The notes under the pieces: model-generated
What the model saw: the letters and a program-made list of their open reading frames with translations, nothing else
The model's database searches: none
What the model was told of the DNA's origin: nothing
NCBI RefSeq assembly: GCF_021398715.1
Contig: NZ_CP090347.1
Coordinates: forward strand, 930,001-994,000
Source of the DNA: Microbacterium binotii
GTDB lineage: Bacteria; Actinomycetota; Actinomycetes; Actinomycetales; Microbacteriaceae
Direction of reading: 5' to 3'
Length of the DNA: 64,000 nt
Position numbers and translations under genes: made by a program
Shown: positions 1 to 64,000 of the stretch, piece after piece
Layout of the letters: every line of letters begins with the position of its first letter
Position numbering within the stretch: position 1 is the first letter of the stretch

Positions 1-865
1 TGATCGAGAGCGAGTCGCGGACGCTGCGCTGCACCGCGGCCGCGTACACGGTGTTGGGGGACTCGCGGAAGGCACGCGTGAGCTCGGCCGTGCGTTCGAC
101 GTCGCTGCGCCGGGGTGGGAAGACCGGGATGAGGAGCGCGATGGCGACGCCGGCGAGGGTCGCGTGCACGCCCGACAGCAGCACGACGATCCAGAGGGCG
201 ATGCCGAGGGCCGCGTAGGAGAAGCCTCGGCCGTACGGCAGGAAGCGCACCAGGGCGATCAGACCCATGAGCACGACAGCCACCACGAGGGCCGCGAGGT
301 TGAGGCTGTCGGAGTAGAAGACGCCGATCACCAGCAGCGCCCCGATGTCGTCCACGACGGCGAGGGTCAGCAGGAACGCGCGCAGGCGAGCGGGGAACTT
401 GGGGCCGATGATAGCGAGGGCCCCCAGCAGGAACGCCGTGTCGGTGGAGATCACGACACCCCACGCGTGACTCTCGTCGGTGCCGAGGGTGAAGAGGATG
501 AAGATCCCCGCCGGCACCACGAGCCCCGCGACCGCCGCCGCGATCGGCAGCGTGGCGCGAGCGCGGTCGGTGAGTTCGCCGATGGTCAGTTCGCGTTTGA
601 CTTCGAGTCCGACGAGGAAGAAGAACAGTGTCATCAGCCCGTCGTTGACGAGCGCGTGGAGGTTCGAGTCGATCCGCACATCGCCCACGGCGATCGTGAT
701 GGGCGTCTCCCAGAAGTGCTCGTAGCCCGCACCCCAGGGACTGTTCGCCCAGATGATGGCGAGCGCAGTGGCGATCAGCATCAGGGCAGCCGACAGGCGG
801 TCGGGGGCGATCGGACGCCGCTTCTTCTTGGCGGGGCCGCTGCGCTGCAGTTCGACGCTGGTCAT
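1..865 (-). CDS. nhaA: Na+/H+ antiporter NhaA (3' end missing)
   Basis: Integral membrane antiporter that exchanges cytoplasmic Na+ (or Li+) for external H+ and so controls internal pH and sodium. The frame opens at an ATG at 865 and is still open at the left edge, so the C-terminal part is outside the window. About 288 residues are visible. They contain several hydrophobic segments, a GLEVKREL stretch, and the family hallmark of paired aspartates in LAVVDDIGALLVI, corresponding to the Na+-binding Asp pair of E. coli NhaA. An HATLAGVAIALLIP segment also fits the family. The N-terminus is short, polar and Lys-rich. Family assignment is secure; the exact start and the missing C-terminus are not. 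Confidence 0.93.
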   Translation of the reverse strand, partial: MTSVELQRSGPAKKKRRPIAPDRLSAALMLIATALAIIWANSPWGAGYEHFWETPITIAVGDVRIDSNLHALVNDGLMTLFFFLVGLEVKRELTIGELTDRARATLPIAAAVAGLVVPAGIFILFTLGTDESHAWGVVISTDTAFLLGALAIIGPKFPARLRAFLLTLAVVDDIGALLVIGVFYSDSLNLAALVVAVVLMGLIALVRFLPYGRGFSYAALGIALWIVVLLSGVHATLAGVAIALLIPVFPPRRSDVERTAELTRAFRESPNTVYAAAVQRSVRDSLSI

Positions 866-991
866 CGGGCTCCTCCCGGGCGCGGATGCGGGATCACGGG
901 CGAACGCCCAGGAGGAAGTCTGCCGCATCCGGGGGCGGGCGGGGCGAGTGAGAGGGGCCCCGTCTGACCCACCCTGACGGAGCGCTCCCGA

Positions 992-1273
992 TCAGCGCTG
1001 CATCGGGCGCCAGGACTCCAGGAATGCCGAGACCGTGAGCGTCTCCATCTCCAGCTCGATCTTGCCGAACAGATGCGACGCCATGTTGGCATCGGTGGGG
1101 ATGCGCAGAACGAGCGCCTGGGTGTCGATCCGCCGCACCTCGACGTCGTACATGTTGAGCACACCGGAGCCGAGCAGTGCATCGACCCCCGCACGTATCC
1201 AGCTCGAGGGGCGCGGCACGAGGGCGGCGCTCAGATAGTCGGCGGCGACCTCGTCGTCGGGTGCGGTGTCCAT
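992..1273 (-). CDS. small conserved hypothetical protein
   Basis: Encodes about 93 residues, acidic at the N-terminus with a mixed alpha/beta look afterwards. I do not recognise the family. It has no signal peptide and no membrane segment, so it is probably cytoplasmic. I chose the ATG at 1273 because a GAGAGG purine run lies upstream and the preceding sequence reads through frames that look non-coding. It lies just downstream of, and in the same direction as, the CDGSH protein (27-nt gap), so it probably ends the same transcript. The C-terminus is rich in Glu, Met and Leu. An upstream in-frame start would lengthen it by about 35 residues, which I consider unlikely. Confidence 0.6.
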   Translation of the reverse strand: MDTAPDDEVAADYLSAALVPRPSSWIRAGVDALLGSGVLNMYDVEVRRIDTQALVLRIPTDANMASHLFGKIELEMETLTVSAFLESWRPMQR

Positions 1274-1299
1274 GCCCCCATCCTCTCGTGACGGGCGGC

Positions 1300-1500
1300 T
1301 CACTCGTCCGTATGGAAGCCCGCCGCCTTGTGTGTGCCGTCGCAGAACGGCTTGATGCTCGACAGTCCGCAGCGGCACAGGGCGACGGTGCGACGACGGC
1401 GCTCGACGGCGTTGCCGGCCGCATCCACGATCCGCGCCTCGCCGCGCACGAGCAGCGGGCCGTCCGGATAGGCAGTGATCGTGACGGGCTCATCGCTCAT
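1300..1500 (-). CDS. CDGSH-type iron-sulfur protein
   Basis: Small (66-residue) protein with the CDGSH iron-sulfur (mitoNEET-type) signature C-x-C-x9-C-D-G-x-H: the residues read CRCGLSSIKPFCDGTH near the C-terminus. Three Cys and one His in this family ligate a redox-active 2Fe-2S cluster. It is predicted to be cytoplasmic and to act in electron or cluster transfer. Its ATG overlaps the TGA of the upstream gene in an ATGA, so the two are translationally coupled. That upstream gene is a haem-oxygenase-like di-iron protein, a plausible redox partner. The longer upstream reading is rejected because it would overlap the partner gene by about 85 nt. The partnership is inference from coupling. Confidence 0.85.
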   Translation of the reverse strand: MSDEPVTITAYPDGPLLVRGEARIVDAAGNAVERRRRTVALCRCGLSSIKPFCDGTHKAAGFHTDE

Positions 1501-2576
1501 GCGGCACCGCCACGCAGCGAGGAGACGCCGTTCGTGAAGGCGTCGTACATGTGCTGCGCGACCCAGCCGTCGACGGCGAGGCACGCGGCGGCGCCGAACA
1601 TGATGTCGGCGAGGAGATCGGGTCGGTCCTCCGCCAGGGTGCCCGCGAGATCCCGGCCGGCGATCTGCTCGTGCACGGCGTCGGCTTCGACGTGCTCGTC
1701 GAAATAGTCGGTCACGTCCTCGCCGTAGCCGAGCCGGCGAAGGCCGTCGCCGTAGAGACGATTGGGGATCGACGACGTCATCTCGAAGGCGGCCAGGTGG
1801 CCGACGATGGCGCCGAGCAGGCGACGGTTCAATCCGAACATCGACATCGCGTTGTGCGAGGCCAGGGTCACGGCCGGAACGTCGTCGACATACGCGCCGT
1901 AGCGATCATCGAGGCCGGCGGCGCGGATGGTGCGCGCGAAGATCTCGGCATGCACGCGGTCGGGGCGGCCCCCGCCGTACTCATCGGACTGGATTTCCAC
2001 GAGCGCAGCCTTCGCGCGCCCGCGCAGCCGGGGGATCGCCCACGAGTGCGGGTCGGCTTCGCGCAGGGTGTAGACCGTGCGTTGGATGAGGAACTCGCGC
2101 GCCTGCTCGTCCGTCGCCTTGCGGGCGAGGTAGCGCGACAGGCTCGGGCCGCTGTCATCGGCGGTCAGCGTGAACAGCGCCTGCGCGACGTCGGCGGCGG
2201 AAGGAGCCGGAAGCACGGGCACCGAAACCTCTCGGCGCAAGGCGGCTTCGAACGCCGACTCGAGGAGCTGCCGGACGGTGAGGAGTTCCGCGTCCCATTC
2301 CAGCGTGGCGTCGAGGCCGTCGAGCGAGCCGTAGGCGTTCGCGTACAGGCAGAACAGCGCGAGCTGGATGTCGTCGTCCCGGACGATGTCCGACGTGGCC
2401 GCGAGGGCGCGCTCGCCCCGCGCGGCCAGATCGTCGCCCGCCGCAGAACCGGAGAGGCGCAGCGCGACGGCCGCACTCAGCGGGCCGCGGGCGGCGAAGG
2501 GCAGACCGGGCAGCATCGCCCGGGGGATGGCGGTCAGTGACACGAGTGCTCCGATCGTTCGGGGGAACGTCTGCAT
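1497..2576 (-). CDS. haem-oxygenase-like di-iron (iron-containing redox enzyme) protein
   Basis: About 359 residues, all-helical, matching the iron-containing redox enzyme family (Haem_oxygenas_2 type). The visible signature is an EIQSDEYGGG stretch followed by an HAEIF helix, and later FDEHVEADAVHEQIA. These Glu, Asp and His residues are the expected metal ligands of haem-oxygenase-like di-iron oxidases. Substrate unknown; members of the wider superfamily oxidise amino acids or fatty acids. The start is placed at the ATG at 2576, because the extra N-terminal frame runs into BLUF-gene sequence and has shadow composition. It is coupled by ATGA overlap to the downstream CDGSH gene and follows the BLUF gene by 58 nt. 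Confidence 0.8.
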   Translation of the reverse strand: MQTFPRTIGALVSLTAIPRAMLPGLPFAARGPLSAAVALRLSGSAAGDDLAARGERALAATSDIVRDDDIQLALFCLYANAYGSLDGLDATLEWDAELLTVRQLLESAFEAALRREVSVPVLPAPSAADVAQALFTLTADDSGPSLSRYLARKATDEQAREFLIQRTVYTLREADPHSWAIPRLRGRAKAALVEIQSDEYGGGRPDRVHAEIFARTIRAAGLDDRYGAYVDDVPAVTLASHNAMSMFGLNRRLLGAIVGHLAAFEMTSSIPNRLYGDGLRRLGYGEDVTDYFDEHVEADAVHEQIAGRDLAGTLAEDRPDLLADIMFGAAACLAVDGWVAQHMYDAFTNGVSSLRGGAA

Positions 2577-2634
2577 CTCACCCGTTCCCGCGCCGGGGCG
2601 AAGGGGGCTTGACACGTCGGAGCGCGCGGCGCGC

Positions 2635-3078
2635 TCAGTCCCCCTGATGCCGGCTGCGCACCCGGAACCACAGGGTGAGCTCGCCGATGGCCCGCAGCAC
2701 GTTGTCCGGGTCGTCCTGGTCGCCGAGGTCGTCGAACGTGTCGCGGAAGCCGTCGGGGGCCGGATGCGATGGGGGCGAGATGGGCTCATATCCCATGCTC
2801 CACTCCGAGAACCGTCGCTCACGGATCTCCTCGTCCCGCACGATCCGCACGTCGGCATGCCGGGGATCCTCCTGGATCACCCGCATCAGGTCGCGCACCT
2901 CCGCATCCGGGCCCTCGAGGATCTGGATGAAGTGTCCCGCCCGATACAGGAGCATGCCGGTGATTCCGCGGCGAGCGTTCGATTCCCGGCTGACGGAGAG
3001 CAGCTGCTCCAGGTCGGGGTCGGTGAAGGGGGCGCGCGCGTGACTGGTGTAGACGACGGAGATCAACGGCTCGGTCAC
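2635..3078 (-). CDS. BLUF-domain blue-light photoreceptor
   Basis: A 147-residue protein consisting of one BLUF (sensor of blue light using FAD) domain and a short C-terminal tail. The photochemically essential residues are all visible: Tyr10 (VVYTS), Asn34 (RESNARRGITG), Gln52 (GHFIQILEG) and the Trp93/Met95 region (FSEWSMGY). This is therefore likely to be a functional flavin photoreceptor. The tail (about residues 100-147) has no recognisable output domain, so it is a short stand-alone BLUF that must signal by protein contact. It lies 13 nt after a small gene in the same direction and upstream of the di-iron/CDGSH pair. Soluble, cytoplasmic. Confidence 0.92.
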   Translation of the reverse strand: MTEPLISVVYTSHARAPFTDPDLEQLLSVSRESNARRGITGMLLYRAGHFIQILEGPDAEVRDLMRVIQEDPRHADVRIVRDEEIRERRFSEWSMGYEPISPPSHPAPDGFRDTFDDLGDQDDPDNVLRAIGELTLWFRVRSRHQGD

Positions 3079-3091
3079 GGTGGGGACTCCT

Positions 3092-3319
3092 TCAGCGCCG
3101 GACAGGATGCGGGCGCGGCGGCTGCGCGGTGAGTGCGCTCATCGCGTGGGTGATCACGGCGAAGCGCCCCGCAGGGCGCGAGTGCATGTCGAAAGCTGCG
3201 AAGGCGCCGTCGGCCTGTCGCTCGATGTAGCCGAGGAACTCGCCCCACCTGCTGCCGACGTGGAAACCGTCTTCGACGCGCGCCCAGACGACGCCCGCGG
3301 CGTTCGGGTCCGTCGTCAT
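3092..3319 (-). CDS. small protein, paralogue of the 57381-57722 gene
   Basis: Encodes 75 residues. I do not recognise a named family, but it clearly resembles the protein at 57381-57722 in this window. Both share GEFLGYIER / GDFFGYIDR followed by a DG-x-F-x-AFD-x5-P-x-GR pattern and an Ala-rich helix ending LT. This copy lacks the C-terminal membrane segment of its paralogue and is therefore soluble. Its ATG overlaps the TGA of the upstream gene (ATGA), exactly the arrangement seen for the paralogue. The pair behaves as a duplicated two-gene module. It lies directly upstream of the BLUF gene. Function unknown. Confidence 0.72.
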   Translation of the reverse strand: MTTDPNAAGVVWARVEDGFHVGSRWGEFLGYIERQADGAFAAFDMHSRPAGRFAVITHAMSALTAQPPRPHPVRR

Positions 3320-3510
3320 GATGTGGCCGCGCCATCCTGGCGCCGTGCCGCCCAGATCTCCTCGATGGCGTCTCGGTGCGAGCTGTGGAGGTACAGAGAG
3401 CGGTAGCTCAGCGAGAAGCTGTCGGGGGTGATGGCGTCCGTGTAGTGCACCACGATCGCGCTGTCGAGCCCGAGCAGCCGCTGCACCTCCGCGTTCACGC
3501 GCTCAGGCAT
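3316..3510 (-). CDS. short DUF7882-like protein (module partner)
   Basis: Encodes 64 residues. Residues DSFSLSYRSLYLHSS align with ESFTLNLR...TLWIHSS of the larger protein at 57719-58045, so I read it as a shortened, diverged relative of that family (the DUF7882 name is from memory and uncertain). It lacks the N-terminal GQLYY and the C-terminal part of the larger copy. Its start overlaps by 8 nt a 19-codon reading frame (3503-3562) that begins 6 nt after a TACGTT box, so it may be translationally coupled to a leaderless leader peptide. It overlaps the next gene by ATGA. Soluble; function unknown. Confidence 0.62.
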   Translation of the reverse strand: MPERVNAEVQRLLGLDSAIVVHYTDAITPDSFSLSYRSLYLHSSHRDAIEEIWAARRQDGAATS

Positions 3511-3562
3511 GCTCGCGCAGCCCTCGAAGCGGGGCGGCGAACGTCGGGATGCGTGCCGTCAT
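3503..3562 (-). CDS. candidate leaderless 19-residue leader ORF
   Basis: A 19-codon frame (MTARIPTFAAPLRGLREHA) whose ATG lies exactly 6 nt downstream of TACGTT (minus strand, 3574-3569). This is the same spacing as at other leaderless starts in this window. Its stop overlaps the start of the next gene by 8 nt, so translation could couple. No homology is claimed; it could simply mark the 5' end of the transcript. Confidence 0.4.
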   Translation of the reverse strand: MTARIPTFAAPLRGLREHA

Positions 3563-3639
3563 GACACGAACGTACGCGATGGGGTCCGAAGGCCGGAGGG
3601 GCTTGCGGAGCAGGGCGGGAACGCTTCGCCGACGGGGTG

Positions 3640-4281
3640 TCAGGCGATGAGGCTCGTTCCGCACTCCGCGCAGAAGCGCGACGTGCCGGGGTTCTCCGCG
3701 CGGCAACCGCCGCAGACGCGGACGCTCACCAACGAGGCCCCGCACTCGCCGCAGAACTTGCCGCCGTGCGACTGCGCGCCGCACGAGGGGCAGCGCGGCT
3801 GAGCCTGGCGGCCGAGGTCGACCCCGCCGACGAGGTCAACGGTCTCCAGTCGCTGGCGCATCTGCTGACGCCGGGCCTCGGCCTGCAGCTGCGCGAGCTC
3901 CTCGGTGAGGGCGGGGGAGCAGCGCACGCACTGCCCGACCTGATCGTTCCAGCACACGTCGCCGCACACCCAGTCGCTGCATCCGCGGCACTGGTGGAAC
4001 CGCGGGCCGATCTCCGCGGTGGCGGCGCGCAGCGCCTCGTCCTTCGCGGGGGAGTTGGTGCTGCGATCCAGCAGGTTCTCCGCCATCGAGGTGAACTGCG
4101 ACAGCTGACCCCCGAAGAGGTTGCCCAGGCCGCGGGCGATCTTCTGCCCGGCGGCTCGAGGGTCGCGACGGAACGCGGAGCGGTAGCCGTTTCCGCAGCG
4201 CTCGCAGCGGAACTCGAACTGATAGCCGTCGGCGTTGGAGAGGTCACTGAAGTTGTCGGTGAACGGCACGTGTTCAGACAT
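3640..4281 (-). CDS. zinc-ribbon protein
   Basis: 213 residues with several Cys-x2-Cys pairs that look like treble-clef or zinc-ribbon knuckles. They lie near residue 26 (CERCGNGY), about residues 98-120 (CRGC, CGDVCW, CVRC), and in a C-terminal double zinc ribbon (CPSCGAQ...FCGECG and CGGCRAENPGTSRFCAECG). A helical, basic segment separates the N-terminal and central fingers. There is no signal peptide or membrane segment. Such proteins usually act as binding or scaffold modules, and no catalytic site is visible. An AGGAG ribosome site precedes the ATG at 4281. It is upstream of and co-directional with the small module and BLUF gene, after a 129-nt gap. Confidence 0.78.
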   Translation of the reverse strand: MSEHVPFTDNFSDLSNADGYQFEFRCERCGNGYRSAFRRDPRAAGQKIARGLGNLFGGQLSQFTSMAENLLDRSTNSPAKDEALRAATAEIGPRFHQCRGCSDWVCGDVCWNDQVGQCVRCSPALTEELAQLQAEARRQQMRQRLETVDLVGGVDLGRQAQPRCPSCGAQSHGGKFCGECGASLVSVRVCGGCRAENPGTSRFCAECGTSLIA

Positions 4282-4425
4282 GTCACTCCTGAGGAGAGTC
4301 GGTCGGGTCCGAGGGGGAATCGGATGCCTCGTGCCGGTGCGCCCGGGCGCGATCTGCGTCCTGATCAGACGATAACACCGTGGATTCGGGGTCCAGAACC
4401 GCTGTGGATTGCCGCATCCGCTCAG

Positions 4426-5085
4426 TCAGTGGGCGAGGCTCGAAACGAGGTTGATCGTCGCTGCGACGACCACGACGCCGAGGAGGAACGACAGGAGCGC
4501 ATGGCGAAGGGCCTCGCGTCGGATGGTGCTGCTGGTGATGGTGGTGTCCGACACCTGGTAGGTCATGCCGAGCGTGAATGCGAGGTAGGCGAAGTCGCGG
4601 TAGTCCGGGGGATCGGGCTGGTTGAAGTCGATGCCGCCGTGCTGCGCGTAGTAGAGCGCCGCGTAGCGGAGGCTGAAGAGCACGTGGATGAGAAACCACG
4701 ACGACGCCACCGTGACGACCGCGATGCCGGCCAACTCGAGCCGGGCGGAGTTCGAACTCACGGTGCCCGCCTCGACGAGCACGAGCGCGATGGCGCCGAA
4801 ACTTGCGAGACTGGCCAGCACGAGCAGCGTCTGCGCGGTCGTCCGGGTCGGGTCCTCGCGGGTCGCGTGCTGCTCGGTCTGGACGGCGTCCAGCCGGAGG
4901 ATGCCGAGCCACACCCACACCGAGAAGGTGCCGGCACCCGCGATCCAGCCGATGGCAGGGGCGTAGATCCACGAGGATGTCAGGCCCACGGCGACGGTGA
5001 CGACGAAGAACACGCCGAACAGGACCGTGACCCGCCACCCCGCGCGGTGGCGGCGCGAGGAGAAGTCCCTGGCCGGGGTGCTCAC
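4426..5085 (-). CDS. DUF1345 membrane protein
   Basis: 219-residue integral membrane protein matching DUF1345. Hydrophobic segments lie at about residues 19-37, 42-60, 88-105, 117-135 and 197-215. The family-typical DYRDFAYLAFTLGMTYQVSDT sequence, followed by R-REALRHALLSF, is present near residues 160-195. Molecular function is unknown; members occur in many bacteria as inner-membrane proteins. The start is a GTG at 5085, and the region upstream in this frame is not protein-like. It reads in the same direction as the zinc-ribbon gene but is separated by about 140 nt, so probably has its own promoter. Confidence 0.85.
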   Translation of the reverse strand: MSTPARDFSSRRHRAGWRVTVLFGVFFVVTVAVGLTSSWIYAPAIGWIAGAGTFSVWVWLGILRLDAVQTEQHATREDPTRTTAQTLLVLASLASFGAIALVLVEAGTVSSNSARLELAGIAVVTVASSWFLIHVLFSLRYAALYYAQHGGIDFNQPDPPDYRDFAYLAFTLGMTYQVSDTTITSSTIRREALRHALLSFLLGVVVVAATINLVSSLAH

Positions 5086-5223
5086 GCGCGGGCCGTTCGC
5101 TCTTGCATACCCGGATCGTACGGCGTGCGCGGGGTGGTCGCCGTGAGCGTGTCTCCCGCGCCGGCGGCGTGAGACGGTCCGTGAGTGGCATTCGGCGCGG
5201 AGCGTGAACCGACGCGGAGCCGT

Positions 5224-6060
5224 TCAGCGGAAGAGGCCCTTGTTGTCTTCGACCCACCTGCGGAACGTGCGAGCCGGTTTGCCGGTGATGCGCGTGTACT
5301 CGTCGGACAGCGCGGGGCGGGCGCCGACCGCCTCTCGCCAGTCCTTGATGATCTGGCGTACCCAGACCTCCGGAACATGACGTGACAGCATCGCCGCCGA
5401 CTCTGCTTCGGTCAGCTCGGTGACCGACAGCCCGCGCCCGATGACGTCGCCGATGGTCTCGATCTGCTCGCGCAGCGTGAGGCGTTCGGGACCGCTGAGC
5501 AACGGCGCCTGCCCGATCAGGGTGTCCGAGGTCATCGCGATCACGGCGACATCGGCGATGTCCTGTTCGTGGATGGGGGCCTGCACCGCATCCGGGTAGG
5601 GGAGCGGGACTACGCCGTCGCTCTTGATGCTCCAGCTCCAGCGCGCAGCGTTGCTGGCGAAACCGCCCGGCCGGAGGAACGTGTAAGCGAGTCCCGACTC
5701 CTCCACCGCTCGTTCGACGCGAAGGAAGCGGCCGCCGTTGAAGTCCTCCGCCGCGCCCGGCAGGGTCACGGCGCTGGAGGACAGCAGCACGACGTGTCGC
5801 ACGCGGGAGGCGGCGAGCGTGTCCAGCAGCGGCTTCGGCGCAGCGAGGTCTGCGTAGAGGAACACCCGATCGACGTCCACGAGAGCGCGGGCGAAGGATG
5901 CAGGGTCGTCGAGATCCGCGGCGAAGGTCTGCACGGACGCGGGCAGAGTCAGCTTCTCGGGCGAACGACTGGTCGCGCGAACCTCCGCTCCGCGCTCGAC
6001 GAGCCCATCGACCACCGCGCCTCCCACGGCGCCACTCGCGCCCACCACCAGAACCGACAT
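5224..6060 (-). CDS. NmrA-like NAD(P)-binding reductase
   Basis: 278-residue Rossmann-fold protein of the NmrA/atypical SDR type. The N-terminal VLVVGASGAVGGAVVDGL is the GxxGxxG dinucleotide-binding loop. A central HVVLLSSSAV strand and a later TFLRPGGFASN segment are typical of NmrA-like and quinone-oxidoreductase-like proteins. No classical YxxxK pair is obvious, so it may be a redox sensor or use an atypical site. It is transcribed divergently from a TetR-family gene across an 83-nt region full of inverted repeats, which makes it the likely target of that repressor. Cytoplasmic. The substrate cannot be read from the sequence. Confidence 0.85.
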   Translation of the reverse strand: MSVLVVGASGAVGGAVVDGLVERGAEVRATSRSPEKLTLPASVQTFAADLDDPASFARALVDVDRVFLYADLAAPKPLLDTLAASRVRHVVLLSSSAVTLPGAAEDFNGGRFLRVERAVEESGLAYTFLRPGGFASNAARWSWSIKSDGVVPLPYPDAVQAPIHEQDIADVAVIAMTSDTLIGQAPLLSGPERLTLREQIETIGDVIGRGLSVTELTEAESAAMLSRHVPEVWVRQIIKDWREAVGARPALSDEYTRITGKPARTFRRWVEDNKGLFR

Positions 6061-6079
6061 CGCTCACTCCTCTCGATAA

Positions 6080-6121
6080 CGAACGCTGTTCGCGAACAGT
6101 ATTCGTTACGAACAGCGTTCG
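6080..6121. promoter_or_regulatory. inverted-repeat operators between NmrA-like and TetR genes
   Basis: Three overlapping or adjacent dyads lie in the divergent promoter. CGAAC-GCT-GTTCG is at 6080-6092, a perfect CTGTTCGCGAACAG palindrome is at 6086-6099, and CGAAC-AGC-GTTCG is at 6109-6121. The first and third are reverse complements, so 12-bp arms (6081-6092 and 6109-6120) also form one large inverted repeat. These are likely binding sites of the adjacent TetR regulator, controlling both directions. Confidence 0.75.
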
Positions 6122-6143
6122 TGTCAACTGCTACTCTCGACGT

Positions 6144-6818
6144 ATGGCTTCGACAGACGACGCACCGTCCCGCCGCGGGAGATCCGCTAAGCCGCCGCTT
6201 TCCCGGCAGGCGATTCTGGATGCGGCGAAGCATCTGGTGCGCGCTCACGGGGTCGATGCGCTGACGCTTCGACAGGTCGCGGATCGCGTCGAGACGGGCC
6301 CCGCATCCTTGTATGCGTACTTCGCCAACCGCGACGTTCTGCTCGAACACCTTCTCGATGCGGCATACAGCGAGGTCGATCTCGTCGAGATGGTCGACGA
6401 CGGGTGGAAGCACGCGCTCGCCGCCACGATCGGCAACACCATCGACGCCCTCGGTCGCTACCCGGGACTCGGAGCCGTCGCTCTCGGGACCATTCCGACG
6501 CTGCCGGGTGCGCTCCGGCTCGCAGAGCACGAGCTGGCTCTCATGGAGGCGGGAGGAGTGCCGGGTGATCGTGCCGCGCTGGCGGTCGATCTCATCGCCC
6601 AGTTCGCCGCATCCACCGCGGTCGAGCGTGCCGTGCGTCCCGAGGACGCCGGTGGTGCCGCACAGCGGGGGCGCGTGCGGGCGGCCTATCAGGAGGCCGA
6701 TCCCGAGCGATTCCCCCGCGTGACCCGATCCGCGGCGCTGCTGACCGGTCCGGGGGAGGAGGCTCGACGCGCCTTCGCGATCAACCTCATCGTGAACGGG
6801 ATCGAACGCTCCGAGTGA
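6144..6818 (+). CDS. TetR-family transcriptional regulator
   Basis: 224-residue TetR-type repressor. The N-terminal DNA-binding domain (about residues 19-65) shows the standard pattern SRQAILDAAKHLV...LTLRQVADRVETGPASLYAYFANRDVLL. The C-terminal helical domain binds an unknown ligand. The ATG at 6144 lies exactly 6 nt after TACTCT, so the transcript may be leaderless; no ribosome site is visible. The gene is divergent from the NmrA-like reductase, and the shared region carries strong palindromes, so it probably represses that gene and itself. A perfect AT-rich hairpin immediately follows the stop codon. Confidence 0.93.
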   Translation: MASTDDAPSRRGRSAKPPLSRQAILDAAKHLVRAHGVDALTLRQVADRVETGPASLYAYFANRDVLLEHLLDAAYSEVDLVEMVDDGWKHALAATIGNTIDALGRYPGLGAVALGTIPTLPGALRLAEHELALMEAGGVPGDRAALAVDLIAQFAASTAVERAVRPEDAGGAAQRGRVRAAYQEADPERFPRVTRSAALLTGPGEEARRAFAINLIVNGIERSE

Positions 6819-6819
6819 G

Positions 6820-6851
6820 TGTAAATGCTCAGCCCACGCTGAGCATTTACA
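6820..6851. terminator. perfect 13-bp hairpin after the TetR gene
   Basis: TGTAAATGCTCAG and its exact reverse complement flank a 6-nt loop, two bases after the TetR stop codon. There is no U-run, and the stem is unusually AT-rich for this genome. It may be a terminator or an operator for the large gene that begins at 6947. Confidence 0.5.
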
Positions 6852-6946
6852 TAGCGGAAACACAGAAGCGCATCCGAGAAACACCGCCTCTCTAAGTTCC
6901 GGGGTGGACGTATCCGTCCGTCACCCGAACGCAGGAAGAGGACGCC

Positions 6947-9900
6947 GTGAAGGCACTCGGCTCCGCGCGCTGGCGCGCGCTCGCCACAATCCCCATCATC
7001 GCCGCTTTGCTTCTCCCCGCCGCGCCCGCGGTCGCCGCCTCCGCCCCGGCCGCCGTTCCGGCCGCTGCGGGCGAAATGCTCGATCCGGACACGCTTCCCG
7101 ATCCCACCGCGCGCGGGCCGTTCGCCGCCGCGACGATCCAGGAGACGAAGCTGGGCACGGTCGCGCTGCAGGAGCCCAACTCCCAGGGCAACGCGCCGAC
7201 GGCGGGCTCCGCGCAGGCGGCTGAGAACATCGAGATCCGCGGAGCGCTGTACTACCCGAGCGACCGCCGCGAGCCGTCACCCGTTCTCGTGCTCGTGCAC
7301 GGGAACCACGGATCATGCGATGTCGCAGGCTCGAACACGACGCTCTCCTGCAACCAGTTCAAGCGCAACGAGGCGGGATACGCGTACCTCGGCGAGAACC
7401 TGGCGACGTGGGGCTACACGGTCTTCTCCGTGTCCCAGGACCAGCTCATGATGCGCCAGGACAGCACGAGCGGCAAGGGCATGCACCAGCGCCGCCTCCT
7501 CATCGCCGCGACACTCGACGCGCTCACCGCAGCCAACCAGCCCGGTGGTCTGACCGTCGACGAGCACACCACGCTCGGCACGACCCTCGTCGGCAAGCTC
7601 GACATGACGCGCATCGGGCTCATGGGGCACTCCCGCGGTGGCGACGCCGTCACGAGCTTCATCGACTACAACCGCATCCGCACCGACGGACCGCGATACC
7701 CGTTGCGCGGTGTCATCGCGCTCGCGCCCGTCGACTACGAGCGGAAGGCGCCGTACGGCGTGCCCTTCATGTCCGTGCTTCCCTGGTGCGACGGCGACGT
7801 CTCCAACCTCCAGGGCGCCCGTTTCTTCGAGCGCAGCCAGTACATCAACGGCGAGAACCCCTTCCCGTCGATCCAGGTGTCGCACCTGGGCGCCAACCAC
7901 AACTGGTATAACTCCGTCTGGTTCGCCGACGGGCAGGACGGCAACAGCAGCGGCGACGCCGCATGCGGTGACACCCGACCGTCCAGCACCAGCAACGTCG
8001 CGGCCACCAACCACCGGCTCAGCGGCGCCGCCAGCTACGACCCGTGGTCGTACCGCGTCGACAACTCCGACACCTACAACCCCCTCGTGAACACGAAGAT
8101 CTCCGGCGACCCGGCACGCATGGGCGCGCAGGAGAAGCTGGGACTCGCGACGATGGCCGCCTTCTTCCGACGCTACGTCGGTGGCGAGGGCGCTTTCGAG
8201 CCGTACATGACCGGCGAGCTGTCGAACACGACCACGCACAACCAGGTGCCCGCATCCGCGTGCCCGAGCATCACCGCGGGTGACACGGCGATCTCCTGCG
8301 CCGATCGTGTGTCGACGACCTACTTCGCGCCGTCCAACGAGCGCATCGACATCATCCGCCCCGAGGTGGAGAACCCGCTCACGCTCAACGCGCTGGGCGG
8401 ATCGCTCAGCGGGACGGGATTCGCGAACCCCTACCTCGACAACGACGGTGTGACTCCGCGTCCTCAGCCGGCGCTGGGATACGACTGGTGCAACCCCGAG
8501 CCGAACCAGTTCTCGACCAGCGTGCTCGGCATCGCGGGTCAGCCGACCGGCGCGAAGGCCTGCCCTCTGCCCGGCAAGGCAGAGGTCGGCGGGCAGAACG
8601 GCACGCGTGAGAACTCGCCGATCAACCAGTCCTACGGACGGCAGCTTTCGCTCGCGTGGGAGAAGGGCTCGTCGGCGACGCTGACCGCCCAGATCCCGGC
8701 GGCCTCGAAGGACGCCAGCGGCATGAAGGCGCTCGCGCTGTCGGCGGACGTCAACTTCTTCGATCCGCGCAACCCCGGATACGCCTCGCGTGAGCCCGGA
8801 GCGCCGGTGACGGACGTGATGTGGAACCCCTCCGCATCCAGCCAGGACTTCGACATCGTGCTGACCGACACCGCGGGCAAGGCGGCTTCGGTGCGCGCCG
8901 GTGACCCGCGCTGGGGCAACGCGCTGCACATGGCGACGGGCACGAAGACGCCGTCGACCCACATCGTGCTGGAGCAGATCCGCGTGCCGCTCGCCGAGTT
9001 CACCGCGCAGGGTGTGGACGTGTCCGCGCTCGCCAAGCTCGAACTGCGATTCGGGGTCGACGGCACGCCGGAATCGGGATCGATCCAGCTCGCCGACGTG
9101 AGGTTCCAGGAGGCGGCAACCGCCGCGCCGATGATCCTCTCGGACGGCACGGCCAAGAACGCGGGTGCCGGATTCGGTGAGCCGGCCTCGGGCCCGAGCC
9201 CGAAGGCGTTCCTCGAGAAGACGGACATCACCGCAGGTGCGCTCGCGCTGCCCGACACCGTGGCCGACTCCGCGTCGAACGTGACGTGGGTCGTCGACGA
9301 CGACAAGGCGCAGTGCCCGAACGCCAACTTCACGAAGATCCAGGAAGCGATCGACTTCGCGTCGCCCTGGGACACGATCGTGGTGTGCGAGGGGACGTAT
9401 CAGGAGCGCTCGACGCCCACCGTCGCCGCACGCAACGCCGTCTCGGCGCTCGCGTCCGGCGCGATCAACGGTCTGACGATCGCCAAGCCCCTCAAGATCA
9501 AGGGTGCCGGCGCCGACAAGGTGACCATCATGCCGGATCAGTCGCTCGCAACGCTGGAGGGCTCGACGCCGTATCTGCGCGACACGGGCGGCAACGTCAT
9601 CACGGTGTCGCGGCAGTCGCTGGGCTCGACGGACACCAACGAGCTGTTCGTCGACATCTCCGGCGTCACGGTCACCTCGGGTTCGGTGTGGGCGGAGGCG
9701 GGCGTCGCGTTCGTCAACACGGCCGGTCGCATCAGCGACAGCGTGATCGGCCCGCTGAAGACGGCCACGACCCCCGAAGAGCGCACCGCCCACCCGCACG
9801 GCTGGGGTGTCGTGAAGACCAACTTCCTGCAGGGAGCCGGTGCCGGGACGGTGGAGACCGAACTCACGATCGCGGACAGCCGTGTAAGCGGCTTCCAATC

Positions 9901-11155
9901 GGGCGGCATCCTGTTCGACGGTGCCCGCGGGGCCGATGGTGATGCGGCGAATCTGCTGCGGGCGGGCATCCGTCAGCACGGATACGTGACGGGCACCGTC
10001 ATCGAGGGTGCGCAGAACGCCGGCCAGCCGCAGGTCGGCGTGCGCTACACGAGCGGGTTCGACGGGTTCGTCGCATCGAGCCGCATCACCGGAAACCGCT
10101 TCGATGCCGCGCCGACGTCCGCCGTGGGCGTCGAGCTGCGCGACGCGGGTGCTGTCGAGGTGCGTGAGTCGGTCGTGACCGGCAACGGTGTGGGCGTGGC
10201 GAACCGCGACGCGTCGGGTACGGCGCCGCGCACTGACGCGCTCGTGACGGTGCGCGGCAGCCTCGTCGACGGTCTCTCGGCCGACGGATCGACCGTGACC
10301 GTACTCGACCCGAAGGCGGTCGAGCCGGCTGGTGTGCCCACGACGGTGGGTGCCGTGGAAAATGCGGCGCCGGTGGCGGCGATCGTCGACCCGGATGCGG
10401 GGCTCACGGTCGAGGTCGGTGACACCATCACTCCGCTCGTGCGGGCGAAAGACGACTTCGCCGTCACGTCCGTGGAGCTGCTCGCGAACGGGAAGTCGGT
10501 GGGGCTGACGGGTGTCTCGCCGTACACCTTCTCCTGGCAAGCCGCCGAGGCCGACAAGGGCACCAAGGTCGCCTTCACGGCCGTGGTGATGGATGCGGGA
10601 GGCGTGAAGACGACGACGGATGCGCTCGAGGTGACCGTTGCCGGAGATGCCCCCGGTGGTGAGGAGCCCGGTGGTGAGGAGCCCGGTGGCGAGGAGCCCG
10701 GTGGCGAGGAGCCGGGCGGGGAAGAGCCTGGTGGGCAGGAGCCCGGTGGCGAGGAGCCTCCGGCTGCCACGGCGGTGCTGTCCCTGTCGGCACAGACGGT
10801 CAAGGCGGGTGACCCGGTGACGGTGAATGGCGCCGGCTTCGCTCCGGGCACTCAGCTGCGGCTGGAACTGCACTCGGTGCCCGTGGTTCTGGGCAACGCG
10901 ACCGCCGGGGCGGACGGATCCTTCCAGACGACGGTCACCATCCCGGCGGATGCGGCGGCGGGAGCGCACACGCTGCGTGCCTTCGCAGCCTCCTCCGAGC
11001 TCGCATCGGTGGCGCTCGAGGTGACGGTCGCATCGCCGCTCGCAGCCACCGGCGGTGCGCTGTGGACGACCGGCATCGTGCTGGGTGCGCTGCTGCTGAT
11101 CGTCGGTATCGCGATGATGCTGCTGGTCGTGCGACGGCGGATCCGCAGGAGCTGA
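6947..11155 (+). CDS. secreted alpha/beta-hydrolase plus beta-helix protein with LAATG cell-wall anchor
   Basis: 1402-residue exported multidomain protein. It starts at GTG 6947, preceded by a GGAAGAGG ribosome site. A signal peptide covers about residues 1-30, ending AVAAS. An alpha/beta-hydrolase domain follows, with LVHGNHGSC and the nucleophile elbow GHSRGG (Ser229); candidate acid and base lie in WCDGD and ANHNW. A pectin-lyase-type right-handed beta-helix region lies at about 780-1125 (starting WVVDDDKAQC, FTKIQEAIDFA). It is followed by an Ig-like domain, seven GGEEP-type repeats and another beta-sandwich. The C-terminus has LAATG, a hydrophobic helix and an Arg-rich tail, the pattern of class E sortase substrates. 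Probably a surface enzyme acting on a lipid, ester or polysaccharide; the substrate is unknown. The hydrolase/beta-helix combination is unusual. Confidence 0.82.
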   Translation: MKALGSARWRALATIPIIAALLLPAAPAVAASAPAAVPAAAGEMLDPDTLPDPTARGPFAAATIQETKLGTVALQEPNSQGNAPTAGSAQAAENIEIRGALYYPSDRREPSPVLVLVHGNHGSCDVAGSNTTLSCNQFKRNEAGYAYLGENLATWGYTVFSVSQDQLMMRQDSTSGKGMHQRRLLIAATLDALTAANQPGGLTVDEHTTLGTTLVGKLDMTRIGLMGHSRGGDAVTSFIDYNRIRTDGPRYPLRGVIALAPVDYERKAPYGVPFMSVLPWCDGDVSNLQGARFFERSQYINGENPFPSIQVSHLGANHNWYNSVWFADGQDGNSSGDAACGDTRPSSTSNVAATNHRLSGAASYDPWSYRVDNSDTYNPLVNTKISGDPARMGAQEKLGLATMAAFFRRYVGGEGAFEPYMTGELSNTTTHNQVPASACPSITAGDTAISCADRVSTTYFAPSNERIDIIRPEVENPLTLNALGGSLSGTGFANPYLDNDGVTPRPQPALGYDWCNPEPNQFSTSVLGIAGQPTGAKACPLPGKAEVGGQNGTRENSPINQSYGRQLSLAWEKGSSATLTAQIPAASKDASGMKALALSADVNFFDPRNPGYASREPGAPVTDVMWNPSASSQDFDIVLTDTAGKAASVRAGDPRWGNALHMATGTKTPSTHIVLEQIRVPLAEFTAQGVDVSALAKLELRFGVDGTPESGSIQLADVRFQEAATAAPMILSDGTAKNAGAGFGEPASGPSPKAFLEKTDITAGALALPDTVADSASNVTWVVDDDKAQCPNANFTKIQEAIDFASPWDTIVVCEGTYQERSTPTVAARNAVSALASGAINGLTIAKPLKIKGAGADKVTIMPDQSLATLEGSTPYLRDTGGNVITVSRQSLGSTDTNELFVDISGVTVTSGSVWAEAGVAFVNTAGRISDSVIGPLKTATTPEERTAHPHGWGVVKTNFLQGAGAGTVETELTIADSRVSGFQSGGILFDGARGADGDAANLLRAGIRQHGYVTGTVIEGAQNAGQPQVGVRYTSGFDGFVASSRITGNRFDAAPTSAVGVELRDAGAVEVRESVVTGNGVGVANRDASGTAPRTDALVTVRGSLVDGLSADGSTVTVLDPKAVEPAGVPTTVGAVENAAPVAAIVDPDAGLTVEVGDTITPLVRAKDDFAVTSVELLANGKSVGLTGVSPYTFSWQAAEADKGTKVAFTAVVMDAGGVKTTTDALEVTVAGDAPGGEEPGGEEPGGEEPGGEEPGGEEPGGQEPGGEEPPAATAVLSLSAQTVKAGDPVTVNGAGFAPGTQLRLELHSVPVVLGNATAGADGSFQTTVTIPADAAAGAHTLRAFAASSELASVALEVTVASPLAATGGALWTTGIVLGALLLIVGIAMMLLVVRRRIRRS
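10655..10759 (+). repeat. seven 15-bp in-frame repeats encoding GGEEP
   Basis: Seven tandem 15-bp units encode GGEEP (one reads GGQEP), forming an acidic Pro/Gly linker between two beta-sandwich domains. Units differ at wobble positions. Such linkers commonly span the cell wall, and the copy number may vary between strains. Confidence 0.9.
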
Positions 11156-11168
11156 GGTCGCTGAACGG

Positions 11169-11200
11169 GACGGGGCGAGGGCTGCGGCCCTCGCCCCGTC
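11169..11200 (+). terminator. rho-independent terminator
   Basis: A perfect 13-bp GC-rich stem (GACGGGGCGAGGG with its complement) around a 6-nt loop, followed by TTCTTT. It ends the transcript of the large surface protein gene just before the copper ATPase promoter. Confidence 0.88.
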
Positions 11201-11213
11201 TTCTTTGCATCAC

Positions 11214-11244
11214 TTGCCGCAGGGATACCCCAGGGGGGTATTCT
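11214..11244 (+). promoter_or_regulatory. promoter of the copper ATPase with CsoR-like operator
   Basis: A TTGCCG box (11214-11219) and a TATTCT box (11239-11244) form a plausible promoter with a 19-nt spacer. The pseudo-palindrome ATACCCC-AGG-GGGGTAT (11225-11241) fills the spacer and overlaps the -10 box. It matches the G/C-tract ATACCCC...GGGGTAT form of CsoR operators, so copper-dependent derepression is likely. No csoR gene is seen in this window. Confidence 0.78.
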
Positions 11245-11279
11245 GTGTTCGCGGACATCGTTCGTCGAGGGAGGCCAGG

Positions 11280-13391
11280 ATGTCACACGATCACACGGCG
11301 CATCACGCCGATGCGGCAGACCATGAGCACCACGATCAGCACGCTGGTATGGCGCACAGCGGGCACGCCGACATGGGGCACGGCGGGCACGCTGGTCACG
11401 GCGATCATGTCGCCCAGTTCCGGCGGCTCTTCTGGATCATGCTCGTGCTCGCGGTGCCGGTGGTCGCCTTCTCGGGCATGTTCTCGATGCTGCTGGGCTA
11501 CCCGCTTCCCGACGGCGCCTGGGTCGGGTGGGTCTCACCACTGTTGGGCGCGGTCATGTACTTCTGGGGCGGGTGGCCGTTCCTCACCGGCGCGGTCTCG
11601 GAGGTGCGCGCGCTCCGACCGGGGATGATGCTGCTGATCGCACTCGCCATCACCGTCGCGTTCGTCGCGTCACTCGGCGCGAGCCTCGGGCTGCTCGATC
11701 ACGAGCTCGACTTCTGGTGGGAGCTGGCGCTCCTGATCGTCATCATGCTGCTCGGTCACTGGATCGAGATGCGCTCGCTCGCGCAGACGACATCGGCCCT
11801 CGACTCTCTGGCCGCCCTGCTGCCCGACGAGGCTGAGATCGTCGACGGCGATGCCACGCGCACGGTCGCCCCCTCCGACCTCCGGGTCGGCGACGTGGTC
11901 GTAGTGCGCCCCGGTGGGCGCGTCCCGGCCGATGGGCGCGTCATCGCCGGGGCGGCCAGCATGGACGAGTCGATGATCACGGGGGAGTCTCGCGCGGTGC
12001 CCCGCGCCGAGGGTGCGGCGGTGGTGGCGGGAACCATCGCGACCGACTCATCCATCCGGGTCGAGATCACCGCGGTCGGCGACGGCACGACCCTCGCCGG
12101 CATCCAGCGACTCGTCGCCGAGGCGCAGAACTCGTCGTCGCGCGCGCAGCGGATCGCCGATCGAGCTGCAGCCTGGTTGTTCTGGTTCGCGCTCGGTGCT
12201 GCGGTCATCACAGCCGCCGTCTGGAGTCTGGTCGGACTGCCCGACGAGGCGGTGGTACGCACGATCACCGTTCTCGTCATCGCCTGCCCGCACGCGCTCG
12301 GTCTCGCCATCCCGCTCGTCGTCTCGATCGCGACGGAGCGCGCGGCCCGTGGTGGCGTCCTGATCAAGGACCGCCTCGCGCTCGAGCGGATGCGCGTCGT
12401 CGACACCGTGCTGTTCGACAAGACCGGCACGCTGACGAAGGGTGAGCCCACCGTGACCGGCATCGAGAGCACAGGGCAACTGACCCGCGACGACGTGCTC
12501 GCCCTGGCGGCCGCCGCCGAGGCGGACTCCGAGCATCCGCTCGCCCGCGCCATCGTCGCTTCCGCCCGCGAACGTGGCGCACGCATCCCGAGCGCATCGG
12601 ATGCCACATCCTCTCCGGCCGTCGGTGTGACGGCCACGGTTGACGGCCGGACGATCCGGGTCGGCGGACCGAATCTCCTCGCCGAAGAGAATGTGCGGGA
12701 GCTGCCCGTCGCCGATGCCTGGCGAGAAGAGGGGGCGATCATCCTGCACGTGCTCGCAGATGGGGAGGTCCTCGGGGCGTTGCGCCTCGCTGACGCCGTG
12801 CGTGAGGAATCTCGTCAGGCGATCGAGGCGCTGCACGCGCTGCAGCGCGAGGTCGTGATGATCACCGGCGACGCGGAGGCGGTGGCGAATTCCGTGGCCC
12901 GGGAGCTCGGTATCGATCGCGTCTTCGCGGGGGTCCGCCCTGAGGACAAGGCCGACAGGGTGAGAGATCTCCAGTCCGAGGGCCGGGTCGTCGCGATGGT
13001 CGGCGATGGCGTCAACGATGCGCCCGCTCTCGCGCAGGCCGACGTCGGCATCGCGATCGGCGCCGGAACCGACGTGGCGATCGCCTCGGCGGGCGTCATC
13101 CTCGCCGGTTCGGATCCGCGATCGGTGTTGTCCGTCATCCAGCTCTCTCGTGCGTCCTACCGGAAGATGGCGCAGAACCTCTGGTGGGCAGCGGGGTACA
13201 ACCTGCTGTCGGTGCCGTTGGCGGCCGGGGTGCTGGCACCCCTCGGCTTCGTGCTGCCGATGTCGGTCGGGGCCATTCTGATGTCGGCGTCGACCGTGGT
13301 GGTGGCGGTCAACGCCCAGCTCCTGCGTCGTCTGGATCTGCGACCGGAGACGAGCGCCCGCGAGATTCTCGGCGAGGCCGCTCGGGTGTAG
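11280..13391 (+). CDS. copB: P1B-type copper-exporting ATPase, CPH class
   Basis: 703-residue heavy-metal ATPase. The start is the ATG at 11280, with GGGAGG upstream. Residues 1-42 are extremely His-rich and replace the usual CxxC metal-binding domain. Eight membrane helices are expected. Visible motifs are TGES (actuator), CPH at 336-338 in the transport helix, DKTGTLT with phosphorylated Asp380, SEHPL (nucleotide binding) and GDGVND. A CPH rather than CPC transport motif with a His-rich N-terminus is the mark of the CopB class, associated with Cu2+ (or Cu+/Ag+) export. The CsoR-like operator in its promoter supports copper. It is monocistronic as far as the sequence shows; no copper chaperone or csoR gene is adjacent. 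Confidence 0.92.
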   Translation: MSHDHTAHHADAADHEHHDQHAGMAHSGHADMGHGGHAGHGDHVAQFRRLFWIMLVLAVPVVAFSGMFSMLLGYPLPDGAWVGWVSPLLGAVMYFWGGWPFLTGAVSEVRALRPGMMLLIALAITVAFVASLGASLGLLDHELDFWWELALLIVIMLLGHWIEMRSLAQTTSALDSLAALLPDEAEIVDGDATRTVAPSDLRVGDVVVVRPGGRVPADGRVIAGAASMDESMITGESRAVPRAEGAAVVAGTIATDSSIRVEITAVGDGTTLAGIQRLVAEAQNSSSRAQRIADRAAAWLFWFALGAAVITAAVWSLVGLPDEAVVRTITVLVIACPHALGLAIPLVVSIATERAARGGVLIKDRLALERMRVVDTVLFDKTGTLTKGEPTVTGIESTGQLTRDDVLALAAAAEADSEHPLARAIVASARERGARIPSASDATSSPAVGVTATVDGRTIRVGGPNLLAEENVRELPVADAWREEGAIILHVLADGEVLGALRLADAVREESRQAIEALHALQREVVMITGDAEAVANSVARELGIDRVFAGVRPEDKADRVRDLQSEGRVVAMVGDGVNDAPALAQADVGIAIGAGTDVAIASAGVILAGSDPRSVLSVIQLSRASYRKMAQNLWWAAGYNLLSVPLAAGVLAPLGFVLPMSVGAILMSASTVVVAVNAQLLRRLDLRPETSAREILGEAARV

Positions 13392-13412
13392 ACGCGGTGG
13401 GGTAGTCGCCGC

Positions 13413-14447
13413 TCAGTCCGAGGAAACCCGCACAGGCGAGCCGCCGGTCAGCGCCTGCAGCTGGTCGAAGGTCAGGGGCATGACCGTGTGCGGTGTGCCG
13501 CCCGCGGCCCAGATCGTCTCGTAGTCGTTCAGGCTGGTGTCGATGACGGTCCGGATCGGCGCTGGGTGCCCCACCGGCGCCACGCCACCGATGGCTTGGC
13601 CGGTGATCGCGCGAACCTGCTTCGCCGAGGCCAAGACGGTCGTCGCCGCTCCCAGCTGAGCCGTCAGGATGTCGGTGTCGACGCGATGCCGACCGCTGGT
13701 CATCACCAGCACCGGTTCGTCGTCGACCAGGAACAGGAGGCTGCTCGCGATCGCTCCGACCTCGCATCCGAGTGCTGCGGCCGCGTCGGCCGCGGTGCGA
13801 GTCAAGTCCGGCAGCTCGCGCACCGGCGAGGAGATCCCCGCATCCGTCAGGTGCTGCTGGACGATCCGGCTCCGTTCGGGCAGGTGCTGTTCATCGGTCA
13901 TGGGGAGATGTCCTCTCTCGGAGCCGGTGTGCGGTGGATAGTGCATGAGCAGGATCACGTCGGCGGCGTCATCGAGCGCCTGGAATCGATGCGGTACATC
14001 TCCCGAGTAGCGGAGGCTCTCGCCCGCGCCCAGCTCCTGCTCGCTGTCTACGGGGCCGACGCGGACGCGGCCCCGGATGACGGTGACCGTCTCTTCGACG
14101 CCGCGTGCGTGTGCGTGGGACTCCTGGCGGTCGGTCGTGAGGGTCGCGCGGTAGGCCTCGATCAGGGTCGAACCCACCGTCCATTTGTCGAGCAGCGTCG
14201 CGGACACGGAGGCGCCGGTGACGGGCTGGGCGTTCGCGCCGCTGTCGGCAAGGAGGGCACCCAGAGGTGCGTCGAGGGCGGTCGTCAGTGCGAACAGGGT
14301 GTCGAGACGTGCACCTCGGCGCTCATTCTCCAGCTCGGAGATGGTGCCCTTGCCGATCCCGCTCACGCGAGCGAGCTCGGACAGCGACACCCCGCGCTTC
14401 TCGCGGAGCCGCCGCAGTCGTACGCCGACGGAATCGTCCATGTCCAT
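13413..14447 (-). CDS. XRE-cupin regulator fused to a YbaK/EbsC-type deacylase domain
   Basis: 344 residues in one uninterrupted frame. An XRE-type helix-turn-helix (about 8-62, LRRLREKRGVSLSELARVSGIGKGTISELENERRG split here only by my reading) is followed by a cupin beta-barrel (about 85-155: SHAHARGVEETVTVIRG, with AGESLRYSGDVPHRF). Then comes a YbaK/EbsC-type domain (about 190-340: DAAAALGCEVGAIASSLLF...QAIGGVAPVGH). Members of the last family hydrolyse mischarged aminoacyl-tRNA. The first two domains alone match small-molecule-sensing repressors. A Met inside the frame near the junction could give a separate deacylase, but no stop separates the two. The start sits 3 nt from a palindrome, suggesting autoregulation. 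The gene ends 21 nt from the copper ATPase stop (convergent). Confidence 0.8.
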   Translation of the reverse strand: MDMDDSVGVRLRRLREKRGVSLSELARVSGIGKGTISELENERRGARLDTLFALTTALDAPLGALLADSGANAQPVTGASVSATLLDKWTVGSTLIEAYRATLTTDRQESHAHARGVEETVTVIRGRVRVGPVDSEQELGAGESLRYSGDVPHRFQALDDAADVILLMHYPPHTGSERGHLPMTDEQHLPERSRIVQQHLTDAGISSPVRELPDLTRTAADAAAALGCEVGAIASSLLFLVDDEPVLVMTSGRHRVDTDILTAQLGAATTVLASAKQVRAITGQAIGGVAPVGHPAPIRTVIDTSLNDYETIWAAGGTPHTVMPLTFDQLQALTGGSPVRVSSD

Positions 14448-14450
14448 CCC

Positions 14451-14468
14451 CGTTCTGTAAACAGAACG
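14451..14468. promoter_or_regulatory. palindrome at the XRE-cupin regulator start
   Basis: CGTTCTGT and ACAGAACG are perfect 8-bp arms separated by AA, ending 3 nt before the ATG at 14447. The arm contains TACAGA, 6 nt upstream of that ATG, so the putative -10 and transcription start lie within it. It is a likely autoregulatory operator. Confidence 0.72.
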
Positions 14469-14520
14469 ATACGAAGGCGGGAGTGCGTTCGCAAGGCCGG
14501 GCCCTGAGTGCTTCCGTCGA

Positions 14521-14593
14521 CCGCGAGACTGCATCTCTCCCACGAGAGCACGGGTGAACACAGCGCTTTCGTGATGGGGATGCAGTCTCGCGG
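14521..14593. repeat. long hairpin repeat, copy A
   Basis: Perfect 14-bp terminal arms CCGCGAGACTGCAT / ATGCAGTCTCGCGG enclose a second, imperfect inner stem (CACGAGAGC against GCTTTCGTG). It closely resembles copy B at 16264-16334; the two flank the MFS gene. It could work as a bidirectional terminator or be a small dispersed REP/MITE-like element. Confidence 0.82.
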
Positions 14594-14617
14594 TGGGGCG
14601 TCACCCCGCGGGCGATG

Positions 14618-16090
14618 TCAGTGGATGCCGACGGGGCGCTCGGCGGGGTCGCCGAGTCGGGGTTTGTGGATCACGAACGCCGCGGTCGCAGCCGCGATAA
14701 GCATGACGGCTGCCCCGCCGATGAACACGGCGGCGTAGCCGTCGGTCATCGCAGAGAGCGTTTCGCCACCGCGGGAGGCACTGACGTAGAGATTCGTCAG
14801 GACGGCCAGCCCGATGGCTCCGCCGATCTGATTGGTGGCGTTGGCCGCCGCGGCGGCTGCACCGGAGTCCTCGGGGCGAACGTGCGAGAGTGCCATGTTC
14901 TGCGCAGGCACGAAGATCGCCGCCATCCCGATGCCCATGACGACCAGGCCGGGGAGAACCTCGGCCCAGTACGAGCCGCCGACCGAGACGCGTGCCAGAA
15001 GGAGGATGCCGGCCGCAGCGACGAGCGGACCCCCGACCAGCAGGGGCTTGGGGCCGAAGCGCGGAATCAGACGCAACAGCGCGGGGATCGCTGCTCCGAT
15101 CGTGAGTGCCAGCGGCAGAGTTGCGAGTCCCGCGACGAGCGGCGGCATCCCGAGGACGAGCTGGAGGTGGAACGTGATGTAGAGCGAGACGGACACCATG
15201 GCCGCCCCCGCGCAGGCCTGGACGATGAGCGCGCCGCCGCGGTTGCGGTCGAGCACGACCCGCAGGGGAAGAAGCGGCGCTGCGACCTTCATCTCGATCA
15301 GCACGAAGCCCGCGAGGAACACCACGCCGATGGCGATGAAGACGAGCGCTCCGCTTTCCATCCATCCCTGCTCGGCGAGGGTGAACCCGTAGACGAGCGT
15401 TCCGAGGCCCACCGCGATGGTGATCGCTCCGCCGACGTCGAGTCGCCCGTGTGCGTCGGCGCGGCTCTCCCTCAGCACGATGAAGGCGGCGACGAGCGCG
15501 AGCAGGGCCACGGGGATGTTCACGAGGAGGCACCAGCGCCAGTCGGCGAACTCCGTCAGAACCCCGCCGAGCAGGATCCCGACGGCAGCTCCGCTCGAGG
15601 TGATACCGCCGAGCACACCGAACGCGAGGTTGCGCGCGCGGCCGGAGGGGAAGGTGACGCTGACCAGGGAGAGCGCGGCGGGTGCCATGAGAGCGGCTCC
15701 CGCACCCTGCAGCACGCGGCCGCCGATGAGCATGCTGCCGTCCACGGCGAGACCCGCGAGCGCGGACGCGATCGTGAAGACGACGAGGCCGAGCATGAAG
15801 GTGCGCTTACGCCCCCAGTAGTCGGCGATGCGACCCCCGATGAGCAGCACCGCTCCGAAAGTGAGGGCGTAGGCGGTGATGATCCACTGGCGGCTGTCTG
15901 CGCCGAGCTGCAGTGCGGCCGCAGCCTGGGGGATGGCGATGTTGACGATCGTGGTGTCCAGGATCACGAGCAGCTGAGCAGCGGCGAGCGTGGTCAGCAC
16001 GAGCTTGTCGCGGGCGCTCAATCGTTCGCGGGCGGACGCAGTGTGGCTGATCGTCGAGGCGGGGGAGGAGGGGGTGGGCGTCGTGGGCAC
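14618..16090 (-). CDS. MFS efflux pump, DHA2 (EmrB/QacA) type
   Basis: 490-residue integral membrane protein with about 14 hydrophobic segments, the size and topology of the drug:H+ antiporter-2 family. Visible motifs include LDTTIVNIAIP in helix 1 (motif D1 of DHA2), GGRIADYWGRKRTFM (motif A) in the loop between helices 2 and 3, and GRVLQGAGAALMAPAALSL (motif C region). It is expected to export drugs, dyes or metabolites; the substrate is unknown. No regulator is adjacent except the XRE-cupin fusion downstream in the same direction. Both ends of the gene are bounded by copies of the same long hairpin repeat (14521-14593 and 16264-16334). Confidence 0.92.
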   Translation of the reverse strand: MPTTPTPSSPASTISHTASARERLSARDKLVLTTLAAAQLLVILDTTIVNIAIPQAAAALQLGADSRQWIITAYALTFGAVLLIGGRIADYWGRKRTFMLGLVVFTIASALAGLAVDGSMLIGGRVLQGAGAALMAPAALSLVSVTFPSGRARNLAFGVLGGITSSGAAVGILLGGVLTEFADWRWCLLVNIPVALLALVAAFIVLRESRADAHGRLDVGGAITIAVGLGTLVYGFTLAEQGWMESGALVFIAIGVVFLAGFVLIEMKVAAPLLPLRVVLDRNRGGALIVQACAGAAMVSVSLYITFHLQLVLGMPPLVAGLATLPLALTIGAAIPALLRLIPRFGPKPLLVGGPLVAAAGILLLARVSVGGSYWAEVLPGLVVMGIGMAAIFVPAQNMALSHVRPEDSGAAAAAANATNQIGGAIGLAVLTNLYVSASRGGETLSAMTDGYAAVFIGGAAVMLIAAATAAFVIHKPRLGDPAERPVGIH

Positions 16091-16263
16091 GGCGAAGTGG
16101 ATCCGTTCTCAGGATTGAAGGCGTCGAGGGGTTTTCAGCCCGGATCGCCTTCAGCGACCACTCCGGCATCGTGCCGGCCACCGGACAATTGTACCGGGCC
16201 CTGCCCCTTGACGGCGGCCGCCGCCCTACTGCCTCCCCCCTGCGTCGCTCGCTGTCCGGACCT

Positions 16264-16334
16264 CGCGAGACTGCATTTCGCGCACGAGATCACGGGTAAT
16301 CACCGTGATCTCGTGCTCAGAATGCAGTCTCGCG
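16264..16334. repeat. long hairpin repeat, copy B
   Basis: Perfect 14-bp outer arms CGCGAGACTGCATT / AATGCAGTCTCGCG and a second perfect 14-bp inner stem (16282-16295 with 16303-16316: GCACGAGATCACGG) around a 7-nt loop. The whole 71-bp element can fold into one long hairpin. It is related to copy A at 14521-14593. Confidence 0.85.
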
Positions 16335-16346
16335 GTGAAAGAAAGG

Positions 16347-16985
16347 TCAGGTGAGGTTGTCGCGGCGCCAGAGCGAGGCGGATGCGGTGAGGTCTTCCGC
16401 GTAGGTGGTGAGACGAAGCGCTCGCGTGGTGAACGTGGATGCTCGCTCGGGCTCGCTCGTCTCGTGATCGTCGGCGAGCTGCACCGCACCCGCGGCCGTC
16501 ACGCGACAGAACGCCGCGGCGCGCTCGAGCGCGACGGCGAAGTCGCCCTCGAAGAGCCCGCGCAGGATCATGTCGATCAGCGCCACCAGTTCCTCGGGGC
16601 CTGCCGGCGCCGGCGCGCCCGCGACCAGGTCGTCGATCGATGCGAGTGCAGCGCGGCCCCGCTCGTACAGGAGCGCCGCGGTGCGCGGGTCGTCGTGGAT
16701 CATCGCCTGGAGCAGGTAGAGACGCCAGAGCGCGCCCGGCAGCGAGCGCGCCGGTGCACGCGACCACAACTCGGCGACGTCGTCGATGCCGTGCTCGGTC
16801 GCGAACGACACCAAGCGGTCGACGACCTCCGCATCCGGATCCGCACGCACGCGGGCGAGGAGAGCGGCGGCCGTCGAGTGCGCGATGCGCGACACTTCGG
16901 CGGGATCGTCGCCCGAGAACAGACGGTCGAACAGTTCGGCGGGACGCCGAATGGGCTTGTGGAAGGGCCGCTGCTCGTCAGTCAT
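16347..16985 (-). CDS. conserved helical protein of unknown function
   Basis: 212 residues, predicted almost entirely helical, with no signal peptide or membrane segment. It has a PARRPAELFDRLFSGD-like N-terminal segment (IRRPAELFDRLFSGDDPAEV) and a C-terminal RRDNLT. I do not recognise a named domain with confidence. It looks like an actinobacterial helical-bundle protein rather than an enzyme. The ATG at 16985 lies 7 nt after TACCCT (minus strand), so it may be leaderless. It is transcribed away from tRNA-Lys, and its 3' end abuts hairpin repeat copy B, which may terminate it. Confidence 0.72.
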   Translation of the reverse strand: MTDEQRPFHKPIRRPAELFDRLFSGDDPAEVSRIAHSTAAALLARVRADPDAEVVDRLVSFATEHGIDDVAELWSRAPARSLPGALWRLYLLQAMIHDDPRTAALLYERGRAALASIDDLVAGAPAPAGPEELVALIDMILRGLFEGDFAVALERAAAFCRVTAAGAVQLADDHETSEPERASTFTTRALRLTTYAEDLTASASLWRRDNLT

Positions 16986-17074
16986 CCCCTCAAGGGTACC
17001 CGCGCTCCGCGCACGGCCGACGGGCAGTGGATGCGGCGAACGCAGGCCTTTCGAAACAGTAGGCTGGAGGTCAC

Positions 17075-17150
17075 GGGCCTCTAGCTCAGTCGGTAGAGCA
17101 TCGGACTTTTAATCCGCGGGTCGTGGGTTCGAGCCCCACGGGGCCCACCA
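17075..17150 (+). tRNA. tRNA-Lys (anticodon TTT)
   Basis: Complete cloverleaf with encoded CCA. The acceptor arms are GGGCCTC / GGGGCCC (one G-U pair), the D-stem GCTC/GAGC, the anticodon loop CTTTTAA (anticodon at 17108-17110), and the T-arm GTGGG-TTCGAGC-CCCAC. The region downstream has lower GC and accessory-type genes. I found no second copy of the tRNA 3' end that would prove integration here. Confidence 0.97.
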
Positions 17151-17224
17151 GTCAGGCACTGGGATCGCGTCGCTTCGGCCGATCCCGCCGAATCGAAAAT
17201 CCCGCCGAAAACCCGCCGCGCGGC

Positions 17225-17440
17225 TCAGGTGGTGTGGCAGTCGTTCGCGCAGTAGTAGCAGCCGTTGACGTCGCTGTAGAAGCGTCGCGCTGCCTGCACG
17301 GCGCTCGCGCACGACGAGTGCTCGCCGAGCGCCAGCTGATTCTCGCGGCTGGGCAAGTGATTGCAGTAAGCGTCCAGGTTATGAACCTCGTGGTCATTGG
17401 AGCCGTACTGCGCTGTTCGGTTGACAATGTACCTAGCCAT
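17225..17440 (-). CDS. small Cys/His-rich protein
   Basis: 71 residues, probably metal-binding. An HEVHNLDAYC segment is followed by SSC and a C-terminal GCYYCANDCHTT, giving six Cys and several His residues arranged like a small zinc site. I recall similar small proteins near mobile or accessory genes, but can assign no function. A GGGGAAG ribosome site precedes the ATG at 17440. It is divergent from the nucleoside-deoxyribosyltransferase-like gene across a 130-nt region, which suggests shared regulation. Base composition is less GC-rich than the surrounding chromosome. No membrane segment. Confidence 0.75.
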   Translation of the reverse strand: MARYIVNRTAQYGSNDHEVHNLDAYCNHLPSRENQLALGEHSSCASAVQAARRFYSDVNGCYYCANDCHTT

Positions 17441-17570
17441 CGAAGCTTCCCCATCTCCGCGCACGTCGTCGTGCACGAGATCAGCATAGGGCGCAGGTCG
17501 GACATTTACTTCGTGACATCGAATACTCTGCGTGTACGCTACGCGCAAGCGCGAGATTGGGGGAAGTTCA

Positions 17571-18884
17571 GTGTCTACATCTGCGGTATCGACCGATGAT
17601 GCCCAACAAGAGCTCCTCGAAGAGGCCGGGGAGGCGAGCGCTTCCGACGGCGTGAATGACCAGGAAGACGCGCAGACTGACGACTCAAGCGGTGGCGATG
17701 GTGCGGCCGATTCACCGCCTGGGACACCGAAGCGACGCAAGCGGGTTGTAAGAACGTATCCGGCATCGTCCTTCAAGGAAGCTCTTCCCGTCGCCGAAGC
17801 AATCCAAAAGTTTGCCGCCGGACAGCGTGTGCGGCGCCTGACTCTCTTCGAGCACATGGGACGCTCCGTCGACAGCGGCGCGAGCCGCCAACTGATCACG
17901 AATTCCGCGCAGTACGGGCTCACAAAAGGCAGCTACTCATCCGAGTTTCTTGAACTCACCGACAAGGGGAAGCTTGCGTCGGGCGATGAGTCTCTCGGCC
18001 GCGCACGATTGGCGGCTCGCTTGCAGCTTGCAATCGCCGATGTCCCTCCGTTCAGCGGCATTTACGAGCAGTTCAAGAACAACCGCATTCCCGCATCCAA
18101 CGTGATTCGAGACTTCGTCGTCGAGCAGTCTCTAGCGAGCGAAGACGCTGCTGATGAGTGCGTCGAGACTTTCCTTGCGAACGCTCGGGATCTCGGGCTA
18201 CTCACGAACTACGCTGGCGCCGAACGTCTCCTCACCTTTGAGACGCTCCTGGAAGACGCTGCTACCGAGCCGGACCCTGCGCCCGCCGATGCGCAGGGTC
18301 CTCCAGCTTCCGAGACCGTCAAGGTTCTCGATGTCCCCCGACCCGACGCGGCGTCTCCGGCGCGCATCATCGCGGACACCTCGGATCTTTCCAATGTGTG
18401 CTTCCTAGTCACGCCGATTGGGGAACCCGACTCCATCCAACGGCAGCACGCCGACCTCATGCTCGGCTCGTTAATCGAACCTGCGCTCGCACCGCTGGGC
18501 TTGCGCATCGTTCGCGCGGACCGGATTAGCACTCCGGGGCTGATCACTGGTCAGGTGATCGATCATCTGGTCAGATCACCGCTAGTGATTGCTGATCTGT
18601 CTTTTGGTAATCCGAATGTCTTCTACGAGCTGGCACTTCGGCACGCCGCACGGAAGCCAATCGTGCAGCTCATACGCGCGGGCGACGCACTCCCATTCGA
18701 TGTCGGACAGTTCCGCACAGTGACCATCGACATGACGAGCATCTACACGCTGGTTCCCCAGATCGACTTGTACCGGTCCGAGATCACACGCCAGTGCAGA
18801 CAGGCCATTCAAGAAGAAGGAGAGGCCGAGACTCCACTGTCGCGTTTCTACCCGACATTCTGGGACCGCATCAGCACGAAGTAG
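17571..18884 (+). CDS. protein with nucleoside-deoxyribosyltransferase-like effector domain
   Basis: 437 residues. The start is GTG 17571, with TTGGGGGAAG upstream. Residues 1-55 are acidic and disordered, then a basic KRRKR patch. About 60-220 is a helical region resembling paired winged helices (EHMGRSVDSGASRQLITNSA; ANARDLGLL). The C-terminal domain (about 270-437) reads CFLVTPIGEPDS...RADRIST..LITGQVIDHL...LVIADLSFGNPNVFYELALRHA. The ADLS...NPNVFYELA core, with Asp342 and Glu353, matches the catalytic region of nucleoside 2-deoxyribosyltransferase/DRHyd-like domains. That fold has been proposed to process nucleotides in bacterial conflict systems. A defence or signalling role is inference. 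GC is low for this genome. Confidence 0.72.
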   Translation: MSTSAVSTDDAQQELLEEAGEASASDGVNDQEDAQTDDSSGGDGAADSPPGTPKRRKRVVRTYPASSFKEALPVAEAIQKFAAGQRVRRLTLFEHMGRSVDSGASRQLITNSAQYGLTKGSYSSEFLELTDKGKLASGDESLGRARLAARLQLAIADVPPFSGIYEQFKNNRIPASNVIRDFVVEQSLASEDAADECVETFLANARDLGLLTNYAGAERLLTFETLLEDAATEPDPAPADAQGPPASETVKVLDVPRPDAASPARIIADTSDLSNVCFLVTPIGEPDSIQRQHADLMLGSLIEPALAPLGLRIVRADRISTPGLITGQVIDHLVRSPLVIADLSFGNPNVFYELALRHAARKPIVQLIRAGDALPFDVGQFRTVTIDMTSIYTLVPQIDLYRSEITRQCRQAIQEEGEAETPLSRFYPTFWDRISTK

Positions 18885-18976
18885 GGCTCGCGGTACATTT
18901 ATCCCTGCGCGAAACGCTCGGGAGTGCTGGGCTTTGCATTAGTGGCCACATCGCTGCTGTATCGATACAGATCGGC

Positions 18977-19426
18977 TCAGCGTCTTGCCTGATTGGCGGC
19001 GTTGATGAGGTACGAGCCTCGCACGCCAAGCCTGTAGCGGATGACCGCAGGGACCGTGCTGATGTCATCAAGTGCGCTGTTTACAGTGCTCTCGTCCACG
19101 TCCAGCAGCCTCGCGAGGTTGCCTACCGTCAGACCACAGACGGCGACGAGCGACTCAAGGATGCTCTTCGCCCGCTCGTCATCGTCGATTTGCAGACCAA
19201 CCGTGAGCTGCGCAATGAGCGCGGATAGCCGGCCGCCGTCGCCGGGCATGAGCGGCGTCTCAGCCATGAGCAGGTCCATGCTCGCCTTCGACCCGTCCTC
19301 GTCGAGAAAGGACTGCAGGCTCTCGATCTCGATGCCTGTGATGCGGTGCACGGCTTCGAGCGAGATTCGCCCGTCATCGATCATGGCTCTCAGCTCTTCG
19401 ACAAGGTGCGGCGTCTCTGAGGTCAT
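18977..19426 (-). CDS. small helix-turn-helix protein
   Basis: 149 residues. A C-terminal LTVGNLARLLDVDESTVNSALDDIS segment reads as a helix-turn-helix, and the N-terminal EAVHRITGIEIESLQSFLD looks like a second, degenerate one. I infer a DNA-binding or adaptor protein, without an identified family. The start at ATG 19426 is supported by AAAGGA 8 nt upstream. It is convergent with the deoxyribosyltransferase-like gene (92-nt gap) and shares that region's lower GC. Nothing in the sequence shows what it regulates. Confidence 0.7.
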   Translation of the reverse strand: MTSETPHLVEELRAMIDDGRISLEAVHRITGIEIESLQSFLDEDGSKASMDLLMAETPLMPGDGGRLSALIAQLTVGLQIDDDERAKSILESLVAVCGLTVGNLARLLDVDESTVNSALDDISTVPAVIRYRLGVRGSYLINAANQARR

Positions 19427-19635
19427 CAAGAGTCCTTTCGTCACCCTCGGAGGGCCGAGTGCCTCTGCCCCCTAGCTCCGGTCGAGGGCACAGCCCCACC
19501 GCTCAAGCAGATGTTCGATACCCAGCGCCCGCAGCAGTATGTCGCACCGCAAACCGTCAACTCCGCGGCGTCTCATAAGCAGGTTGTCACGAATCGTTCC
19601 GTCGAGAACGGGGGCGTCTTGTTATAGGAGGACAC
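19427..19635. other. non-coding gap in the low-GC region
   Basis: About 210 bases with no frame that looks coding, no tRNA-like fold and no clear terminator. It separates the HTH gene from the lipoprotein pair. No copy of the tRNA-Lys 3' end is present here. Confidence 0.5.
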
Positions 19636-20205
19636 TCAGTCCCGCGCGTTCCACTCCGTCGCTCCGATCTCCTCCTTCGTCACGTCAGCCAGCGAGACCT
19701 GGCGCGCGTCGGGAGAGTTGAGCTGCACGATCCAGTCGGGACAAGGGACGTCGCGGATCCGCGCGACCGCGGCAACGGCGTCAACCCGAAGCGTGCCGCA
19801 GCCGAACAGCGTCGTCGATTCGCTGTACAAGCCAGCATTCACCTGCGAGTTCGTGGGAACGAAGATGTCGACGGACGTCGCATCCAGGCTGGTGGCGAAG
19901 CTGTAGATCGTTGACGCGCGCCTCTCGCCCTCGGCCGAGAGTTGCTCTTCCGGTGTCAGGAACATGTGCGCAGCGAGCGGCAGAAGGTCAACCCTTGTGA
20001 CGACACCGTGCTCTGCCGAGAGCACTGTATCCAGCAGACCCTGAGCGATGAAGTCGACCCCTCCTGCGATGCCTTGTGCGGCGCCCCGCTCCGACGCTCC
20101 ATACGGCGTCGAGATCGTCCCACAGGCTGTGAGCAGCAGCGACCCAGCTGCCGCGATCATCGCGATAGCGGCGCTACGTCGTACCCGCAGAGATCGGCGT
20201 TTCAT
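19636..20205 (-). CDS. putative lipoprotein
   Basis: 189 residues with an Arg-rich N-terminus, a hydrophobic segment and a lipobox, LLLTAC, so it is likely exported and anchored to the membrane by a lipid on Cys. The mature part contains a Gly-rich region and a CxxxxC-like pair (FGCGTLR and VPCPDW) that could form a disulfide. No named family recognised. The ATG at 20205 overlaps the TGA of the upstream 134-residue protein (ATGA), so the two are translationally coupled and probably work together at the envelope. Confidence 0.75.
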   Translation of the reverse strand: MKRRSLRVRRSAAIAMIAAAGSLLLTACGTISTPYGASERGAAQGIAGGVDFIAQGLLDTVLSAEHGVVTRVDLLPLAAHMFLTPEEQLSAEGERRASTIYSFATSLDATSVDIFVPTNSQVNAGLYSESTTLFGCGTLRVDAVAAVARIRDVPCPDWIVQLNSPDARQVSLADVTKEEIGATEWNARD

Positions 20206-20606
20206 GGTCGCTCGCCACGGTGAGGGACGACCCACGTACGGAACTCATCCCAGGCGAGACTGCGACCGCCGGAGTGGTAACGGAAGAAGAACGTGTACTT
20301 CCCGGCGTCGTCCGCTTTGCCGTCGTCGCTGATCCGTCGCGGTAGTCCCGCCCACCACAAGGACTGCACGGTCGCCCGGGACGGCGACGGCACCCCGTCG
20401 ATCTCTATCACCGCGAAGAGTCGCCCCGCGCTGTCTTCCAACGTCCAGGCGACGCGGCCCGCGACAGACGCGAGGTAGAACCCGTCGACGGCACGGACGA
20501 TCACTTCGCCGAGTGTCGCGTCGTCTGGCATCTCCCAGGTCTCGGCGTGGCGCTCGACATCGTCTCCCATCGCGACGGAGTCGCGGTCGACCTTGATCGT
20601 CAGCAC
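20202..20606 (-). CDS. conserved hypothetical protein (first gene of the lipoprotein pair)
   Basis: 134 residues, soluble, rich in beta strands, with aromatic-rich segments (LWWAGLP, YTFFFRYHSGG). I do not recognise the family. The start is a GTG at 20606 that lies exactly 6 nt downstream of TAACCT (minus strand), fitting a leaderless transcript. It overlaps the downstream lipoprotein gene by ATGA. The two genes probably form a complete small operon of accessory character at the right edge of the lower-GC region. Confidence 0.68.
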   Translation of the reverse strand: MLTIKVDRDSVAMGDDVERHAETWEMPDDATLGEVIVRAVDGFYLASVAGRVAWTLEDSAGRLFAVIEIDGVPSPSRATVQSLWWAGLPRRISDDGKADDAGKYTFFFRYHSGGRSLAWDEFRTWVVPHRGERP

Positions 20607-20805
20607 GGGGCCAGGTTAGCGAACCCGTCACCCCGCTGGGCTTGCAGCGCTGCGACCGGAAAAAGTAAGTGCCAGGCCGCAGAAACGCCTCTCGGCGCAA
20701 GGCCGCTCGCAGCGGCAGAAGTTGGAGCCCGGGGTTACTGCGGCCCGGCTGTTCCAGTGTAACGGAGCCTCGCCGTGCAGTATTCCGCCCGCGTAGGCTC
20801 GGGGA

Positions 20806-21690
20806 ATGGCCTGGCGATTCGCACTCCTGCTCGCACCCGCCGCATCCGATGATGCGCGCACCGACTTCTCCGGCACGTTCACGCCGATCGATCCGTCGGC
20901 ACCGGCGCTGAGTGTGGGCGAGCTCAGCACGCAGCGTGGTGACGGCATCTTCGAGTCGATCGGAGTCGTCGACGGCCATGCTCAGGAGGTGTCCGCCCAC
21001 CTCGAGCGACTCGCGCACTCGGCGCGGCTGTGCGATCTTCCTGTGCCGAACCTCATGCAGTGGGAGCAGGCGGTCGTGGCCGCTGCATCCGAGTGCCCGG
21101 CGGGGGAGTGCGTCATCAAGCTCATCCTGAGCCGCGGGGTCGAGCACGGGCCGACGCCGACCGCCTGGGTCACGGTCGCCGAGGCGCCCGACAACACCCG
21201 TGCGCGCCGCGACGGCATCCGCGTCGTCCTGCTCGACCGCGGATACGACAGCGGTGCCCCGGAGCGTGCGCCGTGGCTCCTGCTCGGCGCGAAGACCCTC
21301 TCGTACGCGACCAACATGGCGGCGATCCGCGAGGCCCACCGTCGCGACGCGGATGACGCGGTGTTCGTCACGAGCGACGGCGTGCTGCTCGAGGGCCCAA
21401 CCTCCTCCCTCGTGCTGCGCCGAGGCGACCGATTCGTCACGCCCGCCCCGGGCGCCGGCATCCTGCACGGCACGACGCAGCTCAGCCTGTTCGCGCACCT
21501 CGCCGAGCGCGGATTCGAGACCGACTATGCGACGCTCGGCGTCGACGCGCTGCGCGAAGCGGATGCGGCATGGCTCGTCTCCAGCGTGCGCCTCGCCGCC
21601 GGCATCACCGCGGTCGACGGCGCGCCGCTGCCGTACGACGCGGCCTTCACCGCCGAGCTCAACGACTACCTGCTGTCGCCGCGCGACTGA
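20806..21690 (+). CDS. class IV aminotransferase / aminodeoxychorismate lyase-like
   Basis: 294-residue fold-type IV PLP enzyme. It shows the family order of motifs: STQRGDGIFESIGV near the N-terminus, the PLP lysine in LLGAKTLSYATNMAAIR (about residue 165), and EGPTSSLVLRRGDRFVTP with a Gly-rich GAGILHGTTQ phosphate-binding turn. This fits 4-amino-4-deoxychorismate lyase (PabC, folate synthesis) or a branched-chain/D-amino-acid aminotransferase; I lean to PabC-like. The ATG lies 6 nt after TAGGCT, so it is probably leaderless. The gene is monocistronic, ending before a terminator shared with the converging pst operon. Confidence 0.85.
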   Translation: MAWRFALLLAPAASDDARTDFSGTFTPIDPSAPALSVGELSTQRGDGIFESIGVVDGHAQEVSAHLERLAHSARLCDLPVPNLMQWEQAVVAAASECPAGECVIKLILSRGVEHGPTPTAWVTVAEAPDNTRARRDGIRVVLLDRGYDSGAPERAPWLLLGAKTLSYATNMAAIREAHRRDADDAVFVTSDGVLLEGPTSSLVLRRGDRFVTPAPGAGILHGTTQLSLFAHLAERGFETDYATLGVDALREADAAWLVSSVRLAAGITAVDGAPLPYDAAFTAELNDYLLSPRD

Positions 21691-21734
21691 CCCGCATCCA
21701 TCCGCTCGGCCGATACCCGGGTTGACCGGCGCGA

Positions 21735-21766
21735 AGGGGCGGTCACGCGGAAGCGCGACCGCCCCT
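21735..21766. terminator. bidirectional terminator between the PabC-like gene and pstB
   Basis: A 14-bp stem (AGGGGCGGTC-A-CGC against GCG-C-GACCGCCCCT, one mismatch) with a GGAA tetraloop, placed between convergent stop codons. Confidence 0.85.
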
Positions 21767-21782
21767 CACGGGTGCCGTCGGA

Positions 21783-22562
<780 letters not shown>

Positions 22563-22586
22563 GAAGGGGTTCTTTCTCTCGGGAGA

Positions 22587-23678
22587 TCAGCGGCCGGTCT
22601 TCGGCGCGAAGACCTTCGCGACGATCCGGGCGACGAGGTTGAGGAGCATGACGATGAGGATCAGGGTGAGGGCTGCGGCCCAGGCCCGATCCCAGTACGC
22701 CTCGGGCGGGATGCCCTGGTTCGCGTACTGCGTGTAGACGAAGACCGGCAGCGTCTGCATGCGGCCGTCGAAGAGGTTGTAGTTGAGCGAGTCGGTGAAG
22801 CCGGCCGTGATCAGCAGCGGCGCGGTCTCACCGATGACGCGGGAGATCGAGAGCATGACACCCGTCGTGATACCGGCGATCGCGGTCGGCAGCACGACCT
22901 TCACGATGGTCAGCCACTTCGGCACGCCGAGGGCGTACGACGCCTCGCGCAGCTCGTTCGGCACGAGCCGCAGCATCTCTTCGCTTGAGCGCACCACGAC
23001 GGGGATCATCAGCACGGCGAGCGCCACGGCGCCCATGATGCCCATGCGGATGCCGGGCCCGAAGAACAGTGCGAACAGCGCATAGGCGAACAGGCCGGCG
23101 ACGATCGAGGGGATGCCGGTCATGACGTCGACGAGGAAGGTGATCGCCTGGGCGAGCCGGCCACGGCCGTACTCGACGAGGTAGACCGAGGTGAGGAGCC
23201 CGATCGGGATGGAGATGATCGCCGCGGCGAGCGTGATCAGCACCGTTCCCCAGATGGCGTGCACGATGCCGCCGCCCTCACCGACGACGTTGCGCATCGA
23301 GGAGGAGAAGAACGTCGCGTCGAAGCGGGCGACACCGTTGGCGATGACGGTCCAGGCGACCGACACGAGCGGCACCATCGCGATGAGGAAGGCGCTCGAG
23401 ACGATGCCGGTGACGAGGCGGTCGACGGCCTTGCGGCTGCCCTCCACGATCGTGGAGATGACCGTGATGAGCACGAGGTAGACGAGCGCCGCCGAGACGA
23501 GCCAGCCCGCGACGTTCACACCCTCACCGGTCGCGGTGCCGAGGATGGCGAAGACGGCGAACATCGCGGCGAGCGATGCGCCCAGCAGCACCCAGGGGAA
23601 CCATCCGGCCAGTCGGCCGGCGCGCAGCTGTGCGCCGGATGCGGTGCGCGCGGGGGCTGCGGATTCGGTGATCGTCAT
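22587..23678 (-). CDS. pstA: phosphate ABC transporter permease PstA
   Basis: 363-residue permease with about eight hydrophobic segments; the N-terminus is longer than in E. coli PstA. The inner-membrane transport signature appears as EASYALGVPKWLTIVKVVLP, and the PstA-typical MTGIPSIVAGLFAYALF segment is visible. It forms the transmembrane channel with PstC and is energised by PstB. Its ATG lies 1 nt after the stop codon of pstC, indicating tight translational coupling, and it is 24 nt upstream of pstB. The first 25 or so residues are polar and Ala-rich. Confidence 0.96.
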   Translation of the reverse strand: MTITESAAPARTASGAQLRAGRLAGWFPWVLLGASLAAMFAVFAILGTATGEGVNVAGWLVSAALVYLVLITVISTIVEGSRKAVDRLVTGIVSSAFLIAMVPLVSVAWTVIANGVARFDATFFSSSMRNVVGEGGGIVHAIWGTVLITLAAAIISIPIGLLTSVYLVEYGRGRLAQAITFLVDVMTGIPSIVAGLFAYALFALFFGPGIRMGIMGAVALAVLMIPVVVRSSEEMLRLVPNELREASYALGVPKWLTIVKVVLPTAIAGITTGVMLSISRVIGETAPLLITAGFTDSLNYNLFDGRMQTLPVFVYTQYANQGIPPEAYWDRAWAAALTLILIVMLLNLVARIVAKVFAPKTGR

Positions 23679-23679
23679 G

Positions 23680-24627
23680 TCAGTTCGCCCCCGAGAATTC
23701 TTTGCGACGGCTGACGATCCAGCGCGCGATGGCGTTGACCACGAAGGTCACGATGAACAGGATGAGGCCGGTCGCGATGAGCACGTTGATGTTCGTGCCG
23801 TAGGCCTCGGGGAAGGTCAGTGCGATGTTCGCGGCGATCGTCGAGGGGTTCTGAGAGGTGAACAGCTGCCAGGTGACGGCGCCCGTGGTCGAGAGCACCA
23901 TGGCGACGGCCATGGTCTCGCCGAGGGCACGCCCGAGGCCGAGCATGGCTCCCGAGACGATCCCGGAGCGACCGAAGGGCAGCACGGCCATCCGGATCAT
24001 CTCCCAGCGGGTCGCACCGAGGGCGAGCGCTGCTTCTTCGTGCAGCTTCGGCGTCTGCAGGAACACCTCTCGGCAGATCGCCGTGATGATGGGGACCACC
24101 ATGACGGCGAGCACGATGCCGGCGGTGAAGATCGTGCGCCCCGTGGCCGAGACGTCACCGGAGAAGAGCGGGAACCATCCGGCATTCTGGTTCAGCCACG
24201 AGTAGACCGGCTGCACGGCGGGGGCCAGCACGAGGATGCCCCAGAGGCCGAAGACGACGGAAGGCACCGCGGCCAGCAGGTCGACGATGTAGCCGAGACC
24301 CTGCGCGAGGCGGCGCGGTGCGTAGTGGGTGATGAAGAGGGCGACGCCCAGCGACAGCGGAACGGCCATCAGCAGCGCGAGGAAGGCGGCCCACACCGTG
24401 CCGAACAGCAGCGGTGCGACATACGCCCAGAAGTTGGAGGAGAGCAGGGACGCCTGGGAGGCGTCTGCTCCGAGAGCCGGGATCGACTGGATGATGAGGA
24501 AGATCGCCACGGCGGCGAGCGTCACCAGGATCATGCTGCCGGCGGCCAGAGCGGAGCCCGAGAACCAGATGTCTCCGGGGCGCCGTTTGGCAGCGGGGCG
24601 GGTGGGTCCCGCGGCGGTGGCTGTCAT
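23680..24627 (-). CDS. pstC: phosphate ABC transporter permease PstC
   Basis: 315-residue permease with about seven hydrophobic segments. The permease loop EEAALALGATRWEMIRMAVLP and the LAAVPSVVFGLWGILVL segment place it in the PstC family. It pairs with PstA. It begins 78 nt after the pstS stop codon, and a strong hairpin (24664-24699) lies in that gap, so membrane components are probably made in smaller amounts than PstS. It runs directly into pstA with a 1-nt gap. Confidence 0.96.
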   Translation of the reverse strand: MTATAAGPTRPAAKRRPGDIWFSGSALAAGSMILVTLAAVAIFLIIQSIPALGADASQASLLSSNFWAYVAPLLFGTVWAAFLALLMAVPLSLGVALFITHYAPRRLAQGLGYIVDLLAAVPSVVFGLWGILVLAPAVQPVYSWLNQNAGWFPLFSGDVSATGRTIFTAGIVLAVMVVPIITAICREVFLQTPKLHEEAALALGATRWEMIRMAVLPFGRSGIVSGAMLGLGRALGETMAVAMVLSTTGAVTWQLFTSQNPSTIAANIALTFPEAYGTNINVLIATGLILFIVTFVVNAIARWIVSRRKEFSGAN

Positions 24628-24663
24628 CTATCGCTTTCTCGTCGTGTTCGGGTCAGGACGGGC

Positions 24664-24699
24664 CAGAGCGGCCCCGGGGGTGAACCCGGGGCCGCTCTG
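24664..24699 (-). terminator. intra-operon hairpin between pstS and pstC
   Basis: Perfect 15-bp stem (CAGAGCGGCCCCGGG and its complement, 6-nt loop) just after the pstS stop codon. It probably attenuates transcription or protects the pstS message, giving an excess of binding protein over permease. Confidence 0.82.
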
Positions 24700-24705
24700 T
24701 GCGTG

Positions 24706-25818
24706 TCAGGAGATGGCGTCGATGGCCGTCTGAGCGCGCTCGCGCAGCGTGTCGGAGATGGGGGCGCTGCCGGCGTTCTTGGCAGCGGCCTCCTGGCCCT
24801 CCTCGCTGATCGCCGTCGTGAAGAAGCCCTGGACGAGCTTCGCCGCAGCGGCGTCGGTGTACTTCTCGCAACCGATCAGGTAGCTGATGAGGACGACGGG
24901 GTAGGCGCCGGCCTCGGTCGTGGTGCGGTCGATCGTGATGGCGAGGTCGTTGTCGCCGCGGCCGTCCTCGAACGGCGACGCGTCGACGGCCGTGGCCGCA
25001 CCCTCGGCGGAGTGCGCGACGAAGTCATCGCCCACCTTGACCGCGACCGACGAGATGCCTGCGGCCTGCGACGAGTCGGCGTAGCCGATCGTGCCGTTGC
25101 CGCCCTTGACGGCGTTCACGACGCCCGAGGTGCCCTGAGCGGCCTCGCCGCCCGAGATCGGCCACTCCTCGACGGAGCCATAGGTCCAGCCGGCGGCGTC
25201 GGTCTTGGAGAGGTAGTCGGTGAAGTTGCCGGTCGTGCCCGACTTGTCGGAGCGGTGCACGGGCGTGATCGCCAGGTCGGGCAGCTTCGCGTCCTTGTTG
25301 GTCGCGGCGATGGCCGGGTCGTTCCAGTTGGTGATCGTGCCGGCGAAGATGCCCGCGATCGTGGCGGGGTCGAGGTTGAGCGCGTCGACTCCCTCGACGT
25401 TGAAGATGATCGCAATCGGCGACACGTAGGCCGGGATCTCGACGAGGCCCGAGTCGGGCGCGCAGGCGCTGAACGGGCCCGCGGTGATCTCGTCCTTCTT
25501 GAAGGCGCGGTCGGAGCCGGCGAACTGCACGGCGCCCGACTGGAACGACTCGCGGCCGGTGCCCGAGCCCTGCGGGTCGTAGTTGACCGTCAGGTCGGCG
25601 TTCGCCGTCTGCAGCAGCTGCGTCCAGGACTGGATGGCGACCTGCTGCGACGTGGCGCCGGAGCCGTTCAGGGTGCCGGAGAGACCGGTGGGCAGCGACG
25701 ACTCGGAACCGGCGGAGGTCTCGTTGCCTGCGGGCGCCTCGTTCGCGGCGCAGCCGGCGAGCGCGAGTGCCGCGATGGCGGCGATGGCGCCCACCTGGGC
25801 GATGCGGGTGATCTTCAC
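24706..25818 (-). CDS. pstS: phosphate-binding lipoprotein PstS
   Basis: About 370 residues. The start is placed at the GTG at 25818, because GAAGGA lies about 8 nt upstream; an in-frame GTG at 25833 is possible. The signal peptide ends in the lipobox LALAGC (Cys about 23), so it is a surface lipoprotein that captures phosphate for PstCAB. Phosphate-binding signatures include GSGATSQQVAIQSW, GSGTGRESF and HRSDKSGTTGNF. It is first in pstSCAB. A PHO box lies 91-108 nt upstream of the start, and a hairpin follows the stop codon. Length and motifs are normal for actinobacterial PstS. Confidence 0.97.
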   Translation of the reverse strand: MKITRIAQVGAIAAIAALALAGCAANEAPAGNETSAGSESSLPTGLSGTLNGSGATSQQVAIQSWTQLLQTANADLTVNYDPQGSGTGRESFQSGAVQFAGSDRAFKKDEITAGPFSACAPDSGLVEIPAYVSPIAIIFNVEGVDALNLDPATIAGIFAGTITNWNDPAIAATNKDAKLPDLAITPVHRSDKSGTTGNFTDYLSKTDAAGWTYGSVEEWPISGGEAAQGTSGVVNAVKGGNGTIGYADSSQAAGISSVAVKVGDDFVAHSAEGAATAVDASPFEDGRGDNDLAITIDRTTTEAGAYPVVLISYLIGCEKYTDAAAAKLVQGFFTTAISEEGQEAAAKNAGSAPISDTLRERAQTAIDAIS

Positions 25819-25908
25819 TGTGAAATCCTTCACGTGTCAGGGTTACGGGCCCGGTGCAGGGCTCGCCGAAGACGCTAAGCAGGCGCGTTTACCAGCGTCC
25901 GCTGTGCG

Positions 25909-25926
25909 GGTGAACGGAAGGTGAAC
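25909..25926 (-). promoter_or_regulatory. PHO box upstream of pstS
   Basis: On the minus strand two GTTCACC units (25926-25920 and 25915-25909) start exactly 11 bp apart, the classic direct-repeat arrangement of actinobacterial PhoP/RegX3-type phosphate operators. It lies about 90 bp upstream of the pstS start. Confidence 0.85.
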
Positions 25927-25971
25927 GAAGCGAGGCGGATGCGGTGGCGCGAGCGCGTGGCGACACCATCC

Positions 25972-25993
25972 GTTCACCCGCGCTCCCTACTTT
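25972..25993 (+). promoter_or_regulatory. leaderless promoter with a single PHO half-site, NRPS-like gene
   Basis: A GTTCACC unit (25972-25978) lies 9 nt upstream of TACTTT (25988-25993). That box is exactly 6 nt before the ATG at 26000. The half-site occupies the -35 position. The neighbouring 11-bp unit upstream is weak, so phosphate control of this gene is only a suggestion. Confidence 0.5.
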
Positions 25994-25999
25994 CGGCGC

Positions 26000-28900
26000 A
26001 TGCTCTCCGATTCGCAGGCCGTTCTGGACCGATCCGCCGAGGCGCCGTCGCCTCGCACCCTGGTGGACATCCTGCGCGAGAGCGCCAGGCGCCATCCCGA
26101 GGCGTCGGCGGTCGACGACGGCTCGGGTGCGCTGAGCTACGCAGAGCTGATGGCCCACGTCAGTCGCACCGCTGCACGCCTGATCGCCGCGGGTGTGCGC
26201 CGCGGCGACCGTGTCGGGGTGCGTATGCCTTCGGGATCGAAGGATCTGTACGTCGCCATCCTCGGGGTGCTCGTCGCCGGAGCGGCGTATGTTCCCGTGG
26301 ATGCGGACGACCCCGACGAGCGTGCGCGCCTCGTGTTCGGGGAGGCGCGCGTGGCCGGGGTCATCGGAGCCGGCGGTGTGTACGTCGCGTCGGAGGGGTC
26401 GACGACTGCGGTCGAGCTGAATGACGGAGACGCCCCGCATCCGTCGACGCGCGCGTTCGACGCGGTTCCGGTCGTGGCGGAAGAGGACGACGCCTGGATC
26501 ATCTTCACCTCCGGCTCCACGGGGGTACCGAAGGGGGTGGCGGTGAGTCACCGGTCGGCGGCGGCCTTCGTGGATGCCGAGGCGCGCATGTTCCTCCAGG
26601 ATGCGCCCCTCGGCCCGGGTGATCGGGTGCTGGCCGGCCTCTCGGTCGCCTTCGACGCCTCCTGCGAGGAGATGTGGTTGGCCTGGCGCCACGGCGCCTG
26701 CCTCGTCCCGGCTCCTCGCTCGCTCGTGCGTTCGGGGGAGGATCTCGCACCGTGGCTGATCCGTCAGGGCATCACCGCGGTCTCGACGGTGCCGACGCTG
26801 GCGGCGATGTGGCCGGCGGAGGCCATCGAGAATGTGCGGCTGCTCATCTTCGGCGGGGAGGCGTGCCCGCCCGAACTCGCCGCGCGCCTGCAGGCCGAGG
26901 GTCGCGAGGTGTGGAACACCTACGGGCCCACGGAGGCGACCGTGGTGGCCTGCGGCTCGCTCATGGACGGCTCGGCCCCGGTGCGGATCGGACTGCCGCT
27001 GGACGGCTGGATGCTCGCCGTGGTGGATGCCGACGGTGCTCGTGTGGGCGAGGGTGAGATCGGCGAGCTGATCATCGGCGGCGTCGGCCTGGCGCGCTAC
27101 CTCGATCCGACGAAGGATGCGGAGAAGTACGCGCCCATGCCCTCCCTGGGGTGGGAGCGCGCCTACCGCTCGGGTGACCTGGTCCGCTTCGAGAGCGCGG
27201 GTCTCGTGTTTCAGGGGCGGGCCGACGACCAGGTGAAGGTCGGGGGGCGACGGATCGAACTCGGCGAGGTCGAGTCCGCGCTGCAGGAGCTCCCGGGCGT
27301 GCACGCCGCCGCGGCGGCGGTGCGGCACAGCGAGGCGGGAGTGGCCGTCCTGGTGGGTTATCTCGTTCTCGAGCCGGGGGTCGAACTCGACCGTGCCGAG
27401 GCGAGGGCCCGCCTGGCCGACAGCCTCCCGGCGGCGATCGTCCCGCTGCTCGCCGTCGTCGACGAGCTACCCGTCCGGACGTCGGGCAAGGTCGACCGGG
27501 CCGGGTTGCCGTGGCCGCTGCCGGGCGTGGAGGCGCCGCCGTCGGGACTCGATCCCGCCGAGGCGTGGCTGGCGGAGCAGTGGCAAGCGGTACTGGGTGT
27601 TGCCGTGCCCGGGCGGAAGGCGGACTTCTTCGACCTCGGCGGCGGCTCGCTGGCCGCCGCGCAGCTCGTGTCCCGCATCCGTGCGCGCGTCCCGGAGTTC
27701 GCCGTCGCCGACATCTACGACATGCCCCGTCTGTCGGCGATGGCCAAGGCGCTCGGACCATTCCTGCCCGACGCGGAGGGCGGTGAGTACCGACGCCCCG
27801 AACCGACGCCGCGCGCGACGCAGTGGCTGCAGACGCTGGCGGGTGCCCCGTTGTTCATCCTGTCCGGCGTGCGGTGGCTGCTCTACATCCTCACCGCGGG
27901 CACCCTCCTCAACCTCTTCCCCGGCTTCGGTGCCCTTCCGACGGCGCCGGTGTGGCTGCTCGTGGTCGGGTGGCTCCTGTTCGCGACGCCGTTCGGGCGG
28001 ATGGTGCTCGCCGCCGCATCCGCGCGTGTCCTGCTCGCGGGGCTGCGACCGGGGGACTATCCGCGCGGGGGAGCGGTGCATCTGCGGGTGTGGCTGGCGG
28101 AGCAGATCGCGGACCAGGTGGATGCGGTCGGTCTCGCCGGGGCCCCCTGGATCACCTACTACGCCCGGGCGCTGGGGGCCCGGATCGGCCGCGACGTCGA
28201 TCTGCACACGCTGCCTCCCGTCACCGGGATGCTCGAGGTGGGCGACGGCGCGTCGATCGAGCCCGAGGTGGATCTGCGCGGCTATTGGATCGACGGCGAC
28301 CTCCTGCGCGTGGGCGCCATCCGCATCGGCGCCGCGGCGACCATCGGCGCGCGCAGCACCCTCGCTCCGGGCACGCGCATCGGGCAGCGCGCGGAGATCG
28401 CCCCCGGCTCCGCCGTCTTCGGGCGGGTGCGGGCGGCGCAGACCTGGGCGGGGTCACCTGCGGTCCGCGTGGGCGCGGTCGCGGAGGACTGGCCCGCCGA
28501 GCGGCCCCCCACTCCGCATCGCTGGATGTGGGCGTACGGCGCGTCGGCGCTGGCGCTCGCCGTGCTCCCGGTGTTCGCGATCCTCTGCGGCGCGGTCGTG
28601 CTGGCCGCCGGTGTGCAGGGTGCCCCGTCGTTGTCCGCCGCATTCGGTGCGGCGGCGTCGTGGCTCGTGCCGGCCGTGCTCGTGTGCGGTCTCGTGCTCG
28701 CCGGCGTCGTGGTGGTCGCGGTGCGCCTGCTCTCGATCGGACTCGTGGAGGGCACGTATCCCGTGCGCAGCCGAGTCGCGTGGCAGGCGTGGACGATCGA
28801 GCGCCTTCTGGACGCGGCGCGCACCATCCTCTTCCCGCTCTACTCGAGCCTGTTCACTCCCGTCTGGCTCCGGATGCTGGGTGCCCGCGTAGGCCGCGAC

Positions 28901-29932
28901 GTCGAGGCGTCGACGGTGTTGCTGCTGCCATCGCTCGCGCGGATCGAGGACGGCGCCTTTCTCGCCGATGACACGATGGTCGCCTCCTACGAGCTGCACG
29001 CCGGGTGGATGCGGCTGGGCGCCGTCCGCATCGGCAAGCGCGCCTTCCTCGGGAACTCCGGCATGGCGGCGCCGGGGCATCGCGTGCCCCGTGACGGGCT
29101 GGTGGCGGTGCTGTCGTCGGCGCCGCGCAAGGCGAAGCCGGGATCGTCGTGGCTGGGCTCGCCGGCGGTGCGCCTGCGCCGCGCCGTCACCGAAGCGGAT
29201 GAGTCGCGCACCTACCGCCCGACGCCCGGTCTGCGTCTCGCGCGGGCGCTCTGGGAGCTGTGCCGCTTCGTCCCCGTCGTCGTGACCTGTGCGATCGGGC
29301 TGTCGGTGCTGTTCGCGCTCGCGGGACTCACGGTCTGGCTCGGCTGGGTGGGGGCGCTCCTGCTGTCGGGGATCGTGATGCTGGCGGCGGGGGCTGTCGC
29401 GGCCGCGGTCACCGTGGTCGCGAAGTGGGCGATCGTCGGCCCCATCCGTGCCGGCGAGCAGCCCCTCTGGTCCAGCTTCGTCTGGCGGACGGAAGTCGTC
29501 GACACGTTCACCGAGATGGTGGCGGCGATGTGGTTCGCACGTGCTGCCGTCGGCACACCGGCCCTGGCAGTGTGGCTGCGGGCGATGGGGGCGCGCATCG
29601 GCACCGGTGTCTGGTGCGACTCCTACTGGCTCCCCGAACCGGATCTGGTCACGCTCGGCGACGGAGCGACGGTCAACCGGGGGTGCGTCGTGCAGACCCA
29701 CCTGTTCCATGATCGAATCATGAGCATGGACACCGTAGAGCTCGAGCCCGGCGCGACGCTGGGTCCGCACAGCGTGATCCTGCCCGCGGCCGTCATCGGT
29801 GCCGACGCGACCGTCGGTCCCGCATCCCTCGTGATGCGCGGCGAGGCGGTTCCGGTCGGCACCCGCTGGAGCGGCAATCCCATCGGCCCCTGGCGTGCGG
29901 TCAAGGTGCGCGCGTACCAGTCCACCTCGTGA
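26000..29932 (+). CDS. Pls/PosA-type NRPS-like poly-amino-acid synthetase
   Basis: 1310 residues. N-terminal adenylation domain (about 15-510): FTSGSTGVPKG (from residue 169), NTYGPTE, YRSGDLV, and the catalytic Lys497 in RTSGKVDR. Next is a carrier domain with FDLGGGSL (Ser550, phosphopantetheine site). No condensation or thioesterase domain follows. Instead there are about six membrane segments (around 610-670, 850-930, 1080-1150) alternating with three left-handed-beta-helix-like soluble domains. This is the architecture of the Pls/PosA family that includes epsilon-poly-L-lysine synthetase. Amino acid specificity cannot be read by eye. The downstream M1 peptidase overlaps by GTGA, and a phosphopantetheinyl transferase converges on it. 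The start is probably leaderless. Confidence 0.87.
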   Translation: MLSDSQAVLDRSAEAPSPRTLVDILRESARRHPEASAVDDGSGALSYAELMAHVSRTAARLIAAGVRRGDRVGVRMPSGSKDLYVAILGVLVAGAAYVPVDADDPDERARLVFGEARVAGVIGAGGVYVASEGSTTAVELNDGDAPHPSTRAFDAVPVVAEEDDAWIIFTSGSTGVPKGVAVSHRSAAAFVDAEARMFLQDAPLGPGDRVLAGLSVAFDASCEEMWLAWRHGACLVPAPRSLVRSGEDLAPWLIRQGITAVSTVPTLAAMWPAEAIENVRLLIFGGEACPPELAARLQAEGREVWNTYGPTEATVVACGSLMDGSAPVRIGLPLDGWMLAVVDADGARVGEGEIGELIIGGVGLARYLDPTKDAEKYAPMPSLGWERAYRSGDLVRFESAGLVFQGRADDQVKVGGRRIELGEVESALQELPGVHAAAAAVRHSEAGVAVLVGYLVLEPGVELDRAEARARLADSLPAAIVPLLAVVDELPVRTSGKVDRAGLPWPLPGVEAPPSGLDPAEAWLAEQWQAVLGVAVPGRKADFFDLGGGSLAAAQLVSRIRARVPEFAVADIYDMPRLSAMAKALGPFLPDAEGGEYRRPEPTPRATQWLQTLAGAPLFILSGVRWLLYILTAGTLLNLFPGFGALPTAPVWLLVVGWLLFATPFGRMVLAAASARVLLAGLRPGDYPRGGAVHLRVWLAEQIADQVDAVGLAGAPWITYYARALGARIGRDVDLHTLPPVTGMLEVGDGASIEPEVDLRGYWIDGDLLRVGAIRIGAAATIGARSTLAPGTRIGQRAEIAPGSAVFGRVRAAQTWAGSPAVRVGAVAEDWPAERPPTPHRWMWAYGASALALAVLPVFAILCGAVVLAAGVQGAPSLSAAFGAAASWLVPAVLVCGLVLAGVVVVAVRLLSIGLVEGTYPVRSRVAWQAWTIERLLDAARTILFPLYSSLFTPVWLRMLGARVGRDVEASTVLLLPSLARIEDGAFLADDTMVASYELHAGWMRLGAVRIGKRAFLGNSGMAAPGHRVPRDGLVAVLSSAPRKAKPGSSWLGSPAVRLRRAVTEADESRTYRPTPGLRLARALWELCRFVPVVVTCAIGLSVLFALAGLTVWLGWVGALLLSGIVMLAAGAVAAAVTVVAKWAIVGPIRAGEQPLWSSFVWRTEVVDTFTEMVAAMWFARAAVGTPALAVWLRAMGARIGTGVWCDSYWLPEPDLVTLGDGATVNRGCVVQTHLFHDRIMSMDTVELEPGATLGPHSVILPAAVIGADATVGPASLVMRGEAVPVGTRWSGNPIGPWRAVKVRAYQSTS

Positions 29933-31206
29933 CCGGCGACGCCTACGCCCCGCGCAGCGGCGACGTCACCTACGACGTCGTCTCCTACGATCTCGACCTC
30001 GACTACCGGGTTCGCACCAACCGCCTGAGTGGAACCGCCACGATCGTGGCGACCGCGTCGACCGGCCTGCGCGGCGTGAGGCTGGATCTCATCGGATTGC
30101 GCGTCACCCGGGTTCGTGTCGACGGCGCGAGCCCGGCGGTGCAGCGCCAGAGCGCGCAGCATCTGCAGATCGGATTCGGCCGCGACGTCGCGGCGGGGGA
30201 GACGTTCACGATCGAGGTGCGCTACGAAGGCTCGCCCGCGCCGCGGCGTTCGCCGTGGGGCACCATCGGCTGGGAGGAGCTGACCGACGGAGCCCTCGTG
30301 GCTAACCAGCCGACGGGCGCATCGACCTGGTTCCCCTGCAACGACCGTCCCGATAACCGCGCCCGGATGCGGATGAGGATCGCCACCGATCGCGAGTACA
30401 CCGCCGTCGCGGTGGGCGCCCGCATCCTGGATCAGGTGCAGGGACGCCGCAGGATCACAGAGTACGTCTCCGACGTGCCCACCGCGACGTATCTGGCGGC
30501 GGTGCAGATCGGCCGCTACGGGCGTACCGAGATCGCCGCCGCCGTGCCGGTCGAGCTCTGGGCGCCGACAGCGCTGCGGGCGCCGGCCGCCGCGGCGTTC
30601 GCCGACCTTCCGCTGATGATCGCGGCGTTCGCCGAGCGGTTCGGTCCGTATCCGCAGAGCCAGTACCGCGTCGTCGTGACCGCCGACGATCTCGAGATCC
30701 CGCTCGAGTCGCAGGGTATGGCGGTGTTCGGCGCGAATCATCTGGATGCGGCGAGTGAGCGACTCGTGGCGCACGAGCTCGCGCACCAGTGGTTCGGAAA
30801 CAGCGTCGGAATCGCGCGCTGGCAGGACATCTGGCTCAACGAGGGCTTCGCCTGCTACGCCGAATGGCTGTGGTCGGAGGCATCGGGCGGACCGGATGCC
30901 GACGCCTGCGCGCGTACCCACCTGCGCCGGCTCGCGGATGAGCCGCAGGACCTGGTGATCGCCGATCCGGGCGCGGCCCTGCTGTTCGACGACCGGGTCT
31001 ACAAGCGCGGCGCCCTCGCCCTGCATGCCCTGCGGCTGCACCTGGGTGATGCGGCGTTCTTCGAGCTGCTGCGCTCCTGGACCGCAGCCCACCGGCACGG
31101 GCTGGTCGTCACCGACGACTTCCGCGGCCTGCTCGACGGCGCCTCGGCGGACCTGCTCAGCTCGTGGATCGATCGGGCTCCGCTGCCGCGGCTCGCGCGA
31201 CGCTGA
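29929..31206 (+). CDS. M1-family zinc aminopeptidase (soluble)
   Basis: 425-residue metallopeptidase with the gluzincin site HELAH (His282, Glu283, His286) and the third ligand Glu305 in WLNEGFACYAEW. An exopeptidase-like loop appears as ESQGMAVFG in place of the usual GAMEN. An N-terminal beta domain covers about residues 10-190. It is shorter than PepN and lacks a signal peptide, so it is cytoplasmic. Its GTG start overlaps the TGA of the NRPS-like synthetase gene, so the two proteins are made together. It may trim or degrade the product or process its precursor; this is inference. Its 3' end overlaps the converging transferase gene by 50 nt. Confidence 0.9.
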   Translation: MTGDAYAPRSGDVTYDVVSYDLDLDYRVRTNRLSGTATIVATASTGLRGVRLDLIGLRVTRVRVDGASPAVQRQSAQHLQIGFGRDVAAGETFTIEVRYEGSPAPRRSPWGTIGWEELTDGALVANQPTGASTWFPCNDRPDNRARMRMRIATDREYTAVAVGARILDQVQGRRRITEYVSDVPTATYLAAVQIGRYGRTEIAAAVPVELWAPTALRAPAAAAFADLPLMIAAFAERFGPYPQSQYRVVVTADDLEIPLESQGMAVFGANHLDAASERLVAHELAHQWFGNSVGIARWQDIWLNEGFACYAEWLWSEASGGPDADACARTHLRRLADEPQDLVIADPGAALLFDDRVYKRGALALHALRLHLGDAAFFELLRSWTAAHRHGLVVTDDFRGLLDGASADLLSSWIDRAPLPRLARR

Positions 31207-31663
31207 TCACGAAGCCGGCGGGGGCGTCGATCTCACGGCCGTGCACTGCGCGGCCGGCGACGGCCGCCTTCCAGATCTCTCCTTCGGTGACGACAAGCAG
31301 GTGGGCGCCGTCGCGGAGGTCGCCCCCGATGGCTTTGGTCGCGGCCTCGAACCTCGTCCAGTCCCGCAGGGTTGCGCCGGGAGCGAGCCGATCGAGCCGC
31401 GCCGGTGAGGATGCGGCACCTCGCTCGACGTCGACGCCGATGTCGCCGTCCTCTGCCAGCGCCGCGACCACGAGATCGCCCGCGTAGGCGAGGGAGACGG
31501 AGCCGCCTCCCTCGAGGCGGGGTCGCCCGTGGTCGCCGCCGCACCGGGCGCACGGTCCGTGCCGGAGTGTGCGCCCCGTGGCGTCGCGGACGAGCCGGGC
31601 GGCAGCCGTTCGTCGTTCGGCACCGTCCCGCGTGGTCCAGACCACGCGGATCGCGTGCGGCAT
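31157..31663 (-). CDS. 4'-phosphopantetheinyl transferase, Sfp-type
   Basis: 168 residues. CARCGGDHGRPRL near residue 40 and the metal-binding DIGVDVE (about 98-104) are Sfp-type signatures. WTRFEAATKAIGGDL follows, corresponding to W-x-x-(K)E-x-x-x-K, with Phe where Lys is common. It transfers phosphopantetheine from CoA to carrier-domain serines. The likely substrate is Ser550 of the NRPS-like synthetase, whose transcript it faces; the genes' 3' ends overlap by 50 nt with the M1 peptidase in between. It is somewhat shorter than typical Sfp. An AAGG ribosome site precedes the ATG. It shares direction with mutT1-ppk1 and lies 4 nt downstream of mutT1. Confidence 0.87.
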   Translation of the reverse strand: MPHAIRVVWTTRDGAERRTAAARLVRDATGRTLRHGPCARCGGDHGRPRLEGGGSVSLAYAGDLVVAALAEDGDIGVDVERGAASSPARLDRLAPGATLRDWTRFEAATKAIGGDLRDGAHLLVVTEGEIWKAAVAGRAVHGREIDAPAGFVISVARAAAAEPDRSTS

Positions 31664-31666
31664 GTG

Positions 31667-32605
31667 TCAGACCTTCGGCAGGTGCGTCTCGATCGCGGCG
31701 ATGCCGGAACCGGGGTTCGTGCGCGACAGGTGCACCACCGAGAATCCGCCGACCTCCAGCGCGGACGCGCTGCCGAGATACGATCCGCGCAGGGTGCCGG
31801 TCGCGAGAGCCAGTTCGTGCAGGATGTCCGGCAGAACCGGCCCGTGGCTGCACACCACGGCAGGTTTGCGCGAGCGCACCCGCTTGCCGACGACCGTGCG
31901 GGCGTCGGAGCGCCCCTCCTCCCAGGCGTCCTGGCTGATGAGCTCGCTCGTCTTGACCGACCGCCCGAGGGCGGCGGACAGCGGAGCCACCGTCTCGGTG
32001 CATCGCACCGCATCCGACGACACGATCCGACGGACGCCGAACGTGCTCAGCGGTCCGACGATCGCCTCCGCCTGCTTACGCCCGCGCGCGGTAAGGGGAC
32101 GGGACGCATCGGAGCCCGACCACTCGTCGCGCGGCGTGGCCTTCGCGTGGCGCAGCACGATGATCGGGAAGGTCTCCAGCACACCGTCGTCGACGAACCG
32201 CAGGAAGTTCTCGACGATCTCCACGTCGACGGGGTAGCTGAGGTAGGTGAGCGCCTTGCGCGGGCTCACCCATTCGATGGCGGCGATCTCCTTGTTCGGC
32301 ACGAACGCGGACGCGCGGATGGCGGCATCGGTGGCCTCTGCCGACCAGTAGTGCACGATCTTCTCGCGCCGGCTCGGCAATGTGTAGCGGGAGACGCCGA
32401 CCGGGAGCCCGAGCGAGACGGCGATCCCGGTCTCCTCGAAGATCTCGCGCACGGCGGTTTCCACCAGCGCCTCGCCCGGGTCGACCTTCCCCTTCGGAAG
32501 GGTGACGTCTCGGTACCGGGTGCGGTGGATGAGGAGGATCTTCAGCTTGTCCTCGACCCGGCGCCAGACGATTCCGCCCGCGGCATAGACGGCGGTGTGC
32601 GTCAT
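31667..32605 (-). CDS. MutT1-type NUDIX hydrolase fused to histidine phosphatase
   Basis: 312 residues with two domains. The N-terminal NUDIX fold (about 1-135) carries the box G-x5-E-x7-REIFEETGI within [23 protein letters not shown]. The C-terminal phosphoglycerate-mutase-like phosphatase (about 160-312) carries the catalytic VLRHAKA and CSHGPVLP. This is the mycobacterial MutT1 arrangement, which sanitises 8-oxo-GTP/dGTP and diadenosine polyphosphates. The ATG at 32605 overlaps the ppk1 stop in an ATGA; longer upstream starts would run into ppk1. It probably acts with polyphosphate kinase in nucleotide/polyphosphate metabolism. Confidence 0.92.
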
Positions 32606-34767
32606 CGCACCGCCCTCGAACGCCGACGACGCTGCACCTGGAACATCGTCTTGTCCTGCAGATCGACGAGGGCCTTGCCGTCGGCGTCGGTCGAATGCCG
32701 CGTCCACGTGCCGTCGCCCGAGAGCCACCAGGAGCTCGTGTTGTCGCTCATCGCGAGCGAGAACAGATCGCCCAGCTCGGCGATCTGGGCGGGCGCCGTG
32801 ATGCGCACGAGCGCCTCGACGCGGCGGTCGAGGTTGCGGTGCATCATGTCGGCCGATCCGATGAACGTCTCGGGGTCGCCGTCGTTGTCGAACGCGAAGA
32901 TCCGCGAGTGCTCGAGGTAGCGGCCGAGGATCGAGCGCACCGTGATGTTCTCGCTCAGCCCCTCGACGCCGGGTCGGATGCTGCAGATGCCGCGCACCCA
33001 GACCTCGACCGGCACTCCGGCGCGGCTCGCCCGGTAGAGCGCGTCGATGATCTGCTCGTCGACCATCGAGTTGACCTTGATGCGGATGCCGGAGCTCTTG
33101 CCGTCGAGGGCGTGCTTGCGCTCGCGTTCGATGAGGCGGACGAGACCCTTGCGCAGGTGCAGCGGAGCGACGAGCAGACGCTTGAACTTCTTCTCGATCG
33201 CGTACCCGCTCAGCTCGTTGAACAGGCGGGTGAGGTCGCGGCCGACCTCGTCGCTCGCGGTGAACAGGCCGAAGTCCTCGTAGATGCGGCTTGTCTTCGG
33301 GTTGTAGTTGCCGGTTCCGACGTGGCAGTAGCTGCGCAGCACGCCGTTCTCCTCGCGGATCACGAGGGCGAGCTTGCAGTGCGTCTTCAGTCCGACGAGG
33401 CCGTAGACGACGTGCACACCGGCCTTCTCGAGCTTGCGGGCCCAGACGATGTTGTTCGCCTCGTCGAAGCGCGCCTTGACCTCGACGAGGGCCAGCACCT
33501 GCTTGCCCGCCTCGGCGGCGTCGATCAGCGCCTGAACGATGGGGCTGTCGCCCGACGTGCGGTACAGGGTCTGCTTGATGGCGAGCACGTGCGGGTCTTT
33601 CGCCGCCTGCTCGAGGAAGGCCTGCACGCTGGTGGCGAAGGACTCATAAGGGTGGTGCACCAGCACGTCGCCCTTGCGGATGGCGGCGAAGATGTCGGCA
33701 CGCTCGTTGTTGTCGCCCGGCTGGAACGCCAGCGCCGTCGTGGGAACGTGCGGGGGGTAGTGCAGGTCGGGACGGTCGATGCGCGACAGGTCGAAGAGCC
33801 CCCGCAGATCCAGCGGGCCGGGGAGACGATAGACCTCCTGCTCGGTGATGTCGAGCTCCTTGATCAGCAGGTCGAGGGTGAGCTCGTCCATGTCGTCGGT
33901 GATCTCGAGGCGGATCGGCGGCCCGAAGCGGCGGCGCATCAACTCGGCCTCGAGCGCCTGGATGAGGTTCTCGGTCTCGTCCTCTTCGATCACCATGTCT
34001 TCGTTGCGCGTGAGCCGGAACGCGTGGTGGTCGAGGATCTCCATGCCCGGGAACAGGTCGGACAGGTGGTTGGCGATCAGGTCTTCGAGAGCGAGGTAGC
34101 GCACCCGCTCGCCGTCACGCGAGACCTCGACGAAACGCGGGAGCATGGGCGGCACCTTCAGGCGCGCGAACTCCTGTCGGCCGGTCTTCGCGTTGCGGAT
34201 GCGGATGGCCAGGTTCAGCGACAGGCCGGAGATGTAGGGGAAGGGGTGGGCGGGATCGACCGCGAGCGGCATGAGCACCGGGAACACCTGAGACTGGAAG
34301 TAGTCCGACAGGCGCGCGCGGTCGTCTTCGTCGAGGTCGCCCCAGCCGATCACCTCGATGCCGGAGCTTGCCAGTGCGGGGCGCACGAGCTGCTGCCATG
34401 CCTCGGCGTGACGCAGCTGGAGGGCATGGGCTTCGCCGGAGATGTCGGCGAGGACGTCTTGCGCCGCACGGCCGACGTTCGTCGGCACCGCGAGGCCCGT
34501 GATGATGCGGCGCTTGAGTCCCGCGACGCGGACCATGAAGAACTCGTCGAGGTTGCTGCCGAAGATGGCGAGGAAGTTCGCGCGCTCGAGCGTCGGCACG
34601 GTCGGGTCCTCCGCGAGCTCCAGCACGCGCTGGTTGAACGCCAGCCAGCTCAGCTCGCGATCGAGATACCGCGCCTCGGGCAGCTCCGTGTCACCGCCGT
34701 CGGTGACGTCGAAGTCGTCGTCGTCGGCATCGCCCAGGCCCGCATCGAGCATCACGTCGGAGATCAT
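32602..34767 (-). CDS. ppk1: polyphosphate kinase 1
   Basis: 721-residue enzyme that reversibly polymerises the gamma-phosphate of ATP into polyphosphate. Visible are the N-terminal [19 protein letters not shown], the [16 protein letters not shown] segment, and the phospholipase-D-like catalytic core with [20 protein letters not shown], which holds the phosphorylated His. The later [16 protein letters not shown] and [10 protein letters not shown] are also family signatures. I place the start at the ATG at 34767, which has AAGGA 7 nt upstream, rather than at GTG 34773. It is coupled to mutT1 by ATGA overlap and lies 49 nt after the GlnR-like regulator, in the same direction. Length is normal. 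Confidence 0.97.
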
Positions 34768-34816
34768 TCCCACATCCTTGCAGCCAGAGGTGACACGAGT
34801 GTGAACTCCGCGAGGG

Positions 34817-35512
34817 TCAGGATCCGGCGCGCTCCCCGGCAGCCGGGATCTGGTCCTCTTCGTACACGTTGAAGCGGTAGCCGACGTTGCGCACGGTGCC
34901 GATCAGCTGCTCGAGGTCGCCGAGCTTGGCGCGCAGGCGCCGCACGTGCACGTCGACCGTGCGCGTGCCGCCGAAGTAGTCGTAGCCCCAGACTTCGCTG
35001 AGCAGCTGCTCCCGCGTGAACACCCGCGACGGATGCGTCGCGAAGAAGTGCAGCAGCTGGAACTCCTTGTAGGTCAGATCCAGCGGCTTGCCGTGCACCT
35101 TGGCGGAGTACGAGGATTCGTCGATCGTGATGCCGGAGGTCTGGATGCGGGTCGACACCTGCTCCTTCGACATGCGCCCGACGGCGAGTCGGATGCGGGC
35201 GTCGACCTCGGCAGGGCCCGCCCCGACGAGGATCACGTCGTCGACGCCCCAGTCGGTGGACACCGCGGTCAGTCCGCCCTCGGTGACAATGAGCACGAGC
35301 GGCGCATCGAGCCCCGTGGTCGTCAGGATCTTGCACAGCGACTTGGCGCCCACCAGATCGTGACGCGCATCGACGAAGACGACGTCGGCGTTCGGCGCGT
35401 TCACCAGCTGCGCGGGCTCGGCGGGGATCTGGCGGACACGATGGCTCAACAGTTCCAGCGCCGGGAGCGCAGGCGCGCTACCGGCGGAACTCAGAACGAG
35501 AAGCTGTGCCAA
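34817..35512 (-). CDS. GlnR-like orphan OmpR-family response regulator
   Basis: About 231 residues. The N-terminal receiver-like domain resembles mycobacterial and streptomycete Gln[20 protein letters not shown] and [20 protein letters not shown], with the Asp equivalent in FVDAR. The C-terminal winged helix (about 125-222) ends [11 protein letters not shown]. GlnR controls nitrogen assimilation genes and works without a dedicated kinase. The reading frame also opens at GTG 35518, but GGAGG abuts that codon, so a TTG at 35512 (6-nt spacing) is more likely. It precedes ppk1. GlnR sits near phosphate genes in mycobacteria too, which supports the call. Confidence 0.78.
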
Positions 35513-35629
35513 AGTCACCCTCCGGGCGGGGTCCGCGTCGTGCTCATCTTATGCGCAGCCGCGAGGCACGCAGATCTCACCGGTGACGCATGACGTGCAG
35601 CGCGCGCTCCCATGCGTGAGAATGATCGT

Positions 35630-35926
35630 ATGACGACACCGGAACTGGCGCCACGTCGGCCCTTCGGCGGCATCGTCGCGGTCTGGGTGTTCGCGGCCGT
35701 CGCGGGTATCGCGGTCGCGCTGTTCGTCCCGTCGCCGTGGCACGCGACGTGGATGACGTTGGCGCTCGCCGCATCCGTCATCCTCGCCTTCGTCATCCAG
35801 CTGGCGTACGGGCGCGTGCAGCGCTTCATCCAACGCGTTGCGCTGAGCAGTCTCGGGGCCCTGCTCGTGCTCGGAGTGATCAGCGTGGCCGTCGCGCTCT
35901 CCGCGCTCATCGCCAGTTCGCGCTGA
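35630..35926 (+). CDS. small membrane protein
   Basis: 98 residues with three hydrophobic segments (about 17-36, 43-61 and 74-93) and a short cytoplasmic N-terminus. No family recognised beyond a small integral membrane protein. A start 18 nt upstream (35612) is possible, but ATG 35630 gives the normal length. It is divergent from the GlnR-like gene and followed by a 37-residue membrane peptide gene in the same direction. Confidence 0.7.
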   Translation: MTTPELAPRRPFGGIVAVWVFAAVAGIAVALFVPSPWHATWMTLALAASVILAFVIQLAYGRVQRFIQRVALSSLGALLVLGVISVAVALSALIASSR

Positions 35927-35962
35927 GCCCATCGCCCTCGCGGACGGGCTACCATGGGGCGC

Positions 35963-36076
35963 ATGGACCTGGTCGCGCTCGAAATGTTCTTCGTGGGCCT
36001 GCTCGTGCTCGCCTCCCTCGCCATCGCCTTCGTCTCGGGCGCCGTGGTCTGGAACCTCTACCGCGGCCAGCGCTGA
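35963..36076 (+). CDS. 37-residue single-pass membrane peptide
   Basis: MDLVALEMFF followed by a hydrophobic stretch (VGLLVLASLAIAFVSGAVVW) and a short NLYRGQR tail: a single membrane helix with a positive C-terminus. The ATG lies 7 nt after TACCAT (35950-35955), so the message is probably leaderless. It lies 11 nt before the nitrobindin gene, suggesting an operon. I recall very similar short peptides annotated in related Micrococcales; function unknown. Confidence 0.7.
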   Translation: MDLVALEMFFVGLLVLASLAIAFVSGAVVWNLYRGQR

Positions 36077-36087
36077 CGGAGCGGGCG

Positions 36088-36687
36088 ATGATCGAGCTCC
36101 CCACCGATCTGCCCGCCGACCTCGCACCCCTCTCGTGGCTCCTCGGAGTCTGGGAGGGGACAGGCGTGATCGATTACGAGGCAGGCGATCACCACTTCTC
36201 GGGTGAGTTCACGCACCGCGTGAGCTTCAGCCACGACGGCGGGGACGCCGTCAACTACTCCGCCACCGCCTGGGCCGGAGAGGGCGAATCACGGCGTCTG
36301 CTCGTGTCCGAGGTCGGTTTCTGGCGCATCGTGCGACCGCAGGGGCCCGGCGACCCCGGACCGGGCCTGCTTCCGGCCGTCTCCGACGAGCCGGCGCGCA
36401 CGGCCGACGACGTCGAGGCGCTGCGCACACCCGAGGGCGGCTTCGAGATCGCCGCGAACATCGTGCACGCCGACGGCGTCAGCGAGCTCTACCTCGGACA
36501 GATCCGCGGTCCGCGCATCGACATCGCGACCGACGCGGTCATCGTCGCGCCCGGAACCAAGGCCTACACGGCCGCGACCCGGCTGTACGGCCTGGTCGAC
36601 GGACATCTGCTCTGGGCGTGGGACATCGCCGCCCTCGGATCCGAGCTCGGCTCCCACGCATCCGCCCGCCTGGCGAAGGTGGACTGA
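36088..36687 (+). CDS. nitrobindin-like FABP-family haem protein
   Basis: 199-residue beta-barrel protein of the nitrobindin/THAP4-like family. The hallmark GxWxGxG is present as LLGVWEGTGV near residue 20, followed by alternating beta strands and the C-terminal GSHASARLAKVD, whose His may be the haem ligand. Family members bind ferric haem and isomerise peroxynitrite or bind NO. The gene overlaps ygfZ by one base (TGATG), so the two are co-translated. Predicted soluble. Haem-ligand assignment is inferred from position. Confidence 0.85.
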   Translation: MIELPTDLPADLAPLSWLLGVWEGTGVIDYEAGDHHFSGEFTHRVSFSHDGGDAVNYSATAWAGEGESRRLLVSEVGFWRIVRPQGPGDPGPGLLPAVSDEPARTADDVEALRTPEGGFEIAANIVHADGVSELYLGQIRGPRIDIATDAVIVAPGTKAYTAATRLYGLVDGHLLWAWDIAALGSELGSHASARLAKVD

Positions 36688-37775
36688 TGATCGCTTCGCC
36701 CGCCGGCGCGATCACCGACGGTGATGTGCTGCTGCACGTCGGAGACCCCATGCGCGAACAGCGTGCGCTGGTGCGCGGCACGGCCGTCGCTCCGCGCGCG
36801 GGTCGCGGCGTCATCGCCGTCACGGGTGTCGACCGGTTGAGCTGGCTCGATTCGATCACGACCCAGGCGCTCGCGCGGCTGGAGCCCGGGGTGTCGACCG
36901 AGCTCCTGGTGCTCGATCCGCAGGGACGCGTCGAGCACGCCGCGGCCGTACTGGACGACGGCGAGACGACCTGGCTCATCGCGGACGCGGGTGACGCGCC
37001 CGCCCTCGCGACGTGGCTGGGCCGCATGCGCTTCCGACTGCGGGTCGAGGTCCGCGATGCTTCGACCGAGGTCGCGGTCGTGGGTGCGACGGATGCGGGG
37101 CTCGCCCTCATCCGCCCCCTCACCGTCGGCGAGACGCCGCTCGTCTGGCGGGACCCGTGGCCGGCGGTCACCGTCGGCGGCGCCGCGTACGGTCCCATCG
37201 AGGAGCACCCCGGAGCGCAGCGCAGCTGGAACGAGGCACTCGTGGATGCCGTCGAGGCCTCGCGGCTGGCGGAGCTGGCCGCATCCGGCGAGATCGGCTT
37301 CGCCGGCGAGCTCGCGGTCGAGGCGCTGCGCGTCGCCGCCTGGCGCCCCCGCTTCGCCGACGAGGTCGACGAGCGGACCATCCCGCACGAGCTCGACTGG
37401 CTGCGCACCGCCGTGCATCTCGACAAGGGCTGCTACCGCGGGCAGGAGACGGTGGCGAAGGTGCACAACCTCGGTCATCCGCCGCGCCGTCTGGTCAGCC
37501 TGCACCTCGACGGCAGCGCCGAATCCCTGCCCGCGCGCGGCGATGTGGTCGCCGTCGGCGACGTCGAGATCGGCCGCATCACCTCGGCCGGCCGTCACTA
37601 CGAGGACGGGCCGATCGCTCTCGCCGTGATCAAGCGCACGGCCGACACCGACACCGACGTCGTGGTGCGCACCGCGGACGGCGACGTCGCCGCATCCGTC
37701 ACCATCGTCGTGCCGCCGGATGCGGGCGCCAGCGCCGGCGTGCCGCGCTTGCCCCGACTCTCACGCCGGCGGTGA
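36687..37775 (+). CDS. ygfZ: YgfZ/GcvT-like folate-binding Fe-S assembly protein
   Basis: 362 residues. The diagnostic YgfZ motif K-G-C-Y-x-G-Q-E is present as LDKGCYRGQETVAK near residue 250. The N-terminal ALVRGTAVAPRAGRGVIAVTG...WLDSITTQ matches the GcvT-type folate-binding fold. YgfZ helps build or repair certain iron-sulfur enzymes in a tetrahydrofolate-dependent way. It overlaps the nitrobindin gene by one base and the following FUSC gene by GTGA, so it is the middle of a translationally coupled trio. Confidence 0.92.
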   Translation: MIASPAGAITDGDVLLHVGDPMREQRALVRGTAVAPRAGRGVIAVTGVDRLSWLDSITTQALARLEPGVSTELLVLDPQGRVEHAAAVLDDGETTWLIADAGDAPALATWLGRMRFRLRVEVRDASTEVAVVGATDAGLALIRPLTVGETPLVWRDPWPAVTVGGAAYGPIEEHPGAQRSWNEALVDAVEASRLAELAASGEIGFAGELAVEALRVAAWRPRFADEVDERTIPHELDWLRTAVHLDKGCYRGQETVAKVHNLGHPPRRLVSLHLDGSAESLPARGDVVAVGDVEIGRITSAGRHYEDGPIALAVIKRTADTDTDVVVRTADGDVAASVTIVVPPDAGASAGVPRLPRLSRRR

Positions 37776-38890
37776 CCGTGCCCCCGGGCGGCGCCGACAC
37801 CACGAGCGTGTCGACGCGGCTGCGAGAGCGCTTCGATCCGAGACCCGCTCTGTCCCGAGCCGTCACGGATCTGCCCGCGATCGCCCAGCTGACGGTGGCG
37901 GCGATGGCTGCCTACGTCTTCTCGCTCTTCGTGCTCGCTCACTCGGCCCCCGTGCTCGCCGGCACGGTGGCGGTGTCGAGCCTCGGCCTGGTGCGCGACG
38001 CGCGGCCGCGGCGCGTGGCCGAGACGGTGGGCGGGATGCTCTTGGGCATCGTCATCTCCGAGATCCTCTTGCGCCTGGTGGGCCCCGGCTGGTGGCAGCT
38101 GGGCATCACCCTCGCCGTCGTCGTGTTCGTCGCCAGGGCCCTGTCGCCGCAGCCCGGCTTCGCCATCGCCGCGGCGATCCAGGGGCTCATCGTCCTGCTG
38201 TTCCCGATGGCGCCGACGGAGGCGTCGTGGAGCCGGCTGGCGGACGGCGCGGTCGGCGGCGTCGCGGCACTTCTGGTGACTGCGCTTGTGCCCCGGAATC
38301 CCCGCGCGGAGGTGCTGCGCGACGCGAGGACCCTCTTCGCCGCGATCGATGACGCGACCGCGACCCTCATCCGTGCGCTCGAGGACGGGGACCGCTCGCG
38401 TGCGGAGCGTGCACTGGAGAAGGCGCGAGCGCTCGATCCGCTCGTGCGGGCCTGGCAGGAGTCGCTCGACTCGGCGGTCGCGGTCGCGCGCATCTCCCCG
38501 TTCCTGCGGCGGCGTCGCGCGGAGCTCGACCGATACCGCCGTGTCATGACGGCGACGGATCTCGCAGTGCGAAACCTCCGCGTCGTGGCGCGCCGATCCG
38601 GTTACCTCATCGACGACGGCGTCCCCCGCCCCATCCCCGCCGACCTGCTGAGATCGCTGGCGCGGGCCCTCGCCCTCGTGGGGGAGTCGCTCGACGACAT
38701 CGCACAGCAGATCCCTGCGCGCGAGGCCGCGCGTGCCGTCGCGCGCCACCTGGATCCGGCACAGCTCGCACCGGGCGCCTCGGCGGGCGAGCACAGCGTC
38801 ATCTCCGCCTTGCGGCCGTTCGCGGTCGATCTGCTCGTGGCGACCGGCCTCGGCGAAGACGAGGCGCGAGCCGCCATGCCCCGCATCTGA
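37772..38890 (+). CDS. FUSC / aromatic-acid exporter-like membrane protein
   Basis: 372 residues. The N-terminal half has about six hydrophobic segments (around residues 30-170), including a GGMLLGIVISEILLRLVG stretch. The C-terminal half is a charged helical cytoplasmic domain (about 180-372). This matches the fusaric-acid resistance/ArAE-type exporter family. The GTG start overlaps the ygfZ stop (GTGA). Substrate unknown. It ends 12 nt before the stop of the converging methyltransferase gene, with no terminator visible between. Confidence 0.85.
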   Translation: MTVPPGGADTTSVSTRLRERFDPRPALSRAVTDLPAIAQLTVAAMAAYVFSLFVLAHSAPVLAGTVAVSSLGLVRDARPRRVAETVGGMLLGIVISEILLRLVGPGWWQLGITLAVVVFVARALSPQPGFAIAAAIQGLIVLLFPMAPTEASWSRLADGAVGGVAALLVTALVPRNPRAEVLRDARTLFAAIDDATATLIRALEDGDRSRAERALEKARALDPLVRAWQESLDSAVAVARISPFLRRRRAELDRYRRVMTATDLAVRNLRVVARRSGYLIDDGVPRPIPADLLRSLARALALVGESLDDIAQQIPAREAARAVARHLDPAQLAPGASAGEHSVISALRPFAVDLLVATGLGEDEARAAMPRI

Positions 38891-38901
38891 GACGCCGTCT
38901 C

Positions 38902-39717
38902 TCAGCGGGGCGCCACCCGCTCCCACGGCACCGTCAGCTCGCCCAGGCGCCACCGCGCACGCTGCCGCAGCGGCCAGCCGCCCGCCGCGAGTGCGGCGAG
39001 CGCCGCCTGCCATCGCTGCGCGGGGGAGAACGTCGCCAGAGGCGCCGCGCGTGTCCACTCCGCATCCAGCGCGCGCAGCAGCTCGTGCACGCCCTCACCG
39101 GGCACATTGCGGTGGATCAGCGCCTTCGGCAGACGCTCCGCCGCGATCGAGGGAAGCTCCAGACCGGTCAGCCGCAGCGAGATCGTCAGCGTGCGCGGGA
39201 GGGCGTCGGGCCCGATCTCGACCCACGTGCTGATGCGCCCCAGCTCATCGCAGGTGCCCTCGACGAGGATCCCGCCCGCATCCAAGCGCGACGTCATGCG
39301 CTCCCACGCCGCCGGAACCTCGTCCTCGTCGTACTGACGGAGCACGTTGAACGCGCGGATGATGCGCGGCCGGTCCGGAAGCGGGATCTCGAAGCCGCCG
39401 CGGGCGAACGAGACTCGCGCGTCGGGACGGAAGATCGTCGCCCCCTCGCGCACGGCCTCGAGCTGCGCGCGAGCGCGTGCCACGCGTGCGGGATCGATCT
39501 CGAGCCCGTACACGCGGACATCCGGACGGATGCGGTGCAGCCGAGCCTCGAGCTCCAGCGCGGTGACGCCGCTCGCGCCGAAGCCGAGATCCACCACGAG
39601 CGGCTCCGGCTCCGCGGTCCGGAGCGAGCGGTGGCGGGCGATCCACCTGTCCACGCGGCGGAGACGGTTCGTGCCGGTCGTGCCCCGGGTGATGCGACCC
39701 GAAGGCGTAGGACTCAT
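38902..39717 (-). CDS. class I SAM-dependent methyltransferase-like protein
   Basis: 271 residues. Rossmann-like motif I is visible as VVDLGFGASGVTALELEARL, with motif II as VYGLEIDPARVARA; RIIRAFNVLRQYDEDEV occupies the motif IV position. It therefore binds S-adenosylmethionine; the substrate is unknown. The C-terminal 90 residues are Ala/Arg-rich and helical. It is divergent from gpmA across a 40-nt region. The start codon is preceded by CATCAT six bases upstream, a weak version of the leaderless promoter pattern seen elsewhere in the window. Confidence 0.8.
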   Translation of the reverse strand: MSPTPSGRITRGTTGTNRLRRVDRWIARHRSLRTAEPEPLVVDLGFGASGVTALELEARLHRIRPDVRVYGLEIDPARVARARAQLEAVREGATIFRPDARVSFARGGFEIPLPDRPRIIRAFNVLRQYDEDEVPAAWERMTSRLDAGGILVEGTCDELGRISTWVEIGPDALPRTLTISLRLTGLELPSIAAERLPKALIHRNVPGEGVHELLRALDAEWTRAAPLATFSPAQRWQAALAALAAGGWPLRQRARWRLGELTVPWERVAPR

Positions 39718-39757
39718 GGCCCCATGATGCCAGCGTCGCGGTCGATATCATGGGCTC

Positions 39758-40504
39758 ATGACCACCCCTCACACCCTGATCCTGCTGCGCCACGGCCAAA
39801 GCCAGTGGAACGAGCTCAACCTCTTCACCGGATGGGTCGACGTGCGCCTGACCGACCAGGGCAAGGCCGAGGCCGCCCGCGGTGGCGAGCTGCTCGCCGA
39901 GGCGGGGCTGCTGCCCGACGTCGTCCACACGTCGCTGCTGAGCCGCGCGATCCAGACCGCCAACCTCGCGCTCGACGCCGCCGACCGCCTGTGGATCCCC
40001 GTCAAGCGCACCTGGCGCCTCAACGAGCGCCACTACGGCGCCCTGCAGGGCAAGGACAAGGCCGAGACCCTCGCCGAGTTCGGCCAGGAGCAGTTCATGC
40101 TGTGGCGTCGTTCGTTCGACGTTCCGCCGCCGCCGCTCGATGACGCATCCGAGTTCAGCCAGGTGAACGACCCGCGCTACGTCGGGATCGACGGCGAGGT
40201 GCCGCGTACCGAGTCGCTCAAGCTCGTGATCGACCGACTCCTGCCGTACTGGAGCGAGTCCATCGTCCCCGACCTCACCGCCGGCAAGACGGTGCTCGTC
40301 GCCGCCCACGGCAACTCGCTCCGCGGCCTCGTGAAGCACCTCGAGGGCATCAGCGACGACGACATCGCCGAGCTCAACATCCCCACCGGAATCCCGCTGG
40401 TGTACCGCCTCGACGAGAACCTGCAGGCGCTCGGCAAGGGCGAGTACCTCGACCCCGAAGCAGCCGCGGCGGGCGCTGCCGCCGTCGCCAACCAGGGCAA
40501 GTAA
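39758..40504 (+). CDS. gpmA: 2,3-bisphosphoglycerate-dependent phosphoglycerate mutase
   Basis: 248-residue glycolytic enzyme interconverting 3- and 2-phosphoglycerate. The catalytic [18 protein letters not shown] (phosphohistidine His) is at residues 9-26, with [33 protein letters not shown] and the second His in [17 protein letters not shown]. Length matches the family. The ATG lies 6 nt after TATCAT, so the message is probably leaderless. It is followed by a strong hairpin terminator shared with phoU. Confidence 0.97.
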
Positions 40505-40515
40505 GCCGATGCGGG

Positions 40516-40546
40516 AGGGCCCGGATGCATGATGCATCCGGGCCCT
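40516..40546. terminator. bidirectional terminator between gpmA and phoU
   Basis: Perfect 15-bp palindrome (AGGGCCCGGATGCAT and complement, one central base) between two convergent genes. Its inner ATGCAT forms the loop region. Confidence 0.88.
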
Positions 40547-40564
40547 TCCCGTCTGTGAGACGTG

Positions 40565-41233
40565 TCAGATCTGCGGTTCGGCCTCGGGCTGGGGGGCCCA
40601 GTCGCCCGTCGCCAGGTAGACGATCTTCTTGGCGACCGAGACCGCGTGGTCGCCGAAACGCTCGTGGTAGCGGCTCGCCAGCGTCGCGTCGACCGTCGCG
40701 GCCGCCTCGCCCTGCCAGGACTCGCTGAGCACCTTCTCGAACACGCTGACGTGCAGCTCGTCCAGCTTGTCGTCCTCGTTGCGCAGCTGCTCGGCCAGAT
40801 CCAGGTCGCGGGTTCGCAGCAGCTCGGTGAGCTTGCGCGCGACGTCGACGTCGATCTCGCCCATCTTGGTGAAGGTCCCCTTCAGGCCCTTCGGGATGGC
40901 GCGGTCCGGGAAACGCATACGGGTCAGCTGCGCGATGTGCTCGGCGATGTCGCCCATGCGCTCGAGTGACGCACTGATGCGCAGTGCCGAGACGACCGTG
41001 CGCAGGTCGCTCGCGACGGGCTGCTGACGCGCCAGGATGTCGATGGCCAGCTCGTCGAGCTCGATCGCCTTGTCGTCGATCACCGAGTCGTTGTCGATGA
41101 CCTCTTCGGCGAGCGCGACGTCGCTCGTTCCGAACGCCCTCGTCGCCTTCTCGATGGCCTCGGTGACGAGCTCGGAGATCTCGACGAGCCGGACACGGAC
41201 CTCATCGAGGGACTGCTGGAAAACCTCGCGCAT
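40565..41233 (-). CDS. phoU: phosphate signalling protein PhoU
   Basis: 222-residue all-helical protein made of two PhoU repeats (about 5-100 and 115-205), with metal-binding-type motifs: IDNDSVIDDKAIELDELAIDIL and ERMGDIAEHIAQL in the first, EDDKLDELHVSVF and ERFGDHAVSVAKKIVYL in the second. It senses Pst transport activity and restrains the phosphate kinase. It is divergent from the SenX3-like kinase/RegX3-like regulator genes rather than part of pstSCAB, which is about 15 kb away. An AAGGTG site precedes the ATG. Confidence 0.96.
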   Translation of the reverse strand: MREVFQQSLDEVRVRLVEISELVTEAIEKATRAFGTSDVALAEEVIDNDSVIDDKAIELDELAIDILARQQPVASDLRTVVSALRISASLERMGDIAEHIAQLTRMRFPDRAIPKGLKGTFTKMGEIDVDVARKLTELLRTRDLDLAEQLRNEDDKLDELHVSVFEKVLSESWQGEAAATVDATLASRYHERFGDHAVSVAKKIVYLATGDWAPQPEAEPQI

Positions 41234-41401
41234 GAAACAGGCACCTTCCTGGGGTGGTCGTGGGCGGCACGGGACGGGCCCGGGCGATTCTCGCCGTCGA
41301 AGGTTAACGAACGGTGCCGCGGGAGTGAATGTTACCTGCGGCAGGGCCCCGGAAGGCGCCTGAGACCGGGTGCGGGTTCAGCGTCCATTTACGCTGGAGC
41401 C

Positions 41402-42634
41402 ATGAACTCGTCGCAGCTCGCGCTGCTGGCCCTGGTCATGGGCGTCGTCCTCGGGGCGTCGATCACCCTCTTGATCATCGGCGCGATGCGCGCGCGGGCC
41501 CGCGTTGAGGCGCGCAACTCGACGGCCGTTCCGGAGGGCGTTCCGGACGTTCTGTCCGCGATGGATGACAGCGCGCTGGTGGTGGACGGTTCGGGAACGG
41601 TGCGTGCCGCATCCGCATCCGCAGAGGCCTTCGGGATCCACGTCGACGAGGTCGTGCCCGACGAACGCATCCGTGAACTCGCTCGCGCGGTGCGCGCGGG
41701 AGGGATCAGCACGGCGAGCCTGACGCTGCGCCGCTCCTCCTCTCCCGCGGAGCCCCGCCTCGTCTCGGCCCGCGCGACGACCATCTCGCCGAAGCTCGTT
41801 CTCATCGTCATCCGCGACATCACCGAGCGCGAGCGGGTCGAACAGATGCGCCGTGACTTCGTTGCGAACACCTCCCACGAGCTGAAGACGCCGGTGGGAG
41901 CGGTGAGTCTGCTCGCGGAGGCGATCGAGTCCGCGGCGGACGATCCCGCGCAGGTGCGCATCTTCGCCGGCCGGCTGAGCGCCGAGGCGCAGCGGCTGGC
42001 CTCGTTGACCTCTCGTGTCATGAACCTCTCCCGGCTGCAGTCCGCGGACGAACTCGCCGAGGTCGGCGACGTGTCGGTGGATTCCGTCGTCACGGCCGCC
42101 TGCGAGGCGCACGCGCTCGCCGCGGGCTCCGCCGGGGTGACGGTCGTGCGCGGCGGCACGCGAGGCCTGTACGTGCGCGGCGACACGCAGATCCTCACCG
42201 AGGCGCTCGGCAACCTGGTGGCCAACGCGATCGCGTATTCGCCCAGCGGTTCGAGCGTGGGCATCGGTGTGAAGCAGGTGCACAACGCCGTGGAGATCGC
42301 GGTCACCGATCGGGGCATCGGCATCTCCGAGGCCGATCAGCAACGCGTGTTCGAGCGCTTCTTCCGCTCGGACCAGGCGCGCTCCCGCCGCACCGGCGGC
42401 ACGGGGTTGGGGCTGTCGATCGTGAAGCACGCGGTTCAGCGGCACGGCGGCGAGGTGCGCGTGTGGTCGCGCGTCGGACGCGGCTCGACGTTCACCATCC
42501 AGCTTCCGATCGCGATGCCGCCCGACGACCTCGAGGCCGTGACGCCCCGCGGCCGGCGCCGCCCCAAGAAGACCAAGAAGACCCCCGCCGCGTCCACAGC
42601 CGCGGCACCGAACCCGAACGGAGTCACCGAATGA
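41402..42634 (+). CDS. senX3: SenX3/PhoR-type sensor histidine kinase
   Basis: 410 residues. One N-terminal membrane helix (about 7-28), a PAS-like domain (about 45-145), the H-box FVANTSHELKTPVGAVSLLAEA with phospho-accepting His159, and a catalytic domain with N-box LGNLVANAIAYSP, VTDRGIGIS and GGTGLGLSIVKHA. The tail is basic and Ala/Pro-rich. It overlaps the response regulator by ATGA. Position beside phoU and architecture identify it as the phosphate-sensing kinase of the SenX3-RegX3 pair. The ATG is 6 nt after TACGCT; a weak GTTCAGC lies upstream. Confidence 0.93.
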   Translation: MNSSQLALLALVMGVVLGASITLLIIGAMRARARVEARNSTAVPEGVPDVLSAMDDSALVVDGSGTVRAASASAEAFGIHVDEVVPDERIRELARAVRAGGISTASLTLRRSSSPAEPRLVSARATTISPKLVLIVIRDITERERVEQMRRDFVANTSHELKTPVGAVSLLAEAIESAADDPAQVRIFAGRLSAEAQRLASLTSRVMNLSRLQSADELAEVGDVSVDSVVTAACEAHALAAGSAGVTVVRGGTRGLYVRGDTQILTEALGNLVANAIAYSPSGSSVGIGVKQVHNAVEIAVTDRGIGISEADQQRVFERFFRSDQARSRRTGGTGLGLSIVKHAVQRHGGEVRVWSRVGRGSTFTIQLPIAMPPDDLEAVTPRGRRRPKKTKKTPAASTAAAPNPNGVTE

Positions 42635-43314
42635 CCCGCGTCCTGATCGTCGAGGACGAGCCCGACCTCGCCGACCCGCTCGCCTACCTGCTTCGCAGGG
42701 AGGGGTTCGAGGTCGAGATCGCCGAAGACGGCGCCGTCGCGCTCTCCGCGTTCCGCGAACGCGGTGCCGATATCGTGCTGCTCGATCTCATGCTGCCCGG
42801 TATGCCCGGCACCGAGGTGTGCCGTCAGATCCGCACCGTCTCGTCCGTGCCGATCATCATGCTGACCGCCAAGGACAGCGAGGTAGACATCGTCGTGGGA
42901 CTGGAGCTCGGCGCCGACGACTACGTCACCAAGCCGTACTCGGCCCGCGAACTCCTGGCGCGGATGCGGGCGGTGCTGCGCCGCTTCGCCCAGGTGGAGG
43001 CCGACCTCGACGAGCGCGTCCTTCAAGGCGGACGGGTGACGCTGGACATCGACCGCCACACCGTGACCGTGGGCGGCGAGGAGATCAACATGCCGCTCAA
43101 GGAGTTCGAGCTCCTCGAGGTGCTGATGCGCAACGCCGGTCGCGTGCTGACCCGGGGGCAGCTCATCGACCGTGTCTGGGGCACCGACTACTTCGGTGAC
43201 ACGAAGACCCTCGACGTGCACATCAAGCGCATCCGCTCGCGCATCGAGCAGAACCCGAGCGATCCGGTCATGCTGGTGACCGTCCGCGGACTGGGCTACC
43301 GGTTCGAGGCCTGA
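42631..43314 (+). CDS. regX3: RegX3/PhoP-type response regulator
   Basis: 227-residue OmpR-family regulator. Receiver domain with acidic pocket EDEPDL, phospho-acceptor Asp in VLLDLMLPG (about residue 52), Thr in MLTAKD and Lys in VTKPYS. The winged-helix DNA-binding domain (about 130-225) has the recognition segment GDTKTLDVHIKRIRSRIE. It is translated with the kinase (ATGA overlap). It is the best candidate for binding the PHO box at pstS. A bidirectional terminator follows. Confidence 0.95.
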   Translation: MTRVLIVEDEPDLADPLAYLLRREGFEVEIAEDGAVALSAFRERGADIVLLDLMLPGMPGTEVCRQIRTVSSVPIIMLTAKDSEVDIVVGLELGADDYVTKPYSARELLARMRAVLRRFAQVEADLDERVLQGGRVTLDIDRHTVTVGGEEINMPLKEFELLEVLMRNAGRVLTRGQLIDRVWGTDYFGDTKTLDVHIKRIRSRIEQNPSDPVMLVTVRGLGYRFEA

Positions 43315-43324
43315 GGCGACGACG

Positions 43325-43356
43325 AAGGGCGGGGCACCCGGAGGTGTCCCGCCCTT
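43325..43356. terminator. bidirectional terminator after regX3
   Basis: A 14-bp stem (AAGGGCGGGGCACC-type arms with one G-U pair, 4-nt loop), flanked by A and T residues, between convergent stop codons. Confidence 0.83.
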
Positions 43357-43371
43357 TCGTGTGCGCTGCGC

Positions 43372-43842
43372 TCAGGGAGCGAGCGGCGTCAGGTAGTCGA
43401 GGTCGCCGTTGAGGACGGGGATCTCCACGCGGGCCCCTTCGCCGTCGCCGGACTGGAAGAAGATCGGCACGGTCGAGCCGGGGCGGGCGTCGAGGTCCTC
43501 GATGAGCAGCGGCTCGGTGTCCTCGGTGCCGAGGCTCACCGTGTCGCCGGCGGGGACGCGCACGGTCAGCTTGACGGCGTTCTCGCCGACCTCGAGGTTC
43601 AGCACCTGCGAGGAGTCGCTCTCGTTGACGATCGCGGCGACGAAGTTACCCTCGGTGCCCTCGTCGTTGGCGACGATGAGCGCGTTGCGCACGGCGAGCG
43701 GTCCGCTCGAAGCCGGCACGTTGAGTCCGTCGGCGGGGGAGTACTGGATCGTCGTGCTCTGCGGCGAGAGCATGGCGCAGCCGCTCGTTCCCAGTGCGAC
43801 AGCAGCCGCCACGACGACGGACGCGATCAGGCGCGTTTTCAC
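43372..43842 (-). CDS. putative lipoprotein
   Basis: 156 residues. The GTG start at 43842 is preceded by GGGAGG. The signal peptide ends in a lipobox, LGTSGC, so the protein is lipid-anchored outside the membrane. The mature part is a single beta-rich domain with no Cys, resembling Ig-like or copper-chaperone-like beta sandwiches, but no named family is recognised. A reading frame extending further upstream exists but would include the promoter region between it and carD, so I rejected it. It is divergent from carD. Confidence 0.8.
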
Positions 43843-44029
43843 GGTTCCTCCCGGTTGCAGACGGCTTCCCCAGCATTCTACGGGGTCCGGCCCGCCCATC
43901 CCGTTCCGCGCCCCTCGCGGGCCGCGCGCGTTCGCGCGTGCGCGGGGATCAGAGGTGGGGTGTGAGGGCGCGAACCCTAGCGCATTCGGCCCTGTGGTAT
44001 CCTGGTCGTTGCCGAAAGGACATAACTCC

Positions 44030-44512
44030 ATGCTTTTTGAGGTTGGCGAAACGGTCGTCTATCCGCACCACGGTGCCGCGACCATCATCGAGGTCAAGGA
44101 ACGCGTCATCAAGGGCGAGACCAAGAAGTACTTGAAGCTCAACGTCACCCAAGGCGATCTGGTCATCGAGGTTCCGGCTGACAACGTCGACCTCGTGGGT
44201 GTGCGCGACGTGATCGGCAAGGACGGCCTCGAGCGCGTCTTCGAGGTCCTGCGTGCTCCCTTCACCGAGGAGCCGACCAACTGGTCGCGCCGCTACAAGG
44301 CGAACCTCGAGAAGCTCGCTTCGGGCGATGTGATCAAGGTCAGCGAGGTCGTTCGCGACCTGTGGCGCCGCGATCAGGACCGTGGTCTGTCCGCGGGGGA
44401 GAAGCGCATGCTCGCCAAGGCCAAGCAGATCCTCGTCTCCGAGCTCGCCCTCGCCGAGAAGACGGACGAGGAGAAGGCCAGCGTCCTGCTCGAAGAGGTT
44501 CTCGCCAGCTGA
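44030..44512 (+). CDS. carD: CarD-family RNA polymerase-binding regulator
   Basis: 160 residues. The N-terminal RNA-polymerase-interacting domain begins [17 protein letters not shown], and the C-terminal helical DNA-binding part includes the conserved Trp of [19 protein letters not shown]. CarD stabilises open complexes, notably at rRNA promoters, and is essential in mycobacteria. A GAAAGGA ribosome site precedes the ATG; a TATCCT box about 30 nt upstream is a probable -10. It is followed after 14 nt by ispDF, so the two are likely co-transcribed. Confidence 0.96.
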
Positions 44513-44526
44513 CGAAAGGCGCCTTC

Positions 44527-45726
44527 GTGCCTCAGCCCGTGCCGCGCATCGCGGTCGTGGTCGTCGCCGGCGGGTCGGGTACCCGTCTCGGTGAAGAAGT
44601 TCCCAAGGCATTCGTCGGGATCGACGCGCACACGATGCTGCGGCACGCCCTCGACGGCGTCTTCCGCAGCGGAATCGACGCTCAGGTAGTCGTCGTCGCT
44701 CCCGCGGAGCGCACGGGGGAGGCCCTGACGGAAGCGCTCGCCGCCGCGGGGGATGCCCGTGAACGGGTGAGCGTCGTCGCCGGCGGCAGCACCCGTCAGA
44801 AGTCGGTCGCCGCGGGCCTGGCAGCGCTCTGGGGCGACATCGAGATCGTGCTCGTGCACGATGCGGCCCGCGCGCTGACACCCCCCGAGGTCTTCATCCG
44901 CATCGTGGAGGCCGTCGAACGGACCGGGTGGGGTGCTGTTCCCGTTCTCCCCGTGGTCGACACGATCAAGCGTGTCGACGGCGACGAGATCATCGGCGTG
45001 GTCGATCGCTCCGAGTTGGGGGCGGCGCAGACCCCGCAGGGGTTCCGACGCGACGTCCTGAGTGCGGCCTACGCCGTGGCCGACTCCGAGTTCACGGATG
45101 ATGCCGCGCTCGTCGCCGCAGCGGGTCACCGTATCGCGGCCGTCGCGGGCGATGCGCTCGGCTTCAAGATCACGCATCCCGCCGACCTCGAGCGCGCACG
45201 CGCACTTCTGACGCCGGCCATCGAGCACCCGGTTCATCTGCAGCAGCCGGCACCGGCGCCGCGCGTGGGCGTCGGCACCGATGTCCACGCGTTCGCCGGA
45301 GACGGGGAGCTGTGGCTCGCGGGACTGCACTGGCCGGGCGAGCCGGCCCTGTCCGGGCATTCGGACGGGGATGCGGTCGCTCACGCCGTCGTCGACGCCG
45401 TGCTGGCGGCGGCGGGTCTCGGCGACATCGGCACGCACTTCGGCGTCGACCGCCCCGAGTACGCGGACGCGCACGCCGACGCGTTCCTTGCTCGCACCCG
45501 CGCCCTGGTCGGCGAGGCGGGGTGGGTGATCGGCAACGTGTCGGTGCAGGTGCAGACCACGCGTCCGCGGTTCGCCCCTCGGCGTCGCGAAGCGGAGGCT
45601 GCATTGAGCGAAGCGCTGGGCGCTCCCGTATCCGTGTCGGCCACGACGACCGACGGCCTCGGTTTCGAGGGGCGTGGCGAGGGCGTCTTCGCGGTCGCCG
45701 TCGCGATGCTGCTGCCCGCGCAGTGA
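44527..45726 (+). CDS. ispDF: bifunctional IspD-IspF (MEP isoprenoid pathway)
   Basis: 399-residue fusion. The N-terminal cytidylyltransferase (about 1-235; [38 protein letters not shown]) makes CDP-methylerythritol. The C-terminal cyclodiphosphate synthase (about 245-399; [47 protein letters not shown]) makes MEcPP. A QQPAPAP linker joins them. The intervening IspE step is not encoded here. The GTG start has GAAAGG 8-9 nt upstream, 14 nt after carD. Fused IspDF proteins are known in some proteobacteria and actinobacteria. Confidence 0.96.
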
Positions 45727-45730
45727 CCGA

Positions 45731-46189
45731 TCAGATCGCGCGCGTGAAGTAGAGCGACAGCGGATCGTCGCGGTAGTTCGCGAACGGCTCGCAGGGGACG
45801 AAGCCCTCGCTCTCGTAGAGGCGCACCGCGGCCACGAACTCCGGTGTGCTGCCGGTCTCGAGCCACACGCTCGTCAGTCCCATCGCTGCCGCTTCGCCGA
45901 GGATGTGGCGAAGGATGCCGCGCCCGACACCCGTTCCGCGGAAGGCGTCGGCGACCCGCATCGACTTCAGCTCGCCGCGGTCGCCACCCCACCGCTTGAG
46001 AGCGCCGATGCCTGCAAGCTCACCGTCGGACCACGCAGACCAGAAGGTGACGTCGGGCCCGCTCAGCCCGGTGGCGTCCAGCGCGTGCACGCTCTCGGCG
46101 GGCGTGCCGGCGTGCATGGCGGCGAGGTGCGAGGTCACGAGATCGTGCGCTGCGCCGCGGGTCGGATCGTCGATGCGGTAGTCGAGCAT
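45731..46189 (-). CDS. GNAT-family N-acetyltransferase
   Basis: 152 residues with the GNAT fold. Acetyl-CoA-binding motif A is visible as LKSMRVADAFRGTGVGRGILRHIL (R-x-x-G-x-G), and motif B as RLYESEGFVPCEPF. The ATG at 46189 has GAAGGA 5 nt upstream, so I prefer it to the ATG at 46195, which GAAGG abuts. Substrate unknown. It follows the EamA transporter gene, whose stop is at 46192, with essentially no gap, so the two form an operon. Confidence 0.88.
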   Translation of the reverse strand: MLDYRIDDPTRGAAHDLVTSHLAAMHAGTPAESVHALDATGLSGPDVTFWSAWSDGELAGIGALKRWGGDRGELKSMRVADAFRGTGVGRGILRHILGEAAAMGLTSVWLETGSTPEFVAAVRLYESEGFVPCEPFANYRDDPLSLYFTRAI

Positions 46190-46191
46190 GG

Positions 46192-47109
46192 TCATCCTTC
46201 GAGGGGGAAAGGTTCGGGATCTCGCCGGCGCGAGCCCCAGGCCAGCACCACGAGACCGACGGTGAGCACCGCGATGCCGATGACGGATGCGGTGCCGAGA
46301 TGCTCTCCGAGCACGACGAGCCCGAGCAGGGTGGCGGTGATGGGTTCGGCGAGCGTCAGCGTCGCGGCGGTCGCCGCGGTGAGGCGCTGCAGGCCCCAGG
46401 TGAACAGCGTGTACGCGACCGCGATCGTCGCGAGCCCCAGCCAGAGCGCGACGGCGACGCCGCTGGGCTCGGCGAGCCAGCCGAACGAGGCGAACGGGAG
46501 CATGAACAGGGAGCTGATCGCGGAACCGGCGCCCATCGCGCCGGCGACGGTGAACGGATCCCACCCGGTCGACATCAGCCGGCGCTGCGCGTTCGCGAAG
46601 ACGGCGAATGCCGCACCCGCACCCAGCGACCCGAGCACGCCGAGGGGGTCCGCAGAACCGGAGCCGCCGCCGGCGAACGCCAGCAGTGCGACCCCGGTCG
46701 TGGCGAGCGCCGTCGCCACGAGCCACGTCGGTCGGGGGAGGCGTCGGGTGATCGCCCATTCGATGAGCCCCGCCATCACCGGCGCGGATCCGAGCGCGAT
46801 GACGGTGCCCACGGCGACGCCGCCGCGCGCCGTGCCCAGGAAGAACAGCGGCTGATACGCCGCGAGGCAGACGCCAGTCAGCGCCATGAGGACGAGAGCG
46901 CGCGCGGTCAGCGGGGGAGACGTGACGGCTGTCGCGCGTCGGTGCCGGCGGGCGAGGGCGAAGCCGATCACCGCCAGCGCGGTGCCGCCGATCAGCAGAC
47001 GCACCGCGCCGACGCTCAGGGGCGTCGTTCCGTCGGGACCCAGCGCCTGCGAGGTGCCCGTGGTGCCGAACAGCACAGCCGCAGCGAGGACGGCGAACAC
47101 GGGCAGCAT
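46192..47109 (-). CDS. EamA/DMT-family transporter
   Basis: 305-residue inner-membrane protein with ten hydrophobic segments in two EamA repeats, the second starting around residue 155. It is related to RhaT/YdcZ-type metabolite exporters. The end of each repeat has the usual small-residue helix (for example TAATLTLAEPITATLLGLVVLGE). Substrate unknown. The ATG at 47109 has GGGAGG immediately adjacent, so a GTG nine bases downstream could be the true start. It is co-transcribed with the GNAT gene and divergent from cysS. Confidence 0.87.
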   Translation of the reverse strand: MLPVFAVLAAAVLFGTTGTSQALGPDGTTPLSVGAVRLLIGGTALAVIGFALARRHRRATAVTSPPLTARALVLMALTGVCLAAYQPLFFLGTARGGVAVGTVIALGSAPVMAGLIEWAITRRLPRPTWLVATALATTGVALLAFAGGGSGSADPLGVLGSLGAGAAFAVFANAQRRLMSTGWDPFTVAGAMGAGSAISSLFMLPFASFGWLAEPSGVAVALWLGLATIAVAYTLFTWGLQRLTAATAATLTLAEPITATLLGLVVLGEHLGTASVIGIAVLTVGLVVLAWGSRRRDPEPFPLEG

Positions 47110-47172
47110 CCTCCCTTTCTACCGCCGTCATGTGTCGGGGTGGTGACACGGCCCCGCCGGTAGGCTGGTGGA

Positions 47173-48585
47173 GTGACGGTCCGGCTCTACGACACCCAGG
47201 CGCAGGCGCTGCGCGATTTCGCGCCCCTGGAGGACGGCAACGTCACGATGTACGTCTGCGGCCCCACGGTGCAGTCCGGCCCGCACATCGGTCACGTGCG
47301 AGCTGCGCTGAGCTTCGATCTGCTGCGCCGCTGGCTCGCGCATCGGTTCGGCCGCGTGACGTTCGTGCGCAACGTCACCGACATCGACGACAAGGTGCTC
47401 GCGAACGCGACGCCCGAGGAGCCGTGGTGGGCGCTCGCCTACCGTATGGAGCTCGCCTTCAGCCAGGCCTATGCCGCGGTCGGTATCCTCGCGCCGACGT
47501 ACGAACCGCGAGCCACCGCATCCATCCCGCAGATGATCGAGCTGATCGCGCTGCTCATCGAGCGCGGCCACGCGTATCCGGCGCCCGACGGATCCGGCGA
47601 CGTGTACTTCGACGTGCGGTCATGGCCTGCGTACGGCGCGCTCACGCACCAGGACGTCGACGCCATGGAAGCGGCGGCGGATGCGGACCCTCGCGGCAAG
47701 CGCGACCCGCACGACTTCGCGCTGTGGAAGGGCGCCAAGGACGGCGAGCCGGCGGATGCGCGGTGGGCGTCGCCGTGGGGCGAGGGGCGCCCGGGCTGGC
47801 ACATCGAATGCTCGGCGATGTCGCGCCGGTACCTCGGTCCCCGTTTCGACATCCACGGCGGCGGTCTCGACCTGCGCTTCCCGCATCACGAGAACGAGCT
47901 CGCGCAGTCCACGGCAGCGGGCGACGCGTTCGCCCAGTACTGGGTGCACAACGGTCTCGTCACCGTCGACGGCCAGAAGATGTCGAAGTCGCTCGGCAAC
48001 TTCACCCTCGCCGCTGACGTGCTCACCGAGCGCGACCCGCTCGTCGTCCGCTACGCGCTCGCCGCCGCGCACTACCGCTCGAGCCTCGATGTCTCCGACA
48101 AGGCCTTCGACGAGGCGGAGGCGGCGCTCGATCGCGTCCGAACCTTCCTCGAACGCGCCGAACGCGCCGAGCGCGTGGGTGCGGGGCCGGAGACGGCGGT
48201 GGTTCCCGAAGCGTTCGCCGCGGCGCTGGACGACGACCTCGGCGTCCCGCAGGCTCTCGGCGTCCTTCATGAGACGGTGCGTGCAGGAAACGCGGCACTG
48301 GATGAGGGAGACTCGGAGAACGCGCGTCGCCGCGCGGCCGAGGTCATCGCCATGACCGACATCCTCGGCATCAACCCGCTCGACGAGCGGTGGCGCAAGA
48401 GCGCGGCGGGTCCTGAAGCGGGAGCCCTCGACGCGCTCGTGCGCGTCATGATCGACCAACGCGCCCAGGCGCGAGCAGACAAGGACTGGGCGAGCGCCGA
48501 CCGGGTGCGCGATGCGATCGCGGCCGCCGGCATCGTCCTCGAAGACGGTCCCGAGGGGACCCATTGGAGTGTGAAACGTGGCTAA
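47173..48585 (+). CDS. cysS: cysteinyl-tRNA synthetase
   Basis: 470-residue class I aminoacyl-tRNA synthetase. HIGH motif in [16 protein letters not shown], zinc ligands around [10 protein letters not shown] and FPHHENE, KMSKS in [10 protein letters not shown], and a C-terminal helical anticodon-binding part. It charges tRNA-Cys. The GTG start is exactly 6 nt after TAGGCT, so the mRNA is probably leaderless. It overlaps rlmB by 8 nt. Length and motifs are fully typical; I see no sign that this is the mycothiol enzyme MshC. Confidence 0.97.
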
Positions 48586-49561
48586 GCCGGGAAACCCGTC
48601 AGCCGGACGCGGCAAGAAGAAGGGCCCCACCAAGGGCACCGGCGGCAAGAACCGCCGTTCGCTCGAGGGCCGCGGCCCGACACCGAAGGCGGAGGACCGC
48701 GCCTGGCACCCCGCGGGCAAGCGCAAGGCCGCGCAGGAGCGCTTCGTCGCGGCCGGGGGCAAGGCCGCCCCGCGCATCGCGGGTCAGAACCGCACGCCGC
48801 GCTCGAAGCAGAACGACGACACGGAGACGGTCACCGGCCGCAACTCGGTGCTGGAAGCGCTGCGCGCCCGCATCCCCGCGACCGCGTTCTACATCGCGCA
48901 GCGCGTCGAGATGGACGACCGCGTCAAGGAGATGCTCTCGATCGCGACGCATCGTGAGATCCCCGTGCTGGAGGTCACGCGCCAGGAGCTGGACCGCATG
49001 GCCGGCTTCGACGGCGTGCACCAGGGTGTCGCGCTGAAGGTGCCTCCGTATGAGTACGCGCACCCTCAGGACCTGCTCGAGCAGATCATCGACCGCGACG
49101 AGCTGCCGTTGATCGTGGCGCTCGACGGTGTGACGGACCCCCGCAACCTGGGGGCCATCATCCGCTCCACGGCCGCGTTCGGCGGTCAGGGTCTGATCAT
49201 TCCGCAGCGTCGCAGCGCGGGTGTCAACTCCGCCGCGTGGAAGACGAGCGCGGGAGCGGCAGCGCGCCTCCCCGTCGCCATGGCGGCGAACCTCACGACG
49301 ACGCTCAAGGAGTTCAAGAAGCAGGGCGTGTTCGTGCTCGGCCTCGACGGCGGCGGTGACGTGGCGCTTCCGGCCCTGCAGCTGGCAGACCGTCCCGTCG
49401 TGATCGTCGTCGGCTCCGAAGGCAAGGGGCTCTCGCGCCTGGTGACCGAGACGTGCGACCAGATCGTGTCGATCCCGATCTCCGCCGCGACCGAGTCCCT
49501 GAACGCGGGGATCGCCGCATCCGTCGCGCTCTACCAGGTCGCCACGCTACGGTCGGCCTGA
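48578..49561 (+). CDS. rlmB: 23S rRNA 2'-O-methyltransferase (RlmB/TrmH, SPOUT)
   Basis: 327 residues. An unusually long, Lys/Gly-rich basic N-terminal extension (about 1-85) precedes the RNA-binding substrate domain ([12 protein letters not shown]). The SPOUT knot follows with [32 protein letters not shown] and [19 protein letters not shown], the three TrmH motifs. It methylates a guanosine ribose in 23S rRNA (G2251 in E. coli). The GTG start overlaps the end of cysS by 8 nt, an arrangement common in actinobacteria. Confidence 0.94.
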
Positions 49562-49588
49562 CAGCCACCCCCGACCGAAGGAGCATCC

Positions 49589-50230
49589 GTGTCTCGCATC
49601 GCCGTTCTCGGAGGAACCGGCTACGCCGGTAGCCACATCGTCGCAGAGGCGGTCCGGCGTGGGCATACGGTGCTCTCGGTCGCGCGCACCGTCCCCGCCG
49701 AACGCGTCGAGGGCGCGGTCTACGTCGAGGCCACGCTGCTGGATGTCCCCACCCTCGTGAACGAGCTGCTCGGTGTGGACGTCGTCGTCTCGGCCGTGGC
49801 CGCGCGCGGCGACATGCTCGGCGCACTCCGCCCGGCGATCGAGCAGCTGCTCTCCGTGCTGCCCGAGGACGTGCGCATCGGCGTCATCGGCGGCGCGGGC
49901 GGCAGTCTCGTCGCCGAGGGCGGTCCGCGTCTCGTCGACACCGAGGGCTTCGCGGACGAGTACAAGCCCGAAGCGCTCGAGGCGATCGGCATCCTCGAAG
50001 ACCTCCAGACGCGCGCGGGCGACCGCGACTGGTTCTACATCCACCCCGCGGGCGGTTTCGGCGCGTGGGCGCCGGGGGAGCGCACGGGCTCGTACCGTGA
50101 CGGCGGCGATGTGCTCGTCGTCGACGACAACGGCGACTCGTTCATCTCGGGCGCCGACCTCGCCGTGGCCGTGCTCGACGAGATCGAGACGCCGCGTCAC
50201 TCGCGGGAGCGTTTCACCGTCGGCTACTGA
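49589..50230 (+). CDS. NAD(P)-binding Rossmann-fold oxidoreductase
   Basis: 213 residues. N-terminal RIAVLGGTGYAGSHIVAEAVRRGHTV is the NAD(P)-binding glycine loop of the NmrA-like/atypical SDR group. GVIGGAGGSLVAEGG and a C-terminal HPAGGFGAWAPGERTGSYR follow, typical of small flavin-reductase-like (YwnB-type) members. No complete catalytic triad is obvious. A GAAGGAG site precedes the start. It follows rlmB by 27 nt and may be co-transcribed. Substrate unknown. Confidence 0.87.
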   Translation: MSRIAVLGGTGYAGSHIVAEAVRRGHTVLSVARTVPAERVEGAVYVEATLLDVPTLVNELLGVDVVVSAVAARGDMLGALRPAIEQLLSVLPEDVRIGVIGGAGGSLVAEGGPRLVDTEGFADEYKPEALEAIGILEDLQTRAGDRDWFYIHPAGGFGAWAPGERTGSYRDGGDVLVVDDNGDSFISGADLAVAVLDEIETPRHSRERFTVGY

Positions 50231-50267
50231 ACCGACGCGATCGGATGCGGCGAGCCGCCGTCCGTGA

Positions 50268-51587
50268 TCAGACCAGGTCTCGCCAGTCGATCGCCTCATC
50301 CTCATCGTCGTCCGCATCGCGAGGCACGTAGTCGTCGCGCAGCACGGGAATGATCGACGTCGCCTCGGTGGGCGGACCCACCACGGTGGCCTCGTCGCGG
50401 CGGTGGCGCAGGACGTCGTCGATGTAGCTCGTGAGCACCTCCGCGAGCGGCACGGAGCGGCCCCGCGCCTGCGACATGTACCAGCTGTGCTCGAGCACCT
50501 GGTGGTAGACCTCCGCGGGCTCCAGCTTGGAGCGCAGATCGAAGGGGATGGCTTTGACGACGGGCTCGAACTTCCGGGTGAGCCATTCGTGGGCGACCAT
50601 CTCCTCGTCGGAGCCCACGCGGGAGATGCGTGCACGGAACTCGTCGAGGTCGTTGAGGAGTCGCCGCGCCTGGTTCTCCTCGACGTCGAGACCGGTGAGG
50701 CGCAGCAGACGGCGCTGGTGGTGGCCGGCGTCGACGACCTTGGGCTGGATGGAGACGAGGGCGCCGTCTGTCGCGGTGTCGATCGACATCTCGCCGATGT
50801 CGAAGCCGAGCGCATTCAGCCGCTGAACCCGCTCGGTGATCCGCCACGACTCCGCCGCGGAGAAGCTCTCCTTGTCGGTCAGTGCCGCCCAGAGCGAGCG
50901 GTACGAGGAGACGATGCCGTCGGCGATGTCGAGCGCATCGACGTCGCCGGCCAGACGGCCGCCGGCGGCGAGATCCATGATCTCGCCGGCGATGTTCGTG
51001 CGCGCCACATCCAGGTCGTGCTCGCGCTGACCGGGTGTCAGGCCGCTCTCGTGCAGCTCGCCCGTCTCGGCATCCACGAGATACGCGGCGAAGGCGCCCG
51101 CATCCCGTCGGAAGAGGGTGTTGGAGAGCGAGACGTCGCCCCAGAAGAACCCCACGTTGTGCAGACGCACGAGGAGGACGGCGAGAGCGTCGACGAGGCG
51201 CGAGGCGGTGTTCGGGCGCAGCACCTGGGTGAACAGGGCACGGTACGGCAATGAGAACTTGAGGTGGGCGGTCACCAGGGCCGCCGGCAGCGGGTGACCG
51301 GCCGCATCCGTCCGCCCGTCGATCACGGCGAAACGGTCGACGCACGGGACATCGAGGCGGGCGAGGTTGCCGAGCATGTCGTACTCGCGCCGCGCCATCT
51401 CACCGGTGGTCTCCTTGACGGCGATGACCTTGCCGCTGAGGGTCGAGAAGCGCACCAGGTGGCGTGAGAGGCCCTTGGGGAGCTGCACGATGTCGTTGCT
51501 GGACCAGTCCGCGAGCGGCGTGCTCCATGGCAGCGTCAGCAGCGCGGGATCGATCGCACTGGCCATGATGGTCAGCGAATCCGCCAT
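50268..51587 (-). CDS. DUF4032 protein with a kinase-like fold
   Basis: 439 residues. The N-terminal half carries kinase/phosphotransferase-like marks: VIAVKETTGEMARREYDML (Lys and Glu), LHNVGFFWGDVSLSNTLF (catalytic-loop-like Asp and Asn) and AYLVDAETGEL (metal-binding Asp). A DUF4032 C-terminal helical region follows (about 230-400), with an acidic tail. It is therefore probably an active or degenerate kinase; its target is unknown. I chose the ATG at 51587, which has TGGAGG 6 nt upstream. A terminator hairpin separates it from the ABC ATPase gene upstream. Confidence 0.85.
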   Translation of the reverse strand: MADSLTIMASAIDPALLTLPWSTPLADWSSNDIVQLPKGLSRHLVRFSTLSGKVIAVKETTGEMARREYDMLGNLARLDVPCVDRFAVIDGRTDAAGHPLPAALVTAHLKFSLPYRALFTQVLRPNTASRLVDALAVLLVRLHNVGFFWGDVSLSNTLFRRDAGAFAAYLVDAETGELHESGLTPGQREHDLDVARTNIAGEIMDLAAGGRLAGDVDALDIADGIVSSYRSLWAALTDKESFSAAESWRITERVQRLNALGFDIGEMSIDTATDGALVSIQPKVVDAGHHQRRLLRLTGLDVEENQARRLLNDLDEFRARISRVGSDEEMVAHEWLTRKFEPVVKAIPFDLRSKLEPAEVYHQVLEHSWYMSQARGRSVPLAEVLTSYIDDVLRHRRDEATVVGPPTEATSIIPVLRDDYVPRDADDDEDEAIDWRDLV

Positions 51588-51606
51588 GGTGTCCCTCCAC
51601 ATATGT

Positions 51607-51644
51607 CGCGGCGCGGCGGATCCGGGTGGATCCGCCGCGCCGCG
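51607..51644 (-). terminator. terminator of the UgpC-type ATPase gene
   Basis: Perfect 17-bp stem (GCGGCGCGGCGGATCC-type arms) with a GGGT loop, 14 nt after the minus-strand stop codon. It lacks a clear U-run. Confidence 0.8.
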
Positions 51645-51657
51645 GGGGTCGTTCCGA

Positions 51658-52761
51658 TCAGACCGAAGCGATCGCCTTGTCGTTCAGGCGCTCGCCGCTC
51701 TCGAGGTCGAACACGTGCACGTGGCCGGGGACGGGAGCGAGGACGACCGTCTCACCGGCGCTCGGGTGACGACGTCCGTCGACGCGCGCCACGATGTCGG
51801 TGCGCTTGCCATTGATCTCGGAGTGGCCGTACAGGTAGCCGTCGGCGCCGAGCTCCTCGATCAGGTCGACGACGACCGAGAGGCCCTTGCCGTCGGCCGG
51901 AGCCACCTGGATGTCCTCGGGACGCACACCGATCGTGACCTCGGTGCCGTGCGCCTTGCCGATGGTGTCGGCCTCGACGGGGACCACGAGGTCACCGAAG
52001 CGGACGCCGCCCTCGGCCAGGTCGGCCGGGAAGAGGTTCATGGCGGGGGAGCCGATGAAGCCGGCGACGAAGACGTTCTTCGGCTTCTCGTACAGGTCGC
52101 GCGGGGTGCCGACCTGCTGCAGCAGGCCGTCCTTCAGCACGGCGATGCGGTCACCCATGGTGAGCGCCTCGGTCTGGTCGTGCGTGACGTAGACCGTGGT
52201 GACGCCGAGGCGGCGAACCAGCGACGCGATCTGCGTACGCGTCTGCACGCGGAGCTTGGCGTCGAGGTTCGACAGCGGCTCGTCCATGAGGAAGACCTGG
52301 GGCTGACGCACGATGGCGCGACCCATGGCGACACGCTGACGCTGACCACCCGAGAGGGCCTTCGGCTTGCGGGTCAGGTACTCCTCGAGGTCGAGGAGCT
52401 TGGCTGCCTCGAGCACACGCTGGGCGCGCTCCTCCTTGCCGACACCGGCGATCTTGAGCGCGAAGCCCATGTTCTCGGCGACCGTCATGTGAGGGTAGAG
52501 GGCGTAGTTCTGGAACACCATCGCGATGTCGCGGTCCTTCGGCGGGACGTCGGTGACGTCGCGGTCGCCGATGCGGATGCTGCCCGAGTTGACCTCTTCG
52601 AGGCCGGCGAGCATGCGCAGCGAGGTGGACTTACCGCAACCGGAGGGGCCGACCAGGACGAGGAACTCGCCGTCTCCGACCTCGAGGTTGAGCTTGTCGA
52701 CGGCCGGGCGGGTTCCCCCCGGGTACAGACGCGTTGCGTTGTCGAACGTGACAGTTGCCAC
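51658..52761 (-). CDS. ABC transporter ATPase, UgpC/MsmX type
   Basis: 367 residues. Walker [16 protein letters not shown]-loop MVFQNYALYPHMTV, signature LSGGQRQRVAMGRAIV, Walker B VFLMDEPLSNLDA, H-loop VYVTHDQTEA, then the C-terminal OB/TOBE regulatory domain (about 240-367). This is the sugar/glycerol-3-phosphate importer type, often shared by several permease systems. No permease or binding protein is adjacent, so it may act as such a multi-system ATPase. The GTG start at 52761 has GGAGAAG 8 nt upstream. Confidence 0.93.
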   Translation of the reverse strand: MATVTFDNATRLYPGGTRPAVDKLNLEVGDGEFLVLVGPSGCGKSTSLRMLAGLEEVNSGSIRIGDRDVTDVPPKDRDIAMVFQNYALYPHMTVAENMGFALKIAGVGKEERAQRVLEAAKLLDLEEYLTRKPKALSGGQRQRVAMGRAIVRQPQVFLMDEPLSNLDAKLRVQTRTQIASLVRRLGVTTVYVTHDQTEALTMGDRIAVLKDGLLQQVGTPRDLYEKPKNVFVAGFIGSPAMNLFPADLAEGGVRFGDLVVPVEADTIGKAHGTEVTIGVRPEDIQVAPADGKGLSVVVDLIEELGADGYLYGHSEINGKRTDIVARVDGRRHPSAGETVVLAPVPGHVHVFDLESGERLNDKAIASV

Positions 52762-52971
52762 TGTTTCTTCTCCTTCACCGGCAGGTACGTGCCGGACGAT
52801 CCGTAGTGATGGATGCGCGGGGGTGACCCGCAACGCCCGCCATCGGGCGCACCTCTCAGTATGGCACGAGCGTCTGGGCATTTCTCAGGCTGTCTGGCTA
52901 GCATCGGATCGGCTGTTTCCCGTGCGGCCCGACCGGACTCCGCCGGTCCCTACGTTTTCTTCAGAGGTCCT

Positions 52972-53910
52972 ATGTCGAGCGACGACTCATCGAACGTCCC
53001 GGCGCCGAGCGATCGCCGCGAGGCGGTGCGCGAGAAGGCGCAGCGAGTGCGGCAGCGCCACGCGCGAGTCGGTCGACTTCGCCTGGCCGCGCTCTCGATC
53101 AGCGGCGTGGCGGTCGTCGGTGCCGTGGTCGCGGCGGTGGTGTTCGCGGTGAGCTCGTCAACCTCCTCCCCGCAGCTGCAGCCGAGCGGCGCGGTCGACG
53201 GCGGCTTCGCTGTCGCATCCGTCGCGGGCGTGTCGGTGCTCGGCGGTTCGGTGGACGCGTCCGCACCGACAGAGTCTGCGGCGCCGCAGGGTGACACGAC
53301 CCCCACGCCGGCACCCACGAACCGGTCCTCCGTCGACATCCGCGTCTACGTGGATTACCTCGCGCCCGGCGCGAAGCAGTTCGAGACGGCGAACGCCCCC
53401 CAGCTCTCCTCGTGGGTGACGGAGGGGGCTGCGACGCTCTCGTACCACCCCGTCGCCATGCTCACGGCCAAGTCGAACGGCACGAAGTACTCGCTGCGCG
53501 CGGCGGGTGCAGCGGCCTGTGTCGCGACCTACTCGCCCGACACGGTGTTCGCGTTCAACCACCAACTGCTGTTGCAGCAGCCCGAGGCCACATCCGACGG
53601 ACTGAGCGACGAGACGCTCGCCGACATGGCCCAGGCAGCGGGGGCGGCCGAACCCCGTCAGGTGCGTTCCTGCATCGAGAACGGCGAGTTCATGGCATGG
53701 GCCAAGAGCGCGACCGACGCGGCCGTCGCGGGCATCCCCGGCACGGACGGGCTGACACTCACCAGCACGCCGATGATCTTCGTCAACGGCGAGCTGTACC
53801 AGGGCGCACTCGACGACCCGAAGGAGTTCGCGCAGTTCGTGCTCACCACGGCGAGCGACGCGTACTACCGCACGGCCAGCCCCACGCCCACGCCGACCCC
53901 GTCGTCGTAA
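52972..53910 (+). CDS. membrane-anchored DsbA-like thioredoxin-fold protein lacking CxxC
   Basis: 312 residues. A cytoplasmic basic N-terminus (1-40), one membrane helix (about 42-66), a Ser/Thr/Pro-rich spacer, then a DsbA-like domain (about 120-305; VRVYVDYLAPGAKQFE, STPMIFVNGELY with the cis-Pro position TPMI). The CxxC expected in D-x-x-C-P-x-C is replaced by YLAPGA, so it cannot be a standard disulfide oxidase. Two other Cys (AACVATY, RSCIENG) remain. A TACGTT box and an AGAGG site precede the ATG. It lies just upstream of tRNA-Thr. Confidence 0.82.
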   Translation: MSSDDSSNVPAPSDRREAVREKAQRVRQRHARVGRLRLAALSISGVAVVGAVVAAVVFAVSSSTSSPQLQPSGAVDGGFAVASVAGVSVLGGSVDASAPTESAAPQGDTTPTPAPTNRSSVDIRVYVDYLAPGAKQFETANAPQLSSWVTEGAATLSYHPVAMLTAKSNGTKYSLRAAGAAACVATYSPDTVFAFNHQLLLQQPEATSDGLSDETLADMAQAAGAAEPRQVRSCIENGEFMAWAKSATDAAVAGIPGTDGLTLTSTPMIFVNGELYQGALDDPKEFAQFVLTTASDAYYRTASPTPTPTPSS

Positions 53911-53977
53911 TCCGCCCGCGCTGAGCGCATAGACTCGTCCCTGCGCTCGCGAGGGCGTGAGACCGCCAGGCGGTCAC

Positions 53978-54050
53978 GCCGGCTTGGCGCAATTGGTAGC
54001 GCACCGTACTTGTAATACGGGGGTTGCAGGTTCAAGTCCTGTAGCCGGCA
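53978..54050 (+). tRNA. tRNA-Thr (anticodon TGT)
   Basis: Cloverleaf with acceptor arms GCCGGCT / AGCCGGC, anticodon loop CTTGTAA (anticodon 54011-54013) and a TTCAAGT T-loop. CCA is not encoded. Its 3' end is repeated in degenerate form at 55619-55650, implying use as an integration site. Confidence 0.96.
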
Positions 54051-54255
54051 CTTCAGATGTTGCGGGCGTCGACGCGCACGCTCGATGTAATCCGTGAGCG
54101 AACTCGCTTGGGCGACGACAATCGTCTCGTCTCAGCCGCGGCCAGGGGGACGGCGCTTCGTCACCGCGCCGCCGCACAGATACCCCACGGCGCCGGGTCG
54201 CTGATACCCTGCGCGCATCTGGCGCGATGGTCGCGTCGAGAACCGGGGGGATTTC

Positions 54256-54570
54256 ATGGGGAACAGGAAGAAGATCGGCGCCGTGCTGACCGCTCTTGCG
54301 CTTGCCGGGGGGATGCTGCTCGCCGGCGCGGCACCGGCGAATGCGCTGAGTTCGTGCGCAGGTAACATCGCGTCGGACGGCAAGTACCGCGTGCAGTGCA
54401 ACAGCGGGACCGGCGAAGTCCGAGCATGGGTGGCCTGCAAGGCGCCATGGACATTCGGCTACACGTACTCGCGGATGGGCGAGTGGGTCGGCCGGGGGCA
54501 GGTTTCAGTCGCGTCGTGCGAGTTCGGCGCCACGTCCCAGGGGTATGGCGGCTGGGAGAACCGAAGCTGA
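54256..54570 (+). CDS. small secreted Cys-containing protein
   Basis: 104 residues. A Sec signal peptide (about 1-31: basic start, GAVLTALALAGGMLLAG, cleavage after ANA) is followed by about 73 mature residues with four Cys (SSC, VQC, VAC, ASC) that could form two disulfides, and with several Trp and Tyr. It looks like a small extracellular protein, possibly a lectin-like or inhibitor fold; no family recognised. It lies in the tRNA-Thr relic and is followed by a perfect hairpin terminator. Confidence 0.75.
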   Translation: MGNRKKIGAVLTALALAGGMLLAGAAPANALSSCAGNIASDGKYRVQCNSGTGEVRAWVACKAPWTFGYTYSRMGEWVGRGQVSVASCEFGATSQGYGGWENRS

Positions 54571-54595
54571 CCGTTGTCGCACCCAGCAGCGACGA

Positions 54596-54635
54596 GACAA
54601 CGTCCCTCCCGGTCGCAGCCAGGAGGGACGTTGTC
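54596..54635 (+). terminator. terminator of the small secreted protein gene
   Basis: Perfect 14-bp stem GACAACGTCCCTCC / GGAGGGACGTTGTC with a 12-nt loop. It is similar in sequence to the hairpin at 55567-55604. Confidence 0.85.
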
Positions 54636-54751
54636 CGCGTCCCAGTCGGACGTGGGTTCGTGAGCGTCAACGCCGCCCTACTGTGCTCGCGACGCGCTGT
54701 CCCCCAAATGGTCTACATACGTGGCTCACAGCATGAACATAGGTTGGTCGC

Positions 54752-55555
54752 GTGACCAACTCTGATGCCGCTGAGATGCAGCCGACGCGACCGGGGCCGT
54801 CCTTCACCAGGCGTGATGCACTGATCATGCTCGGAACGGTCGCGGCGGCCGCCACCACGCTGGGCGGCCTTCTCGACGCCACGCCCGCGGCAGCGGCGAA
54901 TGGGTCCTGGGGCGGTTACAGCAACGGCAACATTCCCCTGTCGGCCCTCAAGGAGGTTGTCAACGGGCGATATCTCCGCCCGGACGCGGCTGATGCGATG
55001 ATCGCGCTGCGCGCCGCATTTCAGTCAGCCAGGGGGCATGCGCTGATCGTCAACGACGGGTACAGATCTCTCGCGAACCAGTGGGACGCATGGAACGCAT
55101 ACCAGGCGGGCGGGAATCTCGCTGCCTACCCGGGTACTTCGAACCACGGATGGGGACTCGCTGTGGACCTGGGCGGCCAGGTGTACTCCGGCCCCAACAC
55201 AGGCGACCATGCGTGGCTGCGCTCGAACGCCGGGCAGTACGGCTGGTGGTGGGCCGGCGCGCACTTCTCCCAAATAGAGCCTTGGCACTGGGAATACAAC
55301 GGATCAACTGACCCAACACTGGAGGATGACTTGACACCCGAACAGGACAACCGTCTGAAGAACATCGAGAATCTGCTGGCCGTTCCCGGTCAGGGATACG
55401 GCTGGCCGCAGGTTGGCGCCAACCGGATCGCCGATGTTCAGAGCCGCATGCAGGTTCCGAACCAGGGCTATGACTTCCTGCCTGCGATCATCAATCAACT
55501 GCAGGCGATGACCGACCAGATCGCTGCCATCCAAGCCAAGGTGAACAGCCTCTAG
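54752..55555 (+). CDS. Tat-exported VanY/endolysin-like M15 peptidase with a coiled tail
   Basis: 267 residues. Twin-arginine signal (FTRRDALIML, residues about 19-50). Peptidase M15 domain (about 52-195) with zinc-site motifs SNHGWGLAVDL (H-x6-D) and EPWHWEY, preceded by VNDGYRSLANQWDAW. It cleaves D-Ala-containing peptidoglycan stem peptides, like VanY or phage endolysins. The C-terminal region (about 197-267) has a repeated VPGQGYGWPQ / VPNQGYDFLP motif and ends in a coiled-coil-like helix, as in phage lysis or tail-associated proteins. The GTG lies 6 nt after TAGGTT, so it is probably leaderless. Confidence 0.85.
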   Translation: MTNSDAAEMQPTRPGPSFTRRDALIMLGTVAAAATTLGGLLDATPAAAANGSWGGYSNGNIPLSALKEVVNGRYLRPDAADAMIALRAAFQSARGHALIVNDGYRSLANQWDAWNAYQAGGNLAAYPGTSNHGWGLAVDLGGQVYSGPNTGDHAWLRSNAGQYGWWWAGAHFSQIEPWHWEYNGSTDPTLEDDLTPEQDNRLKNIENLLAVPGQGYGWPQVGANRIADVQSRMQVPNQGYDFLPAIINQLQAMTDQIAAIQAKVNSL

Positions 55556-55566
55556 GCGTCGTCGAC

Positions 55567-55604
55567 CAACGTCCTCTCACAGCCGAAGCGGGAGGGGACG
55601 TTGT
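55567..55604 (+). terminator. terminator of the M15 peptidase gene
   Basis: A 12-bp stem CAACGTCCTCTC / GAGGGGACGTTG with one G-U pair. It is related in sequence to the hairpin at 54596-54635. Confidence 0.78.
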
Positions 55605-55618
55605 CGTTCGCTCGTGAA

Positions 55619-55650
55619 GGGGTTGCAGCTTCACGTCGTGTAGCCGGGAC
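55619..55650 (+). repeat. degenerate copy of the tRNA-Thr 3' end (att-like)
   Basis: It matches 54020-54051 of tRNA-Thr at 28 of 32 positions, including GGGGTTGCAG and TGTAGCCGG. It lacks the 5' two-thirds of the tRNA, so it is not a gene. It fits an old attachment-site half. Confidence 0.75.
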
Positions 55651-55720
55651 CAGCCAGCATCTCGAGGGTGTGCCCGTCGAGTCCGTGACGCGCGGACGTC
55701 GCCGCAGCGGAGACGCCGGC

Positions 55721-57277
55721 TCACCCGGCGAAGCCGTACGTCGCGGCGAGCGAACGCAGTTCTTCCACGGATGAGATACCGAGTTTGCGATATGCACTCC
55801 GGATCTGTGACTTGACGGTGTTGATCGAGAGGTAGTGCTCCGTCGCGATCTCCTCGAGCGTCGCGTCATTGAGGCGAACGCCCAGTACCGCCCGCTCGCG
55901 TGGTGTCAGTTTCTGGAACGGGTCGCCCGCATCGACTCTGGCGGCGCGGATGATCGCGTCGGCGACATCCGGTGAAAGCGTGTTGCTGTCAGCGGTGAGT
56001 TCGCGCACGTCGGCACGGGGGAGCAGCGCGAACGGCGAGTACAACTCCTGCTCCGACGCGATGGATGCGGCCAGACGGAACTCGTCCGCGCCCGTGCCCA
56101 TCGCAAGATGGCGAGAGGCAGCCGCACGCAGCGCGAGCGCTGCGACCAGCGCGCGCGGCGCGTGCGAGGTGCTCGCGCTCATGAGCGAAGCCGCATGCAT
56201 CACTCTCTCGTCGAACCCCGCGTGCGCGTCTGCTGCGATGCGTTGAACGCGCACGAGCGCGGAGGTGACCTCGCCGCCGAGATCGTCATCGACTCCCAGC
56301 GCCTCGCGGGCGGCGGTGTGCATTCCCAGCTTCGTGAGAAGAGCATGCTTCGAGAGAGCCACGAATGCGGCGCTCTGTCCCCGCGAGGCGGAGTCCGCGA
56401 TGGCCATCGCGGGCGCGTCCACGCCCACCAGCAGGCGCATGGCTTCGCCGGGTGACTCCGCAAGGAGCGCGCTGACGTACATATGCGCATGAGTGCGTTC
56501 GCTCGCCGCCTGGAGATCGACGAGCGCGAGGCGCGCTCTTGCCTCATCGAAGGAGAGCCGGTCAGACAGAAGCAGCGCCTCCGCGAGGAGGACCACCGCG
56601 CGGCTGCGAGGTGCCCACCAGGCGTCCCCCATTTCGGGTACGCGCTCGAGCCACCGTCGCGCCTCCGAGTTCCGCCCGGCCAGTGCGTGGCACCATGCGA
56701 TGGCGGCGGCGCTTCTGGCCTGGCCCATGAGGTCTCCCAGGAGAAGCGCCAAGTCGTAGCTGTAGGAGTACTCGCGGAACGCAGGCCGGAGATCGCCGGC
56801 GTGCTCCCACACGTAGCCCCATGCATACGTCATCTCCGGGAGAGCGGGCCGCATGTTCTCGCGTTCATCCGCTGCGCTCTCATCCACCACCCGGCGCGCG
56901 AGCAGGGCATGCTGCGTAGCTTCGTTCAGGTCGCCGCCGGCGCGCGCTGCCGCTGCCCGGATGGTCAGTTGGGTGACGCGGTCGAAGGCCGACTGCGCTT
57001 CGCTGGCGGACGTGCCGCCCCGGAACTTGGTCGTATGAGAGGCCGGATCGTCGATGATCCTGTCCAAGTACACCTTGCCCTGGATGATGCGTGAGTTGCG
57101 TCGGGCGAAATCCTCCGGGAATCGGAACAGCCATGTCCGCAGTCGACGGGGCTCCGTCAGGAGGATTTCACCCCAGTGGACCTCGATGAGACCGGCTGCG
57201 CGCTCCCAGTCGCGCGCCTCCAACAGCTGCTCGATCTGTCGGCCGATGGCATGCGTCAAAGTCGTCACCCCCGACAC
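55721..57277 (-). CDS. LuxR-family regulator with a long helical sensor region
   Basis: 518 residues. A long alpha-helical, TPR-like region (about 1-440) is followed by a C-terminal LuxR helix-turn-helix (about 450-515): KLTPRERAVLGVRLNDATLEEIATEHYLSINTVKSQIRSAYRKLG. It has no N-terminal nucleotide-binding or receiver domain, so it resembles the helical part of MalT/LAL-type activators. The regulated genes are unknown. Several start codons near 57277 are possible. It lies beside the tRNA-Thr relic but has normal GC. Confidence 0.85.
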   Translation of the reverse strand: MSGVTTLTHAIGRQIEQLLEARDWERAAGLIEVHWGEILLTEPRRLRTWLFRFPEDFARRNSRIIQGKVYLDRIIDDPASHTTKFRGGTSASEAQSAFDRVTQLTIRAAAARAGGDLNEATQHALLARRVVDESAADERENMRPALPEMTYAWGYVWEHAGDLRPAFREYSYSYDLALLLGDLMGQARSAAAIAWCHALAGRNSEARRWLERVPEMGDAWWAPRSRAVVLLAEALLLSDRLSFDEARARLALVDLQAASERTHAHMYVSALLAESPGEAMRLLVGVDAPAMAIADSASRGQSAAFVALSKHALLTKLGMHTAAREALGVDDDLGGEVTSALVRVQRIAADAHAGFDERVMHAASLMSASTSHAPRALVAALALRAAASRHLAMGTGADEFRLAASIASEQELYSPFALLPRADVRELTADSNTLSPDVADAIIRAARVDAGDPFQKLTPRERAVLGVRLNDATLEEIATEHYLSINTVKSQIRSAYRKLGISSVEELRSLAATYGFAG

Positions 57278-57380
57278 GGCATCGACGCCGTTTCGGGTAG
57301 GCGCCCTCTCCGTGCTCCGACACCCCTATGTCGGTCTGTTCGACCATATCAGCGGCGCCGTCCGGGCCGCCGGTGGACGG

Positions 57381-57722
57381 TCAGAACCCGGGGGCCAGAA
57401 CTCCTGCGGTGACGGCCACAGCGATGGCAGCCAGCCCCGCCCAGGTCGCAGCCACGAAGGGCAGGCGTTCGCGAGTGCGCAACCGCTGCCGGTTTATCGG
57501 ATCGGAGACGACCGTCGTCAGCGACGCCTTCGCGGCGGCGAGGGTCGCATAACGCCCCACGGGCGAGGAGAAGCGGTCGAAGGCGACGAAGCTGCCGTCG
57601 TCGTTGCGGTCGATGTAGCCGAAGAAGTCTCCGTCGCGCTGAGCGACGTACAGCCCGTCATCGGCCTGATTCCAGGTGGTCCGGGATGTGGCCGCGATGA
57701 ACGGCGCGAGCGTCGTCGTCAT
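57381..57722 (-). CDS. small membrane-anchored protein, paralogue of 3092-3319
   Basis: 113 residues. The N-terminal soluble part (about 15-70) shares GDFFGYIDR...FVAFDRFSSPVGR...AKASLT with the protein at 3092-3319. A C-terminal hydrophobic helix (about 90-110) is present only in this copy. Its ATG overlaps the upstream TGA (ATGA), exactly as in the other copy. Function unknown; the pairing and the anchor suggest a membrane-associated complex with the upstream gene product. Confidence 0.72.
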   Translation of the reverse strand: MTTTLAPFIAATSRTTWNQADDGLYVAQRDGDFFGYIDRNDDGSFVAFDRFSSPVGRYATLAAAKASLTTVVSDPINRQRLRTRERLPFVAATWAGLAAIAVAVTAGVLAPGF

Positions 57723-58045
57723 GCCGCCCGCCGACGCGGCTGCTGCTGGGCAGCGGGAACCTCGTCGTCCATGTCGACCGTGAGCCCCGCCGTCGAACTG
57801 GCGGACTCGGCGAGCGACTGAAGGAAGACGGGGTTCAGCGATTCGGGCTCGGCGGAGGAGAAGACGAAGCGGAGCGGGATGGATGAGTGGATCCACAGTG
57901 TCTCGCGCCCGTCTGCACCGCGGAGATTGAGCGTGAAGGACTCCTGGCGACGCAGCTTCGTGGTGGCGACCACCTTGACGTGCGCCAGCAGGCGATCGCT
58001 CATCTCGACCGGGTCAGTGGCGTTTGCGTAGTAGAGCTGTCCCAT
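57719..58045 (-). CDS. DUF7882-like small protein (module partner)
   Basis: 108 residues: MGQLYYANATDPVEM..., RRQESFTLNLR, LWIHSSIPLRFVF, LNPVFLQSLAESASSTAG, then an acidic and Arg-rich tail. I recall this pattern as a small actinobacterial family (DUF7882, name from memory); members are sometimes mislabelled as ligases, but no catalytic site is visible. The ATG at 58045 has AAAGG upstream. It overlaps the next gene by ATGA and is divergent from the MarR gene, whose regulation may affect it. Confidence 0.75.
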   Translation of the reverse strand: MGQLYYANATDPVEMSDRLLAHVKVVATTKLRRQESFTLNLRGADGRETLWIHSSIPLRFVFSSAEPESLNPVFLQSLAESASSTAGLTVDMDDEVPAAQQQPRRRAA

Positions 58046-58091
58046 GAGGATGCCTTTCGATCGAGAGGAAGCTTGTTCGATGTGGACATTA

Positions 58092-58108
58092 CTAGGTAGA
58101 CTAGCGAT
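58092..58108 (+). promoter_or_regulatory. marR promoter with CTAG-N5-CTAG dyad
   Basis: CTAG-GTAGA-CTAG (58092-58104) overlaps the -10 box TAGACT (58097-58102), which lies 6 nt before an ATG at 58109. The dyad is a plausible MarR autoregulatory site between the divergent genes. Confidence 0.6.
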
Positions 58109-58147
58109 ATGGCAAACAAACATTTCGCGAATCGTGAGTTTCGATGA
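58109..58147 (+). CDS. 12-residue leaderless leader ORF coupled to marR
   Basis: MANKHFANREFR with a stop codon that overlaps the marR ATG in an ATGA. Its own ATG is 6 nt after TAGACT and has no ribosome site. A leaderless leader that delivers ribosomes to marR is the simplest reading. Confidence 0.55.
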   Translation: MANKHFANREFR

Positions 58148-58659
58148 GCGACCGCGCGATGTACTGGTATGACGCGAACGACGTGCGCCAGCAAGCGGGA
58201 AGGCGAGTGCTCGACGCGCTGCGGACCTATCGCGCCTCCGAGATGGCGATGCGCCGCCGTACCCAGGACTCCATGGGCATGGGCGAGAACGACCTTCTCG
58301 TGCTTCAGTACCTGATGCGTGCAGCCGGGCAGGGCGGGGAAGTCTCGCCCGTCGACATCGGCCGCTACCTCGGCGTCTCCACACCCTCGGTCACCGGCAT
58401 CCTGGATCGGCTCGAGCGCAGCGGACACCTCAAGCGCAAGCCGCACCCGCAGGACCGACGGCGATTGCTCGTCGAGACGACCGATCTCGCTCACCTCGAG
58501 GTGCGCCGCACGCTCGATGGTATGCACACGCGGATGATGGCAGCCGTCCGTTCCCTCGATCCGAGGGAGGCTGATGCCATCGTCGGCTTCCTCCACGCGA
58601 TGACGGAGGCTGTGGATGCGGTGGATCCCCCCGTCAGCGCTCAGGTCTCCACCGCCTGA
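58144..58659 (+). CDS. MarR-family transcriptional regulator
   Basis: 171 residues. Winged-helix domain (about 45-115) with GRYLGVSTPSVTGILDRLERSGHLKRKPHPQDRRRLLVE, including the wing Asp-Arg-Arg. Flanking helices provide the dimerisation surface. It binds an unknown ligand and probably represses its own promoter and possibly the divergent DUF7882-like pair; the CTAG-N5-CTAG dyad lies between them. No ribosome site precedes it. Instead its ATG overlaps the stop of a 12-codon leader ORF, suggesting translation by coupling. Confidence 0.92.
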   Translation: MSDRAMYWYDANDVRQQAGRRVLDALRTYRASEMAMRRRTQDSMGMGENDLLVLQYLMRAAGQGGEVSPVDIGRYLGVSTPSVTGILDRLERSGHLKRKPHPQDRRRLLVETTDLAHLEVRRTLDGMHTRMMAAVRSLDPREADAIVGFLHAMTEAVDAVDPPVSAQVSTA

Positions 58660-58727
58660 ATCCGTCTGATCACCCATATCGGGCAGGGCATGCTCGGGCG
58701 TACACTCGCCCGCACGAGGGGGTGGGG

Positions 58728-59327
58728 ATGCGCGACGTCAAGATCACCGGCAGCGTCTTCATGATCGGGCTGGCGCTCGTGCTCACCGGGTGCGGCGGTA
58801 CGCCGGACTCGCCCCCTCCCACCCGTGCGGCGGCTGTCTCGACAGGCACGCCTACGCCGACGCCGAGCGTCACCCTCACGCCGAGCCCTCAGGCGGAGTC
58901 GGTGCAGATCCCCGGTGATTGCGGCGCGGTCGGCTCCGCCGCGACCCGAGCCGCGACGGTAGACCAGATGACGGAGTACGGCGACGCGGCCCAGTTCACG
59001 CGCCCGGCGCCGCCGGGTGCGAACCTCGCCCTCGGCTGCAACTGGATCGTCGGCGACGCCACGGGCTACCTCCTCTTGATCAGTCGAGCGGATGCGGACG
59101 CGGCGCAGTCCTATGCGGAGTCGACGCTGCCGGCAGAGGGATATTCCTGCCAGGTCGGGGACGCGCCCGCCTTCATCTGCACGCAGACGCTCGCGGGGAC
59201 CACCTACCCCGTCGACACCGTCGAGACGATCTACGTGCGCGACGGCGTGTGGATCTATCAGTCGGCGACGAACACCGATGGGGATGCGTTGCTGACGGAC
59301 CTGGTCGCTGCTGTCTGGGGATCGTGA
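58728..59327 (+). CDS. putative lipoprotein
   Basis: 199 residues. The signal peptide ends with lipobox VLTGC (Cys about 23), then a Thr/Pro spacer, then a domain with four Cys (DCGA, LGCNW, SCQVG, ICTQ) likely forming two disulfides. The domain resembles DUF3558-type or other actinobacterial lipoprotein domains, but I cannot assign it. I chose the ATG at 58728 over the in-frame GTG at 58722. A TACACT box lies 22 nt upstream, giving a short 5' leader. It precedes a DMT transporter gene by 26 nt. Confidence 0.8.
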   Translation: MRDVKITGSVFMIGLALVLTGCGGTPDSPPPTRAAAVSTGTPTPTPSVTLTPSPQAESVQIPGDCGAVGSAATRAATVDQMTEYGDAAQFTRPAPPGANLALGCNWIVGDATGYLLLISRADADAAQSYAESTLPAEGYSCQVGDAPAFICTQTLAGTTYPVDTVETIYVRDGVWIYQSATNTDGDALLTDLVAAVWGS

Positions 59328-59353
59328 ACCGCGCCGCCGCGTAGTCTCGATCG

Positions 59354-60301
59354 GTGACCTCGTCCCACCCGCGTCGCCTGCCCCGACCGATCGCCGTTGC
59401 CGGCGCTGTCCTCGTGGGCGTTCTCACCGCGACTCAGGCGCAGATCAACGGCGCGCTGGGTGCAGCGATCGGTGATGCGCTGACGGCCGCCGCCATCTCG
59501 TTCGGATCGGGTTTCGTCATCCTGCTCGCCCTCAGCGCGCTGCTGGCGGGCGGTCGTGCGGGAATCGCCCGCCTGGTCGCGGGCGTTCGCGAGCGCCGCA
59601 TCCCGGTGTGGATGATCCTCGGCGGCGCCGCGGGCGCGTTCACCGTCTTCACACAGGGACTCGCGGTCGCGGCGATCGGCGTCGCGGCCTTCACCGTCGG
59701 CGTGGTCGCGGGCCAGACCGTCAACGGCGTCGTCCTCGATCGGGTCGGCTACGGCCCCGCCGGCGTCGTCGGCGTCACGATAGGACGCCTTGCCGGGGCT
59801 CTGCTCGTCGTTGCGGCGGTCGTCGTCTCACTGGTGGGCGAGGGAGCGGCATCCGTTCCTGTCTGGCTGCTCGTGCTTCCCCTGCTCGCGGGAGCGGGAA
59901 TCGCCTGGCAGCAGGCCACGAACGGGCGGCTGCGCAACGAGGTGGGCAGTCCGCTGACGGCCACACTCGTGAACTTCGCCGGTGGCACCGTGCTCCTGAC
60001 GGCTGCGGCCGCCGTGCAGCTCGTGCTTGCAGGACCGCGTCGATTGCCGACCGAGCCCTGGCTCTACGTGGGCGGCGCCATCGGCGTCGTCTACATCTTC
60101 CTGTCGGCAGCGCTCGTGCGGCACACCGGTGTGCTGCAGCTGGGGCTCGGCTCGGTGGTCGGCTTGCTCGGTGCGTCGGTCGCCATCGACGCGCTCTTTC
60201 CCGGACATGCCGGACCGCCCATCGGGGTGGCGTTGATCGCCGTGGTCGTGGCTGTCATGGGTGTCGTCGTGGCGACCGTTCCCCGATGGCGGCGTCGATG
60301 A
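59354..60301 (+). CDS. DMT-family (DUF606/YdcZ-like) transporter
   Basis: 315 residues, ten hydrophobic segments in two repeats. ATQAQINGALGAAIGDALTAAAISFGSG and a later WQQATNGRLRNEVGSPLTATLVNFAGGT show the paired N-G-x-L and FGSG/FAGG elements of the DUF606 subfamily. A metabolite exporter with unknown substrate. The GTG start lies 6 nt after TAGTCT, so it is probably leaderless. Its stop codon directly abuts that of the converging nitroreductase gene. Confidence 0.87.
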   Translation: MTSSHPRRLPRPIAVAGAVLVGVLTATQAQINGALGAAIGDALTAAAISFGSGFVILLALSALLAGGRAGIARLVAGVRERRIPVWMILGGAAGAFTVFTQGLAVAAIGVAAFTVGVVAGQTVNGVVLDRVGYGPAGVVGVTIGRLAGALLVVAAVVVSLVGEGAASVPVWLLVLPLLAGAGIAWQQATNGRLRNEVGSPLTATLVNFAGGTVLLTAAAAVQLVLAGPRRLPTEPWLYVGGAIGVVYIFLSAALVRHTGVLQLGLGSVVGLLGASVAIDALFPGHAGPPIGVALIAVVVAVMGVVVATVPRWRRR

Positions 60302-60841
60302 TCAGCGCGGGAGCCTGCTGAGGAACGCGGCACCGTCGATCTGCTTGATCCGCGTATCGCGGGACGGCTCCGGCTTTCGCCCGACGTAGAGCCACCCCAG
60401 CAGCCGTTCGTTCTTGCGCAGCCCGTGCACCTTGGCGACCGCTTTGCTCCGGGTGTAGTGGCCCGTGCGCCAGATGACGCCCCATCCGGCCTCGTCGAGA
60501 GCCAGGCTCAGCATGTGGGCGACGCCGGACGCGACCGCCTCCTGCTCCCAATCCGGGACCTTGTCCTTCTGGATGCGGGCGACGACCGCGATCAGCAGGG
60601 GAGCGCGCAGCGGCTTGGTCGATGCGCCGTCCTTCTTCTCTGCTTTGTGGATCGCACGCCCGAGACGCTCGCGGTCCTCGCCGCGCAGCTCGATCAGCCG
60701 CCAGGGCCGCAGCGACGAGTGGTCGGCCACCCGTCCCGCGGCCGCGACCATGTCGACGAGCTCGTCATGCGTCGGCGCCTCGTCGGTCACTTTGGACCAC
60801 GATCGGCGCACGCGCATCGCGTCGCGTGCGCCGGTGGTCAT
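60302..60841 (-). CDS. nitroreductase-family flavoprotein
   Basis: 179 residues. R-RRSWSKVTDEAPTHDELVDMVAAAGRVADHSSLRPWRLIEL matches the FMN-binding N-terminus of nitroreductases (usual S-x-x-N/R-x-Q/PW pattern). GVAHMLSLALDEAGWGVIWRTG is the central helix. It reduces an unidentified substrate with NAD(P)H. The ATG overlaps the msrB stop (ATGA), so it is made together with methionine sulfoxide reductase B, suggesting an oxidative-stress role. Confidence 0.88.
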   Translation of the reverse strand: MTTGARDAMRVRRSWSKVTDEAPTHDELVDMVAAAGRVADHSSLRPWRLIELRGEDRERLGRAIHKAEKKDGASTKPLRAPLLIAVVARIQKDKVPDWEQEAVASGVAHMLSLALDEAGWGVIWRTGHYTRSKAVAKVHGLRKNERLLGWLYVGRKPEPSRDTRIKQIDGAAFLSRLPR

Positions 60842-61245
60842 GCGTCCGCCTCCGGAGTGAACTCGAGAGCAATCGAGTTCATGCAGTACCGGTCGCCGGT
60901 GGGCGTGCCGAAACCGTCGGGGAACACGTGACCCAGGTGGGAGCCGCAGGAGGCGCAGCGCACCTCGGTGCGCACCATCCCGTGGCTGTTGTCCTCGATC
61001 AGCTCCACGGCGTCGGGCCGGACCGACTCGTAGAAGCTCGGCCAGCCGCAATGCGAGTCGAACTTCGTTCCGCTCTTGAACAGCTCGGCACCGCACGCGG
61101 CACAGGCATACAGTCCCGCCCGCGACTCGTCGAGCAACTCGCCCGTCCAGGCGCGCTCGGTGGCCGCCTCACGCAAGACCGCGTACTTGTCTGCTCCGAG
61201 CTCCTCGCGCCACTGCTCCTCGGACTTGTTCACTGCGTAGCTCAT
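60838..61245 (-). CDS. msrB: peptide-methionine (R)-S-oxide reductase
   Basis: 135 residues. Two zinc CxxC pairs (CAACGAELF and CASCGSHLGHVF), the substrate-binding HCGWPSFY, and the catalytic Cys in RYCMNSIAL near residue 121. Repairs Met-R-sulfoxide in proteins. A strong GAAGGAGG site precedes the ATG. First gene of an operon with the nitroreductase, overlapping by four bases. Confidence 0.96.
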   Translation of the reverse strand: MSYAVNKSEEQWREELGADKYAVLREAATERAWTGELLDESRAGLYACAACGAELFKSGTKFDSHCGWPSFYESVRPDAVELIEDNSHGMVRTEVRCASCGSHLGHVFPDGFGTPTGDRYCMNSIALEFTPEADA

Positions 61246-61296
61246 TGGTCCTCCTTCTGCTCCATTCAACCCGACCTGCGAGGGCACTGTTCCCGT

Positions 61297-62319
61297 GTGA
61301 CCGAGAATGAGCGGGTGAGCGAACTCGAGGCCGTCATCGCGCGTTACCGGCGCTTCGCCGAGGAAGAGGCGCCGGGTCGCAGCCGCCTCTATGAGCAGTG
61401 GGCGCTCGCGGTGCAGGCGACTCCGGAGCTCGCCGCCGTTCTGGCACGGATCCCCGCGACCCATAGGCAGCCGCCCCTCGTGTTCGCCGTCAGTCGGCTC
61501 CTCGGCGCACCGGAGGCGGAGGATGCGGATTGGGGAGCATGGGTGCTCGCGCACGCCGACATCCTCGTGGCGGAGTCCACGGCGCGCTCTGTGCAGACGA
61601 ACGAGCCCGGGCGCTGCGCCGCGCTGCTTCCCGCGCTCTCACAGATCGAGGGCCCCTTCGCACTTCTGGAGATCGGGGCCAGTGCGGGCCTGTGCCTGTA
61701 TCCGGACCGCTACTCCTATCGCTACGACGCGGATGCGGGACGAACGCGAAGGCTCGATCCGACCGCCGGCGCCGCTGCGGTCGTCCTCACATCCACGTGG
61801 AGTGGTCCGGAGACGGAGCTGCGCATGCCGACGGTCGTGTGGCGAGCGGGCATCGACCTGCATCCGCTCGACGCCCGCTCGACCGACCACCGTCGCTGGC
61901 TCACGGGGCTCGTCTGGCCGGGGGAGAGCGGACGTCGTGAGCGCATCGAAGCGGCGCTCGACGTGGCGGCCGAAGAACCGCCGATCCTGCGAGCGGCGGA
62001 TGCGGCGGCACCGGGCGTCATCGCGGAGCTTGCGATGACCGCCCCGCCCGACGCGACCCTCGTGGTCACGACGCCGGGCGTGCTCGCCCACGTTCCGAGG
62101 GACGGGCGGCGACGCATCATCGAGGCGGCTCGGGCATCAGGACGCTGGATCACGATCGACGCACCGGGATTGCACGACGGCTGGAGCGCGCCGATCGAAG
62201 CGGCCGCCTGGCCGAAGGATCGCTTCGCGCTGGCGCTGGATGGCGAGGTGCTCGCCGCGGTCGACCCGTTGGGCGCGGCTGTGGAGTGGCGTCCGGATGC
62301 GGCGGGCATGCTCGGTTAG
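61297..62319 (+). CDS. DUF2332 family protein
   Basis: 340 residues. RYRRFAEEEAPGRSRLYEQWALAV, RQPPLVFAVSRLLG, RCAALLPALSQIEGPFALLEIGASAGLCLYPDRYSYRY and VVTTPGVLAHVP are characteristic of DUF2332. The LLEIGASAGLCL segment looks like a motif I of SAM-binding folds, so a methyltransferase-like activity is possible but unproven. The GTG at 61297 is preceded by CACTGT six bases upstream, a weaker form of the leaderless pattern. Divergent from msrB. Confidence 0.83.
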   Translation: MTENERVSELEAVIARYRRFAEEEAPGRSRLYEQWALAVQATPELAAVLARIPATHRQPPLVFAVSRLLGAPEAEDADWGAWVLAHADILVAESTARSVQTNEPGRCAALLPALSQIEGPFALLEIGASAGLCLYPDRYSYRYDADAGRTRRLDPTAGAAAVVLTSTWSGPETELRMPTVVWRAGIDLHPLDARSTDHRRWLTGLVWPGESGRRERIEAALDVAAEEPPILRAADAAAPGVIAELAMTAPPDATLVVTTPGVLAHVPRDGRRRIIEAARASGRWITIDAPGLHDGWSAPIEAAAWPKDRFALALDGEVLAAVDPLGAAVEWRPDAAGMLG

Positions 62320-62328
62320 CGTGGCCCT

Positions 62329-62598
62329 GTGCCCGTGCGCGACCCCGCATCCGACGCTCTGAGCGAGCGCGACTCCCAGCTGCTCGCCTTTGAGGCGCGC
62401 TGGCTCGGACACACCGGCGCCAAGGAGGAGGCGATCCGCGTCGAACTGCAGCTCACCCCGGCGCGGTACTACCAACTGCTGGGACGGCTGATCGACTCGC
62501 AGGCCGCCCTGGCACAGGATCCGCTCCTCGTCGGTCGCCTGCGCCGCATCCGCGACGAGCGTCGGCGTGAGCGCTCGACGGCTCGCCGCGGCGCCTGA
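62329..62598 (+). CDS. DUF3263 small protein
   Basis: 89 residues matching DUF3263: LLAFEARWLGHTGAKEEAIRVELQLTPARYYQLLGRLIDSQAALAQDPLLVGRLRRIRDERR. The helix-turn-helix-like pattern suggests DNA binding. Conserved across actinobacteria, function unknown. The GTG lies 6 nt after TAGCGT, so it is probably leaderless. It precedes a LytR_C protein gene, a common actinobacterial neighbourhood. Confidence 0.88.
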   Translation: MPVRDPASDALSERDSQLLAFEARWLGHTGAKEEAIRVELQLTPARYYQLLGRLIDSQAALAQDPLLVGRLRRIRDERRRERSTARRGA

Positions 62599-62644
62599 GA
62601 CCTCGCTCCGCGGGCGGCACGACGCGCTCCGGTAGCATCGTGGG

Positions 62645-63247
62645 GTGTCCCGAACCCCGCATCCCCGCGACCGCTTCGACGACCTGCCGAACGCCTCGGG
62701 GCGTGTCGGAGCCCACCGCGCCGAGAACCCGCGCATGCGGGCGGGCGTGGTCACCCTCTGGGCGATCGTCGTCACGATCGTGCTCATCGCCGCGGGGATC
62801 TTCGGGAGCCTGGTGCTCTCCGGGCGGATCGTGCTGGTGCCCTCGCCGACTCCGACGCCGACTCCGACGCCCGAAGTGACGCCCGTCGTCGACATGTCCT
62901 TCTCCGTGCTGGTGCTCAACGCGACGCCGGAGACGGGACTCGCAACCACCCTGAAGGACGAGCTCATCGCGAAGGGCTGGGGCGCCGACCTCGTCAACGC
63001 GAGCAGCGCCAGCGCCACCGACTTCCCGCAGACGACGGTCTACTACGCCTTCCCGGGGGACGAGGCGGCGGCCAAGGGTCTCGCCGAGCTCATCGGCGGG
63101 GCGGATGTCGCCGAGAGCACTCAGTACCAGCCGACCGACGACGCCGGCACGGCCGATGTGGACGAGTCGCAGGCGAAACAGCTCACGATCGTGATCGGAC
63201 TGGACCGCACCGCTGCGGGGGCGCCGAGCCCCACTCCGACCCCCTGA
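62645..63247 (+). CDS. membrane-anchored LytR C-terminal-domain protein
   Basis: 200 residues. A short cytoplasmic N-terminus, one membrane helix (about 34-62), a TPTPTP spacer and an extracellular LytR_C domain (about 80-190; FSVLVLNATPETGLATTLKDELIAKGWGADLVNAS, TTVYYAF). LytR_C domains occur in cell-wall assembly proteins; here the catalytic LCP domain is absent. A Pro/Thr-rich tail ends the protein. The GTG lies 6 nt after TAGCAT and is probably leaderless. Confidence 0.87.
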   Translation: MSRTPHPRDRFDDLPNASGRVGAHRAENPRMRAGVVTLWAIVVTIVLIAAGIFGSLVLSGRIVLVPSPTPTPTPTPEVTPVVDMSFSVLVLNATPETGLATTLKDELIAKGWGADLVNASSASATDFPQTTVYYAFPGDEAAAKGLAELIGGADVAESTQYQPTDDAGTADVDESQAKQLTIVIGLDRTAAGAPSPTPTP

Positions 63248-63382
63248 GGCTCCTCCTCGACGGCCGCGTGTTTCCGCGGCGTAAACAGTTTGCTGCTGCT
63301 GTGTCAACTGTGCCGGATCCGTCGCTTCGACGGTGTTTCGGCTGCATACGATGACTGCGTTCTACAGCATCAGGAGACTCGT

Positions 63383-63586
63383 ATGGCCCAGGGCACCGTC
63401 AAATGGTTCAACGCCGAGAAGGGGTATGGATTCATCACCTCCGGCGACGGTGAGGACGTCTTCGTCCACTACTCAAACATCGACATGACCGGATTCCGCG
63501 TCCTCGAAGAAGGGCAGGCCGTGGAGTTCACGGTCGGCAGCGGACAGAAGGGTCCGCAGGCCGAGTCGGTTCGCATCGTCGCCTGA
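63383..63586 (+). CDS. cspA: cold-shock protein
   Basis: 67-residue OB-fold RNA/DNA-binding protein. RNP1 KGYGFIT and RNP2 VFVHYSNI are both present; the length is typical of CspA. An AGGAGA site precedes the ATG, and TACGAT about 35 nt upstream is a plausible -10. The GC-poor 130-nt region upstream may hold regulatory leader sequence. A perfect terminator hairpin follows. Confidence 0.96.
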
Positions 63587-63599
63587 GACCCCTACTCGC

Positions 63600-63635
63600 G
63601 AGACCCCCGAGCGCCCGCCGGTGCTCGGGGGTCTC
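63600..63635. terminator. cspA terminator
   Basis: Perfect 13-bp stem GAGACCCCCGAGC / GCTCGGGGGTCTC with a 10-nt loop. Confidence 0.9.
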
Positions 63636-63673
63636 CTCGTGTGCGCCGCGCTCTCTCGCGGCACTCGCGGCGG

Positions 63674-63733
63674 CTTGCACTCCCCGGGGGCGAGTGCCAG
63701 AATGGATTAGCACTCGATATCACTGAGTGCTAA
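63674..63733 (+). promoter_or_regulatory. groEL promoter with tandem CIRCE elements
   Basis: A perfect CIRCE (TTAGCACTC-N9-GAGTGCTAA) lies at 63707-63733, and a second copy with 7 of 9 matches in each arm (CTTGCACTC-N9-GAGTGCCAG) at 63674-63700. TTGCAC (63675-63680) and CAGAAT (63698-63703) with a 17-nt spacer form the promoter, so HrcA bound here would block RNA polymerase. Confidence 0.93.

Positions 63734-64000
<267 letters not shown>

Follow-up and report, generated by a model that had tools for sequence, protein, structure and literature searches.

A very likely Microbacterium version of the pls–pldII operon, with a leaderless M1 peptidase and a candidate PHO-box promoter

What does a three-gene polymer locus in Microbacterium binotii make, when does it make it, and why is a peptidase gene coupled to the synthetase gene? 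The biological significance of bacterial polycations is described as unclear in PMC9606270. The locus lies in the 64,000-nt stretch of M. binotii DNA analyzed here (the window), and its features are collected in Table 1. It is very likely the Microbacterium version of the known pls–pldII operon. The polymerase, M1 peptidase and transferase named in the original prediction all stand. The view that M1 coupling is foreign to poly-lysine systems does not, and the claim of novelty is wrong, the pls–M1 pair itself, with its presumed roles in making and degrading the antimicrobial polymer poly-lysine, being already known. What looks new is that the M1 enzyme is leaderless and that a PHO-box promoter lies in front of pls.

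Table 1. Features of the locus, with positions in the window
Feature	Position	Strand	Description
pstS-like divergent neighbor	24706..25833	-	ORF, assigned by eye
PHO-box dimer facing pstS	25909..25926	-	GTTCACC-TTCC-GTTCACC, perfect, no mismatch
PHO-box-like dimer facing pls	25961..25978	+	CGACACC-ATCC-GTTCACC, 11/14 match
-10-like element	25988..25993	+	TACTTT, exactly 9 nt past the dimer, 6 nt before ATG
pls	26000..29932	+	epsilon-poly-lysine synthase homologue of 1310 aa; A and T domains, then a C-terminal Pls/PosA domain containing TM segments
Adenylation (A) domain of pls	26072..27490	+	residues 25-497; PF00501 225 bits, PF13193 32 bits
Carrier (T) domain of pls	27566..27754	+	residues 523-585; PF00550 37 bits; LGGGS from residue 546
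Pls/PosA terminal domain of pls	27827..29884	+	residues 610-1295, TIGR02353
M1 gene	29929..31206	+	425 aa; leaderless, PldII-like zinc peptidase of two domains, PF01433/PF17900
Transferase gene	31157..31663	-	168 aa, convergent; by fold a compact 4'-phosphopantetheinyl transferase of the Sfp type

In a profile scan the synthetase matches the Pls/PosA terminal-domain model TIGR02353 at 712 bits, against a cut-off of 423, which supports its reading as a Pls/PosA polymerase. Pfam places AMP-binding at residues 25–366 and AMP-binding_C at residues 423–497, and at E ≤ 0.001 it finds neither a condensation nor a thioesterase domain. The predicted A-T-membrane architecture is borne out. By a simple hydropathy scan, seven hydrophobic stretches lie past residue 600; two of them overlap, which makes about six. 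For Pls, six TM segments have been described along with three domains related to acetyltransferases (PMC8117764). Three beta-helix-like domains had been predicted for the window protein, and they are supported in part: a single hexapeptide stretch scores above the Pfam cut-off (residues 774–806), and TIGR02353 spans the region.

Position 25972, at which the original prediction began the system, is not a gene start; it lies upstream of pls (26000), at the GTTCACC unit of a candidate promoter. GTTCACC is the Streptomyces coelicolor PHO unit, and the PHO box was originally defined as two units of 7 nt separated by 4 nt (PMC4415409). The pstS-facing dimer of the window is its sole match with at most two mismatches (shuffles average 0.33), and GACGCT lies 9 nt beyond it on the same strand. 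The second dimer faces pls. The pls mRNA is probably leaderless. The box might serve pstS only, the unit before pls being due to chance. We consider this unlikely, even though it is the pstS-facing dimer that is perfect, and the pls-facing one, a partial match, sits within the pstS–pls divergent region. The composite promoter, in which two GTTCACC-like units are followed after 9 nt by a −10, occurs in 29/114 pls upstream regions vs 10/626 controls, the controls being regions upstream of mechanically chosen start codons that may include coding DNA. With the dimer and (x)AnnnT at other spacings, the count falls to 0–4 of 114. Held-out pls upstream regions, drawn from the window's own order, have the exact 9-nt spacing in 14/36 cases. 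The 106 regions treated as non-redundant were only mildly filtered. The composite is absent from 85/114 pls upstream regions, all 19 Streptomyces-type loci (L111–L129) included, and from 22/36 held-out ones.

The arrangement is also found before pls in loci without an adjacent pstS, which further argues against a box for pstS only; a tblastn search of the best 80 pls loci found a pstS homologue within the flank fetched for 12 (11 Microbacteriaceae, 1 Arthrobacter). Of the ten control matches, six come from the region before ppk in Microbacterium loci, and the window ppk carries the composite promoter too. These ppk matches make the Pho reading firmer and the pstS-only reading weaker. Three composites in the 64 kb have a dimer score of 11 or more. 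They are the three best, and they stand before pls, pstS and ppk. The reverse strand of the pls upstream regions also has a peak, at 11 nt (17 pairs; 12 at 15 nt), made up partly of pstS-facing boxes.

A different doubt concerns the regulator. The box could be read by another OmpR-family protein, such as one resembling GlnR or AfsR, and the signal would then not be phosphate. Similar direct repeats can be bound by OmpR-type regulators, and the window encodes, at 34817–35518, a winged-helix regulator that we take to resemble GlnR. The PhoP protein of Mycobacterium tuberculosis, too, recognizes direct repeats of 7 bp spaced 4 bp apart (PMC4832192). Against this, GTTCACC in a 7-4-7 layout is the PHO-box definition itself (PMC4415409), and the same composite stands before pstS and ppk in the window and before ppk in six relatives. 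Another regulator is thus a doubtful alternative. We lean towards the Pho reading: phosphate limitation would, rather likely, switch the polymer on via this candidate promoter. Among the literature matches listed, with subscription journals mostly outside the search, we found no published link of poly-lysine to PhoP, PhoR, a PHO box or phosphate limitation. One epsilon-poly-lysine production paper has PhoP in its reference list only.

The peptidase gene follows pls directly. As predicted, its GTG overlaps the pls TGA, by 4 nt (29929–29932). An M1 gene lies at most 400 nt downstream of pls in 105/115 lysine-code loci and in 38/40 further loci, the kinship among the surveyed genomes meaning that these counts are not independent. 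Five more of the 115 have it at 630–2170 nt. It was not found in the fetched stretch of the remaining five (L123, L125, L130, L131, whose contig ends 2.5 kb past pls, and L135), nor in two of the 40 later loci (L174 and L189). Short-flank loci (L081–L110) were used for M1 presence only; the gene is present in 26/27 full-length synthetase loci and absent from L100 (same place as L130). L081, L091 and L092 have no M1 and encode other TIGR02353 proteins, with 25–26% identity. Taking as M1 start whichever in-frame start codon lies closest to the pls stop, a choice that favors overlaps, gives a 4- or 1-nt overlap in 76/105 loci. The linkage is far beyond chance, and an incidental one is rejected. 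Rare co-occurrence would have made the coupling incidental in the original prediction; the survey found the opposite. Coupling as a new feature is also rejected, on the literature and on the overlap in S. albulus-type loci: pldII is a known gene, L111–L114 share the M1 family and the 4-nt overlap, and overlap plus M1 recur in L111–L115 and L117.

M1 zinc peptidases are marked by HEXXH-x18-E, a catalytic Tyr and an amine-binding Glu. The window enzyme has the full set (H282/E283/H286, E305, Y358 and E260), and these residues are invariant in a 19-row alignment (where the numbering is one lower). Its predicted model has a pLDDT of 91, and the best fold matches are the Deinococcus two-domain M1. 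The enzyme could be a general intracellular aminopeptidase that shares the operon and is inactive on the polymer, and entry titles show the Deinococcus structure, its nearest, crystallized with an ordinary peptide, Tyr-Ser-Ala. We hold this to be improbable. The linkage is lineage-wide, start and stop overlap in most adjoining loci, two other M1-family frames are present in the genome, and the counterpart in S. albulus does degrade epsilon-poly-lysine (PMC4361855, PMC9223678). By analogy with PldII, the window M1 most likely degrades the polymer, and the predicted action on polymer gains support, as degradation, from this analogy and from the linkage. Loss of Pld and PldII in S. albulus left polymer production and length unchanged (PMC8506220), so a PldII-type peptidase would not be length-setting.

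PldII is reported to act outside the cell. In the S. albulus clade, 9/9 judged M1 enzymes carry a Tat-type leader, recognized by RRxhh and a hydrophobic stretch. The RRxhh leader is absent from the window M1 and from 92/92 judged loci outside that clade. Because the leader is absent, the window M1 is probably cytosolic. An exported PldII proper is rejected on the same ground, hence "PldII-like". The original prediction overlooked both the missing leader and the phosphate-type promoter.

The third gene had been read as a convergent Sfp-type transferase with a 50-nt 3′ overlap with the M1 gene. This was upheld, the Sfp type by predicted fold. The window protein has no Pfam match even at E ≤ 10, the ACPS domain included; five relatives were scanned, and two score above the cut-off of PF01648, two below it and one has no match. 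The predicted model has a pLDDT of 89, and its best 32 Foldseek matches are all phosphopantetheinyl transferases. Sfp-type enzymes carry the motifs GVDVE and xEAxxK, with acidic metal ligands. These motifs are found at residues 76 and 105. D78, E106 and K110 (77, 105 and 109 in the alignment) are invariant in 25 transferase sequences, and E80 varies among relatives. A homologue converges at the same place in 39/120 and 23/40 loci; the profile was built from 24 loci and the window, so 23 of the 39 are in it by construction. By its predicted fold, this is a compact Sfp-type phosphopantetheinyl transferase, and a spurious ORF is rejected on fold and on recurrence across loci. Our literature search found, among the matches listed, no published link between a poly-L-lysine synthetase and a phosphopantetheinyl transferase.

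What polymer is made? The best PDB match of the synthetase is 7wew, the A domain of epsilon-poly-L-lysine synthase (610 bits). Specificity prediction for the A domain, proposed as a check, returned a lysine-type pocket (Asp1, Ala2, Glu3). The full code, DAESIGTVVK, is identical to that of S. albulus-type loci and present in 113/120 loci examined, these included. Lysine use by S. albulus Pls was shown in vitro (PMC4361855), and Corynebacterium variabile Pls yields 26–35-mers in S. coelicolor (PMC8117764). From the identical code and these tested homologues, we infer that the product is epsilon-poly-lysine. A poly-amino acid of another kind (ornithine, diaminobutyrate) is very improbable as the product, and so is a short peptide: Pls/PosA members do take several diamino acids, but Ala at code position 2 is the lysine type, with Met in PosA and Phe in PDAP/PDAB (PMC10522769), the full code is that of the S. 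albulus-type loci, and the four DFE-code synthetases (L136–L139) differ in code and have no directly adjoining M1.

In the proposed mechanism, phosphate limitation would act through a PhoP/RegX3-type regulator on the PHO box to start pls–M1 transcription. The convergent transferase would load phosphopantetheine onto the T domain. The A domain would activate L-lysine, and the C-terminal domains would join alpha-carboxyl to epsilon-amine, forming epsilon-poly-lysine. The coupled M1 would hydrolyze this polymer, as PldII does. In the cytosol, and not outside as reported for PldII, it may clear polycation left inside or recover lysine. Every scissile carbonyl of epsilon-poly-lysine bears a free alpha-amine, so an M1 fold that reads this amine and is without the usual C-terminal cap could cleave at any point of the chain. 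Such an enzyme would explain the endo-type action reported for an "aminopeptidase".

A phosphate switch, if true, would explain why strains with pls can seem silent under ordinary culture conditions, and it would hint at the reason for which many actinobacteria retain apparently silent pls genes. The polymer might then hold anionic phosphorus polymers, or kill neighbors for phosphate. What it is for and when it is made would become readily answerable, and low phosphate might serve as a simple induction condition for epsilon-poly-lysine in non-Streptomyces hosts. A leaderless M1 would shift self-protection from outside to inside the cell.

Among known systems, the two-domain M1 of Deinococcus radiodurans (6a8z) has the same fold over its full length (TM 0.91, 30% identity to the window M1); we know of no link of that enzyme to a polymer synthetase. 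PosA of Acinetobacter baumannii, a delta-poly-ornithine synthetase, belongs to the same synthetase family and differs in its pocket code, DMEHNGTVSK; the main text of PMC10522769 mentions no peptidase. C. variabile has a peptidase in its pls operon, like the window, and its Pls is 51% identical to S. albulus Pls (PMC8117764). The same paper notes Microbacterium homologues of this system and describes C. variabile pls as functional, yet with protein and product undetected in its own culture. From the S. albulus type the window departs in three respects. Its Pls is overall only 52–55% identical to that of S. albulus-type loci, its M1 lacks the Tat-type leader of that clade, and its PHO-box promoter and convergent transferase were not found in those loci. 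The closest S. albulus-type loci found, L111–L114, match the solved S. albulus synthase at 89–93% identity in the A domain. Compared through such close relatives, not through the PldII sequence itself, S. albulus has the A-domain code and peptidase family of the window. In S. albulus, pldII, a poly-lysine-degrading gene, overlaps pls by 4 nt (PMC4361855); gene order, overlap and synthetase family are the same as in the window.

The synthetase encoded by pls, in a single-contig genome of 3.29 Mb, was originally predicted to be of the Pls/PosA type. This holds, as a profile scan detects, beside its A and T domains, TIGR02353, the terminal domain of Pls/PosA proteins (712 bits, cut-off 423). The closest PDB sequence is 7wew (610 bits), the A domain of epsilon-poly-L-lysine synthase, and the substrate-pocket surroundings of the two are nearly identical residue by residue. 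The 10-residue pocket code, DAESIGTVVK, is of the lysine type, so lysine would be the substrate and poly-lysine the product. Shorter TIGR02353 proteins (open frames 880–1106 aa, 25–26% identity) occur in Streptomyces-type genomes (L081, L091, L092), with no M1 match in the short flank.

The GTG start of the M1 peptidase gene does overlap the synthetase stop, sharing 4 nt with its TGA (29929–29932). The M1 product has HEXXH at residues 282–286, Glu305, Tyr358 and Glu260, the last at the position of the GAMEN glutamate. Its predicted structure (pLDDT 91) resembles a two-domain M1 enzyme of Deinococcus radiodurans over the full length (TM 0.91), and it is 93% identical to a protein from Microbacterium neimengense. 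The genome holds two further M1-family frames (G000:C1:1565191 and 804758; 947- and 1402-aa open frames), one of which is likely PepN.

Features of the pls region (window positions)
Feature	Position	Strand	Remarks
pst-type ABC transporter with pstS	21783–25833		by eye from ORFs
pstS composite	25926 downwards	-	perfect dimer
pls PHO-box-like dimer CGACACC-ATCC-GTTCACC	25961–25978	+	9 nt before TACTTT
pls -10-like TACTTT	25988–25993	+	6 nt, then ATG
pls synthetase	26000–29932	+	ORF, 1310 aa; AMP-binding, AMP-binding C-terminal and carrier domains, TIGR02353
M1 peptidase	29929–31206	+	425 aa; M1 family by Pfam
Sfp-type phosphopantetheinyl transferase	31157–31663	-	predicted fold; 50-nt overlap with M1 3' end
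ppk-like	32602–34773		by eye from ORFs
ppk composite GTTCACA-CTCG-TGTCACC, 9 nt, AAGGAT, then start codon	34806–34774	-	a composite also precedes ppk in six related Microbacterium loci
phoU-like	40565–41233		by eye from ORFs
SenX3/RegX3-like pair	41402–43314		by eye from ORFs

Surveyed across genomes, M1 is a regular neighbor of pls. A scan of genome contigs gave more than 80 loci, and all of the best 80 have an M1 match downstream of pls. Forty further stretches, selected from additional searches, brought the set to 120. The code is lysine-type in 115 of these, identical to that of the window in 113 and DAESVGTVVK in 2. M1 lies on the same strand in 105/115, its match starting between 180 nt ahead of the pls stop and 219 nt past it; in five it is 630–2170 nt from pls, and in five it was not found in the fetched stretch. 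The in-frame start nearest the pls stop gives a 4-nt overlap in 54/105 and a 1-nt overlap in 22/105. Forty more loci were later picked to span genera of the window's order; 38 of them have M1 no more than 400 nt from pls, and four of the 40 repeat upstream sequence already present among the earlier loci. A close pls was present in 105 of 347 genomes sampled from this order.

An S. albulus-type pls coexists with a widespread-type one in some Streptomyces-type genomes (L115/L116, L119/L120, L121/L122, L123/L124, L125/L126); in two of these five fetched pairs, M1 is missing from the vicinity of the S. albulus-type copy. Three loci with DFE/DFEY-code synthetases (L137–L139) have an M1 peptidase ~940 nt downstream; in L137, the one inspected, a single gene intervenes and a Sec-like leader precedes the M1 domain. 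Pld-like (poly-lysine-degrading) enzymes may accompany diaminobutyrate-type synthetases too.

The predicted converging transferase gene, with its 3' overlap, is also present. A Pfam scan of its product found no match, and its assignment comes from the predicted structure (pLDDT 89), whose best 32 structural matches are all phosphopantetheinyl transferases. Because the sole PF01648 match in a genome-wide profile search is a 132-aa frame at another place, this may be the genome's only Sfp-type enzyme. Its predicted role is the phosphopantetheinylation of Pls. The PF01648 search misses this product too, so further divergent transferases might escape. Using a profile of 25 sequences, we found a convergent transferase 1.2–2.1 kb past the pls end in 39/120 loci, 23 of these 39 matches belonging to the profile itself. 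The later set has one at 23/40 loci (19/36 once repeats are dropped). The gene is upstream of pls in L026. In L131, where pls has a lysine code, the gene immediately after it in the same orientation encodes a 253-aa Sfp-type transferase, and the 2.5 kb from pls to the contig end contain no M1. Beside the window's transferase, a gene for a NUDIX–histidine-phosphatase fusion (31667–32728) is kept next to pls in Microbacterium-type loci L001–L010 and L012.

An unbiased 7-mer count, with no motif picked beforehand, returned GTTCACC as the most over-represented 7-mer upstream of pls (29/106 regions; 2.1 expected from dinucleotide shuffles). Units oriented toward pls pair at an 11-nt period (28 pairs; 0–8 at other spacings of 7–30). 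PMC4415409 gives this arrangement for the PHO box and GTTCACC as the unit in S. coelicolor. Dimers matching at least 12/14 and facing pls occur in 17/114 regions versus 1/626 control regions, taken upstream of the loci's other genes (Fisher 8e-14). TAnnnT lies 9 nt past the best dimer in 11/31 strong cases, including the window, and at no other spacing to 19 nt. We defined a composite as a dimer scoring at least 10, 9 nt and xAnnnT. It is found in 29/114 pls regions versus 10/626 controls, and six of those ten controls lie upstream of ppk (recognized by eye) in Microbacterium loci. Spacings of 5–8 and 10–13 give only 0–4 of the 114. In a held-out test with the motif fixed in advance, the composite appeared at spacing 9 in 14/36 regions and at other spacings from 4 to 14 in 0–2. 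Since none of the 19 Streptomyces-type loci (L111–L129) carries it, the composite at pls is not universal.

Raising the dimer threshold to 11 leaves three copies of the composite in the 64 kb, upstream of pls, pstS and ppk; a threshold of 10 adds three more, one at 41319 upstream of phoU. Phosphate may be the signal; among the papers listed in searches of open-access literature, none links phosphate to poly-lysine genes. Phosphate genes, assigned by eye from ORFs, cluster around the operon (21783–25833, 32602–34773, 40565–43314). A winged-helix regulator of the OmpR type (34817–35518), whose receiver is unusual, resembles GlnR.

S. albulus-type synthetases group as a single clade of 11 (support 1.0) in a 120-leaf tree, and nine of the 11 have a coupled M1. 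All nine of these M1 proteins start in the manner of a Tat leader, with RRxhh and a run of hydrophobic residues. RRxhh is absent at all 92 other loci with a judgeable M1 start (4/105 were not judgeable). Hydropathy maxima are at most 1.08 in these 92 versus 1.36–1.90 in the nine, and 0.41 is the highest among 36 judged starts of the later set. In the window, the conserved domain begins a few residues past the GTG. Lack of the motif, low hydropathy and a domain close to the start together argue that M1 is probably cytosolic in most actinobacteria sampled.

According to PMC8506220, S. albulus without Pld and PldII kept production and chain length unchanged, which disfavors a simple trimming role for M1. 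We prefer the reading that M1 disposes of polymer within the cell. With a free alpha-amine beside each scissile epsilon-poly-lysine bond, an uncapped aminopeptidase fold could conceivably cut internally.

The original prediction took a coupled aminopeptidase to be foreign to known poly-lysine systems. It is not: in S. albulus, according to PMC4361855, pldII (encoding poly-lysine-degrading enzyme II, PldII) adjoins pls with a 4-bp overlap. Translational coupling is described for PldII in PMC9223678. PMC8117764 reports a pls–peptidase operon in Corynebacterium variabile, with epsilon-poly-lysine made by its Pls in S. coelicolor, and names Microbacterium among genera with homologues. The closest S. 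albulus-type loci (L111–L114) share 89–93% A-domain identity with the solved S. albulus structure, and each has an M1 of the window's family with exactly a 4-nt overlap. Judged by sequence, the window pair is the known pls–pldII pair, M1 being linked to PldII through these loci and not PldII's own sequence. The find as first described is a new member of an already known system. However, PMC9223678 places PldII, an aminopeptidase, outside the membrane, whereas the window-type M1 has no leader and is predicted to be cytosolic. Three features set the window's system apart as a variant that deserves tests: an M1 without a leader, a convergent transferase that recurs across loci and, most of all, the promoter with its PHO box.
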